A stretch of DNA of 64,000 bases from Euzebya rosea (GCF_003073135.1 NZ_PGDQ01000013.1:124001-188000), one strand, 5' to 3'. Positions 1 through 64,000 are shown, counted from the first letter of the stretch. Numbers and translations: made by a program. The notes: generated from the sequence alone by a model not told the origin.

Positions 1-76
1 CCGGCCCCTCGATGGTGTAGTTGGTGGTCTCGGGCGGGTTGGTGCCGAGGGGTCCGTCGGACAACGACAGCGTCAT
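1..76 (-). CDS. 5' fragment of a small protein, possibly DUF427-like (partial)
   Basis: Only the first 25 codons are present; the rest lies before the window. Reading leftwards from an ATG at 76 the protein begins MTLSLSDGPLGTNPPET and continues to the edge without a stop. A good AGGAG ribosome-binding site lies six bases upstream of the ATG (complement of 83-87), so this is a credible start. The opening residues loosely resemble the N-termini of some actinobacterial DUF427 proteins, but 25 residues cannot prove the family. It is transcribed divergently from the ABC-importer operon to its right. Confidence 0.5.
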   Translation of the reverse strand, partial: MTLSLSDGPLGTNPPETTNYTIEGP

Positions 77-170
77 GGGGAGCTCCTGATGGGGTTTGGC
101 ATGGCGTGAACATGGGCATGGGGGCCTTGCGTCGTGCCGAGGGTCGGCGGACGCCGGATAGGGTCGCCCC

Positions 171-947
171 ATGGTTCGACAACGCGACAACGACGCTCTT
201 GTTCCCGAAGGGGAGCGGAAAGTGCTCACCATCGCCGCCGCTCTCGGCGGCGTTCTGCTGCTGCTGCTCGCCTGGAGGCTGGTCACCGCCTTCGACGGCG
301 TGGTCAGCTGGGTGGAGTTCGTGGCCAGCCGGCCCGACGACATCCTCCAGCTGACGATCGAGCACACGGTCCTGACGGTCACCGCGATGCTGACCGGCGC
401 GGCGATCGCCATCCCGCTCGGGGTGGCCGTGCATCGCAGCCCGGTCGGGAAGCAGGTCGCGCTGACCCTGTCGAGCATCGCCCTGACGATCCCGTCCCTG
501 GCCCTGTTCGCGGTGTTCATCCCGCTGGTCGGCATCGGCTTCATGCCGCCGTACCTCGCGCTGACGATCTACTCGATCCTGCCGATCCTGCGGAACACCA
601 TCACGGGCCTCGACCAGGTCGACCCGGCGATCGTGGAGGCCGCCAAGGGCATGGGGCTGTCCAACATGCAGCGCATCCGAAAGGTGCAGCTGCCCCTGGC
701 GTGGCCGGTCATCCTGACCGGCATCCGCGTGGCCACGGTGCTGACGATCTCGATCGCCGCCATCGCCACCCTCGTCGCCGGCGGGGGGCTGGGCGACTTC
801 ATCAAGGACGGCCTCGCCCGCTTCCCGCTGCCCACGTCGGTGGAGCGCATCTGGACCGGCACCGTCTTCATCATCCTCCTCGCCCTGGTCTTCGAGCGCC
901 TCTTCGCGCTGCTGACCAAGGTCACCACCTCGAAGGGACTCCAGTGA
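171..947 (+). CDS. ABC importer permease, glycine betaine/choline type (first permease)
   Basis: A membrane-spanning permease of the OpuCB/ProW family that would import quaternary amines such as glycine betaine, choline or carnitine. The 258 residues hold about six hydrophobic helices, and the family EAA loop (VEAAKGMGLSNMQRIRKV) is visible in the second half. The gene is first in a tightly overlapping operon, its stop sharing bases with the GTG of the ATPase. The ATG at 171 has only a weak AGGG before it. An in-frame GTG at 222 has a much better GGGAG six bases upstream and would start directly before the first helix, so the true protein may be 241 residues. The exact substrate cannot be read from sequence. 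Confidence 0.9.
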   Translation: MVRQRDNDALVPEGERKVLTIAAALGGVLLLLLAWRLVTAFDGVVSWVEFVASRPDDILQLTIEHTVLTVTAMLTGAAIAIPLGVAVHRSPVGKQVALTLSSIALTIPSLALFAVFIPLVGIGFMPPYLALTIYSILPILRNTITGLDQVDPAIVEAAKGMGLSNMQRIRKVQLPLAWPVILTGIRVATVLTISIAAIATLVAGGGLGDFIKDGLARFPLPTSVERIWTGTVFIILLALVFERLFALLTKVTTSKGLQ

Positions 948-2152
948 CCGCCATCCCCACCACCGAGCCGACGTCGGGCCTCACATCCGACGCGGCACCC
1001 CGGACCATGATCCACCTCGACAAGGTGTCCAAGGTCTACCCCGGTACCGCCGTGCCTGCGGTGGAGGACCTGACGCTGGACATCCCCGAGGGCGAGATCC
1101 TCGTCCTCGTCGGCCCGTCCGGCTGCGGGAAGTCCACGACCCTGCGCCTGATCAACCGGATGATCGAGCCGTCGTCGGGACGCATCGTCTTCGACGGCGA
1201 GGACGTCACCGACGTCGACGCCGACCGGCTGCGTCGCCGCATCGGCTACGTCATCCAGCAGATCGGCCTGTTCCCCCACATGACGATCACCGACAACATC
1301 GCGACGGTGCCGCGCATGCTCGGCTGGGACGACACCCGCATCTCCTCGCGGGTCGACGAGCTGCTGGACCTGGTGGGCATGGACCCCTCGCTCTACCGCG
1401 ACCGGTACCCCAAGGAGCTGTCGGGCGGCCAGGCGCAGCGCGTCGGCGTGGCCCGTGCGCTCGCTGCCGACCCGCCCGTCATGCTGATGGACGAGCCGTT
1501 CGGGGCGATCGACCCGATCACCCGCGACCGGCTGCAGAACGAGTTCCTGCGCGTGCAGGCCGACCTGAAGAAGACCATCGTCTTCGTGACCCACGACATC
1601 GACGAGGCCATCAAGATGGGTGACCGGATCGTGGTGCTGAAGGAGCGGTCGCAGATCGCGCAGTTCGACACCCCCGAGCGCATCCTCGCCCACCCGATCG
1701 ACGACTTCGTCGAGGACTTCATCGGCAGCGGTGCCACCCTGAAGGGGCTGGACCTCGAGCGGGTTCGTGACCTCGACCTCGCGCCGGTCCTGACGATCCT
1801 CCCCGGTGAGAGCAGGGACGAGGTGCAGCGCAAGCTGCGGCAGTCCGACGACGGCTGGGTCCTGCTGCTGGACGAGAAGAACCGTCCGCATCGCTGGATC
1901 GGTGAGCACCACCTGCAGCGCACCGACCGCCCCCTGCACGAGGTCGGGCCCCGGGTGACCGCCACCGTGGAACCCAACGCCACCCTGCGCGACGCCCTCG
2001 AGCAGATGCTGCACTCCACCGCGTCGATGGCCACCGTCATCGATCGTGACGGGACCTACCTGGGGTCGATCAGCATCAACACCCTGACCGACGTCATCAC
2101 CCGCATGCAGGCCGCCGCCGCCCGCCACTACGAGGAGGCCGCCACATCGTGA
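944..2152 (+). CDS. ABC importer ATPase, OpuCA/ProV-like with C-terminal CBS-like region
   Basis: The ATP-hydrolysing subunit of the importer, 402 residues. The Walker A motif GPSGCGKST lies at residues 57-65, followed by a Q-loop, the signature LSGGQ, a Walker B ending in DEP, and the switch His in FVTHD. After about residue 260 a C-terminal region resembles the CBS domains that sense ionic strength in OpuCA-type osmoregulated transporters. The start is the GTG at 944, which overlaps the stop of the upstream permease (GTGA); this gives the usual translational coupling. The 3' end overlaps the second permease in the same way. A betaine/choline role follows from the family and the two-permease operon. 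Confidence 0.92.
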   Translation: MTAIPTTEPTSGLTSDAAPRTMIHLDKVSKVYPGTAVPAVEDLTLDIPEGEILVLVGPSGCGKSTTLRLINRMIEPSSGRIVFDGEDVTDVDADRLRRRIGYVIQQIGLFPHMTITDNIATVPRMLGWDDTRISSRVDELLDLVGMDPSLYRDRYPKELSGGQAQRVGVARALAADPPVMLMDEPFGAIDPITRDRLQNEFLRVQADLKKTIVFVTHDIDEAIKMGDRIVVLKERSQIAQFDTPERILAHPIDDFVEDFIGSGATLKGLDLERVRDLDLAPVLTILPGESRDEVQRKLRQSDDGWVLLLDEKNRPHRWIGEHHLQRTDRPLHEVGPRVTATVEPNATLRDALEQMLHSTASMATVIDRDGTYLGSISINTLTDVITRMQAAAARHYEEAATS

Positions 2153-2952
2153 CCGCCACCACCGCCGACGCCAGCTACCGGACCACGGGCGAGGGCCCCC
2201 TGCTCCGCGCCTACCAGTGGGTGCGCAGCAACCCGTGGGTGTCCCTCCTCGGGGCGCCCGTTGCCATCGCGGCCCTGTCGCTGCTGCTCTACACGTGGGT
2301 GACCACCCAGGAGCTCGGGTCCATCGAGGCCGACGCCCTGCGCGCCGAGCTGATCCGCGGCCAGCTGGTCGAGCACCTCCTGCTCGCGGGTATCTCCACG
2401 TTCTTCGTGATCGCCATCGCCATCCCGCTCGGGGTCTTCGTCACACGGCCCTCGGCCAGGCGGATCTCCGGACTGATCCAGGGCATCGCGTCCAGCGGAC
2501 AGGCCATCCCTGCCTACGGCCTGCTGGTCCTGCTGGCCATCACGTTCGGCACGACGTTCTCCTCCGCCATCATCGCCCTGGTCGTCTACTCGATCCTGCC
2601 GGTGCTGCGCAACACCATGGTCGGGCTGCAGCAGGTCGACACCTCCACCATCGAGGCCGCCCGCGGGATGGGCATGACCAAGCGGCAGGTCCTGCGGAAG
2701 ATCGAGCTGCCGCTGGCCGTCCCGGTGATCCTTGCCGGCATCCGTACCGCGCTGGTCATCAACGTCGGGACCGCGGCGCTGGCCTTCCTGATCGGCGGTG
2801 GCGGGCTCGGCGAGACCATCAACACCGGCCTGAAGCTGCAGCGCGACGTCATCATCATCGTGGGTGCGGCCATGACCGCCCTGGTGGCGCTGAGCGTCGA
2901 CTGGATCGCCGCGCTGGTGGAGAAGGTCCTGACCCCCCGCGGCCTGGGCTGA
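2149..2952 (+). CDS. ABC importer permease, glycine betaine/choline type (second permease)
   Basis: The second permease of the importer, 267 residues, OpuCD-like. Around six transmembrane helices are apparent. The EAA loop reads IEAARGMGMTKRQVLRKIEL and is nearly identical to that of the first permease, as expected for a heterodimeric channel made by gene duplication. Translation starts at a GTG overlapping the ATPase stop. The first 40 residues are hydrophilic and precede the first helix. The gene is last in its operon and is followed by a strong inverted repeat that separates it from the convergent binding-protein gene. Confidence 0.92.
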   Translation: MTATTADASYRTTGEGPLLRAYQWVRSNPWVSLLGAPVAIAALSLLLYTWVTTQELGSIEADALRAELIRGQLVEHLLLAGISTFFVIAIAIPLGVFVTRPSARRISGLIQGIASSGQAIPAYGLLVLLAITFGTTFSSAIIALVVYSILPVLRNTMVGLQQVDTSTIEAARGMGMTKRQVLRKIELPLAVPVILAGIRTALVINVGTAALAFLIGGGGLGETINTGLKLQRDVIIIVGAAMTALVALSVDWIAALVEKVLTPRGLG

Positions 2953-2973
2953 GCAGCCCCATCGAGACACGCA

Positions 2974-3006
2974 GAAGGGGTGCGACCGAACCGGTCGCAC
3001 CCCTTC
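2974..3006. terminator. Shared bidirectional terminator hairpin
   Basis: A perfect 15-bp stem (2974-2988 with 2992-3006) and a 3-base loop lie between the convergent permease and binding-protein genes. There is no long T-tract, as is common in high-GC genomes. Its position between two convergent stops suggests it ends transcription from both sides. Confidence 0.8.
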
Positions 3007-3025
3007 GTCGCGTCTGGCGGAGGGC

Positions 3026-3994
3026 CTAGACCAGGCCCTCTGCCTCGAGGTACTGACGGGCGACGTCGGCGGGCTCCTCGCCCTCGACGGACACGAAGCT
3101 GTTCAGCTCGGCCATGCGCTCCTTGGTCAGCGGCTCGTGGATCATCGCGAAGATCTCCTCGTAGGCCTCCGGGTGCTCGGTGTAGACCTCGTCACGCAGG
3201 TTGGCGGAGACGTTGTAGAGGATGAAGACACCCTCGGCGTCGATGACGTCGAGCTCCAGCGCCGGGATGCGGCCGTCGGTGGTGAAGATCTCACCGAAGG
3301 TGCACTCACCGGTGGCGGTGTCGTTGTAGATGATGCCGGTGTCCAGGATCACGATCTGGTCCTGGGGGATGGAGAAGCCGGTCTCGTTCTCGAACAGGAC
3401 CAGGCCGTCGGGACGGGACGGGAACTCCGACTCCATGCAGACCGTGGCGCTGGGGTTCTCCGCCAGGTAATCGGCCATGCCCTGCAGGTCGAGCTCGCCG
3501 TTCTCCTCGACGAAGGCCGGACCGGCCGCGAAGCCGTAGGTGTTGTTGAACGGGGCCTGGGACACCCAGCGGATGCCGTTCTCCTCGAGGTCCGCCTCGC
3601 GGACGTTCGTGGTCAGCTCCTCGGAGTCGAAGGAGGGGTCCTCGTTGCCGAGGTGCACCGTCCAGCCGGTGCCGTTGTACTCCGGGTACAGGTCGATCTC
3701 GCCGGCCAGCAGGGCCTCACGGGCCACCGCGGTCCCACCGAGGTTGACCTGGTTGGTCACGCTGGCGCCTGCGGCCTCGAGCGCCTGGACGTAGATCTCC
3801 CCGAGCACGAGCTGCTCGGTGAAGTCCTTGGATCCGACGGTCACGGCCTGGCCCTCGAGGTCGAACTCGGCCAGGGCACCCTCTCCGCTGCTCTCACCTC
3901 CTTCGCCGCTGGTGGACTCGTCGCCGCCGTCGCTGCCGGAGTCGGAGCAGGCGGCGCCCAGGATCGCGAGGACCGCGAGAAGGGCGATGAACAT
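3026..3994 (-). CDS. Substrate-binding lipoprotein of quaternary-amine ABC importer
   Basis: The extracellular binding protein expected for the importer to its left, OpuAC/OpuCC-like. A hydrophobic signal peptide ends in the lipobox LGAAC, so the mature protein would be lipid-anchored at Cys16 (ATG numbering). A Gly/Ser/Glu-rich tether follows, then a periplasmic-binding fold containing AVTVGSKDFTEQLVLGEIY, a motif typical of this family. Unlike most relatives it is not co-directional with the permeases but convergent. The ATG at 3994 has no suitable ribosome-binding site. An excellent AAGGAGGAA (complement of 4022-4030) instead sits eight bases before an in-frame ATC at 4015, which would add seven residues including two arginines (see findings). 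Confidence 0.9.
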   Translation of the reverse strand: MFIALLAVLAILGAACSDSGSDGGDESTSGEGGESSGEGALAEFDLEGQAVTVGSKDFTEQLVLGEIYVQALEAAGASVTNQVNLGGTAVAREALLAGEIDLYPEYNGTGWTVHLGNEDPSFDSEELTTNVREADLEENGIRWVSQAPFNNTYGFAAGPAFVEENGELDLQGMADYLAENPSATVCMESEFPSRPDGLVLFENETGFSIPQDQIVILDTGIIYNDTATGECTFGEIFTTDGRIPALELDVIDAEGVFILYNVSANLRDEVYTEHPEAYEEIFAMIHEPLTKERMAELNSFVSVEGEEPADVARQYLEAEGLV

Positions 3995-4217
3995 GCGGGG
4001 GGTGAAGCGTTGGATGACAGGTTCCTCCTTGGGTGGGCGCCCACGCGAAAAAGACGGACATGGAGAAAGGGGGGCACGCGGGCTGCCCGGTGGCTGACCA
4101 TGCCCACCATGCCAGTCCCTACACGTTCGGCCACGCGCGAGGCACGGTCCGTCGGTTGTCGCCCCACCGACCGGTCCGCCTAGGATGACGGCCGTTCATC
4201 GACAGGGAGCATTCCGC

Positions 4218-5918
4218 GTGGCCGACATCTTCCATCCCCAGCAGACCACCTTCGACCACCTCGACGAGCCGTCGCGTGCGGTCGTGCGAGGGCTGGTCGA
4301 CTGGTTCGAGGCCAAGGGCAAGACGGCGCTGAAGCACGACGACCACGAACGGGTCTTCTACACCGACTTCATCGCCGCGCAGGCCGAGCTCGGCCTGTTC
4401 GCGAAGTTCCTGACGCCCTCGGCGTACAGCGACGACCCCGACGCCCGCTGGGACACCACCCGCATCGACGCGGTCAACGAGGTGCTCGGCTTCTACGGCC
4501 TGGCGTACTGGTACACGTGGCAGGTCTCGATCCTGGGCCTCGGCCCGATCTGGATGAGCGACAACGAGGCCGCCAAGCACCGCGCCGCCGAGCACCTCCG
4601 CAACGGTGAGGTCTTCGCGTTCGGCCTGTCGGAGAAGGCCCACGGCGCCGACATCTACTCCACCGACATGCTGCTGACCGCCGACGACGACGGGACCCTG
4701 CGCGCCGACGGCGAGAAGTACTACATCGGCAACGCCAACGTCGCCCGGATGGTCTCGACGTTCGGCAAGCGCACCGACGACGACACCTACGTGTTCTTCG
4801 CCGCCGACAGCGCGGCGGACAGCTACGAGTGCATCCGCAACGTCATCAACAGCCAGAGCTACGTCGCCAACTACCGGCTGACCGACCACCCTGTGGCCGA
4901 CGAGGACATCCTGCACACGGGCGACGACGCCTGGAACGCCGCCCTCAACACCGTCAACGTCGGCAAGTTCAACCTGGGCTGGGCATCGATCGGGATCGCC
5001 ACCCACGCCTTCTACGAGGCGATCACCCACGCCGCCAACCGCGAGCTGTACGGGAAGATGGTCACCGACTTCCCCCACGTCAAGCGGCTGATGACCGACG
5101 CCTACGCCCGCCTCGCGGCGATGCGGCTGTTCGCCCACCGGGCCGAGGACTACATGCGCGCGGCCTCGGCGGAGGACCGGCGCTACCTGCTCTACAACCC
5201 GCTGGTGAAGATGCAGGTCTCCCTGGAGGGGGAGAAGGTCATCAACGACCTGTGGGACGTCATCGCCGCGAAGGGGTTCGAGAACGAGACGTACTTCGAG
5301 ATGGCCGCACGGGACATCCGGGCGCTGCCCAAGCTCGAGGGCACCGTGCACGTCAACATCGCGCTCGCCCTGAAGTTCCTGCCGGCCTACCTGTTCAACC
5401 CCCAGCCCCAGCCGGCCGTCGTCCGCGACACCACCCCCCGCGACGACGCCTTCCTGTTCGACCAGGGTCCTGCCCGCGGGTTGTCGCGGATCACCTTCCA
5501 CTCCTTCGCCGACGAGCTGGCGTCATGGGACCTGCCCAACGTCGCGGTGTTCACCGAGCAGGTCGAGGCGTTCCGCCAGCTGCTGATGGCCGCCCCGGCG
5601 TCGACGGAGCAGTTCGAGGACCTCGACCTGATGATGACCCTGGGTTCGCTGTTCAGCCTGGTGCCCTACGCCCACCTGGTGCTCGAGCAGGCCCGCGCGA
5701 CCGACGTGTCACCGGACCTCGTCGACCAGATCTTCTCCTTCCTGGTGCGGGACCTGTCCGGCCTGGCGGTCCAGCTCAACGGTCGCGAGGGGGCAACCGC
5801 CGAGCAGGCCGAGGGTGCGCTTGCCCTGGTCCGCCGGCCGGCGTCGGACGACGACCGCTACGACCGGGTGTGGAAGCGAGTCCACGGCCAGTCCGGCGCG
5901 TACGCCATGCCGCTGTAG
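4218..5918 (+). CDS. Acyl-CoA dehydrogenase family protein, long form
   Basis: An FAD-dependent acyl-CoA dehydrogenase-like enzyme, presumably in fatty-acid or related acyl-CoA oxidation. The middle domain is recognisable from FAFGLSEKAHGADIYSTDM followed by the K-YYIGN-N motif, and the C-terminal helical domain from HVKRLMTDAYARLAAMR. At 566 residues it is clearly longer than the usual 380-400, with about 150 extra C-terminal residues like the large mycobacterial FadE proteins. The GTG at 4218 is chosen because GGGAG lies eight bases upstream; an in-frame ATG at 4185 lacks such a site. It stands alone, so no pathway partner is visible and the substrate is unknown. Confidence 0.82.
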   Translation: MADIFHPQQTTFDHLDEPSRAVVRGLVDWFEAKGKTALKHDDHERVFYTDFIAAQAELGLFAKFLTPSAYSDDPDARWDTTRIDAVNEVLGFYGLAYWYTWQVSILGLGPIWMSDNEAAKHRAAEHLRNGEVFAFGLSEKAHGADIYSTDMLLTADDDGTLRADGEKYYIGNANVARMVSTFGKRTDDDTYVFFAADSAADSYECIRNVINSQSYVANYRLTDHPVADEDILHTGDDAWNAALNTVNVGKFNLGWASIGIATHAFYEAITHAANRELYGKMVTDFPHVKRLMTDAYARLAAMRLFAHRAEDYMRAASAEDRRYLLYNPLVKMQVSLEGEKVINDLWDVIAAKGFENETYFEMAARDIRALPKLEGTVHVNIALALKFLPAYLFNPQPQPAVVRDTTPRDDAFLFDQGPARGLSRITFHSFADELASWDLPNVAVFTEQVEAFRQLLMAAPASTEQFEDLDLMMTLGSLFSLVPYAHLVLEQARATDVSPDLVDQIFSFLVRDLSGLAVQLNGREGATAEQAEGALALVRRPASDDDRYDRVWKRVHGQSGAYAMPL

Positions 5919-5933
5919 CCCTGGGGTGATCCG

Positions 5934-8495
5934 TCAGGTCACGTCGTAGGTGCGGAGGCGGTCCAGCACCGCATCCGACACCGCGGCGGTGCCACCGACG
6001 ACGGTGATCCGCTGCGGGCCCAGGCGGCGCAGCTGGGCGTCGGTCGGCTCGGGGATGTCGTCGAGGTCGACCAGCAGCACCGGCGCCATCCGCATGAACG
6101 CCGCCGGCGTGGCCGACAGCGCGTCGGGGATCGCCTCGCCGCTGACGACCATCACGTGCTCGGCGTCCGGGAAGGCATGCTCGGCCACCACCGCCGCGGT
6201 GTGCACCCGTGTGGGCCCGGCCAGCCGGGTGACCGGGGCGATGTCGGCGAGGGCGGCCTCCACGTCGGCCCCGACGGCGCCGGTCCCGCCGAGCAGGACG
6301 ATGCGGTCCGGCGACAGGCGACGCAGCTCGGCGTCGACCTCGGCCGGGACGGCGTCGGCGGTCACCAGCAGGAGTGGGGCCCCGGCACGTGCGGCCGCGG
6401 CACCCCCGGCGAGGGTGTCGCCGACGCGTTCACCGTTGGCGATCCACACCTCGCCCGTGTCGGCTCCGAAGGCCGCCTCGCTGATGAGGGCGGAGGTGGC
6501 GAACCGTGTGGGTCCACCGATCCGCTCGACGGCGGCGAACGCGCCGAGCGCCTCCTCGACCTCGGTCGACACGGCGGCGGTGCCACCGAGGAGGACGATG
6601 CGGCTCGGCTCCAGCCGACGGAGCTCGGCCGCGGTCGCCTCGGGGACCTCGTCGGTGACCAGCAGCAGCGGACCGGGCCCCATCACGGCGGCGGCAGGAC
6701 CCGCGGACAGCGCATCGGGCAGCGCGTCGGCCCCCGCGACGAGGACGGGCACGCCGCTGGCGGCGGTGAAGGTGAAGCGCGAGACCTCTGCGGCGGTGTC
6801 GACCCGCGTCTCGCCACCCCGGCGGCGCACCGTGGCGGGCACCCCGCCCGGCTCGCCGGGGTCCGGCGTGGGGGTCGGCGTCGGGGTCGAGGTGGGCTGC
6901 GGGGCCGGCGGCTGACCGCCACCTCCGCCGCCCGTGGCCGGCGGCCGGGTGGGGGTCGGCTCGGGGTCCGGCTCGCGGGTCAGGGGTGCCACGTCCTCGG
7001 CAGGGGGCTCCAGCGCGGGATCGAGGTGGACGGGGCTGGAGTAGGCCCACGACACGTCGCCGCCGGCGAACGCGGTGCCGGCCTCGCCGTCGGTCTCGTC
7101 GATGCCGAGCGACTCGCCGTTCAGGTCGTTGGGGCCGGAGATGCGCAGCACGAGCCACTTCACGACCGAGGGGTCGACGCCGTCGACGACGAACTCGATG
7201 ACCGGCTGGTCCGGGCGGGGGATCGGCGCGATCTCGACGTGCAGCAGGTCGGGGACGAGCTGGTCGGGATCCGCCGGGGTGGCCAGCACCTGGATGCGGA
7301 CCTCGCGCCCCCACGAGGCCGGGCCGCGGTCGAGGTCGACCTGGATGCGGACGGGGCCGGTGTCGGGATGGCCGAGTACCTCGCCCATGCGGACGCCGTT
7401 GAGGGAGGTGTCCAGCCGCAGGCCCTTGACGCGGGCGGCGTAGAACCGGCGGCTCAGCAGGGCCTCCTGCACCGCTGCCCGGTTCACCACCCCGCCGTTG
7501 ATCCACAGGCCGCCGCGCCCCTTCCCCAGCGGGCTGCCCCAGTCGGTGCCGTGCTCGTCGCTGGCGCCCATCAGCCCGGGTGTCCACCCGGCGCGGAGGC
7601 AGTCGATGATGGGGCTCGGACGACCGTCGCCGACGCCCTCGAACAGGTAGTCGTCCCGCTTGTTGAGGATCTCCATCGAGACGATGGTGTCCTGCAGGCT
7701 GGGTTCGTGGGTGAAGCCACCGAACCGGCCGGGTTCGCGGCCCGGGTGGTTGAAGCCGGCGACGCCGTTCTGGCCGCCCCCGATCAGCGGCGTGTCCTGC
7801 GGCTGGGCCAACCACTGCTGGAACGGGGCCATGCTGGCCGCGTCGCCGACCCCCGCGGTGGTCTGCACGATGGCCTCCAGCGCGGTCGCCAGCGGGCCCG
7901 GGAGCGGCCCGGTCAGCTGGTCGGGGTCGATGTAGGCCTCGGCGGCAGCGGGCGCGATCACCCCGGCGGTGTGCAGGGGGTCGATCCAGTGGTCGGTGAA
8001 CCACACGTTGACGTGGCCGAGCACGGGGCTGGACCACTCGAAGCCACGGACGCCCAGGAACCCGTTGGCCTCGTCGGTGAACTCCGCGGCCAGCCGTTCG
8101 GTCAGCTCCCAGTCGTCGTTGGTCAGCCCGGCGACGCTCTTGCAGTCACCGGCCAGCGGGCCGAACGCCTGGCACACGTCGACGCCCGGGGTGCCCGCCG
8201 GCCCCCACTGCAGGGTGGCGTGGTCGGTCAGCGCGGCCACGTCGACACCGGCGTCGCGGATCAGCGGGTAGAAGGTCGCCGCGTCACCGTCGCCGTCGGA
8301 GAGGTGGGAGTGGTTGTGCAGGTCCGCGTGCACGAGGATCGGGCCGGGGAAGAGGCGGGACACCCGCGAGGTCCCGAAGTCGTCGTCGTTGTCCAGCGCC
8401 AGCGCGGCGAGGTCGGCGAACTGCTGGGTGAGCACGATGGCGCCCGCGCCGACGGCGGCGGTCGAGCGGAGGAGGTGACGGCGGGAGATCGGCAT
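5934..8495 (-). CDS. Tat-exported PHP-domain protein with three C-terminal CWB2 repeats
   Basis: An exported, probably wall-attached metal-dependent hydrolase-like protein of 853 residues. The N-terminus carries a twin-arginine signal (SRRHLL followed by a hydrophobic stretch). A PHP/DUF3604-like domain follows, with HADLHNHSHLSDG and ALTDHA as candidate metal-binding motifs. A Pro/Thr-rich linker near residues 500-555 connects it to three cell-wall-binding-type-2 repeats of about 95-100 residues each, marked by GGTxAVS and xxGPTRxxTA motifs. The ATG at 8495 is preferred because it directly precedes the Tat motif; a GTG at 8516 is also possible and neither has a clear ribosome-binding site. 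The substrate is unknown; phosphoesterase activity is a family-level inference. Confidence 0.8.
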   Translation of the reverse strand: MPISRRHLLRSTAAVGAGAIVLTQQFADLAALALDNDDDFGTSRVSRLFPGPILVHADLHNHSHLSDGDGDAATFYPLIRDAGVDVAALTDHATLQWGPAGTPGVDVCQAFGPLAGDCKSVAGLTNDDWELTERLAAEFTDEANGFLGVRGFEWSSPVLGHVNVWFTDHWIDPLHTAGVIAPAAAEAYIDPDQLTGPLPGPLATALEAIVQTTAGVGDAASMAPFQQWLAQPQDTPLIGGGQNGVAGFNHPGREPGRFGGFTHEPSLQDTIVSMEILNKRDDYLFEGVGDGRPSPIIDCLRAGWTPGLMGASDEHGTDWGSPLGKGRGGLWINGGVVNRAAVQEALLSRRFYAARVKGLRLDTSLNGVRMGEVLGHPDTGPVRIQVDLDRGPASWGREVRIQVLATPADPDQLVPDLLHVEIAPIPRPDQPVIEFVVDGVDPSVVKWLVLRISGPNDLNGESLGIDETDGEAGTAFAGGDVSWAYSSPVHLDPALEPPAEDVAPLTREPDPEPTPTRPPATGGGGGGQPPAPQPTSTPTPTPTPDPGEPGGVPATVRRRGGETRVDTAAEVSRFTFTAASGVPVLVAGADALPDALSAGPAAAVMGPGPLLLVTDEVPEATAAELRRLEPSRIVLLGGTAAVSTEVEEALGAFAAVERIGGPTRFATSALISEAAFGADTGEVWIANGERVGDTLAGGAAAARAGAPLLLVTADAVPAEVDAELRRLSPDRIVLLGGTGAVGADVEAALADIAPVTRLAGPTRVHTAAVVAEHAFPDAEHVMVVSGEAIPDALSATPAAFMRMAPVLLVDLDDIPEPTDAQLRRLGPQRITVVGGTAAVSDAVLDRLRTYDVT

Positions 8496-8729
8496 CGGGT
8501 CAGGGTGGCACCGCACGGAAGCCCTGCACGTGCACGGGGTGACGGCTCGATGACCCCTTGGTGGCTGCGCGGTGAACCGGCAGGGTACCCCTCCGCGTCG
8601 GCCCCGCGTCGGCCCGCGTCGGCACCCGGATGTTCACCTCGTGCTTGCCGTCCGGAAGCCGGATGGCAACGACCGCCTCCGAGGATGCTGGCCGATGATC
8701 GAACCCTCGCGAGCCGGGGAGGTTGGCGC

Positions 8730-9248
8730 ATGACGACGCCCCGGCTGTCGGCGATCGATCACGTCCTCTTCCGCACCGTCGTGTCGGCCCTGGCCGAGCC
8801 CGGCCTGCCCTGCGCCGTGCCACTGTGGCTGGAGGAGGGGCGGCTGGCCGACGCCATCGCCCGGGCCATCTGGGATCCGGCGACGCCGGTCTGGACCGCC
8901 CCCGACCTGACCGCCCTGCCCGGGACGCCCGTGGGCGCTGCGGACGCCGCCGTCCTCTACACGACCGGCGACGACGCGGCCCGCCTGGGGATCGCCACCA
9001 TCGGCACGCCCGCCGCACCCCAGCTGGCTGCCACGGTGCTGGTCGAACCCGTCGAGACGAGGACGGCGGTCGTCCTGGACGGGCCGGGCCTGCCGACCGT
9101 GCGCGCCACGACCCTGCCGATGACCGTCGATGCGATCATCCAGCGCAACCGGCGCTGCGCGTTCCCGCCGCTGGGGCTGGACCTGATCGTGGTCGAGGGT
9201 CGCGCGGTCACCGGCTTGCCACGCACGACGAGGGTGGCCATCGCCTGA
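8730..9248 (+). CDS. phnH: Orphan PhnH-like protein (C-P lyase core complex subunit homologue)
   Basis: A 172-residue protein matching the PhnH subunit of the carbon-phosphorus lyase complex, which in characterised bacteria acts with PhnG, PhnI and PhnL to form ribose 1-phosphonate triphosphate intermediates. Support comes from the N-terminal FRTVVSALAEPG and the C-terminal PLGLDLIVVEGRAVTGLPRTT, which align with the family's conserved FPLGIDLI...IPRTT ending. The ATG at 8730 has GGGGAGG upstream at 8716-8722. No phnG, phnI, phnJ, phnK, phnL or phnM lies in the window, so it is an orphan here. It may belong to a split locus or have another role. Confidence 0.72.
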   Translation: MTTPRLSAIDHVLFRTVVSALAEPGLPCAVPLWLEEGRLADAIARAIWDPATPVWTAPDLTALPGTPVGAADAAVLYTTGDDAARLGIATIGTPAAPQLAATVLVEPVETRTAVVLDGPGLPTVRATTLPMTVDAIIQRNRRCAFPPLGLDLIVVEGRAVTGLPRTTRVAIA

Positions 9249-9261
9249 CTTCCGGACGTGA

Positions 9262-9294
9262 CCCCGAACGAGCTGAGGTGGCCCCGAACGAGCT
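9262..9294. repeat. Short direct repeat, 13 bp twice
   Basis: The 13-mer CCCCGAACGAGCT occurs at 9262-9274 and 9282-9294, a 20-base period, in the gap between phnH and the convergent propeller gene. The second copy overlaps the latter's stop codon. No function is evident. Confidence 0.6.
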
Positions 9295-11710
9295 ACTGCC
9301 CCAGCGCCGCCGCCAGCGGTGCGGGTGCGGTGAGCCCAGCGCCGGGCAGCTCGATCCGCTGGATGCCGTGGCCGAAGGTCGCCGCGGTCACGTAGCCGTG
9401 GTCGCCGTCGACCTGGATCACCGGGACCGACGGAAGGTTGGTGCCGAGCATCTGCCAGTCCGTCCCGCCGCTGGTCCGGTCGAGGGCGTGGACGCCGACG
9501 TCGGTGCCGACGACCAGCAGGTCGTCGACCAGGATGATGTCGTTGACCGGGGCGTTGGGCAGGGTGCCGGAGATGTCGGTGAACGTCGCGCCGCCGTCGG
9601 TGGTGACGAACACGTGGGCGGCGTCGCTGCCGCCACGGAACCCGGAGTAGGTCACCCAGGCGGTGTCGTCGTCGGCCGGGTCGGTGGTGATCGACGTGAT
9701 CCAGGCGTCCGGCAGGCCCGCTGCCTGGACCAGCGTGGCGTCCTGCCCGTTGCTGGCATCGACCGTCCACAGCCGGCCCTCGTCGGTGCCGACCCACACC
9801 CGACGGCCCTCGTGGCCCGGCGCGATGGCGGTGATCACCCCGCGCAGCTGGTAGCCGGTGTTTGGGTCGAGCTGGTCGGGGTTGCTGGACAGGTCGCCGG
9901 TGAACCGTGTCCAGGAGACGCCGTTGTTGGTCGACCGGTACAGGAACTGCGAGCCGGTGTACAGGGTGTTGTTGGTCACGTCGGCGGGGGAGTACTCGAT
10001 GTCGGCCAGCCAACCCCACCGGTCCGCGGTGGTACCGGGGAAGCTGAGGATGCCGAGGTCGCCGGCGCCGGCGACGTTGCGCTGGCATCCGCCGTACTGC
10101 GAACACGACCACGACACGGCGGGGTTGCCGGGCTGGAAGACCGACTCCAGCCCGTCGCCGCACACGCCGTTGGGCAGCCAGTCGCCCTCCAGCGGGGAGT
10201 AGGTGATCTGGCAGCCGTTGTCCTGCAGGCCGGTCACGATGGCGTTGCCGACGCCGACGTCGCTGACGTCGACGGAGTAGTGCTGGGTCCAGCCCTGGTC
10301 GGGGGAGGACAGCCAGGACTCACCGTTGTCGGTGGAGTGGTACACGCCGCCGTCGTTGCCGAGGTAGACCAGCCCCTCCTCCCGCGTCTCGAAGACCATC
10401 GAGTGCTGGTCGGAGTGGGGATCGATGCGGTCGCCGCCCGGTGCCAGCCCGAGCAGGCCGGTGTTGACGTTGCTGAAGGACGTGCCGCCGTTCTCGGAGT
10501 AGGTCAGGTTCAGGCCCATGACGAACACGCGGTCGGCGTCGGCCGGGTCGACGTAGATCCGCCCGAACCACCAGCCGTAGGAGGAGTTGGTCGCGGTCAG
10601 CGTGGAGTTGGTCCGCGGCGTCCACGTGTCGCCGCCGTCGTCGGAGACGAAGAACCCGCCGTGGCGGCCGTTGGCGGTGTTGGCCACCTCCGCGTAGACC
10701 CGGTCGGGGTCGGAGGGGGCGAACGCCACGGCCATGCGGCCGTTCTCGGCTGGGTCGTCGGTCGTGATGTCGGCGACCAGCGACCAGGTCTGGCCGCCGT
10801 CCCGCGTGCGGTACACCCCCGAGCCCTCGCCGGAGTAGTAGCGCGCGTCGGGCGTGCGGTGGTGGTCCCACATCGCGACCATCACGTGGTCGGGGTCGGA
10901 CGGGTCGACGGCGATGTCGACGGCGCCGGTGGTGTCGTTGGGGCCCTCGAGCCACAGCTCGGGTTCGTCCATCGTCGGGTCCCAGCGGTACAGGCCACGC
11001 TGGCCCCCGGGCACGAACAGGTTGCCCGTGGCGGCGATCAGGAAGCCGTCGCGGTGCTCGACGACACGACCGATGGCGCCGGAGTCCTCCAAGCCGATCA
11101 GCGTCCAGGTCGCCCCGTCGTCGGAGGACAGGTAGGCGCCGGTGCCGCCGTAGACGATCGACCCGCCGCCGGGGTTGGCCTCACCCGAACCGGCCAGCAG
11201 CATGTCGTCGTTGCGGGCCATCGAGCCGATCGCCTGGGTCAGGTCGTCGGGCCAGGCACGTTCCCACACCAGGCCGCGCTCGGTCCCGCGCCAGACGCCG
11301 CCCGAGGCGGTCGCCGCGTAGACGATCGTCGGGTCGTCAACGTCGGTCACGACGTCGTTGACGCGGCCACCGATGTTGGACGGTCCGAGGTTGGTCCACT
11401 CCCCGTCGATGGCGTCGGCCCGCAGCGCCGCCGCCTGGTCCAGCGCCCCGGCGTAGTCGATCGGCTGGCCGTCGACCGTCCGCTGGGAGTCGAACCACTC
11501 GCCCGGGGCCTGCAGCGGCGGCAGGGCCAGCCGCGGGTCGACCGTCGTCGGCGAGGCGCCCGAGGCGAAGCCCGCCAGCGCGGCAGCCACGACGATGGCG
11601 ACCTGCAGCACGACGAAGATGCGGACGGAGAACCGGCGGGATGCCTCCTGGATCCGGGAGGGGTGGATCCGGGAGGGGTGGAGCCGGGACGAGTGGGTGA
11701 TCGAAGTCAT
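9293..11710 (-). CDS. Exported sortilin/BNR-type beta-propeller protein
   Basis: An extracytoplasmic protein of 805 residues built largely from BNR/Asp-box propeller blades. The SxDxGxTW motif recurs (SSDDGATW, TRDGGQTW, SDDGGDTW, STDNGESW, STNNGVSW), as in VPS10/sortilin-type and sialidase-type propellers. After a basic, hydrophilic N-terminus of about 30 residues a single hydrophobic segment (near residues 30-52) acts as signal anchor or signal peptide. Enzymatic residues of sialidases or xyloglucanases were not recognised, so a binding role is as likely as hydrolysis. The ATG at 11710 was chosen; a GTG at 11749 would add 13 residues and overlap the neighbouring gene. The gene is divergent from the flavoprotein gene to its right. 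Confidence 0.75.
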   Translation of the reverse strand: MTSITHSSRLHPSRIHPSRIQEASRRFSVRIFVVLQVAIVVAAALAGFASGASPTTVDPRLALPPLQAPGEWFDSQRTVDGQPIDYAGALDQAAALRADAIDGEWTNLGPSNIGGRVNDVVTDVDDPTIVYAATASGGVWRGTERGLVWERAWPDDLTQAIGSMARNDDMLLAGSGEANPGGGSIVYGGTGAYLSSDDGATWTLIGLEDSGAIGRVVEHRDGFLIAATGNLFVPGGQRGLYRWDPTMDEPELWLEGPNDTTGAVDIAVDPSDPDHVMVAMWDHHRTPDARYYSGEGSGVYRTRDGGQTWSLVADITTDDPAENGRMAVAFAPSDPDRVYAEVANTANGRHGGFFVSDDGGDTWTPRTNSTLTATNSSYGWWFGRIYVDPADADRVFVMGLNLTYSENGGTSFSNVNTGLLGLAPGGDRIDPHSDQHSMVFETREEGLVYLGNDGGVYHSTDNGESWLSSPDQGWTQHYSVDVSDVGVGNAIVTGLQDNGCQITYSPLEGDWLPNGVCGDGLESVFQPGNPAVSWSCSQYGGCQRNVAGAGDLGILSFPGTTADRWGWLADIEYSPADVTNNTLYTGSQFLYRSTNNGVSWTRFTGDLSSNPDQLDPNTGYQLRGVITAIAPGHEGRRVWVGTDEGRLWTVDASNGQDATLVQAAGLPDAWITSITTDPADDDTAWVTYSGFRGGSDAAHVFVTTDGGATFTDISGTLPNAPVNDIILVDDLLVVGTDVGVHALDRTSGGTDWQMLGTNLPSVPVIQVDGDHGYVTAATFGHGIQRIELPGAGLTAPAPLAAALGQ
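11650..11694. repeat. In-frame 15-bp tandem repeat, three units
   Basis: The 15-base unit GGATCCGGGAGGGGT occurs at 11650-11664 and 11665-11679, with a degenerate third copy at 11680-11694. On the coding (minus) strand it encodes SRLHP-SRIHP-SRIQE in the cytoplasmic N-terminus of the propeller protein, adding basic residues before the membrane segment. Confidence 0.75.
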
Positions 11711-11766
11711 CGGTGCATGGTTCGACCTCGGGGTGTCCGGTTCCTGCACGGCTACCCTCCGTCGCG

Positions 11767-13047
11767 GTGTCCGATCGTCCCCTTCCCCCTCCGCCGGACG
11801 GCCATCCGCGCTGGCCGGTGGTCGTCGTCGGTGCTGGCGCAGCCGGCATGATGACGGCGATCCATGCCGCTCGGACGGGTGTGCCGGTCCTCGCCCTCGA
11901 GTCCGCGCGCAAGCCCGGCGCCAAGATCAAGGTCTCCGGTGGCGGCCGCTGCAACGTCCTGCCCTCCGCCGTCGACGAGGGCGACTTCCACACCGAGGGC
12001 TCGACGAAGGCCGTCCGCAAGGTGCTGCGGTCCTGGCCGCTGGAGGACGTCACCGGCTTCTTCGCCGACGACCTCGGCATCCCGCTCAAGGTGGAGGACA
12101 CCGGCAAGGTCTTCCCCGTCAGCGACCGGTCCGGCGACGTGGTCTCGGCCCTGCTGCGGGCCGTGGACCGGGCAGGTGCGACCCTCGCCACCGCGGCGAC
12201 GGTCGCCGACGTCGTCCGAGGGGTCGACGGCTTCACGATCACCATGGCCGACGGCGGCACGGTCGACGCCGATCGGGTCGTCCTGACGACCGGCGGCCTG
12301 TCGTTGCCGAAGACGGGCAGCGACGGTGCGGGCTATCGCTGGGCACGGGCGCTCGGCCACACCGTCCTGCCCCGCTACCCGGCGCTGGTCCCGCTCCTCA
12401 CCGACGCGGGGAGCTGGGACCGGCTCGCGGGGCTGGCCGTCCCGGCGCGCCTGACCGCCCGCGCCCCCAAGGTCGTGTGGGAGGGGGAGGGGGACCTGCT
12501 GGTGACCCACAGGGGGTTCTCGGGGCCGGTCGTCCTCGACGCCTCGCACCGGGTGGCCGCGCCCTGGGGATCAGGGACGACGTTGACGGCCGCGTGGACG
12601 CCGGACGGGGGCACGACGGACTGGGACGCACACCTCCAGCAGGGTGGCCCCCGGCCGGTCGCCGCGGTGCTGCGCGACACCCTGCCGCGCCGCCTGGCCG
12701 ACCACCTGTGCGGACTGGCCGACGTCGACCCCTCGACGACGCTCGGGGCGCTGCGACGTGAGGACCGCAAGCGGCTGGTCACCCTGCTCGAGGCGTGCCC
12801 GCTGCCCGTCACCGGGACCGAGGGCTACCGGACCGCCGAGGTCACGGGCGGCGGTGTCCCGCTCGCCGAGATGTCGACGACGACGCTGGAGTCGCGGGTC
12901 GTCCCGGGCCTCCACCTGGCCGGCGAGATCATCGACGTCACCGGCCGCCTGGGTGGCTACAACTTCCTGTGGGCATGGGTCACGGGCAGGCTCGCCGGCG
13001 TCGCAGCCGCCGAGACCATGACGGATGCCGGGAGTGCGACCGGCTGA
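11767..13047 (+). CDS. HI0933/BaiN-family flavoprotein (NAD(P)/FAD-dependent oxidoreductase)
   Basis: A cytoplasmic FAD-binding protein of about 426 residues from the HI0933 family, whose members are reductases of mostly unknown substrate. An N-terminal Rossmann motif is clear (VVVVGAGAAGMMTAIHAA). The family hallmark K-SGGGRCN follows, then TTGGLSLPKTGSDGAGY, and the C-terminal end LAGEIIDVTGRLGGYNFLWAW closes the FAD site. The GTG at 11767 is preferred because it precedes the Rossmann fold and leaves room for the divergent gene at 11710; an ATG at 11713 is possible. The 3' end abuts, with no intervening base, the stop of the convergent subtilase gene. Confidence 0.88.
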   Translation: MSDRPLPPPPDGHPRWPVVVVGAGAAGMMTAIHAARTGVPVLALESARKPGAKIKVSGGGRCNVLPSAVDEGDFHTEGSTKAVRKVLRSWPLEDVTGFFADDLGIPLKVEDTGKVFPVSDRSGDVVSALLRAVDRAGATLATAATVADVVRGVDGFTITMADGGTVDADRVVLTTGGLSLPKTGSDGAGYRWARALGHTVLPRYPALVPLLTDAGSWDRLAGLAVPARLTARAPKVVWEGEGDLLVTHRGFSGPVVLDASHRVAAPWGSGTTLTAAWTPDGGTTDWDAHLQQGGPRPVAAVLRDTLPRRLADHLCGLADVDPSTTLGALRREDRKRLVTLLEACPLPVTGTEGYRTAEVTGGGVPLAEMSTTTLESRVVPGLHLAGEIIDVTGRLGGYNFLWAWVTGRLAGVAAAETMTDAGSATG

Positions 13048-14757
13048 CTACTGCGGGGCCGTCCGGGAGTGCGAGACCGCCAGCACCACGTCGGCCAGCG
13101 GCTGGGTCAGCACCGTCACCGTGTAGGTGCCGACCGCCGGCCGGGCCACGCTGTCGTACCCGTGGCGGTGGGCGCCGGTGTTGATCGCCACGCCGGTCGA
13201 CAGGCCCGAGCCGCTGGTGACGTCGACCCCGAGGACGATCGCACCGTCCTCGCCCATCGCGGTGACGGCCAGCGGGTAGACGGTGTCGGTCACGTCCACG
13301 GTGGTCGTGGCCCGCCCCGTGAGGTCGGCGGTGACGACGATGCCCTCGTGCAGCGGCACCGGAACCGGGGTGTAGGTGGGCACGTCCTCCCCGGCGGCGA
13401 CGAGGGCGGCCTCGACGGCGGCCTCGGCGCGGATGCGGCCGCGGCCGAAGTCGTTGTCCTCACCCTCGGCACCGAAGTCCTCGGCCGTGTCGAACAGGAT
13501 CTGGCGGACCTCGTCGGGGCTCAGGGCCGGGTTGGCGGCGACCACCAGCGCGGCGACGCCGGCGCCGAACGGGCTTGCCATCGACGTGCCGGACTTGGAG
13601 ACGTAGCCGCTGCGGGTCCCGGTCTGCGCGGCCATGATCCCGTCGCCCGGCGCGGCCAGGTCGGGCTTGATGCGGCCGTCGGTGGTCGGGCCACGGCTGG
13701 AGAACGACGACAACGAGAACCCGGCACGGCTGGAGCCGAACGGGTCGATCAGCGAGCCCATCGCGATGATCCCGCGTGCGGCGGCGGGCACGGTCATCGT
13801 GCCGTTGCCCGGCCCGGAGTTGCCCGTGGACTTGAACACGACGATGCCGGCGTCCCACGCGGCGTCGACGGCCAGCTCGACCGCGGTCGTGCCGTCGGTC
13901 GCGGTGCCGAAGCCGTAGGAGATGGTGGCGACGCGTACGTTGAACGCCTCGCGGTTGTCCACCAGCCACTGGAAGCCAGCGATGGCGTTGGACTCCGACC
14001 CGCTGCCACCCTCGATCTTCAGCCCGATGACCCCGGCGCCCGGCGCGACGCCTCGGTACTGCGCGTTCTCGTTGCCCCACCCCGCGGCGATGTTGGCGAC
14101 GTGGGTGCCGTGGCCGTTGTTGTCGTAGGGCTCGGCCAGGCCGTTGCCGAGGTCGACGAACGCCGTCAGCTTGCCGTCGTCGAGCTGCTCGTGGGCGGCG
14201 TGGAAGCCCGAGTCGAGGATGGCGATGCCGACGTCGTCGGTGGTCACGACGGCGGGGTTGCCGTCGAGGTCACCGGTGACGCCCATGACCTCCACGACGG
14301 TGTCGGCGCCCATGACGCCGGTCGCCTGGTCCAGCTCCGGGGTGCCGGGGGTGTCCAGCTCGACCTGGCGGACCGCCGACAGGTCGGCGACGGCGTCGGC
14401 CTCGTCAGCGGTCATCCACGCGACCAGGCTCGGCACCACCGTGAAGGTGTCGGCCACGTCGGCGTCCGGTGCAGCCCGGCGGACGGCGTCCACACCCTCG
14501 TCGGTGGCGGTGCCGGCCGTGAACAGCACGATGGTGCGCTGCCGTTCGCCCGGCGCGGCAAGGAACGCCTGCTCGAGCTCGTCGAAGACCTTGTCGCCAT
14601 CGGCGTCGTTGACCGTGGTCGCGCGGGTCAGCGCGGCCACGGCACGACGGGCCGCGGCGTCGTCACCGAACGGGGCCTCCGAGTCGGCGCCGGCACCGGT
14701 GGGGGCGAGGACGGCAAGGATGGCGAGGGTGCACAGCAGCGCGAGGAGTCGTGGCAT
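13048..14757 (-). CDS. Secreted subtilisin-like serine protease (S8 family)
   Basis: An exported protease of 569 residues. A classical signal peptide covers residues 1-24 and an inhibitor-I9-like propeptide probably extends to about residue 150. The catalytic triad is complete: Asp182 in AILDSGF, His216 in NNGHGTHVA and Ser392 in SGTSMASP. The oxyanion Asn313 lies in TGNSGPGNG. A C-terminal region of about 110 residues looks like a beta-rich accessory domain. A DxDxDG-like segment near residues 50-56 (NDADGDKVFDE) resembles a calcium-binding loop. The gene is convergent with the flavoprotein gene and upstream of nothing obvious, so it is probably monocistronic. Confidence 0.9.
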   Translation of the reverse strand: MPRLLALLCTLAILAVLAPTGAGADSEAPFGDDAAARRAVAALTRATTVNDADGDKVFDELEQAFLAAPGERQRTIVLFTAGTATDEGVDAVRRAAPDADVADTFTVVPSLVAWMTADEADAVADLSAVRQVELDTPGTPELDQATGVMGADTVVEVMGVTGDLDGNPAVVTTDDVGIAILDSGFHAAHEQLDDGKLTAFVDLGNGLAEPYDNNGHGTHVANIAAGWGNENAQYRGVAPGAGVIGLKIEGGSGSESNAIAGFQWLVDNREAFNVRVATISYGFGTATDGTTAVELAVDAAWDAGIVVFKSTGNSGPGNGTMTVPAAARGIIAMGSLIDPFGSSRAGFSLSSFSSRGPTTDGRIKPDLAAPGDGIMAAQTGTRSGYVSKSGTSMASPFGAGVAALVVAANPALSPDEVRQILFDTAEDFGAEGEDNDFGRGRIRAEAAVEAALVAAGEDVPTYTPVPVPLHEGIVVTADLTGRATTTVDVTDTVYPLAVTAMGEDGAIVLGVDVTSGSGLSTGVAINTGAHRHGYDSVARPAVGTYTVTVLTQPLADVVLAVSHSRTAPQ

Positions 14758-14799
14758 GCCGGCTGGTTCGCCACGACCTGCCCCGGTTCCTGCCGGATG

Positions 14800-15630
14800 T
14801 CAGTAGCGCTGGGGCACGAAGGTCTGCTCGGTCACCGGCGGACGGACGTATCCGTGCGACGACGGGGTCCGCGGCGGCAGCTCGAACGGCTCGGGGGTCA
14901 GGTCCTCGTAGGGGATCTGGTCCAGCAGATGGGCGATGCAGTTCAGCCGGGCGTGGCGCTTGATGTCGCCGTCGACGACCCACCACGGCGACTGCTTGGT
15001 GTCGGTGTGGGCGAACATCTCGTCCTTGGCGCGGCTGTAGTCCTGCCAGCGGTCCCACGACGCCATGTCCATGTCCGACAGCTTCCAGCGTTTCGTCGGG
15101 TCGTCGATGCGCCCCTGGAACCGTCGTTGTTGCTCCTCGTCGGAGACGCTGAACCAGTACTTGATCAGGACGATGCCGCTGCGGATGAGCATGCGCTCGA
15201 ACTCCGGGCACGATCGCATGAACGCCTGGATCTGCAGCTCGGTGGCGAACCCCATCACCCGCTCGACACCGGCGCGGTTGTACCAGGAGCGGTCGAACAG
15301 GACCATCTCCCCGGCCGCGGGCAGGTGGGCGACGTACCGCTGGAAGTACCACTGGGTCTTCTCTCGGTCCGACGGCGCCGGCAGCGCCGCGACCCGCACG
15401 ATCCGGGGGTTGGTGGGTTCGGTGATGCGCTTGATCACCCCACCCTTGCCGGCGGCATCCCGCCCCTCGAAGATCACCACGACGCGCAGGCCCTGGTGCT
15501 TGATCCAGGCCTGCAGCTTGACGAGCTCGACCTGCAGCCGGGCCAGCTCGGCCTCGTATGGCCCTCGGCGGAGCTTGCCCTTCCCGGTGTAGGCCTCGGG
15601 GGGCAGCAGGCGGTCCGTCACGTCGGTCAT
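14800..15630 (-). CDS. ppk2: Polyphosphate kinase 2 (PPK2 family)
   Basis: A nucleotide kinase that transfers phosphate between polyphosphate and nucleotides. The 276-residue length fits a single-domain PPK2. The Walker A motif GRDAAGKGG is at residues 56-64, and the Walker B/lid region FDRSWYNRAGVE begins at Asp113. Conserved segments around YWFSVSDEEQQRRFQ and WWVVDGDIKRHARLNCI also match the family. Whether it favours ADP, GDP or AMP cannot be told here. It is preceded on the same strand by a hairpin that probably ends transcription of the CWB2 gene upstream, so it likely has its own promoter. Confidence 0.93.
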   Translation of the reverse strand: MTDVTDRLLPPEAYTGKGKLRRGPYEAELARLQVELVKLQAWIKHQGLRVVVIFEGRDAAGKGGVIKRITEPTNPRIVRVAALPAPSDREKTQWYFQRYVAHLPAAGEMVLFDRSWYNRAGVERVMGFATELQIQAFMRSCPEFERMLIRSGIVLIKYWFSVSDEEQQRRFQGRIDDPTKRWKLSDMDMASWDRWQDYSRAKDEMFAHTDTKQSPWWVVDGDIKRHARLNCIAHLLDQIPYEDLTPEPFELPPRTPSSHGYVRPPVTEQTFVPQRY

Positions 15631-15680
15631 GGCCCGAGCCTCCCCCCTCGTCCGCTCGCGGTCAACGGACCCCGAACGGG

Positions 15681-15714
15681 CACGGCCCCTCCGCCGCAGG
15701 GCGAAGGGGCCGTG
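15681..15714. terminator. Hairpin between CWB2 gene and ppk2
   Basis: A 10-bp perfect stem (15681-15690 with 15705-15714) lies just downstream of the CWB2-protein stop on the minus strand, before ppk2. It is a probable rho-independent-like terminator without a T-tract. Confidence 0.6.
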
Positions 15715-15729
15715 GAAGGGGAGTGACGG

Positions 15730-18009
15730 CTAGCTGGGGAAGGGCGAGGTGGTGAAGGCACCGCCGACGCCGTAGACCTCCAGCGGGGCGCCGTCCTCGT
15801 CGATCTCGAGGAACGTCGAGTCGCCGCCGTTGACGTACACGACCGGCCGGATGGTGCCCCCCGGGTTGGGGGTCGGCAGGATCGCGGAGTCGACGCCGTC
15901 GATGGTGAAGGTGATCACGCCGTCGACGGGGAAGATGCCCGACGGGTCGCTCGGGTCGTCGTCGCCGGACGGCACGGTGCGGCCCTGCTCCTCCTCGGCG
16001 ACGTCCTCGCCGTTGACCGACACGATCGTGGCGACGGTCTCCGCACCGGCGGAGTCGGCCAGGCCGTTCGGCTCGTCGTCGTCGCCGACGCCCTCGACGA
16101 AGGTGGCTTCGTCGTCGCCCTCGGTGAAGGTGATGTTGTCGCCCGGCACCAGGGTGATGCGATAGGCGGTGTCGTCGTCGAGGCCGGTCACGGTGTAGGT
16201 CCGCTCGTCGCCCTCGGCGTCGGTGCCGGTCACGCTGTCGACGTTCACGGTCACCGGGTCGTGGCCCGCGACGTCGAGGTCACCGACGACCGGGTCCAGG
16301 GTGAACGCGCCCGAGACGCCGTAGGCCTCGGTCGGCACGCCGTCCTCGTCGACCTCCAGGAAGGTGGACTCGCCGCCGTTGACGTACACGACGGCGTACA
16401 CGGTGCCGCCGTTGGAGTCCTCCACACCGTCGACGGTGACGGTCAGGGTGCCGTCCTCGGCGGGCTGGTGGGCGGTCGGCTCGGCCGGGTCGTCATCGGT
16501 CGCCGGGGTGGTCTTGGCCGGGGTCTCCAGGTCCTCGCCGTTGATGGCGGTGATCAGGGCGATCTCCTCCGACGGGCCCGCGTCGGCCTCGCCGTTGCCC
16601 TGCCCGTCGTCCTCTTCGGTGTCGGGGGTCGAGTCGTCGGCGTCCACGAACGTGGCGTCCTCGCCGTCGATGCTGACGTTGTCGGCCACGACCAAGGTCA
16701 CCCGGTAGTACGCCTCCGGGTCGAGGTCGGTGGCGGTGAAGGTGACGGCGTCGTCGTTGTCACCGGTGCGGTCCTCGTCGATGGCGACCTGGGTGGTGGT
16801 CTCCTCCTGCGGGGTCACGGCCAGGTCACCGACCTGCTCGGCGGCGCCGGGGTCGGTCGGGTCGGTGTCGATGGTGACGGTGGTGAGCGTCGCGTCGAGG
16901 GCGGTCGCGACGTCGCCGCACAGGGCGGCGGACAGGTCGGTGCCGCAGATGCCGACCAGCCCGGAGTCGGCGACCGCGAAGCCGGCGCCGTCCAGGTAGG
17001 TGGTGGTGGCCGGCGAGAGGTCATCGCCGTTGCTCAGCAGGATCGGCGCGTCGGCCAGTCCCGAGTGGGCGGCTGCGGCGAAGGCGTTGACGAAGAAGTC
17101 CTCGGCGAAGCCCTCGGTCACGATCACGCGCGGCGCATCGCCGGCGTCGGCCGCGCCACGGGCGGCGGCGATGGCCACGGCGGTCTGGTCACGGGTGTCG
17201 CCCTCCGTCCGGTTGACCTCCAGGCCCATGTCGACCAGCGCCTGCTCGACCTCGTCGCTGACGGCGGCGGGCCCGCCGACGATCTCGACGCGTTCGACGT
17301 CGCCCTGCTGCAGCAGCAGGGAGGTCTCCAGCGACAGGCTCTCGGTGGCCGTCAGGAGGATCGGGTTGCCGGACGACGCGGCCCATCCGCCGAGGGCGGA
17401 GGAGTCGGCGTAGGCGGTGTCGGTGTCGGTGTCGGTGCCGAACGCACGGGAGAGGTAGGCGGTGGTGGTGTCGCTGTTGGCCAGCACGTACTCCGCGATC
17501 AGGCTCGCCGTGGCGATACGGGTGGTGCCGCCCATGCGCTGGACGTCGCCGAACCCGGCCTCGTCGAAGGCGTCGGCGACGGCGGGCGGGATGGCGCTCT
17601 CGCCACCCAGCAGGATGATCGAGGTGACGCCGAGGCGGGACAGCTCGTCGAACAGGGCCTGCTCGGGGCCGGCGGTCGGGTCGACGAACAGCAGCGGGCG
17701 GCCGGTGATGGCGTTGCCCTCGGTGTCGGTGGCGGCGGCCTCGCCGACGCCGGACTGCAGCGAGCCGGACGCCAGCGCGTCGGCGCCGTCGAAGGACGTG
17801 GCGATCAGGGCCTGCTCGGCCGAGCCGAACGTCTGGCGGCTGTAGAGGATCGAGGTCTCGACGGGGTCGGACACGTCGTCGGCGACGAGGTCGAGGTCGA
17901 CGACGGTGCGCTCGTCCTGGGCGCTGGCCGCGGTCAGCGGCAGCAACGCGGTCAGGACCAGCAGGGCGAGGACGCCCGTGATCCGTCGGGAGGTGGCAGA
18001 GATTGACAT
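15730..18009 (-). CDS. Secreted CWB2 protein with duplicated acidic C-terminal module
   Basis: An exported protein of 759 residues. A signal peptide ends near AASA (residue 30). Three CWB2-like repeats follow in about residues 40-375, recognised by ILLGGESAI, IVGGPAAVS and GGTTRIATA. The last repeat is the most divergent. The C-terminal half contains two homologous modules, each beginning YRVTL/YRITL and ending in VVYVNGG-STFLE-DEDG-P-E-YGV-GAFT. The tandem copies are joined by Asp/Glu-rich stretches, so the whole half is strongly acidic. An AGAGGAG ribosome-binding site precedes the ATG. CWB2 repeats bind anionic wall polymers in other Gram-positives; the function of the duplicated module is unknown. 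Confidence 0.82.
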   Translation of the reverse strand: MSISATSRRITGVLALLVLTALLPLTAASAQDERTVVDLDLVADDVSDPVETSILYSRQTFGSAEQALIATSFDGADALASGSLQSGVGEAAATDTEGNAITGRPLLFVDPTAGPEQALFDELSRLGVTSIILLGGESAIPPAVADAFDEAGFGDVQRMGGTTRIATASLIAEYVLANSDTTTAYLSRAFGTDTDTDTAYADSSALGGWAASSGNPILLTATESLSLETSLLLQQGDVERVEIVGGPAAVSDEVEQALVDMGLEVNRTEGDTRDQTAVAIAAARGAADAGDAPRVIVTEGFAEDFFVNAFAAAAHSGLADAPILLSNGDDLSPATTTYLDGAGFAVADSGLVGICGTDLSAALCGDVATALDATLTTVTIDTDPTDPGAAEQVGDLAVTPQEETTTQVAIDEDRTGDNDDAVTFTATDLDPEAYYRVTLVVADNVSIDGEDATFVDADDSTPDTEEDDGQGNGEADAGPSEEIALITAINGEDLETPAKTTPATDDDPAEPTAHQPAEDGTLTVTVDGVEDSNGGTVYAVVYVNGGESTFLEVDEDGVPTEAYGVSGAFTLDPVVGDLDVAGHDPVTVNVDSVTGTDAEGDERTYTVTGLDDDTAYRITLVPGDNITFTEGDDEATFVEGVGDDDEPNGLADSAGAETVATIVSVNGEDVAEEEQGRTVPSGDDDPSDPSGIFPVDGVITFTIDGVDSAILPTPNPGGTIRPVVYVNGGDSTFLEIDEDGAPLEVYGVGGAFTTSPFPS

Positions 18010-18185
18010 GCGGTGATGCTCCTCTTGCTCGGGGGGTTGTGGCTGGCGGCGCCACGAGGGCGCGCCGGTCCGGCGCCGCTCGTCGATGTGACTGCTGGCC
18101 GTGCGCCGTCACAGGAGGAGACGGCCGCCCGGCCCGATCCCGTATGCCCCGACCGGACAGTGCCCGGCCGACACGTAAGGCCGAT

Positions 18186-19637
18186 TCAGATGCGCTGGAG
18201 CAGCCGGGAGACGTAGATGGTCTGGGCCAGCAGGGCGACGCAACCGGCGATGATCAACCCGATGCGGATGTCGATCGTCAGCCCGGTGGGGATCACGGCG
18301 CCGATGACCCAGGCCACCTGGAAGACCGTCTCGGACTTGGTGAAGGCCCGACCCCGGAGGGACTGGGGGAGGGTGGCCTGCAGCAGGCCGTCGAAGGCGA
18401 ACTTGGCCGTGCCCCAGGCGTAGCCAGCGGCCAGCGCGAGGAAGATGGCGGCAGGCAGGCCGAAGAACTGCCCGGCGACGAACGCTGCGGCGGCCTCGAC
18501 GGCCAGCGCCGCGACCACCATCGGCTCCTCCCGGAGGGACCGCTCCAGGCGCGGGGCGGCGAACGAGGCCAGGGCGTAGCCGCCGCCGGCCGCGCCGAGC
18601 ACGGCACCGAAGTCGGCCAGGGGCGCGTCGACGTCACGGAAGGCGAACGCCAGCACCAGGACGAGGAAGCCGTTCAGCAGGCGGACCACGGCGGTAGCGA
18701 ACCGGGCCAGCCGCAGCTGGGCGTCGCTGGCCGGCCGGTCCTCGGGCACGTCTTCCTCCGGGGCCTCGTCATCCTCCGGTTCGACCTCGGGTTCCGGCGG
18801 CGCGTCGGGGTCCATCGGCACGATCATCTCCGAGGCGATGATCGGACGGCGCGGCGCGGCACCCGTGACGTCGGGAAGGGCCATCGACTGCCACACCGCC
18901 ACGCCGAACAGGGCGCTGGCTGCGATCAGCACCGGTGCGGGACCGAGCGCGGCGAGCCCGGCGCCGATCGGGGCGATCAGGCCGCCGGCGAACACCCCGA
19001 CCTGGGCCAGCCGGGCGTTGGCGGTCACCAGCGCCACGGCGTTGGTCAGCGCCATCGGCAGCAGCGCCGACCGGCTGATGCCGTGGACGCGCGAGAGGAC
19101 CATGAGCACGAAGGCCAGCGGGAACAGCCAGAACGAGTCGGCCTCGAACACCAGGCCGATCGCGGCGATCAGGCGCAGCAGCGACGAGGCGACCAGCGTG
19201 AACCGCTCGGCCCCCGGCCGGTCCATGACCCAGCCGAGGACGGGCCCGATCACCGCGAACGGGGCAACCGTGATCAGCAGGTACAGCGCGACGTTGCCGC
19301 GGGCCTCGCTGGAGGGCACGGAGAAGAACAGGGTGTTGGCCAGGGCGATGGCGATCAGGGTGTCGCCGGCGGTCGACGCGGCATGGGCGTTGGCCAGCTT
19401 GTTGAACGCCGGCCCGCCCGCGGAGAACATGTCCTGGACCCGGGTGACGACGGCCTTGCCGGTCGCCCGTGCGACGCGCCGGCCGGCCTTCTGCTGGCGC
19501 TTGGCGCGGTCCTCCTCCGACGGCAGGAGCATGTCGCCGCCGGGTCCGTAGGGGCCGAAGCCGTTGCCCTCCGGCGGGTCGATTCCGTCCGTCGAACCGT
19601 CCCACGGGGGACCGGTCGGTGGGGCGGAGGAGCTCAT
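18186..19637 (-). CDS. Major facilitator superfamily transporter
   Basis: A membrane transporter of 483 residues with about twelve hydrophobic segments in two halves. The first 65 residues are hydrophilic. The two halves are joined by a long acidic cytoplasmic linker around residues 235-275 containing EPEVEPEDDEAPEEDVPED. Overall it resembles the MFS_3/macrolide-efflux-type group, but no substrate-defining motif was recognised. The ATG at 19637 is chosen because codons further upstream run into the promoter region of the nuo operon. The gene is divergent from nuoA and could share that intergenic region for regulation. Confidence 0.8.
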   Translation of the reverse strand: MSSSAPPTGPPWDGSTDGIDPPEGNGFGPYGPGGDMLLPSEEDRAKRQQKAGRRVARATGKAVVTRVQDMFSAGGPAFNKLANAHAASTAGDTLIAIALANTLFFSVPSSEARGNVALYLLITVAPFAVIGPVLGWVMDRPGAERFTLVASSLLRLIAAIGLVFEADSFWLFPLAFVLMVLSRVHGISRSALLPMALTNAVALVTANARLAQVGVFAGGLIAPIGAGLAALGPAPVLIAASALFGVAVWQSMALPDVTGAAPRRPIIASEMIVPMDPDAPPEPEVEPEDDEAPEEDVPEDRPASDAQLRLARFATAVVRLLNGFLVLVLAFAFRDVDAPLADFGAVLGAAGGGYALASFAAPRLERSLREEPMVVAALAVEAAAAFVAGQFFGLPAAIFLALAAGYAWGTAKFAFDGLLQATLPQSLRGRAFTKSETVFQVAWVIGAVIPTGLTIDIRIGLIIAGCVALLAQTIYVSRLLQRI

Positions 19638-19764
19638 GGCCGAAGCGTACCGGCGAGGGGTGACGGCAGGACCGCCCGGGTGGTGCCCGGCGGGTCGGGT
19701 CCGGTGGGGTGCGGTGGCCGACGTTCGGTGCGGTCGAACGGGCGCGACGGGCGGCGTCCACCTC

Positions 19765-19782
19765 TTGTGAACGACTTCACAT
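19765..19782. promoter_or_regulatory. Rex operator upstream of nuoA
   Basis: TTGTGAA-CGAC-TTCACAT is an inverted repeat matching the known Rex (redox-sensing repressor) consensus TTGTGAANNNNTTCACAA at all but one of the defined bases. Its right half is also the -35 element of the nuoA promoter, so Rex bound here would block RNA polymerase. Rex releases DNA when NADH/NAD rises, and nuo is an established Rex target in Streptomyces. The rex gene itself is not in the window. Confidence 0.85.
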
Positions 19783-19805
19783 GCCCGAGCGACGGCTGCT
19801 AACCT
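19776..19805 (+). promoter_or_regulatory. nuoA promoter (-35 TTCACA, 18 bp, -10 TAACCT)
   Basis: A sigma-70-like promoter: -35 TTCACA at 19776-19781 (five of six to TTGACA), an 18-bp spacer, and -10 TAACCT at 19800-19805. The same two hexamers at the same spacing recur before nuoE, which strengthens the assignment. Transcription would begin near 19812, giving a leader of about 85 bases. Confidence 0.7.
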
Positions 19806-19895
19806 GCGCCTCCCGTGCGGAGGCGCTTCAATGGTCTCGCCCCGTGACGGATCCGGACCCCTCGCCCCCACCTCCAAGGAAGAAGGTCACCACCC

Positions 19896-20261
19896 GTGCT
19901 GGTCGAGTACCTGCCCATCGTGCTGCTCTTCGTCGTCGCCACGCTGTTCGTGGTGCTGTCCGTGGCGGTGTCGTCCAAGCTCGGCCCGAAGAACCCGAGC
20001 CCGGCGAAGGAAGCGCCCTACGAATCCGGCATCATCCCCGAGCCCGAGACGGCCATCGCCGGCCAGCGCTTTCCGGTGAAGTTCTACCTGATCGCCATGC
20101 TCTTCATCATCTTCGATGTCGAGGCGGTCTTCCTCTACCCGTGGGCCACGGTCCTCGCGGAGCTGTCGTGGTACGGCCTGGCGACCATGGGCGTGTTCAT
20201 CGCCCTGCTGCTGGAGTCCTACTACTACGTGGTCCGCAAGGGCGGCCTGGACTGGGAGTGA
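19896..20261 (+). CDS. nuoA: NADH-quinone oxidoreductase subunit A (complex I, operon 1)
   Basis: A small membrane subunit of the proton-pumping complex I, 121 residues with three transmembrane helices. The conserved loop between the first two helices is visible (PYESGIIPE) and so is the [15 protein letters not shown] helix, both diagnostic of NuoA. Translation starts at a GTG with AAGGAAGAAGG upstream. It is the first gene of a 14-gene operon in canonical order and is preceded by a Rex-controlled promoter. The paralogue in the second operon begins at 46020. Confidence 0.95.
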
Positions 20262-20265
20262 TCAC

Positions 20266-20973
20266 ATGGGCATAGAGTCCCGCCTGCCCGACGGCATCCT
20301 GCTGACCAGCGCCGAGAAGCTGCTGGGCATCGCCCGCGCAGGCTCGCTGTTCCCCGCCACGTTCGGCCTGGCCTGCTGCGCCATCGAGATGATGTCGACC
20401 GGTGCGGCCCACTACGACCTGGCCCGCTTCGGCATGGAGGTCTTCCGTGCCTCACCGCGGCAGGCCGACCTGATGATCGTCGCCGGTCGCGTGAGCCAGA
20501 AGATGGCCCCGATCGTGCGCAACCTCTACGACCAGATGGCGGACCCCAAGTGGGTCATCTCCATGGGTGTCTGCGCGTCCTCGGGTGGCATGTTCAACAA
20601 CTACGCCATCGTGCAGGGCGTCGACCACATCATCCCGGTCGACATGTACGTCCCCGGCTGCCCGCCGCGGCCCGAGCTGCTGATGGACGGCATCCTCAAG
20701 CTGCACGAGAAGATCCGCAACGAGCAGCTCGTCGAGCGTCCCCGCAAGGGTGAGTCGATGGCGGACTTCCGCAAGCGCACCGGGTGGGTCGACGGGGAGA
20801 CCATCGGCGATCCCGGCCACGTGACCGGGTCGCCCGACATGACCGCCCCCGCCCTGCACCGCATCATGCCCAAGGAAACCGTCGCTGGCGGCGGCCACAC
20901 CAAGGCCGAGGCGGTCCAGCAGCGGCAGGAACAGATCGCGGCCGGCAAGCCGGGAAGCACGTGGGCGCGATGA
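20266..20973 (+). CDS. nuoB: NADH-quinone oxidoreductase subunit B (operon 1)
   Basis: This subunit carries the terminal N2 [4Fe-4S] cluster that passes electrons to the quinone. All four ligands are present: the tandem Cys37-Cys38 in LACCAIEM, Cys103 in SMGVCASS and Cys132 in VPGCPPRPE. At 235 residues it is longer than the usual 160-220 because of a hydrophilic C-terminal extension of about 75 residues. The ATG at 20266 lies four bases after the nuoA stop. A 67-bp gap separates it from nuoC. Confidence 0.95.
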
Positions 20974-21040
20974 CGCACGGAGCGGAGCGAGGCCGGACGC
21001 GCGCCCACGCCGGCGCAGCCGGCACGGAGAGCAGTGCACG

Positions 21041-21682
21041 ATGAGCGACACCACGCACACCCCCCAAGCCGAGATCCCCGACGACCGGCAGCTGCCCGAC
21101 GAGGTCGACCGGGTCGACGACACGCTGGCCACCCTGCGCGACCACCTCGTCGCGACCTTCCCGTCGCTGGAGCCGCTGGAGTACCGCGGTGAGCTGACGC
21201 TGCAGGCCAGCGCCGAGGTCGTCCCCGACGTGATCGCCTTCGCCAAGTCCGACCCGGTCCTGGCCTGCGAGCTGCTGTCGGACGTCTCGGCGGTCCACTG
21301 GCCTGCCGGCGCCCGCGACGTCAACAGCCAGGAGACCACCGGCTGGCCGACCTACACCGAGGTCGAGGAGACCGGGCACATCGACGTGTCCTGGATCCTG
21401 CGTTCGGTGAGCAAGGGCCACTGGTTCCGCCTGCGTGCCTCGCTGCCCGACGACAACCCCGTCGTGGCCAGCGCCACGGCGCAGTACTCCTCGGCCAACT
21501 TCCTCGAGCGCGAGGTCTACGACCTGATGGGCGTGGAGTTCACCGGCCACCCGGCGCTGACCCGCATCATGATGCCCGACGACTGGGAGGGGCATCCGCA
21601 CCGCAAGGACTACCCCCTTGGTGGCGTGGAGGTCATGTACAAGGGCCACACCGTGTCCCCGCCGGACGAGAGGGACTACTGA
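21041..21682 (+). CDS. nuoC: NADH-quinone oxidoreductase subunit C (operon 1)
   Basis: The 30-kDa-type subunit of the hydrophilic arm, 213 residues, which packs against NuoD. The family signature is clear near the C-terminus: ANFLEREVYDLMGVEFTGHP, followed by RIMMPDDWEGHPHRKDYPL. An N-terminal stretch of about 30 residues is acidic and probably flexible. Unlike its paralogue in operon 2 it has no long C-terminal tail. Ninety bases without a gene separate it from nuoD. Confidence 0.93.
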   Translation: MSDTTHTPQAEIPDDRQLPDEVDRVDDTLATLRDHLVATFPSLEPLEYRGELTLQASAEVVPDVIAFAKSDPVLACELLSDVSAVHWPAGARDVNSQETTGWPTYTEVEETGHIDVSWILRSVSKGHWFRLRASLPDDNPVVASATAQYSSANFLEREVYDLMGVEFTGHPALTRIMMPDDWEGHPHRKDYPLGGVEVMYKGHTVSPPDERDY

Positions 21683-21772
21683 CATGAGGATTCGGAAGGG
21701 ACCCGCGCAGCGGGAAGGTGTCCGAACCGGGATGTCCGGCGGGTCTGGGGCGGCGCCCCGGGAGGAGAATCG

Positions 21773-23122
21773 ATGAGCGGCGAATGGGCCGACGAGACCG
21801 CTGACCTGGCGACCACGGACCGCAGCGGCACGCTCGAACCCGTCGACGGCGAGTTCACCGTCGCCGGCACCGGCGACTGGCAGAACCTGCCCGACGCCGT
21901 CGAGGACGACCTCATGGTCATCAACATGGGGCCGCAGCACCCGTCCACCCACGGCGTGCTGCGCATGCTGCTGACCATGGACGGCGAGATGATCGTCGAC
22001 AACCAGCCGGTCATCGGTTACCTCCACACCGGCATCGAGAAGAACGCCGAGTACCGCCCGTGGGTGCAGGGTGTCACCTTCGTGACCCGCATGGACTACC
22101 TCGCGCCGCTCCACAACGAGCTCGGCTACTGCCTGGCCGTGGAGAAGCTGCTCGGCATCAGCGACGACGTCCCCGAGCGCGCCCAGGCCATCCGCGTCAT
22201 CATGACCGAGATCAACCGCATCACCTCCCACCAGGTGGCGCTGGCGACCGGCGGCATGGAGCTCGGTGCCCTGTCGGCGATGATCTACGGCTTCCGCGAG
22301 CGCGAGACGCTGCTGGACATCTTCGAGTACGTCACCGGCCTGCGGATGAACCACGCCTACATCCGCCCCGGCGGCTTGGCACAGGACGTCCCCGAGGACT
22401 TCGTGCCGCGCGTCAGCGAGGTCATCGACGAGCTGCCCGGCAAGATCGACGAGCTCGAGGACCTGCTGACGGAGAACCCGATCTGGCAGGAGCGCAACGT
22501 CGGTGTCGGCGTGCTGAGCGCCGAGCAGTGCTTCGACCTGGGCATCACCGGCCCGGTCCTGCGCTCGGCCGGTGTGGCCCACGACCTGCGCAAGTCCGCC
22601 CCCTACTGCGGCATCGAGCAGTACGACTTCGAGGTCCAGACCACAGACACCGGCGACGCCTACGGCCGGTTCCTCATCCGCGTCCGCGAGATGCGCGAGT
22701 CGATCAAGATCGTCCAGCAGGCCCTCAAGTCCCTGCCGGGCGGTCCGGTCATGGTCGCCGACAAGAAGGTCGCCTGGCCGGCACAGCTGGCGCTCGGTCC
22801 CGACGGGCTCGGCAACGCCAAGTCCTACATCGGCAAGATCATGGGCCAGTCGATGGAGGCCCTGATCCACCACTTCAAGCTGGTGACCGAGGGCTTCGAG
22901 GTGCCGAAGGGCACGGTCTACGTGCCGGTCGAGTCCCCCCGTGGAGAGCTCGGGTACCACGTGACGTCCAGCGGCACGAACAAGCCGTACCGCGTCCACG
23001 TGCGCGAACCCTCCTTCGTCCACATCGGCGCCATCCCCGCAGCCAGCCGAGGCCTGCAGGTCGCCGACGTCATCGCGGCCGTCGCCTCCCTCGACCCCGT
23101 CATGGGCGGCGTCGACCGCTAG
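21773..23122 (+). CDS. nuoD: NADH-quinone oxidoreductase subunit D (operon 1)
   Basis: The 49-kDa-type subunit forming the quinone-binding cavity with NuoB, 449 residues. Recognised from [15 protein letters not shown] near residue 47, the [13 protein letters not shown] segment and the C-terminal end [12 protein letters not shown]. The first 40 residues are an acidic extension. It lacks the CxxC pairs that bind nickel in related [NiFe] hydrogenases, so it is a true complex I subunit. A GGGAGGAGAA ribosome-binding site precedes the ATG. Downstream lie two hairpins and a second Rex-controlled promoter, so nuoE-N can be transcribed separately. Confidence 0.95.
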
Positions 23123-23133
23123 CCGCCCGACCG

Positions 23134-23182
23134 CCACCCCGCGCCCACGGGGTGGCTCGGCTGGGCGCACGTCCGTGCGCCC
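23134..23182 (+). terminator. Two tandem hairpins after nuoD
   Basis: Stem 1 pairs 23134-23141 with 23148-23155 (8 bp); stem 2 pairs 23163-23170 with 23175-23182 (8 bp, GTCC loop). Together they lie between nuoD and the internal promoter. They could attenuate read-through from nuoA-D before the second promoter restarts transcription. No T-tract follows. Confidence 0.5.
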
Positions 23183-23201
23183 GGAGCTCCCGCGTGTGCC
23201 C

Positions 23202-23219
23202 TTGTGAACGGCTTCACAT
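23202..23219. promoter_or_regulatory. Second Rex operator, inside the nuo operon before nuoE
   Basis: TTGTGAA-CGGC-TTCACAT differs from the nuoA operator at a single spacer base. As there, the right half-site is the -35 element of a promoter. It would put the NADH-input genes nuoE-F-G and the membrane arm under a second Rex checkpoint. Confidence 0.85.
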
Positions 23220-23242
23220 ATGCAGGGTCGCGCTGCTAACCT
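23213..23242 (+). promoter_or_regulatory. Internal nuoE promoter (-35 TTCACA, 18 bp, -10 TAACCT)
   Basis: The -35 TTCACA (23213-23218) and -10 TAACCT (23237-23242), 18 bp apart, are identical in sequence and spacing to the nuoA promoter. Similarity continues downstream (GCTGCTAACCTGCG at the -10; GAGGCG-TT-AATG; GGACCCCTCG near 23318), so the promoter and leader look like a duplicated cassette. Confidence 0.7.
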
Positions 23243-23357
23243 GCGAACCCCGCGCAGAGGCGATTGAATGTGCCCCCGGGCCGCCCGTGTCAGCGGGACC
23301 ATCGCCCTCCGAACCGCGGACCCCTCGTCACCCACCTCCGAAAGGCCTGGCACCGTC

Positions 23358-24257
23358 GTGTTCTCTCCAGAGCTGCGCGCGAAGGCCGAAGCCCTGGTCG
23401 ACCGCTTCCCGGTGAAGCGGAGCGCTCTGCTGCCCCTGCTGCACCTCGTCCAGCACCAGGACGGCTTCGTCAGCGATGACGGTGTCGCCGAGTGCGCCGA
23501 GCTGCTCGACCTGACCAAGGCCGAGGTCGCCGCCGTGTCGACCTTCTACACGATGTACAAGCGCGAGCCCATGGGCGAGCACCTCGTCAGCGTGTGCACC
23601 AACTTCTCCTGCGCCGTCCGCGGTGGCAAGGCCACCTACGACCGGCTGCGCGAGCACCTCGGGGTCGGGCACGACCAGACGACCGAGGACGGCAGGATCA
23701 CCCTCGAGCACGCCGAGTGCCTCGGCAACTGCGAGGGTGCGCCGGTCGTCACGGTGGACTACCTCAACTACGAGTGGGTCGACCCCGACGCGGCCGTGGA
23801 GCTCGTCGAGGCCGTCCGTGCCGGCAACCCGCCGCAGCCAACCCGCGGCATGGTCCCGCCGGGCGTGCGCGCGGCGAGCCACCGCCTCGCCGGCATCGGC
23901 CCGATCGACCCAGAGGGCCCCGGCCAGCGCCTGGGCCTCGCCACCAAGGACGACGGCGCCGTGCCGACGCCCGACGCAGGCGTGGGATCCGGGACGGTCG
24001 GCGTGATCAGCTTCGGGGCGGCCGCCACCCCACCCGCCAGCAACGGCAGGGTTCCCGACGAGGTCCCTGCTCCCGAGCAGGACGCGGGCGTCATCACCGA
24101 TCCCGAACCACCGGCCGAGCCCGGCGACGCCGACGTGGCCGAGCCCGCCGACACCGACCCGCAGGCCGACCCCGAGGCCCAGCCGGTCGCCGACGACACC
24201 ACCACCCCCGACGACGCCGACGACTCCACGATCGGTGAAGAGGAAGGGATCAGCTGA
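23358..24257 (+). CDS. nuoE: NADH-quinone oxidoreductase subunit E (operon 1)
   Basis: The 24-kDa-type subunit of the NADH-oxidising module, carrying the N1a [2Fe-2S] cluster. Ligands are Cys80 and Cys85 in CTNFSC and Cys121 and Cys125 in CLGNC. The conserved domain ends by about residue 165; the remaining 135 residues form a Pro/Asp/Ala/Glu-rich, probably disordered tail not found in typical 160-220-residue NuoE proteins. The GTG at 23358 is chosen because it starts right at the domain (FSPELRAKAEALVDRFP). An upstream in-frame ATG at 23268 would lie in the promoter leader. The stop overlaps the nuoF ATG. Confidence 0.92.
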   Translation: MFSPELRAKAEALVDRFPVKRSALLPLLHLVQHQDGFVSDDGVAECAELLDLTKAEVAAVSTFYTMYKREPMGEHLVSVCTNFSCAVRGGKATYDRLREHLGVGHDQTTEDGRITLEHAECLGNCEGAPVVTVDYLNYEWVDPDAAVELVEAVRAGNPPQPTRGMVPPGVRAASHRLAGIGPIDPEGPGQRLGLATKDDGAVPTPDAGVGSGTVGVISFGAAATPPASNGRVPDEVPAPEQDAGVITDPEPPAEPGDADVAEPADTDPQADPEAQPVADDTTTPDDADDSTIGEEEGIS

Positions 24258-25600
24258 TGCCGCAGGTCAAGGTGCTGTCCAAGCGCTACGACGTCCCGGA
24301 CGCCCACACCCTCGAGGGCTACACGCGCACCGACGGCTGGAAGGCCCTCAAGCGCGCCCTCAACCAGGACCCCGCCGCCCTGCGCGACGTCGTCAAGGAC
24401 TCCGGCCTGCGCGGCCGTGGTGGCGCAGGGTTCCCGACCGGCCTGAAGTGGTCGTTCGTGCCCCAGGACACCGGCAAGCCGATCTACCTCGTCATCAACG
24501 CCGACGAGGGCGAGCCCGGGACCTTCAAGGACCGCGAGCTCATGGAGCGCGACCCGTTCCAGCTGATCGAGGGGATCATCTGCTCGGCCTACGCGCTGAA
24601 CTCCCCCCGCAGCTTCATCTTCCTGCGCGGTGAGTACCTGTGGTCCGGCATCCGCATCGAGGAAGCCCTCGCCGAGGCCTACGCCGCTGGATACCTCGGC
24701 GACGACATCCTGGGGTCGGGCTTCTCCCACCACATCACGCTGCACTACGGCTCCGGCGCCTACATCTGCGGCGAGGAGACCGCGCTGCTCGAGGCGCTGG
24801 AAGGCCGTCGTGGCCAGCCGCGCCTGCGCCCGCCGTTCCCCGCCGTCGCCGGCCTGTACGCCTGCCCGACGGTCATCAACAACGTCGAGTCCATCGCCGC
24901 CGCCGGCCACATCATCGAGCACGGCGCCAACTGGTGGAAGCAGTGGGGGCCCGAGCGCTCGCCGGGAACCAAGCTGTTCTGCGTCTCCGGTGAGGTCAAG
25001 CGGCCCGGCAACTACGAGTTCCCCATGGGCACCTCCGCCCGCGAGATCGTGGAGGAGGCCTGCGGCGGGATGCTGGACGGCCGCGAGCTCAAGTTCTGGG
25101 CGCCCGGTGGGTCGTCGACCCCGCTGCTGACCGCCGAGCACTACGACATCCCGATGGACTTCGACTCCATCGCCGCCGCCGGCAGCCTCATGGGCACCGG
25201 CGCGATGATGATGTACTCCGACAGGACGTCGGTGATCGAGGCGACCCTCAACTGGATCCGCTTCTACGAGCACGAGTCCTGCGGCAAGTGCACCCCCTGC
25301 CGGGAGGGCAACTTCTGGGTCGGGCAGATCCTCGAGCGCATCCTCGGCGGCCGCGGACGTCCCGAGGACATCGCCACGCTCGACGAGCTGGCCGACAACA
25401 TCTTCGGCCGCTCGTTCTGCGCGCTGGCCGACGGCGCGACCAGCTCGGTCAAGTCCGGCATCAAGTACTTCCGTGACGAGTACGAGTACGTGATCGCCAA
25501 CGGCAGGCTGCCCGACCACATCGAGCCGCACGCGGGCGTCATCACCGACAACGCCCAGACCGATCGTCCCGAGATGAAGGTGGGAGTCGGGCATGTCTGA
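24257..25600 (+). CDS. nuoF: NADH-quinone oxidoreductase subunit F (operon 1)
   Basis: The NADH- and FMN-binding subunit, 447 residues. The nucleotide motif GRGGAGFPTG is at residues 53-62, and the FMN region includes GEETALLEALEGRRGQPR. The N3 [4Fe-4S] cluster ligands are Cys342, Cys345 and Cys348 in CGKCTPC, plus Cys388 in FCALADG. All key elements are intact, so this operon encodes a true NADH-oxidising complex. The ATG overlaps the nuoE stop by one base and the end overlaps nuoG by eight bases. No copy exists in the second operon. Confidence 0.96.
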   Translation: MPQVKVLSKRYDVPDAHTLEGYTRTDGWKALKRALNQDPAALRDVVKDSGLRGRGGAGFPTGLKWSFVPQDTGKPIYLVINADEGEPGTFKDRELMERDPFQLIEGIICSAYALNSPRSFIFLRGEYLWSGIRIEEALAEAYAAGYLGDDILGSGFSHHITLHYGSGAYICGEETALLEALEGRRGQPRLRPPFPAVAGLYACPTVINNVESIAAAGHIIEHGANWWKQWGPERSPGTKLFCVSGEVKRPGNYEFPMGTSAREIVEEACGGMLDGRELKFWAPGGSSTPLLTAEHYDIPMDFDSIAAAGSLMGTGAMMMYSDRTSVIEATLNWIRFYEHESCGKCTPCREGNFWVGQILERILGGRGRPEDIATLDELADNIFGRSFCALADGATSSVKSGIKYFRDEYEYVIANGRLPDHIEPHAGVITDNAQTDRPEMKVGVGHV

Positions 25601-28034
25601 TGCCACCGAGGCCACGAAGCCCAAGCTGATCCCGATCACCATCGACGGGCAGGCCCTCGAGGTCGAGCCCGGCACCCTGGTGATCCGTGCTGCCGAGCAG
25701 ATCGGCATCACCATCCCGCGGTTCTGCGACCACCCGTTGCTGGACCCCGTTGCCGCGTGCCGCCAGTGCCTCGTCGACGTCGAGGGTGCCCGCAAGCCGG
25801 TGGCCTCGTGCTCCGAGGCCGTGCGCCCCGACATGGTCATCCGGACCCAGGAGACCTCCGAGGTGGCCCGGCAGTACCAGGAGTCCCAGCTGGAGTTCCT
25901 GCTGGTCAACCACCCCCTGGACTGCCCGCAGTGCGACAAGGGCGGCGAGTGCCCCCTGCAGGACCAGGCCCTCAAGCACGGGCCCGGCGAGTCGCGCATG
26001 TACGAGAAGAAGCGCGTCTTCTCCAAGGCCCTGCCGATCAACGCCCAGATCGCGCTCGACCGCGAACGCTGCGTGCTGTGCGCCCGTTGCACCCGCTTCT
26101 CCCAGCAGATCTCCGGTGACCCCTTCATCGAGCTGTTCGAGCGCGGCGCCCTGGAGCAGGTCTCCATCTACGGCGACCAGCCCTACGAGTCCTACTTCGC
26201 CGGCAACGTCGTCCAGATCTGCCCGGTCGGCGCCCTGACGTCCAACAGCTACCGCTTCGGCGCCAGGCCGTTCGACATCCGTCGGATCCCCGGCATCGCC
26301 TTCCACGACGCCTCCGGTGCCAACGTCCGCCACGACATCCGCCGCGGCGTCATCCAGCGCACGCTCGCCCGCACCAACCTGGCGGTCAACGAGGCATGGC
26401 TGGACGACAAGAACCGCTACGGCTACGCGTTCGTGTCCCACCCCGACCGCCTCGACGCCCCCCTCGTCCGTGGCGAGACCGGTGCGCTCGAACGCGCAAC
26501 CTGGGTCTCCGCCGTCGACACCGCGGCCGCGAAGCTGACCGCTGCGATCGAGGCCGACGGGCCCGGCTCGGTGGCCATCCTCACCGGCGGTCGCCTGACC
26601 GACGAGGACGCCTACGCCGTCAGCCGGTTCGCCCGTGACGTCGTCGGCACCGACCACGTCGACTTCCGTACCAGTCCCCAGGCCGACGACCTGACCGTCC
26701 TGCCGACCATCGCCGGTGACCACGACGTCACCTACGACGTCGTCGAGCAGGCGCCCGTCGTCGTCGTGGCGGGCCTGGAGCCCCACGAGGAGCTGCCGCT
26801 GCTGTTCCTGCGCATGCGCAAGGCATGGCGGCAGCGCAACCAGAAGATCGTCGTCGTCGGGCCGGTCCTCGGCCGCCTCGAGGAGATCGCCTGGCAGTGG
26901 ATCCCCACCGAGGCCGGTGGCGAGGCCGCCGCGCTGCAGGCCCTCGCCGACGGCGCGGAGGAGCTCGCCCCGATCGTCGACGTGCTGGGTGACGGCACCG
27001 ACCTGTCGAAGGCCCCGGCCGTCGTGCTGGCCGGCGAGCGCCTGTCCGCCAGCCCCGGCGCGCTGCCCGCCGCCAAGGCCCTTGCCGAGGCACGCGGCGC
27101 CGGCTTCGCCTGGGTCCCCCGGCGTCCCGGCGCACGCGGCGCGATCGAGGCCGGCCTGCTGCCGGGCACCCTGCCCGGCGGTCGTCCCCTGGACGCCCCC
27201 GGTCCCGTCGCCGAGACGTGGGGCCGCGTGCCCGCCGAGCCCGGCCTGGACGCCACCGGCATCCTGCAGGGCGTCGTCGACGGCACGATCACCACGCTGT
27301 GGCTGATCGGCGTCGACCCGGCCACCGACTTCGACGACACCGACCTGGCCCGCCGTGCGCTGGAGACCTGCCCGACCGTCATCGCCAGCGACACCATGCC
27401 GACGGAGTCCGTCCGGCGTGCCGACGTCGTCTTCCCGGTCACCGCGCCGCCCGAACGAGTCGGCAGCTTCACCAGCTGGGAGGGTCGTCGCCAGGCCTGG
27501 CCACAGGCCGTCGGCGCCGTCGGCCAGTCCCTCCAGGACTGGGACGTCGTCCGCCAGGTCGCCCGCGGCATGGGCACCGACCTCGGGTGGGAGACCGCCA
27601 ACGACGTCCGTCGCGAGGCCGCCCCGCTGATGGCCCCCACGCCCGAACGCGGTGCCTCGACGGCCGCGGCGACCGAGGTCGCCGTTGCGACCGCCACCGA
27701 TGGCCTGACCCCGGTGTACCTGCCGTTCCTGCTGCAGGGCGGCACCATGCTGACCGGCGCCAAGGAGCTGATCGACAGCCGTCCGGCCCCGTCGATCTGG
27801 GTCAACCCGGCCGATGCCGGCACCGCCATCGACGGGCACACCGTGGCCGTCACCGGTGACCGCGGCGGCGCCGACCTGGTCCTGCGGGTCACCCCGGCCG
27901 TGGCCCCCGGCACCGTGGTCCTGCCACGCATCCACGCCGGCGACATCGGCCGCGGCGGCATCACCATCGCCGACGCACAACCGGCCGAACCCGTGACCGC
28001 TGGGTCCGCCAACACCGACGGAGGCGAGAGCTGA
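25593..28034 (+). CDS. nuoG: NADH-quinone oxidoreductase subunit G (operon 1)
   Basis: The 75-kDa-type iron-sulfur subunit of the hydrophilic arm, 813 residues. The N-terminal [2Fe-2S] cluster N1b uses Cys45, Cys56, Cys59 and Cys73. The N5 cluster has the unusual His107 with Cys111, Cys114 and Cys120 (HPLDCPQCDKGGECPLQD). N4 uses Cys160, Cys163, Cys166 and Cys210. The additional N7 cluster seen in E. coli and Thermus lacks its cysteine motif here. The rest is a molybdopterin-oxidoreductase-like fold without cofactor. It overlaps nuoF by eight bases and nuoH by one. Confidence 0.94.
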   Translation: MSDATEATKPKLIPITIDGQALEVEPGTLVIRAAEQIGITIPRFCDHPLLDPVAACRQCLVDVEGARKPVASCSEAVRPDMVIRTQETSEVARQYQESQLEFLLVNHPLDCPQCDKGGECPLQDQALKHGPGESRMYEKKRVFSKALPINAQIALDRERCVLCARCTRFSQQISGDPFIELFERGALEQVSIYGDQPYESYFAGNVVQICPVGALTSNSYRFGARPFDIRRIPGIAFHDASGANVRHDIRRGVIQRTLARTNLAVNEAWLDDKNRYGYAFVSHPDRLDAPLVRGETGALERATWVSAVDTAAAKLTAAIEADGPGSVAILTGGRLTDEDAYAVSRFARDVVGTDHVDFRTSPQADDLTVLPTIAGDHDVTYDVVEQAPVVVVAGLEPHEELPLLFLRMRKAWRQRNQKIVVVGPVLGRLEEIAWQWIPTEAGGEAAALQALADGAEELAPIVDVLGDGTDLSKAPAVVLAGERLSASPGALPAAKALAEARGAGFAWVPRRPGARGAIEAGLLPGTLPGGRPLDAPGPVAETWGRVPAEPGLDATGILQGVVDGTITTLWLIGVDPATDFDDTDLARRALETCPTVIASDTMPTESVRRADVVFPVTAPPERVGSFTSWEGRRQAWPQAVGAVGQSLQDWDVVRQVARGMGTDLGWETANDVRREAAPLMAPTPERGASTAAATEVAVATATDGLTPVYLPFLLQGGTMLTGAKELIDSRPAPSIWVNPADAGTAIDGHTVAVTGDRGGADLVLRVTPAVAPGTVVLPRIHAGDIGRGGITIADAQPAEPVTAGSANTDGGES

Positions 28035-29446
28035 TGTTGCCCGTCCCGCAGATCAACGACTGGGTCGACTTCGTCATCGTCCTGGTGGTCGTCGTCGTGG
28101 CCTTCGCGCTGTGGCTGATCTCCACCGCCCTGCTCATCTGGGGCGAACGACGGCTGGTCTCCAAGATGCAGTCCCGCATCGGCCCCAACCGCTTGGGGCC
28201 GTTCGGCATCCTGCAGACGCTCGCCGACGGCGCGAAGTTCTTCTTCAAGGAGGACATCACCCCCAAGAACGTCGACAAGGTCGTCTACTTCACCGCACCG
28301 CTGGTAAGCGCCATCGTCGCGATGATGACCTTCGCCGTCATCCCCTTCGGCGGCAGCGGCATCGAGATCGGTGACCGAGTCGTCAGCCTGCAGGTGTGGG
28401 ACCCCACCATCGGCATCCTCTGGACCCTCGCCATGGGGTCCATCGGCGTCTACGGCATCGTGCTCGCCGGTTGGTCCTCCGGCTCGAAGTACCCCCTGCT
28501 CGGCGGCGTCCGGTCGTCGGCGCAGATGGTGTCCTACGAGCTCGCCATGGGCCTGGGCGCCGCGGCGGTGTTCATCTACACCGGGTCGCTGCGCTCCTCC
28601 GACATCGTCGCGGGGCAGGCCGGTTCGCTGATCCCCGGCGGCAGCGTCTTCGGCGTGGTCGTCCCGGGCCTGGACCTGATCCCCGCCTTCAACCTCGTGC
28701 CGATGTTCCCGGCGTTCGTGCTGTTCTTCATCAGCGCCATCGCCGAGACCCAGCGGCCGCCCTTCGACCTCCCCGAGGCCGAGGGCGAGCTGGTCGCCGG
28801 CTTCCACACCGAGTACTCCGGCGCGAAGTTCGCGATGTTCTTCCTGGCCGAGTTCATGAACGTGATCACCATGAGCGCGCTCGTGGTCACCATGTTCCTC
28901 GGCGGCCCCTCCGGTCCGGTTCCCTCCGGTGACGCCTGGTGGCAGATCGCCCTGCAGCTGCTGCTGCCGATCGGCTACTTCCTCGGCAAGGTCCTGATCT
29001 TCATCTTCGTCTTCGTGTGGCTCCGGGCGACCCTCCCCCGCATGCGCTACGACCGCCTGATGGACCTGGGCTGGCGCGTCATGCTGCCGCTCGGCATCGT
29101 CTGGGTCTTCCTGACCGGCTTCGCCGTCGTCGTCCGCAGCTACGTGTCCACCACCGACGACGCGCTCGGCCAGATCGCGCCCTTCGGTGCCTTGATCTTC
29201 GGGGCCCTGGCCTTCATCGCCTTCGTCGCACCGGTCTTCGCCGGTGCACGCGAGGACGACGACGTGGTGACCGACGACGGATCCGGTGGTGGCGGAGGTG
29301 GCGGCACCCGCCGCCCGACCCCGCCTGCCGGTCCCAGCGGCGGCGCGACCGCCACCCCCGATCCCGACCCCGTCGCGACCACCTCGGCCGACCCGGCCTC
29401 CAGCGACGACGAGTCCTCCTCCGCCCCCGAACCCGTGGGAGCCTGA
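28034..29446 (+). CDS. nuoH: NADH-quinone oxidoreductase subunit H (operon 1)
   Basis: A membrane subunit of about eight helices that forms the quinone tunnel and links the two arms. Signatures include [19 protein letters not shown] near residue 38 and [20 protein letters not shown], the acidic loop involved in coupling. At 470 residues it carries a C-terminal tail of about 60 residues that is Gly/Ser/Thr/Pro/Asp-rich (polyglycine run near residue 420), absent from the 342-residue paralogue in operon 2. The tail follows the last helix and presumably sits at the membrane surface. Confidence 0.95.
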
Positions 29447-29450
29447 CGCG

Positions 29451-30119
29451 ATGTTCAACGCGATGCTCAAGGGCTTCGGTCTGACGTTCAAGACGATGTT
29501 CAGGCCGCCAGTCACCACCCAGTACCCCGAGGTCAAGCGGCCCACCCAACCGCGCTTCCACGGGCGCCACGTCCTCAACCGGCACCCCGACGGGCTGGAG
29601 AAGTGCGTCGGCTGCGAGCTGTGCGCCTGGGCCTGCCCCGCCGACGCCATCTTCGTGATGGGCGCCGACAACAGCCCTGACGCCCGGTTCTCCCCCGGTG
29701 AGCGGTACGGCGTGGACTACCAGATCAACTACCTGCGCTGCATCTTCTGCGGCCTGTGCATCGAGGCCTGCCCCACCCGGGCGCTGACGATGTCCAACGA
29801 GTACGAGATCGCCGGTGACAACCGCGACGACCTGATCTTCACCAAGGACCAGCTGCTGGCACCGCTGCCAGAGGGTGCCAACGAAACCCCGCACACCGAC
29901 GCGGAGGTCGCAGCCCGGGGGCTGGAGTACTACGAGAACAACTTCGCCGGCCAGGAGCCGTTGGTCAGCAAGGGCAGCGCCTACGTGTACGACAAGCGCA
30001 TGACCAAGGCCGCCGACGGCGAGACCATGGGCGCCGTCGCCACCCAGCCCATCCCCGGCACCCAGACCCGACCCGGCAACGAGGACGGCATCGACGACGA
30101 CGGTGAGGTCGTGGCATGA
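29451..30119 (+). CDS. nuoI: NADH-quinone oxidoreductase subunit I (operon 1)
   Basis: A ferredoxin-like subunit with the N6a and N6b [4Fe-4S] clusters that carry electrons towards NuoB. Both motifs are perfect: [12 protein letters not shown] with Cys52, 55, 58 and 62, and [12 protein letters not shown] with Cys97, 100, 103 and 107. An amphipathic N-terminus ([16 protein letters not shown]) anchors it to the membrane arm. At 222 residues it has a C-terminal extension of about 60 residues with no recognised motif. It overlaps nuoJ by four bases. Confidence 0.95.
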
Positions 30120-30892
30120 GCGGGCTCGTGCCGGCCGTCGTCACGCTTGCCCAGACGGCCACCCAGTCCACCTCGGGTGCGGCGGAGTTCTGGGTCTTCT
30201 GGCTGATCGCCCCCCTCTCCCTGGCCGCCGCCGTCAGCGTCGTGGTGCTGAAGAACCCGGTCCACGCCGCGCTGATGCTGGTCATCAACTTCTTCACGTT
30301 CGCGGTCTTCTACGCCGTGCTGCAGGCGCAGTTCCTGGCCACCATCCAGGTGATCGTCTACGCCGGCGCGATCATGATCCTCTTCCTGTTCGTGCTGATG
30401 CTGCTGGGCGTCGACAAGGGCGTCGAAGCAGGTCCGGGCAGGCTCCGCGGGCAGAAGCTCGCGGCCATCGTGCTCGGCGTCGGCCTGTTCATGGGGCTGA
30501 CCGCGACCGTGGCCGGGCCCTACATGGGCACCGACAGCGCCTGCAACATCTCCGGGGCCGTCGAGGAGTCCATCGCCGACCAGGGTGCGGCCGCCCGACC
30601 CTGCGTGGGGCTGGAGGGCCAGAACGCCGCCGAGGGTGGCAACGTCGCCCAGCTCGGCCGCCTGATCTTCGGCAAGTACGTGTGGCCGTTCGAGGTCACG
30701 AGCGTCCTGCTGGTCATCGCCGCCATCGGCGCGATGGTCCTCGGCCGACGCACCGACAACCTGACCGACCTCGTCGACTCCGGCATCGCCGCCGAGCCGG
30801 GCACCCCCCACGTGCCCGTGTCCATCCCCTCCGGCGAGACCGCCACCCCGGCCGCCGAGCTCGACGACCACACCGAAGGGGGTGGGCTGTGA
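30116..30892 (+). CDS. nuoJ: NADH-quinone oxidoreductase subunit J (operon 1)
   Basis: A membrane subunit with about five helices, 258 residues. The family helix with the pi-bulge region is visible as [21 protein letters not shown], just after [20 protein letters not shown]. It is longer than the E. coli protein (184 residues) because of a loop between helices 4 and 5, around residues 135-180, containing two cysteines ([10 protein letters not shown] and PCVGLEGQ) and a hydrophilic C-terminal tail. The start overlaps the nuoI stop as ATGA; the end overlaps nuoK. Confidence 0.93.
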
Positions 30893-31206
30893 GTCCCGCT
30901 GCGGGCGTCCCGGCCGGCTACTACCTGCTGCTGGCTGCTGCCCTGTTCTCGATCGGCCTCGTGGGCGTCCTCGTGCGCCGGAACCTGATCGTGATGTTCA
31001 TGTGCATCGAGCTGATGCTGAACTCGGTCAACCTGACCCTGGTCGCCTTCAGCCGCATCAACGGCAACCTCGACGGACAGGTCCTGTCCTTCTTCGTCAT
31101 GGTCGTCGCTGCGGCCGAGGTCACCGTCGGGCTCGCCCTCATCGTGAACCTGTTCCGACTCCGGGCGTCCATCGACGCCGACGACGCAGATCGGCTCCGC
31201 TCGTGA
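30889..31206 (+). CDS. nuoK: NADH-quinone oxidoreductase subunit K (operon 1)
   Basis: A three-helix membrane subunit, 105 residues, homologous to MrpC-type antiporter subunits. The conserved glutamates of the proton path lie in [18 protein letters not shown] and [19 protein letters not shown]. It starts at a GTG overlapping the nuoJ stop (GTGA) and ends overlapping the GTG of nuoL in the same manner, so J, K and L are translationally coupled. Confidence 0.95.
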
Positions 31207-33217
31207 CCGGCTCCCTGCTGTCCCCGCTGCTCGTCCCCGTCCTCGCGACCGAGGCCGGCGGGCATCCCTTCGAGCACATCTCCACCGCAGCTGCCGGGTC
31301 GGTCATCGACCTGGCGTGGCTGATCCCGGTCGTGCCCGCCATCAGCGCCGGCCTGCTGCTGCTGTTCGGTCGCCGCCTCGGGCGCCTGACCTCCGGCGTG
31401 GCGATCACCGCCATCGGCTTCTCCGCCACCATGGCGACGCTGGTGCTGCTGGAGCTGCTGAGCCACCCCTCGGGCGACCGCACCTTCGTGGTCGACGTCG
31501 CTGCCTGGCTGGACATCGCCGGCTTCACGGTCAACTGGTCGATGCTCGTCGACCCGCTCTCGGCCGTGATGCTGATGCTGGTCACCTGGGTCGGCCTGCT
31601 GATCCACATCTACTCGCTGGGCTACATGTCCCACGACGCGCGGTACGAACGGTTCTTCGCCTACCTGAACCTGTTCGCCGCCTCGATGCTGGTGCTGGTC
31701 CTCGGATCGAGCTTCCTCGTCCTGTTCGTCGGCTGGGAGCTGGTCGGGCTCTCCTCCTACCTCCTCATCGGCTTCTGGTTCGAGAAGAAGGAGTACGCCG
31801 CCGCGGCCAAGAAGGCGTTCGTCACCAACCGCATCGGTGACGTCGGCTTCATGGTCGCGATGTTCATCGTCTTCGCGACCTTCGGGTCCCTGGAGTTCGC
31901 CGAGGTCCTCCCGGCGATCGGCACCGCCGCGACCGGCACGCTGGTCGCCATCGGGCTGCTGCTGTTCGTCGGCGCGACGGGCAAGTCCGCCCAGATCCCG
32001 CTGTACGTCTGGCTGCCCGACGCCATGGCCGGCCCGACCCCCGTGTCGGCGCTGATCCACGCGGCCACGATGGTGACCGCGGGTGTGTACCTCATCGCCC
32101 GCACCTCACCGCTGTACGCCGCGATCCCCGACATCGGGCTGATCGTCGCCTGGGTCGGCGGGGCCACCGCCTTCGTCGCGGCCGCCATCGCCTGCGCACA
32201 GGTCGACCTCAAGAAGATCCTCGCGTACTCCACCGTCAGCCAGCTGGGCTACATGTTCATCGGCGTCGGCGTGGGCGACTACACCGCCGGCGTGTTCCAC
32301 CTGCTGACCCACGGCTTCTTCAAGGCGCTGCTGTTCCTCGCGGCCGGCTCGGTGATGCACGCCATGGCCGACCGCACCGACATCCGCCAGATGGGCGGCC
32401 TCTGGAAGAAGATGCCGATCACCGGCACGACCTCGCTGATCGCGGTCCTCGCGATCGCCGGCTTCCCGTTCTCCTCGGGCTTCTTCTCCAAGGAGGAGAT
32501 CCTCGCGGCTGCGGCCGAGACCGCCGGCACCGAGGCGCTCTGGGTGCTCGGCCTGGTGGTCGCCGGCATGACGGCCTTCTACATGGTCCGCTGGTTCCTG
32601 CTGATCTTCACCGGTCCCTCGCGCTGGGAGGGGGTCACCGACGACGCGGGCAAGGCGGTCTTCCACCCGCACGAGTCCCCGCCGTCCATGACGTTGCCGC
32701 TGCTGCTCCTGGCCGTCGCGGCGGCCTTCGGTGGCCTGCTCAACACCTCCCCCAAGGACGGCTGGCTGCACGGCTGGCTCGGCGACACCGTCGAGGCCTT
32801 CCACCACACCAGCGAGATCATCCCCGTCAGCTGGCACCTGCCGGCCGCCCTCGCCGTCGCCGCGATCGGCGTCGTGATCTCCATCTGGATGTTCCGCGGC
32901 ACCGACGCCGAGAAGGTCCGGACCATCGGCGTGGGTGGCGGCCTCGTGTCCATCGCCCGTGACAAGTTCTACGTCGACGAGTTCTACGAGTTCTTCACCG
33001 TCCGGGTCGGCGGGGCGCTGGCCCGCGGCCTGTCCCGCGTCGACAAGGGCGGGGTGGACGGCATCGTCAACGGCGCCGCCGGCCTGACCCGATCCTTCGC
33101 CGGCCAGGCACGTCGCACCCAGACCGGCTACGTCCGCTCCTACGCCCTGGGCATCGTCGCGGGAACCATCTTCCTCGGCGCGCTCGTGGCGTTCGCCTTC
33201 ATCGGAGGCTCCGTCTG

Positions 33218-33218
<1 letters not shown>
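31203..33218 (+). CDS. nuoL: NADH-quinone oxidoreductase subunit L (operon 1)
   Basis: The distal antiporter-like proton-pumping subunit, 671 residues, with about 16 helices and the C-terminal lateral helix region. Key features are [19 protein letters not shown] (helix 5 with its conserved Glu), the lysine motif [20 protein letters not shown] and [14 protein letters not shown]. The C-terminal part, [20 protein letters not shown], is typical of NuoL. A 35-residue N-terminal extension containing GGHPFEH precedes the first helix. The paralogue in operon 2 is 83 residues longer because of a His/acid-rich loop. Confidence 0.95.
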
Positions 33219-34737
<1,519 letters not shown>

Positions 34738-34741
<4 letters not shown>

Positions 34742-36510
34742 CCTCCCTGTTCGTGCACCCCGTGCTGGCCCAGACGGGCGCCCAGATCGTCGACTTCCCG
34801 TGGGCGGCGATCAGCCCCGAGCTGGTGCTGTTCGGCGTCGGCATCCTGGCGCTGCTGCTGGACACCGCCGGCGTCACCCCGACCGGCCGCAACAACCGCA
34901 ACCGCCTGCAGGCCTCCTTCGTCGCCGGTGGCGTCATCCTCGCGTGCTGCGGGGCGGCCTACTGGCAGAACGCCTCCACCAGCGGGTCCAACGTGCCCCT
35001 GCTGGCGGGCATCGTCGCCATCGGCGCGGTCGTGCAGTTCGGCCTGACCGCATGGCTCAAGGACACGCCCCGCCGCCTCGGCGCCGTCATCAGCTTCCTC
35101 GGCTTCGCCGCCGCGCTGGGCGTGACCATCTGGCAGTGGCAGACCTACGCCGGGCAGCTCGTCGCCGTCAGCGGCGGGCAGGACGCCGTGGCCCTGGTCG
35201 GCACCGACTCGTTGCTGGCCGGCATGGCCGCCGTCGACGGTGTCGCCCTGTTCACCCGCTTCTCGGTGTGCCTGGCCGGGATGATCACCATCCCCATCGG
35301 CTTCGCCTACATGGAGGAGCGCCAGATCCACCGCGGCGAGTACTACCCGCTGCTGCTGTTCGCCGCGACCGGCATGACGCTGCTGGCCGCCGCCAACGAC
35401 CTGATCCTCGTCTTCATCGCCGTGGAGATCCTCTCCCTCGCGCTGTACGTCATGGCTGGCCTCGCCAAGCGTGACCTCAACAGCCAGGAGTCGGCGATGA
35501 AGTACTTCCTGCTGGGGGCGTTCTCCTCGGCCCTGCTGCTGTACGGCATCGCGCTGTGCTACGGCGTGGCCGGGTCGACGAACATCCCCGAGGTCGGTCG
35601 GGCGCTCGCGTCGCTGACCGCCCCCGACGGCCTGACCGTCGTCGCGCTCGTCATGCTGCTGGTCGGCTTCGCGTTCAAGACCGCGCTGGTGCCGTTCCAC
35701 TTCTGGACCCCCGACGTCTACCAGGGCGCCCCGACGCCGGTCACCGGCTTCATGGCCGCGGCCACCAAGGCCGCCGCGTTCGCCGCGTTCGTCCGGGTGT
35801 TCGTCGGTGCCCTGGCGCCCCTCCAGTGGATCTGGGCGCCGGTCATCATCGGCGTGGCCGTCGTCACCATGATCGGCGGTGCGGTGCTGGCGATCGTGCA
35901 GACCGACGTCAAGCGCATCCTCGCCTACTCCGCGGTCGCCCACGCCGGCTACGTCGCCATCGGCCTGGTGTCCATCAGCCCCCTCGGGGCGGACGGCACC
36001 CGCAACGCCGGCCGCGAGTCCGTCGGCGCGATCCTGCTGTACCTGCTGGTCTACACCTTCATGTCGGTCGGCTCGTTCGGGGTCGTGGCGTTCTTCGAGC
36101 GTCGCCTCAAGAAGGCCGTCACCCTCGACGACCTCCGTGGTCTCGGCCGCCGGTACCCGCAGCCCGCCATGGCGATGGGCCTGTTCCTGATCTCCCTCGC
36201 CGGCATCCCCGGTACCGCCGGCTTCACCGCCAAGTTCGCGATCTTCCGGGCGGGCATCGACGCCGGTCAGCTGCTGCTGGTCATCGTCGGTGTCGTCTCC
36301 AGCGTCATCGCCGCCTTCTTCTACCTGCGGATCATCGCCTCGATGTTCGTGGAGGACGAGTCGACGGCGTCCCTGGCCATCGCCGACCCGCCCCGATCCG
36401 ACGCGGCGATGCTCGGAATCGGCCTTGCTGCGGTGGCCGTGGTCGTCCTCGGTGTCCTGCCCGGTGCGCTGGTGAGCCTCGCGCAGCAGGCAGGTACGTT
36501 TGCTGGGTGA
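34738..36510 (+). CDS. nuoN: NADH-quinone oxidoreductase subunit N (operon 1)
   Basis: The third antiporter-like subunit, 590 residues, somewhat longer than most (480-540) owing to an extra N-terminal loop (residues 45-160). Recognised from VFIAVEILSLALYVMAGLAK, FKTALVPFHFWTPDVYQGAP and VKRILAYSAVAHAGYVAIGL, and from GIPGTAGFTAKFAIFRAG near the C-terminus. It is the last of the 14 genes and starts at a GTG overlapping nuoM. A hairpin separates it from the polyprenyl synthase gene. Confidence 0.95.
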
Positions 36511-36534
36511 CCCACCCCGCCCCGACCCCTGCTG

Positions 36535-36556
36535 ACCGGACCCTCGTGGGTCCGGT
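36535..36556 (+). terminator. Hairpin between nuoN and polyprenyl synthase
   Basis: A perfect 9-bp stem (ACCGGACCC at 36535-36543 with 36548-36556) and TCGT loop lie in the 64-bp gap, right before the next ribosome-binding site. It may end or attenuate the nuo transcript, or modulate translation of the synthase. Confidence 0.5.
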
Positions 36557-36574
36557 TCCGAGGATCATCCGCTG

Positions 36575-37612
36575 ATGGCCATCTCCGCTGCTGCCCTGGA
36601 TGACCTGACCGCGAAGGGCGCTGACCGTGGCGTCGACCTGCGCCCGGGCCTGCTGGCCGTCGAGGCGCAGATGCGCGAGACGGTCCATGCGACCAACCCC
36701 TTCGTCGAGGACGCCGCCCGCTACCTCATCGACGCAGGCGGCAAGCGGTTCCGGCCGATGCTGGTGCTGCTGTCCGGCATGCTCGGCGGCGCGCAGGCCA
36801 CCCACCCCGACCTGATCTCCGCTGGCGTCATCGTCGAGCTGGTGCACCTCTCGACGCTGTACCACGACGACGTCATCGACGCGGCCGACACCCGTCGCGG
36901 CACCCCGGCCACCCACGTCAAGTGGTCCAACACCGTGGCCATCCTGACCGGCGACTTCCTGCTGGCCCGCGCCTCGGAGCTGTCCGCGACGCTCGGTGTC
37001 GAGGTCACTCGCGTGATGGCCCGCACCATCGCCGAGCTGTGCGAGGGACAGGTGCTGGAGGTGCAGGGGTCGCTGGAGGCCGCCACCCACGGTGCGGTCC
37101 GCATCCCGCCCAGCCGCGAGCACTACATGGCCGTGCTGGACGGCAAGACCGCCTCGCTGATCCGCTCGTCGTGTCGGCTGGGAGCGCTGCTGTCGGGTCA
37201 GGGTCCCAACGCCGTGGAGACCCTGACCAGCTTCGGCACCCACCTCGGGCTTGCGTTCCAGCTGGCCGACGACGTGCTGGACATCGCCTCGGAGTCCACG
37301 GAGTCCGGCAAGGTGCCCGGCACCGACCTCCGCGAGGGCGTGCACACGCTGCCGGTCCTGATGGCGCTGGAGGAGGAGGGGCCGGACTCGCCGCTCGCGG
37401 CGCTGCTGGACGACCCGACCGAGGCCAACGTCGACAAGGCGCTGGGCATCCTCCGTGCCCACCCGGCGCTGGAGCGGGCACGCCAGGCCGCTCGGGACGA
37501 AGCAGCTGCGGCGACCGACGCCCTGGCCGAGCTCGTCGTCCCCGCCGAGCGCCAGGCAGCCCTCGACGGCCTGCGCTACCTGACGGCCTACGCCGCCGAC
37601 CGCGCCAGCTGA
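36575..37612 (+). CDS. Polyprenyl diphosphate synthase (long-chain, quinone side chain)
   Basis: A trans-isoprenyl diphosphate synthase of 345 residues that condenses isopentenyl diphosphate into a long chain, most likely the side chain of menaquinone. The first aspartate-rich motif is DDVID at residues 98-102, followed by ADTRRGTPATHVKW. The second is in FQLADDVLDIASES. Small residues (Ser93, Thr94) four and five positions before the first motif favour a long product, an inference from the family's chain-length rule. It lies 64 bp after nuoN in the same direction, so it may be co-transcribed and supply the quinone that complex I reduces. Confidence 0.9.
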   Translation: MAISAAALDDLTAKGADRGVDLRPGLLAVEAQMRETVHATNPFVEDAARYLIDAGGKRFRPMLVLLSGMLGGAQATHPDLISAGVIVELVHLSTLYHDDVIDAADTRRGTPATHVKWSNTVAILTGDFLLARASELSATLGVEVTRVMARTIAELCEGQVLEVQGSLEAATHGAVRIPPSREHYMAVLDGKTASLIRSSCRLGALLSGQGPNAVETLTSFGTHLGLAFQLADDVLDIASESTESGKVPGTDLREGVHTLPVLMALEEEGPDSPLAALLDDPTEANVDKALGILRAHPALERARQAARDEAAAATDALAELVVPAERQAALDGLRYLTAYAADRAS

Positions 37613-37675
37613 CCCACGGTCGGGGGCACGAAAGGTCGACCGGGCCGTCCCGGCGGGACGGGTAGAGTCTCCCCG

Positions 37676-38380
37676 ATGACGCCGTGCCTGTCCCGGAGTG
37701 GACGACCGACGCCCGCGAGCCTTCTGCTGATCGTGCTGCTCGTGCTCGCGGGGTGCACGGGGAACACCCAGGAGCTGACCGACGCGACGCCGCAGGAGCT
37801 GCCGACGGACCGCCAGCTCAACGCCGAGGTGACCGCCTCGTTCATCACCTACCGGGCGGCGGTGACCCGCGGCGACGCGGAGGCGGCGATGGCCCACGTC
37901 ACGAGCGAGTCGCTGGAGGACCAGGCCCGCGTCGTCGAGCTGGCCCGTACCGCCGACGAGGAGACCGTCCGCCAGCTGCCGGCGGCCGAGCAGCTGCTGG
38001 TCCTGACCTACCGCCTGCGCCCCCAGCTGCTGGAGGCCGACGACCCGTACGCCGCGTTGGTCGACGCCGGGCTGGCCGGGCAGGACCGTTCCCTCGGCGA
38101 GCTGGGGGACATCAGCCGGGTCAACGACGAGCTGGCCGTCGCCGAGGTGCTGTCCAACGGCACCCTCGAGCCGACGTCGTTGCGCTGGCGGTTCCACCTC
38201 GAGGACGACCGCTGGCGCTTCGACCTGGCCGACGCCCAGCGGCTGGTGTCGCAGGCCGTCGCCAACACGGCCCGGCTGTCCAACGCCTCGGTCGAGCAGG
38301 TCGTCACCGCAACGATCGTGGACCTGTCCGGCGAGGACGTCGAGACCGTCCGCGAGCTCTACACCGAGCTGCCGACCTGA
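37676..38380 (+). CDS. Hypothetical lipoprotein
   Basis: An exported protein of 234 residues. The N-terminus has basic residues, a hydrophobic stretch and the lipobox VLAGC, so the mature form is probably lipid-anchored. The rest is soluble and helical/acidic with no recognised family; the layout (AEVTASFITYRAAVTRGD followed later by RWRFHLEDDRWRFDLAD) resembles small SnoaL/NTF2-like domains, a weak impression only. A -10-like TAGAGT lies at 37663-37668, just upstream. A 7-bp hairpin (37645-37661) follows the polyprenyl synthase stop, so it is probably a separate unit. Confidence 0.8.
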   Translation: MTPCLSRSGRPTPASLLLIVLLVLAGCTGNTQELTDATPQELPTDRQLNAEVTASFITYRAAVTRGDAEAAMAHVTSESLEDQARVVELARTADEETVRQLPAAEQLLVLTYRLRPQLLEADDPYAALVDAGLAGQDRSLGELGDISRVNDELAVAEVLSNGTLEPTSLRWRFHLEDDRWRFDLADAQRLVSQAVANTARLSNASVEQVVTATIVDLSGEDVETVRELYTELPT

Positions 38381-38404
38381 CCTCCCCGTGTCGGGCCCGT
38401 CGGA

Positions 38405-39793
38405 TCACCGGCTCCAGAGCGAGCCGGCCAGCGCCGGCAGCAGCGCCTTCGGGTCATCCCCGGCGGCGGTCTGCTGGTAGCTGAACAGCACCTCGCCGTC
38501 CATGAACGGCGCCGCCTCGGTCAGCTGCAGCAACGACTGGTCCACGTCGTTCAGCCAGGACCCCTGGCCCGGCGCGGTCAGCACGCCGGTGGCCTGCCGG
38601 AGTCCCGCGATGTAGGACATCCAGTTGCGGTGGAAGCTGGCGTGCCGTGACTCGCGGAAGTAGGCCATCGGCATGGCCACGTCGATGATCCCGGCGGCCA
38701 TCCACTGCGGCCAGGGCTGGAACACCTGGGTCCACGCGGGGGTCTGCTCGAAGACACGGCCGTTGACCGGGCCGTCGCCCCAGGCGATCAGGGCCGCCGA
38801 CACGCCCACGGTGGGGTCGACCTGCTGCACCGCCTCGCGCATGCGGATGGCGATGTCGGTCGTCTGCTGTCGCCGCCAGTCGGAGAACTGCGGGTCCTCG
38901 GGCGCGGGGATGTCGGTGCGGCCCGTCTCGGCCTGGAACCGGCCCAGGGCGACGGGGTTGTAGCCCCACTCCGCACCCGGGTAGCGCAGGTAGTCCACGT
39001 GCACCGCGTCGACGTCGTAGCTCGCCAGCTCGGCCGCGGTGGCGATGACGAGGTTCTGCACATCGGGGTGGCCGGGGTCCAGGTAGTCGCCCCACTCGCC
39101 GGTGGCGCTGCGGGTCAGCCACTTCTGTTCGTCGGGGGCCGGTGCGCCGTGCTGGGTGTAGGTCCAGTTGTGCGGTTCGGGGGTGGTGGCCGTCTCGGGC
39201 TGCCATGCCGGCATCGCGGTGAACCAGGCGTGCACGCTGAGGTTCCGCGGCGCCGCCCCGTCGATGACGGCCTGCAGGACGTCCAGGCCCGGCTCGAAGC
39301 CGGGGTCCTGCCCCCGGTCGAGGAAGTTCGAGGAGTAGTAGGCGTCGTAGCGACGGGCCACCTCCACCACGACCGTGTTGCCGCCCGCGTTGACCACGTC
39401 GTCGAGCATCCGGTCGATCGAGCCGCGCGTCAGCAGGGTGCCGTCGAGCACGTGGACCCAGACCCCACGGATGGGGGAGGGGAAGCTCGGCCCGGCCACC
39501 GCGGCCGGCTGCGCGGTCGGCGCGGCCGTCACGACGGGAGTCGGCTGGGCCGTGGGCGCCGGGACGGGCGCGGGTGTGGGCGCTGCGACCTCCTCGGGAC
39601 CGACCAGGGGCAACGACGGGGGCACCTCCGCCAGGGCCGTCGCGGCTTCCTCCGGCAGGTCGCGGTCCAGCGTGATCAGGCTGAGGGCGGGCGCGGGCGT
39701 GGACTGCTGGAGGACGAGCACACCCGCGAGCAGCAGCGACAGGATCGCTGCTGCCATCGCGACGACCACGCGGTCGACGTCTCTGGAGACCAT
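38405..39793 (-). CDS. GHL10-type glycoside hydrolase-like exported protein
   Basis: A membrane-anchored or secreted protein of 462 residues with a family-10-like glycosidase domain (GHL10/DUF187). After a short cytoplasmic N-terminus there is one hydrophobic helix, then a Pro/Ala/Thr-rich spacer to about residue 105. The catalytic-type barrel begins at IRGVWVHVLDGTLLTRGSI; the LSVHAWFTAMPAW and VDAVHVDYLRYPG strands are typical. The ATG at 39793 is chosen; a TTG at 39859 would extend it by 22 residues and neither has a clear ribosome-binding site. Relatives are thought to act on wall or exopolysaccharide glycans; the substrate is unknown. Confidence 0.8.
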   Translation of the reverse strand: MVSRDVDRVVVAMAAAILSLLLAGVLVLQQSTPAPALSLITLDRDLPEEAATALAEVPPSLPLVGPEEVAAPTPAPVPAPTAQPTPVVTAAPTAQPAAVAGPSFPSPIRGVWVHVLDGTLLTRGSIDRMLDDVVNAGGNTVVVEVARRYDAYYSSNFLDRGQDPGFEPGLDVLQAVIDGAAPRNLSVHAWFTAMPAWQPETATTPEPHNWTYTQHGAPAPDEQKWLTRSATGEWGDYLDPGHPDVQNLVIATAAELASYDVDAVHVDYLRYPGAEWGYNPVALGRFQAETGRTDIPAPEDPQFSDWRRQQTTDIAIRMREAVQQVDPTVGVSAALIAWGDGPVNGRVFEQTPAWTQVFQPWPQWMAAGIIDVAMPMAYFRESRHASFHRNWMSYIAGLRQATGVLTAPGQGSWLNDVDQSLLQLTEAAPFMDGEVLFSYQQTAAGDDPKALLPALAGSLWSR

Positions 39794-39908
39794 CGTTGGG
39801 GAGGAGTCCTGCTCGGGGTCGGCCGCCTGTTCCGGCCCGCCACTACCTGATCGGCCCAACAGTAACGCGGTCGAGGGGTGGCCGACCCCGCGGATGGTCG
39901 CGGACCGG

Positions 39909-40352
39909 TCAGTCGGCGAAGTGCCGGGCGACGTTGGCGACGCTGCGCTCGACGTTGGCCTGGTGTGCCCCCGGGTAGCCCAGCAGGCGAAGGGCCGGCT
40001 TGATGGGGGATGTCGACATGTCGAAGGTCTCGGTGACCTTCGACCGGCCGTCCTCCAGCGGCTCGACCTCCCAGCGCCAGCGGTGCCTGCCGGGGTGGCA
40101 CCACGCGATCCTCCGGCCGGGCTCGAACTCCACGACCGTGCTGGTGATGCGGTACGGCAGGCCGTACATCTTCATCCGCATGCCGAAGCGGTCGCCCTCG
40201 GCCGACAGCTGCTCGGGGCCCGTGACCCCTCCCCTGACGGAGCGGTCGCCGCTGATGTCGGGGTGGGCGGTCGGTCGGCAGATGTACGCGAAGACCTCGT
40301 CGGCCGGGGCGTCGACGACGGCGGACGCGGATGCGGTGAGGGTGTCGGTCAT
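39909..40352 (-). CDS. SRPBCC family protein (polyketide cyclase/lipid-transfer-like)
   Basis: A small cytoplasmic protein of 147 residues with the START/SRPBCC helix-grip fold. Typical features are the N-terminal strand into VDAPADEVFAYICRPTAHPD, central RIAWCHPGRHRWRWEVEPLE and the long C-terminal helix HQANVERSVANVARHFAD. Such proteins bind hydrophobic ligands, and many actinobacterial copies have no known role. The ATG at 40352 starts directly at the domain. It is convergent with nothing and divergent from the proline-rich membrane protein. Confidence 0.85.
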   Translation of the reverse strand: MTDTLTASASAVVDAPADEVFAYICRPTAHPDISGDRSVRGGVTGPEQLSAEGDRFGMRMKMYGLPYRITSTVVEFEPGRRIAWCHPGRHRWRWEVEPLEDGRSKVTETFDMSTSPIKPALRLLGYPGAHQANVERSVANVARHFAD

Positions 40353-40437
40353 GGCGTCAGTTGTACCGACGTGGGCCGCGTCGGACGATTCCTCGGATCC
40401 AACGGCAAGACGACGGCGGGTCGGCTCCGAACCATGG

Positions 40438-41157
40438 ATGACGACGACGAGAGACACCCCCATGGCCACCGACACCGCCCGCACCATCACCCTCGACCCG
40501 CCGGGACCGGCGCCCGCAGGGATGCCGCCACCCGTGCCGGGCACGGGCGTCAGCCAACGACCTGCGCCCGCGCCTCGTCCCGCACCTGCGGCGCCCGCCG
40601 CGCCCGAGGCCGCCCCTGTCGCGACCGCCCGGCCCGCCACGCCGGCCGCAGCTCCCTCGCGACCGTCCTCGCCGTCGCCGTCGCCGTCGTCGACACCGTC
40701 GCCCAGCGGCGGGGGATCCGATGGGCTCGACCGTGCCCTGCGTCGCGGGGTCCTCTGGGGCCCGGTCGCCATCGGTGCGGCGATGCTGCTGCAGATGTGG
40801 GCATCGGCCCAGGGCGGCGACCAAGCGGTTCGTCCCCTCCGGCTCCTGACCGTGCTGGTCGAGGGCGGCGGGGGCCTGTCCGGCGGCAGCCCGCTGCTCG
40901 GCGTGGCCATCAACGCGGTGATCGGCATCGTGCTCGGCACGCTGTTCGCCTTGGTCGCCCCTCGCCTCCGCGGCCCTCGGGTCGTGCTGGTGGCCGCGCT
41001 GGTGTTCGCGGCCGGCGTCTTCGCGGTCGACCTGTACGCCCTCTCACCGGCCCTGTCGCCGGTCCTCGAGCTGCGCGAGGCCTCCCTGCTGCTGACCTCC
41101 CGGCTGGTCTTCGGCGCCGTCCTGGCCATCCCGTTCCTGGCCGCCCGCCACCACTGA
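40438..41157 (+). CDS. Proline/alanine-rich protein with C-terminal membrane domain
   Basis: A hypothetical protein of 239 residues. The first 85 residues are Pro/Ala/Ser/Thr-rich and probably disordered and cytoplasmic. The second half has about four hydrophobic helices (around GVLWGPVAIGAAMLLQMWA, AINAVIGIVLGTLFALV, VLVAALVFAAGVFAVDL and SRLVFGAVLAIPFLAA). No family was recognised. The start is uncertain: ATG 40438 or ATG 40462, the latter with GAGAG about ten bases upstream. A long hairpin follows the stop. Third-position GC is high, as in neighbours, supporting a real gene. Confidence 0.65.
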   Translation: MTTTRDTPMATDTARTITLDPPGPAPAGMPPPVPGTGVSQRPAPAPRPAPAAPAAPEAAPVATARPATPAAAPSRPSSPSPSPSSTPSPSGGGSDGLDRALRRGVLWGPVAIGAAMLLQMWASAQGGDQAVRPLRLLTVLVEGGGGLSGGSPLLGVAINAVIGIVLGTLFALVAPRLRGPRVVLVAALVFAAGVFAVDLYALSPALSPVLELREASLLLTSRLVFGAVLAIPFLAARHH

Positions 41158-41213
41158 CGCCCCGCCCCTCCTCCTCCCGCCGAGCAGCCCATCCGCAGCC
41201 CCCCCTCCCCTGG

Positions 41214-41265
41214 CGGATCTTGACCCACTCCGGTGTAGTTCGGGCCCGGAGTGGGTCAACATCCG
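41214..41265. terminator. Long inverted repeat after the membrane-protein gene
   Basis: Two 20-base arms (41214-41233 and 41246-41265) pair with a single symmetric C/C mismatch around a 12-base loop. It is 57 bases after the stop at 41157, a position suited to a terminator. It is unusually long and regular for this genome, which typically uses stems of 10-15 bp. Confidence 0.65.
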
Positions 41266-41593
41266 TCGGGGCACCCCCGGGGGTCACGCACCACCGGCTC
41301 GACGCCCGGGTCGGATTCCGTCAGGGCCTGGGCCAGGATCCGCCAGCACTGCGGCCGCCCGACCCCCAGCCCGTGGATGGCGGCCGCCGCCCGACCCCAC
41401 CCCCGTGGATGGAATCGCCTCCGAGCTGGCATCGTGCCGTACGTGGCGGAGGCGAATCCATCGGCCTCGGCCCCGCGACAACGCCGTCGAACACGGTGAA
41501 CCCGGCGATTCCATCCGGACGTGGAGTCGATTCCATCCGGGGGCGCGGCGGCCTCCGGGCCTCACGAGGCTCCCTCGTCGCCGGCTCGGGTCC
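41266..41593. other. Gene-free stretch with inverted and direct repeats
   Basis: No convincing gene lies here. The motif GGATGGAATCG appears at 41407-41417, and its reverse complement lies within the direct repeat CGATTCCATCCGG at 41506-41518 and 41528-41540. A one-mismatch variant at 41447-41462 pairs with 41408-41423 to form a 16-bp imperfect stem. Two imperfect copies of CCCGTGGATGG occur near 41371 and 41403. It may be a relic of a repeat element or a 3' region of the CHAT-protease gene. No tRNA or promoter was recognised. Confidence 0.55.
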
Positions 41594-44305
41594 TCAGCCG
41601 CCGCCGTAGCAGACCAGCATCAGGGCGGCGGCCCAGGCGTGGGGGGAGGAGGGGTCGAGGGTGCGGCGCGCGGTCCACAGGGCGCGGGCCATCGTCGCGC
41701 CGGCGGCCAGCTCGGTGTGCAGGGCGGCCATGACCGGGCCGGACACCCCGTCGGGCAGGCTCGCCGTGGACGCGACGACGGCGCCAGCCCCGCTGGCCAG
41801 CAGCGCACCGACCATCCCCTCGAGCTCCGGACCGACCAGGTCGCCGGGATGGCCCAGCTCGCACGCGGCGAGCACCCAGCGATGGGCCGGCCGGCCCAAC
41901 GCGGTCACCTCGTGCACGGTCAGCGGCCCGTCGGCCAGCTCCACGGAGGAGAACAACGGCGAATCCGTCCGCAGCCGACCGTGGCACGCGAGGTGCACCA
42001 GCCCGGCACCCTCGGCGGCAGCCAGCACCGCCCGGCCCGTCGCGGACTCGCCCACCAGCAGGGTGGCGTCGCCGAACACCTCCGCCAGCCGTGCCGTCTC
42101 GTCCTCGGCCGCGTCCAGACGGGGCCCGGCGACCAGGACGACCCGGTCCGACGCGGCCCGGCGGTCCACCGACGCCATCCACGACCGTGCCGAGACGTCC
42201 AGGGCGACCGGGACGTCGGCCAGCCCGCCCAGCATCGACCACGGCACCGCCAGCAGGTCCGCGGGTGGCACGACGACGACCTCCTCGGCCCCCGCCAGCG
42301 ACGCGACCAGCGGTGACCAGACCACCCGCGCCAGGTCCTCCACCACCCGTCCGGCGCTGCGGCGGGCGCTGTCCACCATCCGTGCCGACCGCGAGGTCGT
42401 CAGCCGCTGCAGCGCCGCCCCCAGCTGCGTCGTCGCCGACGACACGACGTCAGCCGGCCCGAGCTCGACCACGTCCACGTCCCCGCCGAACGTGACGACC
42501 GCCACCAACCCCCCGCCGTGTCGCTGGACCTGGACCAGCGCGCGGTCGGGGCCCAGCCGCTCGTGGACGCCGTCCAGCCACGCCCCGGCGTCACCGTCGG
42601 CCCCAACCCCGCCGGCCCCCACCCCGCCGCCCCCAACCCCGCCGGCCCCCACCCCGTCACTCCCGGGGCCGTCGTCGCTGGCCCACAGCCGCTCCCGGAC
42701 CCGCCGCTCGAGGGCCGACAGCTCGCGCACCCGATCGCCCGCCTGCCCGTCCTCGGCCAGCTCGGGGTCCGACAGGGCGGACTCCAGCGCACGGATCTCC
42801 GCCAGCCACGTGGTCACCTGCGGGTCGGCGGTCCTCGGCCCGACGAGCGGGACCGACCGGCTGCGCTCCATCCACTCCCAGACCAGCTCGGCGTCCCCGG
42901 CATGCATCGCGGCAGCCAACCCCGTCGATGCAAGGACCGTCCCGTGGGCCGCGGCCCGGGACCGCAGCTCGGCCGACCCCACGGTCGCGCGGTACCCCTC
43001 CAGCTCCACCAGCCCCGCACGGCAGTGCTGCAGGCAGCGGTCCACGTCGCCGCCCACCCGCGCCGCACCCGCCAGCGCCCGGTGGCGCTGCACCCGCATC
43101 ATCGCCGAGCCGTCCTCGATCGCGCCACCGTCCGGGTCCCCGCCCTCGGCTGCCCGCTGCCAGGCCCGGCCGGCCGCCGCCGGATCGTCCACCTCGAAGG
43201 CGACGTCACCCAGCAGCAGCGCGGCGTCGACGGCGGCGAACCGATGCCCGAGGGTGCGCAGCCGTGCCTCGGTCGCCTCGATCTCCGGCAGCAGGTCGGG
43301 CGAGGGGCCGCGGCCCGCCCGTGCCCGCAACGCCAGCAACGTCGCCTCGGCCTGCCGTCCGGGTCGTTCCTGGGCGGCGGCCAGCTCGGCGGCCTCGGCG
43401 GCTGCGGCGGCCGCCTCGTCCCACCGGCCGCGGGCAAGCGCCGCCCGGGCGAGGGGCAGGAGCGTGTCGACGAGGAGGATCGGGACGCCACCCGCCCGGC
43501 GGACCTCGGCGACGGCCATGGCGGCAGCCTCGGCAGCCTCCTCCAGCAGGTACATCGACGACAGCGCGTCGGCCTTCTCGCGGTACAGCTCGGCCAGCGG
43601 CACCCCCAGCTCGATGCACAGCTGCTCGACCTCGGCGTAGCGGCTCATGGCAAGGGCGGGTGTGCCCCGACGCAGCGCCAGCTCGGCCCGGTTCGCCGTG
43701 ATGGCCAGGTACAGGCCGCCGCGGAACGGTGCGGCGATCCGCGCCGCCTCGTCCAGGACCTCCTCGGCACGTGCGTGGTGGCCCAGCATCGTCAGCAGCT
43801 CGCCGAGGTTGTTGCCGATCTTGCCGGCCAGGTTCGCGTCGTCACCCACCAGCAGGTCCCGGGCGCGTTCGTACCCGGCGACCGCCGCGGGGGTGTCCCC
43901 GGCGGTCTGCAGGACCAGCGCACGGGCGAAGGCCACCTCGGCCTGCTGGGCGGGGGCCGCGTGCACGCCGGCCAGATCGACGTCGGCCCGCGCCAGCTCC
44001 GTGCGGCCGAGCTCGAGGTGGACGGCCGACCGGGTCACCAGTGCCTCGACCAGGCGCTCGGCCAGCCCGGCCCGTTCGCACACGGTGATGCACTCGTCGA
44101 GGAGGGCCTCGGCACGGTCGTGGCTGAAGACCTCTCTCGCCGCCCACGCCGCGGCGCGCAGCACCACCGCCAGCGGCTCGTCGGCGCCCTCCTCACGCGC
44201 CCGATCCGCGACCTCCTCGGCCAGCGCCAGCCCCGCGTGGGGGTCGGCCAGGACGAGCTCGGCAACGGCCTCGGCGCGTTCGGCAAGGGGAGTGGAAGCG
44301 GCCAT
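41594..44305 (-). CDS. Helical-repeat (TPR-like) CHAT-domain cysteine protease
   Basis: A large cytoplasmic protein of 903 residues. Two thirds are Ala/Leu/Arg-rich helical hairpins of tetratricopeptide type (AEVAFARALVLQTAGDTPAA, ANRAELALRRGTPALAMSRY and similar). A Gly/Val linker of four five-residue repeats precedes a C-terminal CHAT domain, a caspase-clan protease fold. The candidate dyad is His775 in HLACHG and Cys815 in VLAACELG; the closing helix ends in AAALMLVCYGG, typical of CHAT. There is no signal peptide. The ATG at 44305 begins the first helix. It is divergent, with a gap of about 125 bp, from a subtilase that also lacks a signal peptide. Target and trigger are unknown. Confidence 0.85.
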   Translation of the reverse strand: MAASTPLAERAEAVAELVLADPHAGLALAEEVADRAREEGADEPLAVVLRAAAWAAREVFSHDRAEALLDECITVCERAGLAERLVEALVTRSAVHLELGRTELARADVDLAGVHAAPAQQAEVAFARALVLQTAGDTPAAVAGYERARDLLVGDDANLAGKIGNNLGELLTMLGHHARAEEVLDEAARIAAPFRGGLYLAITANRAELALRRGTPALAMSRYAEVEQLCIELGVPLAELYREKADALSSMYLLEEAAEAAAMAVAEVRRAGGVPILLVDTLLPLARAALARGRWDEAAAAAAEAAELAAAQERPGRQAEATLLALRARAGRGPSPDLLPEIEATEARLRTLGHRFAAVDAALLLGDVAFEVDDPAAAGRAWQRAAEGGDPDGGAIEDGSAMMRVQRHRALAGAARVGGDVDRCLQHCRAGLVELEGYRATVGSAELRSRAAAHGTVLASTGLAAAMHAGDAELVWEWMERSRSVPLVGPRTADPQVTTWLAEIRALESALSDPELAEDGQAGDRVRELSALERRVRERLWASDDGPGSDGVGAGGVGGGGVGAGGVGADGDAGAWLDGVHERLGPDRALVQVQRHGGGLVAVVTFGGDVDVVELGPADVVSSATTQLGAALQRLTTSRSARMVDSARRSAGRVVEDLARVVWSPLVASLAGAEEVVVVPPADLLAVPWSMLGGLADVPVALDVSARSWMASVDRRAASDRVVLVAGPRLDAAEDETARLAEVFGDATLLVGESATGRAVLAAAEGAGLVHLACHGRLRTDSPLFSSVELADGPLTVHEVTALGRPAHRWVLAACELGHPGDLVGPELEGMVGALLASGAGAVVASTASLPDGVSGPVMAALHTELAAGATMARALWTARRTLDPSSPHAWAAALMLVCYGGG
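42601..42660. repeat. 15-bp minisatellite, four units, in frame
   Basis: Four 15-base units (42601-42615, 42616-42630, 42631-42645, 42646-42660) alternate CCCCAACCCCGCCGG and CCCCCACCCCGCCGC, with the last unit degenerate at its end. On the minus strand they encode a Gly/Val-rich linker between helical repeats and the CHAT domain. Unit number could vary without shifting the frame. Confidence 0.85.
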
Positions 44306-44430
44306 CGAGGCTCGCACGGTAGACCAGCACGTATCACCAGCGCTCGCCACCACTCAGGAGGCGCCGGGGACGTCTATCGTCCCTCGATGGCGAACGCCAT
44401 CGCACACACGACACCTGAGGGGTGACCGAC

Positions 44431-45789
44431 GTGGCCAGTGACAACATCGACGACCGCACGCCCGACGAGAAGGAACGGATCGCCCGGCAGGCGCGGGCGC
44501 TGGAGCGACTCGCCGACGACGAGTGGCACGCCCGGGTGATGCGCGAGAGCGTCGCCGCCCACAACGAGTGGGCGGGCCGCGCGGTCAGCGGGCTCGAGAT
44601 CCCACGGCTGCAGCTGGTGGAGGCGCCCGGCGGCTCGATCGTGCCGATCCCCGTCGTCGAGGGCGAGGTCATCGTGCGGGCCGACGACCGCGACGACCAC
44701 GAGACGGCCGAGGAGGTCCTCGCCGGCGTCGGGTACCGGGAACGCAGCCGGAGCGGGGCCATCGTGACGTTCGGCGGCGACCCCGCCGACCTCGACAGGG
44801 CCCTGGAGGTCATGGCCGACAAGGGGATCGCGGGCTCCGCCAACCACTTCGTCGCGCTGCGCGGGTGGACCGCCAAGGCCGGGGCCAGCCCGGAGCACCC
44901 CACGTCGGGCATGCGGGCGCACGACCCGGCGAAGGGCGACGACGAGTCGGCCACGCCGGTCGCCGTCGTCGACACCGGTGTGCCGGAGGGCGTGCATGCC
45001 GGGCCCGGCGGCTGGCTGGCCCACGTCGAGCACGGCACCTCGGCGGTGGATCGCATCACCATGGCCGACGTCACCGTCACCGCCCCGCCGATGCTGGATC
45101 CGGCCGCCGGCCACGGGGCGTTCGCCCTCGGCATGGTGCGCCAGGCCTACCCAGACGTGCACCTGGGGTCCTTCAGGGCCCTCACCGCGGTCGGGGGTGG
45201 CAGCGAGGCCGACGTCGCCGCCGCCATCCAGCGAGCGGCCGACTGGATCGCCGCGGTCTCGGCCGCCAACGGCTGGGCGCGTCCCCGCGGCGTGCTGAAC
45301 CTCTCGTTCGGGACCACCACCGTCGACGGCAACCCGCCCGTCGCCATCGAGCAGGTCCTCGACGCCCTGTCGCCCGACATCCTCGTCGTCGCGGCCGCGG
45401 GCAACGTGGGCAACACCGAACCCAAGTGGCCGGGTGCCTCCAAGCGTGTGCTCGGCGTGGCCGCGCTGGCCCACGACGGCGTCACCCCGGCCAGCTGGTC
45501 GACCCGGGGACGTTGGGTGGACTTCTCCACCATCGGCGAGGGGCTGGTCAGCACCCATGTGCCGGGGGAGGAGAACCCGCGCTTCGACCCGCAGCCCGAG
45601 ACCTTCGGCACCGACCCCCTCGCGCTGTGGTCCGGCACCTCCTTCGCCGCCCCGCTGATCGCCGGCTGGCTGGCCCGGAGGATGGCCGAGGACCCCTCCG
45701 TTCCGGCCCAGGACGCCGTCACGTGGCTGCGGGGGAGGGGTCGGCGCACGAGAGACTTCGGGTACGCCATCCGGCGCGACGACATGTGA
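44431..45789 (+). CDS. Subtilisin-like serine protease without signal peptide (S8 family)
   Basis: A protease of 452 residues, presumably cytoplasmic because no export signal or membrane helix is present. The triad is Asp181 in AVVDTGV, His228 in GHGAFALG and Ser404 in WSGTSFAAP, with the oxyanion Asn325 in AAAGNVGN. The first 165 residues form an N-terminal domain rich in charged residues with an inhibitor-like ferredoxin-fold look. The GTG at 44431 is chosen because GAGGGG lies nine bases before it; an in-frame GTG at 44422 is too close to that site. It is divergent from the CHAT protease gene, suggesting joint regulation and function. Confidence 0.88.
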   Translation: MASDNIDDRTPDEKERIARQARALERLADDEWHARVMRESVAAHNEWAGRAVSGLEIPRLQLVEAPGGSIVPIPVVEGEVIVRADDRDDHETAEEVLAGVGYRERSRSGAIVTFGGDPADLDRALEVMADKGIAGSANHFVALRGWTAKAGASPEHPTSGMRAHDPAKGDDESATPVAVVDTGVPEGVHAGPGGWLAHVEHGTSAVDRITMADVTVTAPPMLDPAAGHGAFALGMVRQAYPDVHLGSFRALTAVGGGSEADVAAAIQRAADWIAAVSAANGWARPRGVLNLSFGTTTVDGNPPVAIEQVLDALSPDILVVAAAGNVGNTEPKWPGASKRVLGVAALAHDGVTPASWSTRGRWVDFSTIGEGLVSTHVPGEENPRFDPQPETFGTDPLALWSGTSFAAPLIAGWLARRMAEDPSVPAQDAVTWLRGRGRRTRDFGYAIRRDDM

Positions 45790-46019
45790 TCCCCGCAGGA
45801 ACGGGGCGCCCCGGGCGGCTGCGGGGCGTGCAGGGAGCCCGTTCGCCTGTCACCGAGGGTGCCCCGTCGTGGCGTGCCGGGGCCGAGGATTCGGCAGCCC
45901 CTCTACCCATTTCGTAGACTCATGCCCCCGCGGCCCCTCATGGGGTGCACGCGTCGGTGCCCTCTGCACCCGGCGACACCCATCGAGCCGCGCGTGACGT
46001 CCCCCTCCACAGGAGAATC
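45790..46019 (+). promoter_or_regulatory. Leader/promoter region of the second nuo operon
   Basis: A gap of 230 bp after the subtilase. A plausible -10 TAGACT lies at 45915-45920, with only a poor -35 (TTCGGC about 19 bp upstream). AGGAG precedes the nuoA2 ATG. No TTGTGAA-N4-TTCACAA-like Rex operator is visible anywhere in this gap, in contrast to operon 1. Confidence 0.45.
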
Positions 46020-46403
46020 ATGACCGAGTACTACGAGGCCTATGGCACGGTGATCGCGCTGCTGGTCGCCGGCATCGCGCTTGTCGCTGTCGCCTTCCTG
46101 CTCGGCCGACTCGTCAGCCCCAAGCGCGAGTACGGCCGATACGGCGAGAAGCGCGTGGCGTTCGAGTCAGGCATCGATCCCGTCGGGTTCGGGTGGTCCC
46201 AGACCAACATCCGGTACTACATGTTCGCCTTCATGTTCGTCATCTTCGACGTGGAGACGCTGTTCGTGTTCCCCTGGGCCAACTACCTGGAGACGGCCGG
46301 TCCGGACCAGGGCTTCGTGCTCGGCGTGATGCTGGTCTTCCTGTTCTTCGTGACCGTCACGCTGCCGTACGAATACAAGAAGGGTGTGCTGAAGTGGGTC
46401 TGA
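46020..46403 (+). CDS. nuoA: NADH-quinone oxidoreductase subunit A (complex I, operon 2)
   Basis: The second copy of NuoA, 127 residues, three helices. The diagnostic loop [19 protein letters not shown] and the helix [20 protein letters not shown] are present. Apart from these motifs it differs strongly from the operon 1 copy, so the two operons are old paralogues or were acquired separately rather than recently duplicated. The ATG has AGGAG upstream, and its 3' end overlaps nuoB by ten bases. Confidence 0.95.
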
Positions 46404-46942
46404 GCGACCAGGTAGAAGTCCCGAAGCCGCTGCGCTTCGTCCTCAACTGGGGACGCAAGTACTCGCTCTGGGTCTACAACTTCGGGCTGGCGTGCTGCGC
46501 GATCGAGTTCATCGCCGCATCCACCGCTCGTCACGACTTCATCCGCCTCGGGGTCATCCCGTTCGCCCACGCCCCCCGGCAGGCCGACGTGATGATCGTC
46601 GCGGGCACGTTGACCGACAAGATGGCCCCGGCCGTCAAGCGGCTCTACGACCAGATGCCCGAGCCGAAGTACGTCATCAGCTTCGGGTCCTGCTCCAACT
46701 GCGGTGGCCCCTACTGGGACAGCTACTCCGTCACCAAGGGCGTCGACCAGATCATCCCCGTCGACGTGTACGTCCCCGGATGCCCCCCGCGCCCGGAGGC
46801 CCTGCTGGAGGGGATCGTCCACCTGCAGGAGCTGATCGGCAACGAGTCCCTGAAGGACCGCTACGCCGAGCGCGACGCCCGCCAGCCGATCGTCGTCGGC
46901 GGTGGCGACCCCACCCGTCACCCGCTGTCGGACCCGATGTAG
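46394..46942 (+). CDS. nuoB: NADH-quinone oxidoreductase subunit B (operon 2)
   Basis: The N2-cluster subunit of the second complex, 182 residues. Cysteine ligands are complete: Cys34-Cys35 in LACCAIEF, Cys100 in [10 protein letters not shown] and Cys130 in VPGCPPRPE. It has an extra Cys103 close to Cys100 that the operon 1 copy lacks. The GTG start overlaps nuoA. The length is standard, without the C-terminal extension of the first NuoB. Confidence 0.95.
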
Positions 46943-46955
46943 GCCCGCTGACCAC

Positions 46956-47924
46956 ATGACTCCCAACGCACTGGCGGATCGTTTCCGCGACGAGCTCGGC
47001 GAACGCGTGCTCGCTGCCGACGTCGCCCACGACCAGCTGACGGTCACCGTCGACCCCGAGGCCTACCCACAGGTCGCCCGGTTCTGCAAGCAGACCCTGG
47101 GCATGACCTTCTTCGACTTCCTCGGTGGGGTCGACGAACGCGAGGACGGCTTCAGCGTCGTGGTGCGCGTCTACAACCACATCACCCGCGACGGCGTGCT
47201 GCTGAAGACCATGGTCCCCGGCGGCCGTGACGAGCCCCGCGTGGCCACCCTCACCGACGTGTGGCGCGGTGCCGACTGGCACGAGCGCGAGGCCTACGAC
47301 ATGTTCGGCATCGTGTTCGAGGGCCACCCCGGCCTGCTGCCCCGCATCCTGACGGTGGAGAACTTCGAGGGCTGGCCCCTCCGCAAGGAGTTCCTGCTGA
47401 CCTCCCGGGAGGTCAAGCCGTGGCCGGGCGCCAAGGAACCGGGCGGCGACGACGACGACGCCGACGCCAAGCCGAAGGCCGCCGCCCCCGCCCCCGGTGC
47501 CGACCCGGGCGACCGTGCTGCTGCCGCCAAGGCCAAGGCCGAGCGCGCCAAGGCCAAGGCCGCGGAGGCGCGGAAGCGGAAGGCCGAGCAGAAGGCTGCC
47601 GAGCAGGCCGGGGCAGCCCCCGCCGCCGACGCCGGCGAGCCCGAGGGGGCAGCGGAGATCGCCGACACCCCGGAGGCCAAGGACGCGGCCGCTGGTGCCG
47701 TCGACGGCGACACCGCCACACCGGCACCGGGTGACGCACCCGGCGCCGACGAACCCGTGATCGAACCCGAGCGCGAGGCAGAGGTCGCCGAGGGCGGCCC
47801 CGCCCAGGACAGCGGCACGCCCGGCGTGGAGGCCGAGGGCGTCCACGACCTCGAGGACTCCTCCGCGCGTCCCTCGGTCCACGACGACGAGAACCCCGAC
47901 GAGAAGGGCAGCACCGATGAGTGA
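46956..47924 (+). CDS. nuoC: NADH-quinone oxidoreductase subunit C with long charged tail (operon 2)
   Basis: A NuoC protein of 322 residues. The conserved domain occupies roughly the first 155 residues and includes ADWHEREAYDMFGIVFEGHP and LRKEFLLTSREVKPWPG. The remaining 165 residues form a low-complexity tail: first Ala/Lys/Glu-rich (a likely long helix, AAKAKAERAKAKAAEARKRK), then Asp/Glu/Ala/Pro-rich. No such tail exists in the operon 1 copy. It overlaps nuoD by eight bases. In an enzyme without NuoEFG, such a tail could help recruit another electron donor, but this is speculation. Confidence 0.92.
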   Translation: MTPNALADRFRDELGERVLAADVAHDQLTVTVDPEAYPQVARFCKQTLGMTFFDFLGGVDEREDGFSVVVRVYNHITRDGVLLKTMVPGGRDEPRVATLTDVWRGADWHEREAYDMFGIVFEGHPGLLPRILTVENFEGWPLRKEFLLTSREVKPWPGAKEPGGDDDDADAKPKAAAPAPGADPGDRAAAAKAKAERAKAKAAEARKRKAEQKAAEQAGAAPAADAGEPEGAAEIADTPEAKDAAAGAVDGDTATPAPGDAPGADEPVIEPEREAEVAEGGPAQDSGTPGVEAEGVHDLEDSSARPSVHDDENPDEKGSTDE

Positions 47925-49098
47925 GACCCTGGCCCGACCCAACGCCCCGGTCATCCCCGGCGGTCCGCAGGAGGGCATGCTGGTGGAGTTCCGCGGAGCG
48001 GAGCTCGACACCACGTCGATGAACCTCAACGTGGGCCCCGCCCACCCGGCCACCCACGGTGTGCTCCGCCTGGTCATCGACCTCGACGGCGAGCAGATCA
48101 AGAAGGCCCAGCCGGTCATCGGGTACATGCACCGCGGCTTCGAGAAGCTCGCCGAGGCGCGTGACTACCGCCAGATCATCGCCCTGGTCAACCGCCACGA
48201 CTGGCTGAGCGCGTTCTGCAACGAGCTCGGCGTCGCCATCGCGGTGGAGACCATGATGGAGCTGGAGGTCCCCGAACGGGCCCAGTGGATCCGCGTGATG
48301 ATGGCGGAGTGGAACAGGATCCTCAACCACCTGCTGCTGCTGGGCTCCTACGCCCTGGAGCTCGGCGCGCTGACGCCGATGTTCTACACGGTCCGTGAGC
48401 GCGAGGACATCCAGAACATCCTCGAGGCCGCCACCGGCGGGCGCCTGCACTACACCTATACACGTGTGGGTGGCCTCAAGGAGGACCTGCCCCGCGGCTT
48501 CCTGCAGGCCAGCGCCGACATGGCCCAGCGCATGAAGGGCGCAATCCAGCAGTACGAGGACCTGCTGCTGGGCAACGAGATCTTCATCGCCCGCACCAAG
48601 AACGTCGGCATCCTGCCGCAGGACGTCGCGCTGGACTACGGCGTGAGCGGGTGCGCCCTGCACGCCACCGGCATCAACGAGGACGTCCGGGTCTCCCAGC
48701 CCTACGCCGCCTACGACAAGGTCGACGTCCACGTGCCGACCGGCACCAACGGCGACAGCTACGACCGCTTCTACTGCCTCATCGAGCGGATGAAGGCCAG
48801 CGTCGACATCATCGAGCAGGTCCTCGACAACATCCCGGCCGGCCCGGTCAACGTCAAGCTGCCCAAGATCGTGAAGGCCCCCGAGGGCGCCATCCACGTC
48901 CGCACCGAGAACCCCCTCGGCCAGGGCGGCTACTACCTGGTCAGCGACGGGCAGAAGACCCCGTGGCGCATGAAGATGCGCACGCCCTCGTTCTCCAACG
49001 TCCAGGCCATCCCGTACCTGCTCGAGGGCCAGCTCATGGCCGACATGATCGCCATCCTCGGCTCGGTGTTCTTCGTCGTCGGTGACGTCGATCGCTAG
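47917..49098 (+). CDS. nuoD: NADH-quinone oxidoreductase subunit D (operon 2)
   Basis: The quinone-site subunit of the second complex, 393 residues. Motifs are MNLNVGPAHPATHGVLRL, IGYMHRGFEKLAEARDYRQI and the end GSVFFVVGDVDR. The HRGFEK form is the one common in most bacteria, whereas the operon 1 copy has HTGIEK. No nickel-binding CxxC pairs are present, so it is not a group 4 hydrogenase large subunit. In the 14-gene order nuoE, F and G would follow, but only a 52-bp gap separates it from nuoH. Confidence 0.95.
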   Translation: MSETLARPNAPVIPGGPQEGMLVEFRGAELDTTSMNLNVGPAHPATHGVLRLVIDLDGEQIKKAQPVIGYMHRGFEKLAEARDYRQIIALVNRHDWLSAFCNELGVAIAVETMMELEVPERAQWIRVMMAEWNRILNHLLLLGSYALELGALTPMFYTVREREDIQNILEAATGGRLHYTYTRVGGLKEDLPRGFLQASADMAQRMKGAIQQYEDLLLGNEIFIARTKNVGILPQDVALDYGVSGCALHATGINEDVRVSQPYAAYDKVDVHVPTGTNGDSYDRFYCLIERMKASVDIIEQVLDNIPAGPVNVKLPKIVKAPEGAIHVRTENPLGQGGYYLVSDGQKTPWRMKMRTPSFSNVQAIPYLLEGQLMADMIAILGSVFFVVGDVDR

Positions 49099-49150
49099 CG
49101 CGATCGCGATCGACACTGCCCGCTAGTCGGATCAGGAAACACACGTACTC

Positions 49151-50179
49151 ATGGAATCAGTCCTCGCACTCGACAACTTCTGGCTTGCGCTTCTGCTGAA
49201 GCTGGCCGGTTGTGTCGTGTTCTTCCTGACCATCCCCTTGGTGGCTGGGTACCAGGAACACAAGGTCATGGCGTTCATGCAGAACCGCCTCGGGCCCATG
49301 GAAGCCGGCCCGTTCGGTGCCCTGCAGCTCGTCGCCGACGGCATCAAGTTCATCCAGAAGGAGGACATCCGCCCGGCCACGGCCGACAAGTGGGTGTTCA
49401 ACCTGGCCCCGGGTGTCGTGCTGATCCCGACCCTCCTGATGATCGTCGTCATCCCCCTGTCGCCCGGCGGGTTCGCCGAGGCCCTCGACATCGGCATCTT
49501 CTTCGCCCTCGCGGTGTCCTCGGTGTCGGTCGTCGGTGTGATGATGGCCGCCTGGGGGTCGGCGTCGAAGTACTCCCTGATCGGTGGCCTGCGCGAAGCG
49601 GCCCAGCTGATCGCCTACGAGATCCCCCTGTTCCTGGCCGCCGCCGCCGTGGTGATGCAGGCCGGCACGATGTCCATGGTGGGCATCGTCGAGGCCCAGG
49701 CGAGCTACACCGCCTTCGGCATCCCCGTGCCCTACGCCGTGCCGCAGGTCATCGGGCTGTTCGTCTTCTCCTGCGCGGTGCTCGCCGAGCTGAACCGGCC
49801 GCCCTTCGACATGCCGATCGCCGACTCGGAGGTGATCGCGGGGCACATGACGGAGTACTCCGGCCTGCGCTTCGCCTTCTTCCTGCTGACCGAGTTCGCG
49901 GGCATGGTCGTCTTCAGCGCCTTCATCGTCGTGATGTACCTGGGTGGCTGGTACATCTGGCCGGGCGTTCCCATGCCCGACAACGAGGTGCTGGCCAACC
50001 TGCTCGGCACGGCCGTCACCCTCGGCAAGATCCTCCTCCTGGTCGGTGTGATGACGTGGCTGCGGTCCACCTATCCGCGTCTCCGCGAGGACCAGCTCCA
50101 GAAGTTCGCGTGGACCGTCATGATCCCCCTCGCAATCCTGCAGATCGTCGTCGTGGCGATCTTCAAGGTGGTCGCATAG
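49151..50179 (+). CDS. nuoH: NADH-quinone oxidoreductase subunit H (operon 2)
   Basis: A membrane subunit of 342 residues, about eight helices, forming the quinone channel. It has EHKVMAFMQNRLGPMEAGP in place of the more usual ERR-xxxxQxRxGPN, and LAELNRPPFDMPIADSEVIAG for the acidic loop. Length is standard and there is no tail like that in the operon 1 copy. Directly after nuoD without E, F and G, it marks the fusion point of the quinone module and membrane arm in the 11-gene operon. Confidence 0.95.
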   Translation: MESVLALDNFWLALLLKLAGCVVFFLTIPLVAGYQEHKVMAFMQNRLGPMEAGPFGALQLVADGIKFIQKEDIRPATADKWVFNLAPGVVLIPTLLMIVVIPLSPGGFAEALDIGIFFALAVSSVSVVGVMMAAWGSASKYSLIGGLREAAQLIAYEIPLFLAAAAVVMQAGTMSMVGIVEAQASYTAFGIPVPYAVPQVIGLFVFSCAVLAELNRPPFDMPIADSEVIAGHMTEYSGLRFAFFLLTEFAGMVVFSAFIVVMYLGGWYIWPGVPMPDNEVLANLLGTAVTLGKILLLVGVMTWLRSTYPRLREDQLQKFAWTVMIPLAILQIVVVAIFKVVA

Positions 50180-50182
50180 CTG

Positions 50183-51007
50183 ATGAGTACCCCCACCAAG
50201 CCCAAGCGCGGCGCACCACAGATCGGCCTGCTGAAGGGTCTCGGCGTCACGCTGAAGACCATGTTCACCAAGCCGACGACCGTGCAGTACCCCCACACCA
50301 AGCCCGACCTCCCGCCGCGTACCCGCGGTGTGATCGCGCTGATGGAGGAGAACTGCACCGTCTGCATGCTGTGCAGCCGCGAGTGCCCCGACTGGTGCAT
50401 CTACATCGACTCCCACAAGGAGACGGTGCCGCCCAAGGACGGCGGACGTGCCCGGACGCGCAACATCCTCGACCGCTTCGCGATCGACTTCGCGCTGTGC
50501 ATGTACTGCGGCATCTGCGTGGAGGTCTGCCCCTTCGACGCCCTGTTCTGGTCGCCGGAGTTCGAGTACTCCACGGTGACCATCCAGGAGCTGACCCACG
50601 AGAAGGAGCAGCTCCGCAAGTGGATGGACACCGTCCCGCCGCCGCCGGAGCTGGAGTACGGCGCCGAGCTGCCCAAGGAGATCCAGCAGGGCCTCGACGC
50701 GGCACGCAAGAAGGCCGCCACTGCTGCTGCTGCCGTCGCCAAGGCCGCACCCGCCGCGGGTGACGCCGGGCCGGCCGCCGAGGCCAAGCCCGAGGTGAAG
50801 AAGCGTCCCGAGGACGACATCCACGTCGAGGCCCAGATCGACCAGGCCGTCTTCGACAAGCTCGTCGCGGAGGGCAAGTCCGAGCGCGTCGCCCGGGCCA
50901 AGGCCAAGGCCGCGTACGTCCGTGCCGAGAAGAAGCGGATCCTCGCTGAACAGGGTGGCGCCGAAGGCGCCCAGGGGCAGCAGGGTTCCGACGGAGGCGA
51001 TTCCTGA
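50183..51007 (+). CDS. nuoI: NADH-quinone oxidoreductase subunit I with C-terminal tail (operon 2)
   Basis: A two-cluster ferredoxin-like subunit of 274 residues. Cluster ligands are Cys58, 61, 64 and 68 ([11 protein letters not shown]) and Cys108, 111, 114 and 118 ([11 protein letters not shown]), with an extra Cys72. In a complex lacking NuoG and NuoF this subunit would be the entry point for electrons. After about residue 155 comes a Lys/Ala/Glu/Pro-rich tail of 120 residues that ends in a glutamine/glycine stretch. The segment [20 protein letters not shown] may be a small folded element. Confidence 0.93.
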
Positions 51008-51645
51008 TGGACCTGCAGCTCGCCGACTACTGGATGCTGCTGACCTTCATCCTCGGTGGCGCCGCCGCGCTGCTGGTGGTGGTCAGCAAGAACGTCGTCC
51101 ACTCCGCGCTGTACCTCGTCATCGCGCTGCTGAGCGTGGCCGGCGTGTTCCTGCTGCTGGGCGCGGAGTTCCTCGCCTGGACCCAGGTGCTGGTCTACGC
51201 CGGCGCGGTGATCGTGCTGATCCTCTTCGGGCTCATGCTGACCCGTGCCCCCATCGGTCCGATCCGCGAGGACTCCGAGAACACGCGGCTTGCCTTCGGG
51301 GTCGCCGCGGCGCTCTTCGTGTTCATGATGGTCGTCATCGTCGGCAGCTTCGGCGACACCCGCCTGGAGCTGGTGCCGACGCTCACGATCGACCTGGCCA
51401 GCTTCCTCTACGTCGAGTGGGCCTTCCCGCTCCTGGCGCTCGGCTTCCTGCTGACCGTCGCCCTGGTCGGTGCGGTCATCATCGCCCGCCAGGAGGTCGG
51501 CGAGGGCCCCGACCCGGTCGACGGGGACTACATCGACCGTTCCGAGGTCCCGGCCGCCCGCGAGGGCGACAGCTGGGCCGAGCCGGGTGCCTTCGTGCGT
51601 GAGAGGCAGTCACCGGCTGCCATCAGCGGAAAGGCGGACTCCTAG
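51007..51645 (+). CDS. nuoJ: NADH-quinone oxidoreductase subunit J (operon 2)
   Basis: A five-helix membrane subunit of 212 residues. [20 protein letters not shown] and [20 protein letters not shown] match the conserved helices 2 and 3. A hydrophilic tail of about 45 residues follows the last helix. It lacks the cysteine-containing loop of the operon 1 protein. Start and stop overlap nuoI and nuoK by one base each. Confidence 0.93.
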
Positions 51646-51959
51646 TGCTTGCCGTGTTCCCCCTGGCCTTCGCGGCCCTGCTGTTCTGCCTGGGCGTCTA
51701 CGGCGTCCTGGCCCGCCGCAACGCGGTGCTGGTGCTGATGAGCGTGGAGATGATGCTCGCCGCCGTCACCATCAACCTGGTCACCTTCGGCGCCTTCGGT
51801 GCCACCAACGGCGACCTGATCCTCACCGGCCAGATCTTCGCGCTGTTCGTCCTCGCGGTGGGTGCCGCCGAGGTCGGCATCGGCCTGGCCATCATCCTCC
51901 TGCTCTACCGCAACCGCGCCAGCGTCAACATCGACGACGCTGACCTGATGCGCTACTAG
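51645..51959 (+). CDS. nuoK: NADH-quinone oxidoreductase subunit K (operon 2)
   Basis: A three-helix subunit of 104 residues. The glutamates of the proton route appear in [17 protein letters not shown] and [18 protein letters not shown]. The GTG start shares a base with the nuoJ stop codon. Conserved and unremarkable. Confidence 0.94.
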
Positions 51960-51973
51960 GAACTCCTGTTCTC

Positions 51974-54238
51974 ATGATCTCTGACTACGCATGGTTGATC
52001 CCGGTGCTGCCGGCGATCTCGGCGGTCCTGACCCTGCTCTTCGGCAAGAAGATGAAGGGCAAGGGCGCCGAGTTCGGCATCACCGCGCTGGCCCTTGCCT
52101 TCGTCCTGTCGGTGCTGGTCGCCGTCGAGGTGTTCTCCGCCAACGTCCAGGCCGTCGCCGACCTCGAGGAGTACCACCACTCCGAGGAGGGTGACCACGC
52201 CGAGGACGAGGACCACGCCGAGGAGGGTGGAGCGACCGACGGCGAGCACGCCGAGGACGAGGAGCACGCCGACGAGGCAGAGCACACCGAGGAGACCTCG
52301 CTGCGCCAGGGCTCCCCGCTCGACGGCGTGATGGTCGCCGCAGCCGGCCTCGAGGGGCTTGACCTGGCCACCGAGGGGGGCGAGGCGATCGAGATCCCCG
52401 AGGGCATCCACAGCTTCGTCAACGAGGGATCGTTGTCGCTGGGCCAGCTCGGCGGCGACTTCGAGCTGGAGGCCGGACAGCGCATCGACGGCCTCGCCGC
52501 GATGATGTTCCTGCTGGTCACCTTCGTCAGCCTGATGGTGCACATCTACTCCACGGGCTACATGAAGGGCGAGCCCCGCTACACCTACTACTTCACGCTG
52601 CTCAGCCTGTTCACCATGTCGATGCTGATCATGGTGATCGCCAACAACATGCTGCAGCTGCTGGTCGGCTGGGAGCTGGTCGGCGTCTGCTCGTTCCTGC
52701 TGATCGGCTTCTACTGGGAGGGGCGCTCAAACCAGCACGCCGCCCAGAAGGCCTTCCTGACGACCAAGTTCGGCGACGTCGGCCTCATGGTCGGTGTGGT
52801 CTCGCTCTGGGCACAGTTCGGCACGTTCAACATCGGCGAGATGATCGACATGGCCACCCACGCCGAGCAGGCGGGGGGTGCGCCCCTCGAGACGGGCCTG
52901 CTGACCTTCGGCCTGATCTCGCTGTTCGTGGGTGCGATCGGCAAGTCCGCGCAGTTCCCCCTGCAGACCTGGCTGCCCGACGCCATGGCCGGTCCGACGC
53001 CCGTGTCGGCCCTGATCCACGCGGCCACCATGGTGACCGCCGGCATCTTCCTGGTCGCGCGGATCTATCCCGTCTACCAGCTCTCGCCCGCCGCCCTGAC
53101 CGTCATCGCGGTCATCGGTGCCATCACGCTGTTCTCGATGGGCTTCCTCGCCCTGGTGCAGGACGACATCAAGCGCGTGCTGGCCTACTCCACGGTGTCG
53201 CAGCTGGGCTACATGGTCGCGGCGCTGGCCTTCAGCTACACGGCCGGCATCTTCCACCTCTTCACCCACGGGTTCTTCAAGGCCCTGCTGTTCCTCGCGT
53301 CCGGATCGGTCATCCACGCGGTCCACTCCAACGACATGGTCAACATGGGTGGCCTGCGCAAGTACATGCCCGCCACCTTCTGGACGTGGATCATCGGCAC
53401 CCTGGCCCTGGCGGCGATCTTCCCGCTCGCCGGCTTCTGGTCCAAGGACGAGGTGCTCGCGGGCGCCTTCACCAAGATGGGCTACACCGGCAACCTCGTC
53501 TGGATCCTGGGCGCGCTCGGTGGCTTCGTGACCGCCTTCTACATGGCGCGCGCCACGACGATGACCTTCTTCGGTGACTACCGGGGCACGATCGACGACA
53601 CCCACCCGGCGCCGCACGAGTCGCCGCGGTCCATGAAGTGGCCGCTGATCGCCCTGTCGGTCCCGGCGCTCGGCATCGGGTTCATCAACCTCCCGTTCGA
53701 CTTCGCGCACTCGTGGGGCTTCGCGGCGTGGACCATGCCGTCCCTGGAGTACTTCGAGGGGCACCCGCCGCACTTCTACTGGAGCCTCGCGATCGGTTCC
53801 ACGGTGCTCGGCCTCGCCGGCCTGGCTGCCGGGTACTTCATGTACCGGACCTACAAGGCACCGGCGGAGGACCCGTTCAACAACCTCGGGCTGGTCACCA
53901 CCGTCCTCCAGCGCAAGTACTTCCTGGACGACCTGTACTCCGGCCTGATCATGACCACCATCCGCGACCGGATCAGCCCGGCCGTCTACTGGATCAACGA
54001 CAACGTGATCGACCGGGTCGTGTACCTGGCCGGCATCGGCACCCGGAGCCTCGGCCGCGGCGTGTACCGGGTCGTGGACCAGAAGGTCATCGACGGCGCG
54101 GTCAACGGCGCCGGTACCGGCGCCAACTGGTCCGGTGGCCTGATCAAGTTCGCACAGTCAGGCAACGTGCAGTTCTATGCCGGCGCGATGTTCATCGGCG
54201 TCTTCGTCTTCGCAGTGCTGTTCGCAGCGGCTGCATAA
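51974..54238 (+). CDS. nuoL: NADH-quinone oxidoreductase subunit L with His/acid-rich loop (operon 2)
   Basis: The distal antiporter-like subunit, 754 residues. Core motifs are intact: [40 protein letters not shown] and [14 protein letters not shown]. What stands out is an insertion between the second and third helices. Residues 66-108 hold eight histidines among mostly Glu and Asp (HHSEEGDHAEDEDHAEE and similar), and the whole loop runs to about residue 165. The operon 1 protein has only about 35 residues there. Such His/acid stretches often bind divalent metals; the loop probably lies on the outer face, by analogy with other NuoL proteins. Confidence 0.94.
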   Translation: MISDYAWLIPVLPAISAVLTLLFGKKMKGKGAEFGITALALAFVLSVLVAVEVFSANVQAVADLEEYHHSEEGDHAEDEDHAEEGGATDGEHAEDEEHADEAEHTEETSLRQGSPLDGVMVAAAGLEGLDLATEGGEAIEIPEGIHSFVNEGSLSLGQLGGDFELEAGQRIDGLAAMMFLLVTFVSLMVHIYSTGYMKGEPRYTYYFTLLSLFTMSMLIMVIANNMLQLLVGWELVGVCSFLLIGFYWEGRSNQHAAQKAFLTTKFGDVGLMVGVVSLWAQFGTFNIGEMIDMATHAEQAGGAPLETGLLTFGLISLFVGAIGKSAQFPLQTWLPDAMAGPTPVSALIHAATMVTAGIFLVARIYPVYQLSPAALTVIAVIGAITLFSMGFLALVQDDIKRVLAYSTVSQLGYMVAALAFSYTAGIFHLFTHGFFKALLFLASGSVIHAVHSNDMVNMGGLRKYMPATFWTWIIGTLALAAIFPLAGFWSKDEVLAGAFTKMGYTGNLVWILGALGGFVTAFYMARATTMTFFGDYRGTIDDTHPAPHESPRSMKWPLIALSVPALGIGFINLPFDFAHSWGFAAWTMPSLEYFEGHPPHFYWSLAIGSTVLGLAGLAAGYFMYRTYKAPAEDPFNNLGLVTTVLQRKYFLDDLYSGLIMTTIRDRISPAVYWINDNVIDRVVYLAGIGTRSLGRGVYRVVDQKVIDGAVNGAGTGANWSGGLIKFAQSGNVQFYAGAMFIGVFVFAVLFAAAA

Positions 54239-54287
54239 CCCACCGCAGCAGCAGCCTCTCAATACGCAGAAAGACTGAGTTCGAATC

Positions 54288-55817
54288 ATGTTCTGGTCCG
54301 ACTGGGCAATCACCCTCACCCTCTTCACGCCGCTGATCGGCGCGATCGCCATCGCGCTGATCCCCAGCAAGTCCGAGGAGTCCGCCAAGCCCGTTGCGCT
54401 TGTCGTCTCCGTCATCGGCTTCGCGCTGAGCCTGGGGATCCTCGCCGGGTACGACTTCGGGGCCTCGGGCCTGCAGTACGAGGTCAACATCCCCTGGATC
54501 GACGCGGTCGGCGCGCGGTACCACATCGGTATCGACGGGATCTCGCTGCCGCTGTTCGTGCTGAGCTACCTGCTGACGTTCCTGTGCAGCGTGTACGCCT
54601 ACCACCACATCGAGGCGCCCGGGAAGCCCAAGGCCTTCCTCGCCCTGATGCTGCTGCTGCAGACGGGCATGGCCGGCACCTTCATCGCCTTCGACCTGAT
54701 CCTGTTCTTCATCTTCTGGGAGCTGGTCCTGGTCCCGATGTACTTCATGATCGGCGTCTGGGGTGGCCCGCGTCGTGAGTACGCGGCGGTCAAGTTCTTC
54801 CTCTACACGCTGTTCGGCTCGGTCTTCATGCTGGTCGCCTTCCTGGCGCTGCGGTTCACCGGCAACACCTTCGACATCGTCGCCCTGTCCGAGCTCGGCC
54901 AGTCCGGCGCGTTCAGCGAGACCTTCCAGCGCCTGGCGTTCCTGGGCATCTTCCTCGGCTTCGCCATCAAGGTCCCGATGTGGCCGTTCCACACCTGGCT
55001 GCCGGACGCCCACACCGAGGCCCCCACCGTCGGATCGGTCCTGCTGGCCGGCATCCTGCTGAAGATGGGCACCTACGGGTTCGTGCGGATCGCCATCCCG
55101 ATCCTCCCCGAGGGCGCGATCGACTTCGCGCCGATCATCGGTGTGCTCAGCGTCATCGCGATCATCTACGGGGCGCTCTGCTGCCTCGCGCAGACCGACC
55201 TGAAGCGCCTGATCGCCTTCTCCTCCGTCGGCCACATGGGCTTCGTGATGCTCGGCATCGCGACCCTGACCCCCGTCGGCATCAACGCGGCGATCTTCGG
55301 GATGATCGCCCACGGCGTCATCACCGGCATGCTCTTCTTCGTTGTCGGTTCGATGAAGGAGCGCTACCACACCCGTGACATCGCCGAGATCGGTGGTGGT
55401 GTGCTGCAGACGATGCCGAAGATGGCCGCGGTCTTCACCTTCGTGTCGATCGCCTCGCTGGGCCTTCCCGGCCTGGCCGGCTTCCCCGGCGAGTTCGGCG
55501 CCCTGCTGTCGGCCTTCCAGCCGGCGGCAGCCCTCGAGGCCGGCGGCCTGCTGACCCTCTACCGCGTCCTCATGGTCCTGGCGGCCTTCGGCACCGTGCT
55601 GACCGCCGGCTACTTCCTCTACATGCTGCAGCGCATCAACATGGGCTCCGCACCCAAGCGGTGGCTGGAGGCCGGCCTGGCCGACATCTCCGTCATCGAG
55701 TGGGGCACCTGGCTGCCCCTGCTGGCCATGACGCTGCTGCTGGGCGTCCTCCCGTTCCTCGTCTGGGGCATCACCACCCCCGACGTGAACGAGATCATGT
55801 CGTTCTTCAGCGGCTGA
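54288..55817 (+). CDS. nuoM: NADH-quinone oxidoreductase subunit M (operon 2)
   Basis: An antiporter-like proton channel of 509 residues, about 14 helices. LILFFIFWELVLVPMYFMIG contains the essential Glu, AIKVPMWPFHTWLPDAHTEA the coupling Lys and His, and DLKRLIAFSSVGHMGFVMLG the next conserved segment. It lies 49 bp after nuoL. Standard for the family. Confidence 0.95.
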   Translation: MFWSDWAITLTLFTPLIGAIAIALIPSKSEESAKPVALVVSVIGFALSLGILAGYDFGASGLQYEVNIPWIDAVGARYHIGIDGISLPLFVLSYLLTFLCSVYAYHHIEAPGKPKAFLALMLLLQTGMAGTFIAFDLILFFIFWELVLVPMYFMIGVWGGPRREYAAVKFFLYTLFGSVFMLVAFLALRFTGNTFDIVALSELGQSGAFSETFQRLAFLGIFLGFAIKVPMWPFHTWLPDAHTEAPTVGSVLLAGILLKMGTYGFVRIAIPILPEGAIDFAPIIGVLSVIAIIYGALCCLAQTDLKRLIAFSSVGHMGFVMLGIATLTPVGINAAIFGMIAHGVITGMLFFVVGSMKERYHTRDIAEIGGGVLQTMPKMAAVFTFVSIASLGLPGLAGFPGEFGALLSAFQPAAALEAGGLLTLYRVLMVLAAFGTVLTAGYFLYMLQRINMGSAPKRWLEAGLADISVIEWGTWLPLLAMTLLLGVLPFLVWGITTPDVNEIMSFFSG

Positions 55818-55866
55818 CCTCGGTCAACGCCCCACACCTGCACCTCCCCACCGGAGCCCCTCGCAC

Positions 55867-57354
55867 ATGGATCTCGACCCGAAGCTGATCGACTGGGTGT
55901 CGCTGACACCGGAGCTGATCCTGCTCACCACCACGTTCGTGGTGCTGCTGACCGAGCCCTTCCTGCCGCGCAACAAGGTCTGGATCGTCAACCCGATCTC
56001 GATCATCGGTGTGCTCGGGTCGCTGGCCGCCGTCATCGGACTGGCCATCGACGGCACCGACCGCCGGTCGTTCGGCAACATGTTCGTCGTCGACAACTAC
56101 GCGCTGCTGTTCAAGGGGTTCTTCCTGGCCGGTGGACTCCTGATCCTCCTGCTCAGCTGGCGGTACTTCCAGGAGATCCGCACCTACCAGGGTGAGTACT
56201 ACTTCCTGCTGCTGGCCTCCTACGTCGGCATGCTGCTGATGCCGTCGGCGCGTGACCTCGTCATGGTCTTCATCGCGCTGGAGATCGTGTCGGTCCCCGG
56301 CTTCGTGATGGCGGGTCTGCGGAAGTTCGACCTGAAGTCCAACGAGGGTGCGCTGAAGTTCTTCCTCTTCGGGGTGCTGTCGGTGGCCGTCCTGCTGTTC
56401 GGCGCCTCGATCGTCTACGGCTTCACGGGGACCACAGACCTGGTCCTGCTGGGCGAGCGCCTCGGCGCCTTCGCCGGCGACCCGATGGTCCTGGCCGCGC
56501 TGCTGTTCGTGATCGTCGGCTTCGGCTTCAAGATCTCCGCGGTGCCGTTCCACTTCTGGGCCCCCGACACCTACGAGGGTGCACCGCTGCCGGTGACCGC
56601 CTTCCTGTCGGTGCTGTCCAAGGCCGCTGGTATGGCCGGCCTGCTGCAGGTCTGCTTCATCGCCTTCGAGCCGTTGGCCGACGTGTGGGCGCCGATCCTC
56701 GCGATCATCGCCATCGTCACGATGACGCTGGGCAACCTGACGGCGATGCAGCAGTCCAACATCGTCCGACTGCTGGCCTACTCCTCGGTGTCCACCGGTG
56801 GGTTCATCCTCGTCCCGTTCGGGATCGTCCAGACGGGCGCTGCCGACATCAACAGCCAGGCCTTCTCCGCGGTGATGGTCTACCTGCTCGTCTACTCGGT
56901 GATGAACATCGGGGCGTTCGCCGTGGTCACCGCGGTGGCCCGCACCCGCCCGGGCAAGCAGATCAGCGACTTCGCCGGGCTGGGCCTGACCCAGCCGGGG
57001 CTGGCCGTCCCGCTGACGTTGTTCCTGGTCGCCCTGACGGGCATCCCGCCGCTGGTCGGTTGGTACGCCAAGTTCGTCATCCTGCTGGCTGTCGCGCAGC
57101 CCCTCAACGCCATCGGTGTCGTGCTGGCCGCGGCGATCGTCGTCAACTCCGTGATCGGCGCCTTCTACTACCTGCGGGTCGCCCGCACCATGTGGATGGA
57201 CGCCCCGCCGGAGGGTGCGGCGCGTGTCCGCCCCGGCGCCCCCCTGTGGGTCGCCATCGGTGGCCTCGCCGTGGCTGCCGTGGTCCTCGGCCTGCTGCCG
57301 CAGGCGTTCGCCGGGTTCGCCGAGATGTCGACGTTGGTCGCTGCCGGCAGCTAG
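55867..57354 (+). CDS. nuoN: NADH-quinone oxidoreductase subunit N (operon 2)
   Basis: The third antiporter-like subunit, 495 residues. It carries VFIALEIVSVPGFVMAGLRK, FKISAVPFHFWAPDTYEGAP and SNIVRLLAYSSVSTGGFILV; the last helix region is GIPPLVGWYAKFVILLAV. It is 95 residues shorter than the operon 1 copy, without its extra N-terminal loop. It is the last gene of the 11-gene set. The next gene (PAP2) starts 62 bp later. Confidence 0.95.
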   Translation: MDLDPKLIDWVSLTPELILLTTTFVVLLTEPFLPRNKVWIVNPISIIGVLGSLAAVIGLAIDGTDRRSFGNMFVVDNYALLFKGFFLAGGLLILLLSWRYFQEIRTYQGEYYFLLLASYVGMLLMPSARDLVMVFIALEIVSVPGFVMAGLRKFDLKSNEGALKFFLFGVLSVAVLLFGASIVYGFTGTTDLVLLGERLGAFAGDPMVLAALLFVIVGFGFKISAVPFHFWAPDTYEGAPLPVTAFLSVLSKAAGMAGLLQVCFIAFEPLADVWAPILAIIAIVTMTLGNLTAMQQSNIVRLLAYSSVSTGGFILVPFGIVQTGAADINSQAFSAVMVYLLVYSVMNIGAFAVVTAVARTRPGKQISDFAGLGLTQPGLAVPLTLFLVALTGIPPLVGWYAKFVILLAVAQPLNAIGVVLAAAIVVNSVIGAFYYLRVARTMWMDAPPEGAARVRPGAPLWVAIGGLAVAAVVLGLLPQAFAGFAEMSTLVAAGS

Positions 57355-57416
57355 CGGGCTGCGTGGTCGCCGAGAAACCGGGCGACGCGAAGGTCACTCT
57401 GCGTTAAGCTAGTGTT

Positions 57417-58163
57417 GTGTTCGTGTTCGCTGGGGTAGCGGTCGAGGTCGTCAACAGCGCGGCCGGCTCCAGCGAGCTGTTCGACGACGTCGTCCTGCTC
57501 GTCTCGACGCTCGACATCTTCAAGGCCGTGGCGGCCATCGCCGTCCTGATCGGGGTGGCCCACCGCCGGTTCGGGACGTTGCTGGACGACCGCTTGACCC
57601 TCGTGCGCGGCGGCGTGGGGCTGCTGGTCGCGACCATGGGTGTGCGGGTCTCACAGGAGTTCCTGCCCTTCCGAGCCCGGCCCCTGATGAACGACTCCCT
57701 GGACCTCGTCACCATCGGTGCGCTGGACGAGGGGTCGCTGGAGTCGCTCCGGACCTCCAGCAGCTTCCCGAGCGACCATGCGGCCCTCATGGCGGCGCTC
57801 GTGGTGCTGGTGTGGTGGATCGACCGACGTGCTGGCTGGTGGCTGCTCGGGTACAGCACGCTGTTCGTGCTGCTGCCGAGGGTCTACATGGGATTCCACT
57901 ATCCAAGCGACATCCTCGTGGGTGCCATGGCAGGTGCGGCGATCACGGCCTTCTGCCTGTGGCTCCCGGTGCCGGCGAGCGCCAACGACCGGGCGCTGGG
58001 TTGGCTGCGGGCCCATCCCTCGCTGTCGCTGGCCATCGGCTTCGTCGCGGCGTACTCGGCGGCAACGCTCTTCTACGACGCCCGTGGACTCCTCGACCTC
58101 GTGCAGGACATCGCCACCGGGACCGCTGCCGAGGACGTCCGCACCGCTGGCGGGCCCCGCTAG
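57417..58163 (+). CDS. PAP2-family membrane phosphatase
   Basis: A polytopic membrane phosphatase of 248 residues, likely acting on lipid or polyprenyl phosphates at the outer membrane face. The three motifs are recognisable: RARPL (Arg88), FPSDHA (118-122, with His121) and RVYMGFHYPSD (Arg155 and His161). About six helices are predicted. The GTG start lies only seven bases after a -10-like TAAGCT (57405-57410), so the mRNA may be leaderless. No strong -35 is evident. It could recycle undecaprenyl diphosphate for wall synthesis, though this is unproven. Confidence 0.87.
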   Translation: MFVFAGVAVEVVNSAAGSSELFDDVVLLVSTLDIFKAVAAIAVLIGVAHRRFGTLLDDRLTLVRGGVGLLVATMGVRVSQEFLPFRARPLMNDSLDLVTIGALDEGSLESLRTSSSFPSDHAALMAALVVLVWWIDRRAGWWLLGYSTLFVLLPRVYMGFHYPSDILVGAMAGAAITAFCLWLPVPASANDRALGWLRAHPSLSLAIGFVAAYSAATLFYDARGLLDLVQDIATGTAAEDVRTAGGPR

Positions 58164-58326
58164 CACTCGCGAGCCACACCGGTCCGGATCCCGGGGGACG
58201 CGGCTGCGGCACGGATTGACCCGAGCTTTACCACCCCGGGGTTTCCGGGGGACCGGTCCTGCATACGCTTGTGGACAGCCCCCGCACGGCGCGGGAGGCG
58301 CGTCCCCACAGGAGTGTGAGCACACG

Positions 58327-59199
58327 GTGTTCAAGTCCGTCAAGACCTTCGTCCTGCTGGCCGGCCTGTCCGGCCTGATGCTGGCCGTCGGGTCCTACTT
58401 CGGCGGTCAGGGGGGCCTGACGATCGCGCTGGTCCTCGCGCTGGCGATGAACGTCGGCTCCTACTGGTTCAGCGACAAGCTGGCCATCCGGATGGCCCGG
58501 GCCGTCCCGGCCGATCCCACCGCGTACCCGTGGTACCACCAGATGGTCGGTGACCTCGCTGCGCGTGCGGGCCAGCCGCTCCCCAGGCTCTTCGTGTCCC
58601 CGTCCCCACAGCCCAACGCCTTCGCGACCGGTCGCAACCCCACCAACGCGGCGGTCTGCGTCAACCAGGGGCTCATCGACATCCTCGACCGCGAGGAGAT
58701 GGAGGGTGTCCTCGCCCACGAGCTGTCCCATGTCTACAACCGGGACATCCTCATCGGCTCGGTCGCAGCCACCCTGGCCACGGCGATCACGTTCATGGCC
58801 CGCTTCGGCCTGTTCTTCGGTCGTGGCGGTCGCGACCGAGAGGGTGGCGGCCTCGGCGCCGGCATCCTGACGATCTTCCTCGCCCCCATCGCCGCGATGT
58901 TGATCCAGTTCGCCGTGACCCGCAGCCGCGAGACCCAGGCCGACACCTCCGGTGCCGAGCTGACCGGCAAGCCGCTGGCGCTGGCGAGCGCCCTGCAGAA
59001 GCTCGACGCCGGTGGCCGTGCCCGCGCACGGCTCGGTGGCACGCCTGCCGAGGCGTCGTCGGCCTTCCAGTCCCTCTACATCTCCGCCCCCTTCGGCGGC
59101 ATGGGCGGCATGGGTGGGCTGTTCCGCACCCACCCGAAGACGGAGGACCGCGTCGCGAACCTCCACCAGATCGCCCAGCGGATGGGCCAGGTCGGCTGA
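58327..59199 (+). CDS. htpX: HtpX-type M48 membrane zinc protease
   Basis: A membrane-bound protease that degrades damaged membrane proteins, 290 residues. Two N-terminal helices are followed by the zinc site HELSH (His131, Glu132, His135) and a second pair of helices. The third ligand Glu202 lies in RSRETQADTSGAEL. The C-terminal segment GGMGGMGGLFRTHPKTEDRV is typical of the family. Translation begins at a GTG. A -10-like TACGCT at 58264-58269 suggests an independent promoter. A perfect 12-bp terminator follows. Confidence 0.92.
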   Translation: MFKSVKTFVLLAGLSGLMLAVGSYFGGQGGLTIALVLALAMNVGSYWFSDKLAIRMARAVPADPTAYPWYHQMVGDLAARAGQPLPRLFVSPSPQPNAFATGRNPTNAAVCVNQGLIDILDREEMEGVLAHELSHVYNRDILIGSVAATLATAITFMARFGLFFGRGGRDREGGGLGAGILTIFLAPIAAMLIQFAVTRSRETQADTSGAELTGKPLALASALQKLDAGGRARARLGGTPAEASSAFQSLYISAPFGGMGGMGGLFRTHPKTEDRVANLHQIAQRMGQVG

Positions 59200-59231
59200 T
59201 CCGGCCCCATCACCGGTCCCCGGACACGACT

Positions 59232-59260
59232 ACGCCCCGCTCCTTCGTGGAGCGGGGCGT
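59232..59260 (+). terminator. Rho-independent-type terminator after htpX
   Basis: A perfect 12-bp G+C-rich stem (59232-59243 with 59249-59260), a TTCGT loop, and a downstream stretch with several T residues. It ends the htpX transcript and may also protect the small convergent gene. Confidence 0.8.
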
Positions 59261-59342
59261 CTGCGTTTCCTCTGTGCGGAGCCCGTGGGCCCGGCGTTGA
59301 CTGCGTGGTCCGCGGTCGGCGTCCCGCGGGAGTGTTCCCTCT

Positions 59343-59501
59343 CTAGCGGGCGGCGTTGCGCATGGCCATGCGCGCCTGGAACAGCTCGTGGGACGACCGG
59401 GACAACGTCGCGAGGTCGGCCTTGGAGGCGCGGAGGTCCTCGTGGGTCCGGAACTTCTGCAAGAGGTTGGAGAACGCGGCGTCGAACATGGGGTTGGTCA
59501 T
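59343..59501 (-). CDS. Small 52-residue protein of unknown function
   Basis: A short gene with strong signals. The ATG at 59501 has GGAGGTGAG immediately upstream (complement of about 59507-59517), one of the best ribosome-binding sites in the window. The 52-residue product begins MTNPMFDAAFSNLLQKFRTH and ends MAMRNAAR. It looks amphipathic and helical, soluble, with a charged middle (EDLRASKADLATLSRSSHEL). No family was recognised. It is convergent with htpX, beyond whose terminator it ends, and lies downstream of yajQ on the same strand but 150 bp away. Confidence 0.7.
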   Translation of the reverse strand: MTNPMFDAAFSNLLQKFRTHEDLRASKADLATLSRSSHELFQARMAMRNAAR

Positions 59502-59651
59502 CACAGCTCACCTCCCGGTGAGGGTTGGGTTTCGGCTTCTTGTTCTTGCTGGAACAAGCGTACTCAGCCGTTCATTCCCAAGCGATGACGCACATGGCCT
59601 GTTGATCATGGCCATTGGGGCTGGTCCGAACGGACCAATCGAAGGTGAACG

Positions 59652-60140
59652 CTACTTGTAGTTCGTGAACCGAAGGGGAAGGTCCTGATCGTTGTTGCGC
59701 AGCAGGGCCTGGACCTCCTGCAGGGCGTCGCGGGACTTGCTGCTCACCCGGATCTGCTCGTCCTGCATCGACGGGGTCACCTTCAGCTTCGACGCCTTGA
59801 TCAGCTTGACCATCTCCTTGGCCTTGTCCTTGGGGATGCCGCTCACCAAGGAGATCTCCAGCCGGTACATGCCGCCCGAGCCCGGCTTGACCTCACCCAC
59901 GTCCAGGGCCTTCTGGCTGAGCTTGCGCTTGACCATCCGCGTCTTGAGCACGTCGAGCGCGGCCTCGACCCGCTCCTCGCTGTTGGCTTCGATCAGGATG
60001 TCCTCGCCGGACCATCGGATGCTGGCGCCCGTCCCCTTGAAGTCGAAGCGCTGCGCGAGCTCCTTGCTGGTCTGGTTCAGCGCGTTGTCGACCTCCTGGC
60101 GGTCGACCTCGGCCACTACGTCAAAGCTGGAATCTGCCAT
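59652..60140 (-). CDS. YajQ family nucleotide-binding protein (UPF0234)
   Basis: A cytoplasmic protein of 162 residues matching the YajQ/UPF0234 family in full. Characteristic segments are the N-terminal SSFDVVAEVDRQEVDNALNQ, FDFKGTGASI, and the C-terminal RVSSKSRDALQEVQALLR. Some family members bind cyclic di-GMP or RNA/nucleotides; which applies here is unknown. The ATG at 60140 begins exactly where homologues do; a longer frame to 60191 is unlikely. Confidence 0.93.
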   Translation of the reverse strand: MADSSFDVVAEVDRQEVDNALNQTSKELAQRFDFKGTGASIRWSGEDILIEANSEERVEAALDVLKTRMVKRKLSQKALDVGEVKPGSGGMYRLEISLVSGIPKDKAKEMVKLIKASKLKVTPSMQDEQIRVSSKSRDALQEVQALLRNNDQDLPLRFTNYK

Positions 60141-60269
60141 GGCCACAGCGTAGTCCGCGGACCGGCCGGGTGGACCATGCACGTCGAACACCGTCGGGGT
60201 GCGGCGACGTGGGTGCGATGGCGTGGGTGTGCGAAGGCCGTGGGGAGGGTGCTACCCTTCTCGACTCCC

Positions 60270-60351
60270 GGTGGGTTGCCCGAGTGGCCAAAGGGAGCGG
60301 ACTGTAATTCCGTCGGCTTAGCCTACGCAGGTTCAAATCCTGCACCCACCA
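60270..60351 (+). tRNA. tRNA-Tyr (anticodon GTA)
   Basis: An 82-base type II tRNA with a long variable arm. The acceptor stem GGTGGGT pairs with ACCCACC, the anticodon loop carries GTA, and the T-arm has GTTCAAATC. The 3' CCA is not encoded. A strong hairpin follows six bases downstream. Confidence 0.95.
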
Positions 60352-60356
60352 CGGAC

Positions 60357-60388
60357 CGAACGCCCCCTCGACCACGAGGGGGCGTTCG
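60357..60388 (+). terminator. Terminator after tRNA-Tyr
   Basis: A perfect 14-bp stem (60357-60370 with 60375-60388) and four-base loop. It probably makes tRNA-Tyr a separate unit from the tRNA-Thr/Met/tuf cluster that follows. Confidence 0.75.
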
Positions 60389-60486
60389 ACGTTCCCGAGG
60401 GTCCGTTCGCACCCGCCCGACCTCACGTGGATCGCCTACTCGATGGCCGCCACGACACGGCTGTGACTGTGGGACAGGTGGCGTAG

Positions 60487-60515
60487 TTGCACGAGGGCGC
60501 TCGAGGGCCGATACT
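60487..60515 (+). promoter_or_regulatory. Promoter of the tRNA-Thr/tRNA-Met/tuf cluster
   Basis: A -35 TTGCAC (60487-60492) and -10 GATACT (60510-60515) are 17 bp apart, a good sigma-70-like match. Transcription would start near 60522, about 30 bases before tRNA-Thr. Confidence 0.6.
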
Positions 60516-60553
60516 CTCCACCTCCCGTGAGGAACGGAATCACGTCCCTCCAC

Positions 60554-60626
60554 GCCCCCCTAGCTCAGTCGGCAGAGCGCTTCCATGGTAAGGAAGAGGT
60601 CAACGGTTCGATTCCGTTGGGGGGCT
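60554..60626 (+). tRNA. tRNA-Thr (anticodon GGT)
   Basis: A 73-base cloverleaf. The acceptor GCCCCCC pairs with GGGGGGC, the anticodon stem CTTCC/GGAAG encloses ATGGTAA with anticodon GGT, and the T-loop is GTTCGATTC. The 3' CCA is not encoded. Confidence 0.95.
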
Positions 60627-60717
60627 CACATCACGACCCAGAGCCATCACAGGCTCGGACAACGACGCTTCCCCGGCGTCGACATACAGACCATCGTGCC
60701 CCTCAGGGGGCCGACAC

Positions 60718-60790
60718 GGCGGCGTAGCTCAGGGGTTAGAGCACTCGGCTCATAATCGAGGTGTCGGTGGTTCAAGTCCACCCGCCGCTA
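60718..60790 (+). tRNA. tRNA-Met (anticodon CAT)
   Basis: A 73-base cloverleaf with anticodon loop CTCATAA (CAT) and T-arm GGTGG-TTCAAGT-CCACC. The acceptor GGCGGCG pairs with CGCCGCT, giving a terminal G-U wobble. It looks like the elongator type; a tRNA-Ile2 with lysidine-modified CAT is less likely but not excluded. CCA is not encoded. Confidence 0.9.
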
Positions 60791-60795
60791 CGACT

Positions 60796-60898
60796 CCCTC
60801 CGGCGGCTCCCGCCGGAGGGTGTGCCCACGACCAGTCGTGGCATCCATCCGAGTCCCCGCCAAGCGGGGCGAATCCGAGCGGCCAGCTCAGGGGCCGC
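60796..60898 (+). promoter_or_regulatory. Structured leader between tRNA-Met and tuf
   Basis: Several hairpins in a row: a perfect 11-bp stem at 60796-60806/60810-60820 with a three-base loop, a CCACGAC/GTCGTGG-type stem near 60826-60841, CCCCGC/GCGGGG at 60855-60869, and GCGGCC/GGCCGC at 60879-60898. The first could process or terminate the tRNA transcript; the rest precede the tuf ribosome-binding site. Confidence 0.5.
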
Positions 60899-60927
60899 GT
60901 CCTCCCGCACAACAGGAGCCTGGAGAC

Positions 60928-62115
<1,188 letters not shown>

Positions 62116-62135
62116 CCAACAGGTTCACCTGGAAC

Positions 62136-62166
62136 CGGGCGGGCGTCCCCATCGGACGCCCGCCCG
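62136..62166 (+). terminator. Rho-independent terminator after tuf
   Basis: A 13-bp perfect stem (62136-62148 with 62154-62166), a five-base loop and a T-rich run (CTTCCGTTTT). It is the most classical terminator in the window. Confidence 0.88.
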
Positions 62167-62203
62167 CTTCCGTTTTCGGTGCGCCCAGCCGACGCACCGG
62201 GCC

Positions 62204-64000
62204 TCACGTCCCCGGGTCCGTGATCGTCACGGTGCCGAAGGACACGTCGGCGTGGTGGGCGATCAGGGCGACGCTGCCCGACAGGTGCCCGTTGCTCGTG
62301 GTCAGCTCCACCTGCCAGGGCGGTTCGGGTTCGCCCTCGGGCCACACCGAGTACTGGTAGGTGGTCTCCACGCCGACGGTGACTGCCCGGGCGTGCATCA
62401 CGTATGGCGTCCCGAACTCGAGCGGCACGTACGTGCGATCCACCGGCGAGCCGCCACTCGCGTACAGCTCGACCCGGCCACCGTTCTGCCAGCGGTACCA
62501 GGTGTAGGCGCCGATGGGCCAGAAGCCGATGCTGGGCTGCTCGCCGGACTCGTTGCTGTGTCCCCGCCAGCGCAGTCCGAGGCCGACCAGCGGCGCACCG
62601 CTCTGCGGGGTCCCGCTGTCGGGCCCCAACCCGTGCACGACGAACGGGACGACGACGTCCATGTTGGTCCAGGTCAGGTCGCCCACCGCGACCACCCGGT
62701 CGTAGCCGAGCTGGCTGGTCCGCAGCGCGCCGCTGGCCGTCGACCACAGGCCGTCGACGACATGTCCGACCGCGCCGATCGCCCCTGCCGTGTCCCAGTC
62801 GACGACGAACGGCATCGGTGCCGTTCCGGCGACACGATCGATGACCACCGATCGCGTCGAGGTGTTGCCGAGGCTGTCGGTCGCGGTCAGGACCACGGTG
62901 TGCTCGCCCGGGGGCAGGAGGGTGTTGTCGATCTCCACGTTGAAGTCGCCGGGGAACTGCAGCCGCCGCAGGTCGGGACCGAGCGACAACGGCTGGCTCG
63001 GCCCGCCGTCCAGGGTGTAGGTCAACGAGGCGACCCCGTCGGGATCGGTGACGTTGCCCAGCACCTCGGTCCAGACCGACGTGGTCCCCGACGCCCCGAC
63101 CTCCTGGTGGTCGCCGTACCAGACGGCGATGGACGGTCCGGCACCCCCTCCCGGTCCGCCGCCGCCTCCACCGCTGGTCGTGAACGTCGCCTCGGCGGTC
63201 GTCGCGTGGTTGCCTGCCGCGTCCCGCCCGCTGACGGTGTAGCGGTACGTGGTGCCAGCGGTCAGGCCGTCGATGTCGAGCAGGTGATCGGTGACCAGCG
63301 CGCCGTCCGTGGCCGTCCCGTCGGCCCCGGGGGCGGCCACACCCCACTCGACGACGCCGGAGGCCGGCTCGTCGGTCGTCCACACGATGGTTGCGGTGGT
63401 CTCGCCCACCGTGACGTCGACGTCGACCATGGCCGGCGGGACCTGATCGCCGCTGGCCGGGCCGCCGCGCACCTCGGCCGGGCCGGTGGTGCCATCGATC
63501 GTGGCCCGGGCCGCGTCGATGGCCGCCCCGGGGTCGCCGTCGACCAGCCCGACGGACACCACCCAGCCCGAACCGGACAGGTGGCGAGCGAGGTTCTCGC
63601 GCCCCAGTCCGAGGACGGTCATGACCTCGTCCATGGCCCGGTAGGAGTCCACCGTGGTGTCGTCGGCGTGCGCAGCCACGAACAACGACCGGCCGGTGGG
63701 ACCGTCGGTGACCACGACGTGCTCGTCCCCGGCCAGGTCCTCCGTCCAGGCCTCGTGCGCGGGGGTCACGACCCCACCCGGCCGGGTGACGGTGTCCAGC
63801 GTCGGGTCGAGGACGCCGCCCGGGGTCCCCTCGTAGAGGAACCAGTACCTCGAGGGAGCCGTCAGGACCTCCATCGTCGCGTGCGTGGGGGTGATGTCCC
63901 ATCGCACCGCCCATCCGTCGCTGGTGGTGGTCTCCAGTGTTGCCCGGAGCGGCCCCGCACCCGACACGACGGTCGTGGCGTTGGTCGCCCCGGGTCGCAG
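62204..64000 (-). CDS. Secreted multidomain protein with Fn3-like and beta-sandwich domains (partial)
   Basis: The open frame runs without a stop to the window edge, so the N-terminus, probably with a signal peptide, lies beyond. About 598 residues are present. An N-terminal part of unknown family is followed by an Fn3/purple-acid-phosphatase-N-like domain (TATIVWTTDEPASGVVEWG through TTYRYTVSGRDAAGNHAT). A Gly-rich linker comes next, then an Ig-like domain (DPDGVASLTYTLDGG; LTATDSLGNTSTRSVVIDR). The last 200 residues look like a concanavalin/LamG-type sandwich. No catalytic residues were recognised. A GTG at 63967 could be a start but is unlikely because the frame continues. Confidence 0.75.
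   Translation of the reverse strand: MRPGATNATTVVSGAGPLRATLETTTSDGWAVRWDITPTHATMEVLTAPSRYWFLYEGTPGGVLDPTLDTVTRPGGVVTPAHEAWTEDLAGDEHVVVTDGPTGRSLFVAAHADDTTVDSYRAMDEVMTVLGLGRENLARHLSGSGWVVSVGLVDGDPGAAIDAARATIDGTTGPAEVRGGPASGDQVPPAMVDVDVTVGETTATIVWTTDEPASGVVEWGVAAPGADGTATDGALVTDHLLDIDGLTAGTTYRYTVSGRDAAGNHATTAEATFTTSGGGGGGPGGGAGPSIAVWYGDHQEVGASGTTSVWTEVLGNVTDPDGVASLTYTLDGGPSQPLSLGPDLRRLQFPGDFNVEIDNTLLPPGEHTVVLTATDSLGNTSTRSVVIDRVAGTAPMPFVVDWDTAGAIGAVGHVVDGLWSTASGALRTSQLGYDRVVAVGDLTWTNMDVVVPFVVHGLGPDSGTPQSGAPLVGLGLRWRGHSNESGEQPSIGFWPIGAYTWYRWQNGGRVELYASGGSPVDRTYVPLEFGTPYVMHARAVTVGVETTYQYSVWPEGEPEPPWQVELTTSNGHLSGSVALIAHHADVSFGTVTITDPGT

Follow-up and report, generated by a model that had tools for sequence, protein, structure and literature searches.

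The locus studied here raises a question of function: what would a TPR-CHAT cysteine protease and an S8 subtilase do together when their genes lie head to head, on the minus and plus strands respectively and 125 bp from start to start, in a 5.5-Mb actinomycete genome (G000)? The pair lies in a window of 64,000 nucleotides (G000:C13:124001-188000), by which we mean the whole stretch of DNA that was analyzed, and its features are collected in Table 1. A sequence-only reading had described a divergent pair separated by about 125 bp, with apparently intact catalytic sets in both enzymes and a subtilase lacking a signal peptide. Both open reading frames are indeed present, with probable starts at 44305 and 44431, and the other two points hold as well, on the evidence given below for each protein. 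The CHAT gene probably starts with ATG at position 44305; a GTG further upstream, at 44353, is less likely. The subtilase probably begins at the GTG at 44431, which is preceded by GAGGGG.

Table 1 Features of the CHAT-S8 locus, in window coordinates.
Feature	Coordinates	Strand	Evidence
TPR-CHAT cysteine protease gene, 903 aa	41594..44305	-	ORF; PF12770 1.7e-25; AlphaFold2 pLDDT 90.9; Csx29 Z 33.7; separase Z 30.3
TPR-like superhelix, residues 7-542, putative sensor	42680..44287	-	helical model; TPR matches
CHAT catalytic domain, residues 573-903	41597..42589	-	Pfam; model; fold matches
Catalytic His775 codon (HLACHG)	41981..41983	-	conserved 46/46
Catalytic Cys815 codon (AACELG)	41861..41863	-	conserved 45/45 readable rows
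Divergent intergenic region, 125 bp	44306..44430	.	largely conserved vs second species
S8 subtilase gene, 452 aa, GTG start, without signal peptide	44431..45789	+	PF00082 2.6e-18; AlphaFold2 pLDDT 88.5; hydropathy
N-terminal charged helix of S8, residues 11-45	44461..44565	+	model
I9-type propeptide fold (beta-alpha-beta-beta-alpha-beta) of S8, residues 73-142	44647..44856	+	model; aligned with pro-subtilisin propeptides
S8 junction linker joining propeptide to catalytic domain, residues 143-175; site of tandem hexapeptides in relatives	44857..44955	+	model; alignments
Subtilisin catalytic domain, residues 176-446, Asp181/His228/Asn325/Ser404	44956..45768	+	Pfam; model; alignment
Catalytic Ser404 codon of S8	45640..45642	+	conserved 42/42

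The same CHAT-S8 pair occupies the same locus in a second species, again with nuo genes adjoining, and the setting in the window is a housekeeping one, with two nuo gene sets flanking the pair. Substitutions between the two species fall predominantly at third codon positions in both genes, and dN/dS (NG86) is about 0.20 for CHAT and about 0.12 for S8, as expected under purifying selection. The pair is real, conserved and under selection. The neighbors of window-type pairs vary (L060, L079/L065, L080), and no third conserved gene was seen adjoining them.

In Pfam, the CHAT protein matches PF12770, with weak additional TPR matches. Its catalytic His775 and Cys815 are conserved in all readable members of the family alignment, the cysteine numbering agreeing with that given previously, and with both residues intact the enzyme looks active. 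The AlphaFold2 model, built from the family alignment, predicts a long TPR-like superhelix joined to a caspase-like domain in a protein that is predicted to be soluble. The best fold matches of this model are Csx29 and separase; the latter aligns with the predicted catalytic domain over 309 residues at 2.7 Å, placing a separase/caspase-like fold in the model, although the window CHAT is bacterial, has a far shorter helical part and has other partners than separase. A weaker match is found to DdvA (PDB 8rot/8rw5; Z 23.5), and the TPR region aligns with the Rap and NprR receptors (Z 24-30). No propeptide is recognizable in the CHAT protein.

The S8 protein carries the full set of Asp181, His228, Asn325 and Ser404, each conserved in 42/42 rows of its family alignment, so that with triad and oxyanion asparagine intact it, too, looks like an active enzyme. 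Its AlphaFold2 model, likewise from the family alignment, is ordered as a charged helix, a propeptide fold, a linker and the catalytic domain. The best PDB matches of this model are unprocessed pro-subtilisins with the propeptide included: pro-subtilisin E aligns over 306 residues (Z 31.9), and residues 77-452 of the model align to 7-363 of the 3whi chain, while by sequence alone Pfam gives no I9 match in S8. The arrangement is that of pro-subtilisins such as subtilisin E and Tk-subtilisin (MEROPS S8 and I9), in that propeptide and catalytic domain align together; the window S8 differs in its extra N-terminal helix, its divergent junction and its lack of a signal peptide. The last was judged by hydropathy, for which the best 15-residue value in residues 1-75 is 0.92, compared with 2.19 by the same measure in the secreted paralogue L059, leaving the N-terminus without a hydrophobic segment. 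Because the model resembles a pro-subtilisin with its propeptide and the hydropathy profile is that of a protein without a signal peptide, the predicted S8 appears built as a cytoplasmic zymogen with its own propeptide.

Among S8 relatives, the junction that joins propeptide to catalytic domain diverges strongly in sequence and forms a hot spot. Several of them carry tandem hexapeptides at this position (NPAYQG, NPGYQG, PFWGGH, PFWVGH and PFTSGG; 4 to 8 copies), apparently amplified from a motif that is single-copy in other relatives (PLYQGGP, PFEHGGP and PDYQGGP). The aromatic/glycine motif is found in 9/42 junctions and is rare outside them (4 matches in 17156 residues), counts that are descriptive rather than a test, as the motif was defined after the sequences had been inspected. 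The junction of the window S8 is free of repeats, and its own clade retains a different stretch, of the form AKAGASPEHP or AKGGSTPKHT. We infer from these patterns that the junction may be a cutting or docking site for a partner protease.

The sequence-only reading had made conserved pairing across genomes the test of its own proposal and had advised a search for nearby sigma factors. In relatives of the genome, CHAT and S8 are repeatedly found together, arranged either head to head or in tandem. Most of these copies lie next to both an ECF sigma factor, assigned by TIGR02937, and CPD, a small protein that ends in a carboxypeptidase-regulatory-like segment and matches Pfam CarboxypepD_reg only weakly (E 0.015-0.024). 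The 80 closest relatives of CHAT in named genomes, which include Saccharothrix, Kribbella, Salinispora and Nonomuraea, have S8 beside them in 72 cases, sigma in 69 and CPD in 73, with all four genes together at 64 of the 80 loci. The CHAT-S8 pairing is a real association and not chance, and it extends to the sigma factor and CPD, partners that the earlier reading had missed. At five loci CHAT, sigma and CPD occur without S8, one of which (L098) has another putative protease, and in some relatives the S8 is secreted, with a signal peptide in L059 and cell-wall-binding repeats in L072. No PDB sequence match of CPD to an anti-sigma factor or to Csx30 was found.

Sigma and CPD genes are absent around the window pair, and the source genome carries an unlinked sigma-CPD pair at 193-194 kb of contig C4. 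The same split is seen in G003 (sigma-CPD at 2.66 Mb, protease pair at 5.17 Mb) and G006 (0.83 Mb and 2.0 Mb), and in G005, G007, G009 and G016 the sigma-CPD genes lie on other contigs than the protease pair. In a set of 30 relatives lacking a linked module, CPD occurs in 5/5 genomes with CHAT and in 2/25 others (hypergeometric p ~1.5e-4), and in 149 genomes sampled across the phylum CHAT is present in all 15 with CPD and in 16 overall. G011 and G017 have sigma and CPD, on separate contigs in G017, and CHAT was not detected in either. In FastTree trees, the orphan sigmas of G000, G003, G005, G007, G009 and G011 form one clade together with one linked sigma (support 99), and the clades around the window CHAT and the window S8 have corresponding members, among them one linked system (L102), with a linked sister group one step out. 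G006 and G016 are split yet are placed elsewhere in the CHAT tree, which argues that splitting occurred more than once. CHAT and S8 pairwise distances correlate with r = 0.88 over 75 loci, a value uncorrected for species phylogeny. In the clade of the window, then, the ECF54-type module is split, with sigma and CPD unlinked in the same genome.

Word and spaced-pair counts for a promoter motif common to the sigma, CHAT and S8 genes were barely above a shuffled GC-rich background. Two possible -10 boxes of the housekeeping type within the 125 bp (TACCGT, minus strand, 44316-44321; TATCGT, plus strand, 44375-44380) and a GTATCA word found both there and upstream of the orphan sigma were considered and set aside as too weak.

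The gene context of sigma group ECF54 comprises a carboxypeptidase, a subtilase and CHAT proteins, and control by proteolysis has been proposed for it (PMC8999054). The same four kinds of gene make up this neighborhood in actinomycetes, where relatives of both window genes lie, and CHAT and S8 stand side by side in the window as they do there; the clade of the window differs in that its sigma-CPD genes are not adjacent and lie elsewhere in the genome, and the two are likened by gene context. A second comparison is with type III-E CRISPR, in which the TPR-CHAT protease Csx29 cleaves Csx30, an inhibitor of the ECF factor CASP-sigma (PMC10028731). The TPR-CHAT fold and the presence of an ECF sigma factor with a small partner recall Craspase, from which the window pair differs in adding a pro-subtilisin and in having no CRISPR array nearby (window 30000-60000). 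By analogy, the module would work like Csx29-Csx30-CASP-sigma, but given the absence of a nearby array and the added second protease we would not count it as a member of Craspase. DdvA, a CHAT-domain anti-sigma factor, also ties CHAT to sigma control; it is titled a transmembrane protein, whereas the window CHAT is predicted to be soluble.

These comparisons suggest what the pair may do. It probably belongs to the sigma module, and the conserved ECF sigma and CPD partners favor regulated transcription over a stand-alone killer pair. The reading we favor, at about even odds, is that the pair supplies the proteases of an ECF54-type regulatory module that has been split, with a relay to sigma control. 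In such a relay, the TPR superhelix would bind a signal and activate CHAT, CHAT would cut S8 where its propeptide meets the catalytic domain and so switch on the zymogen, and CHAT and/or the subtilase would then cut either sigma or CPD, the latter acting on sigma as inhibitor or sensor, and thereby alter the transcription of a regulon. Proteolysis of CPD or sigma is a reasonably likely component of this scheme, while the order of events, CHAT first and subtilase second, is put forward tentatively and falls a little short of an even chance. The most specific version, in which the TPR-CHAT protease cuts the junction of a cytoplasmic pro-subtilisin and the resulting two-protease cascade frees an unlinked ECF sigma as a CRISPR-free relative of Craspase logic, is possible but doubtful. 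A strict CHAT-S8 relay is argued against by the modules without S8 and by those in which S8 is secreted or bound to the cell wall, since a cytosolic CHAT could not cut S8 after its export. Also counting against the module reading are the sigma and CPD genes of G011 and G017, where CHAT was not detected, the failure to find a common promoter motif, and the absence of a PDB sequence match of CPD to an anti-sigma factor or Csx30.

Constant and independent proteolysis of sigma or CPD could instead hold the sigma factor off with no protease relay at all. This has been suggested for ECF54 (PMC8999054) and is compatible with the CHAT-sigma-CPD loci that lack S8, but S8 is built as a zymogen and its gene, head to head with that of CHAT, is inherited together with it, which points to regulated activation, and we consider it unlikely that constant proteolysis accounts for the locus.

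Canonical pro-subtilisins self-process, and the propeptide fold of S8 is canonical, so the relay could also run in reverse, with the subtilase processing itself and then activating or destroying CHAT. The strongly divergent junction, expanded by repeats in relatives, is unlike a plain self-cleavage site and makes this order improbable. Similarly improbable is a stand-alone caspase-like cascade of mutual activation between CHAT and subtilase, by which a cell under phage attack or stress would be killed or arrested. Both enzymes look active, the subtilase has the build of a zymogen and CHAT proteases are effectors elsewhere, but the conserved partner is a sigma factor rather than a toxin or pore, and the pair keeps the same locus in two species under purifying selection. 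In PADLOC the CHAT protein has no match and S8 has only a weak, generic 'subtilase' match (PDLC03014, 2.2e-5); like the housekeeping setting and the lack of a nearby CRISPR array, this lends no direct support to the defense role that the sequence-only reading had entertained. Its proposed proteolytic cascade survives in part: a relay is plausible because the pair is conserved, both enzymes look active and the subtilase appears to be a zymogen, but mutual zymogen activation finds no support, and CHAT has no recognizable propeptide. Finally, as Rap and NprR receptors read processed peptides, the fold match of the CHAT TPR region to them and the secretion of some partner S8s could point to a circuit in which the TPR superhelix reads a peptide that the subtilase has produced or trimmed, but this shape is common to TPR superhelices that share no ligands, and such a circuit is highly improbable.

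The relay to sigma control would be a candidate two-protease zymogen cascade, widespread in actinomycetes and tied to a sigma factor. To our knowledge, two unlike proteases in a zymogen cascade are rare in the bacterial cytoplasm; SAVED-CHAT/PCaspase is a known cascade. If true, a two-protease cascade to sigma would be a bacterial parallel to caspase or clotting cascades, with transcription as its output. The link between CHAT and ECF sigma factors is now seen in three settings, Craspase, DdvA and the present module, and a test of the module could show whether CHAT proteases were originally sigma-factor switches that were later borrowed by CRISPR. In the open-access literature searched, we found no laboratory test or demonstrated cleavage for any module member; the gene context is already known and uncharacterized, while the split form, zymogen structure, co-occurrence and junction repeats appear to be new. 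The source genome also carries a second, complete linked module, on contig C3, the S8 of which has a signal peptide.

At locus L072 the S8 partner of the CHAT protease is fused with three cell-wall-binding repeats (CWB2). Because of these repeats, some S8 partners probably act outside the cell. At locus L098, a module of CHAT, ECF sigma factor and small carboxypeptidase-regulatory-like protein (CPD) genes carries, in place of the S8 gene, a gene for a putative trypsin-like protein, which contains PHYQA-type repeats and whose sole Pfam match is a weak one to NAL1_N.

The window's own genome also encodes, at locus L059, a complete linked sigma-CPD-CHAT-S8 operon. Its S8 protease has a signal peptide as well as a prodomain resembling that of fervidolysin. 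Additional sigma genes of the same family, with neither CHAT nor CPD adjacent, are found in this genome and in that of a relative.

Within the window CHAT protein, the linker preceding the CHAT domain contains a glycine-rich expansion of a 15-bp repeat, which is shorter in the sister species. The protease pair itself is flanked by two respiratory complex I (nuo) gene sets (window 29286-36510 and 45945-54238).

Features of the protease loci and their surroundings (G000, the window's genome; G003, a relative's genome; C, contig)
Feature	Position	Strand	Remark
Glycine-rich 15-bp repeat expansion	window 42594-42653		CHAT residues about 551-571
nuo set, one flank of protease pair			last genes nuoN and polyprenyl synthase gene
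nuo set, other flank of protease pair			first gene nuoA
Linked sigma-CPD-CHAT-S8 operon	L059:8239-13056		G000:C3:74.2-79.1 kb
S8-CWB2 fusion	L072:9598-12066		
Putative trypsin-like protein gene	L098:6188-7759	minus	assigned by eye
Separate sigma gene	G003:C1:114521-115075		
Separate sigma gene	G000:C14:5-406
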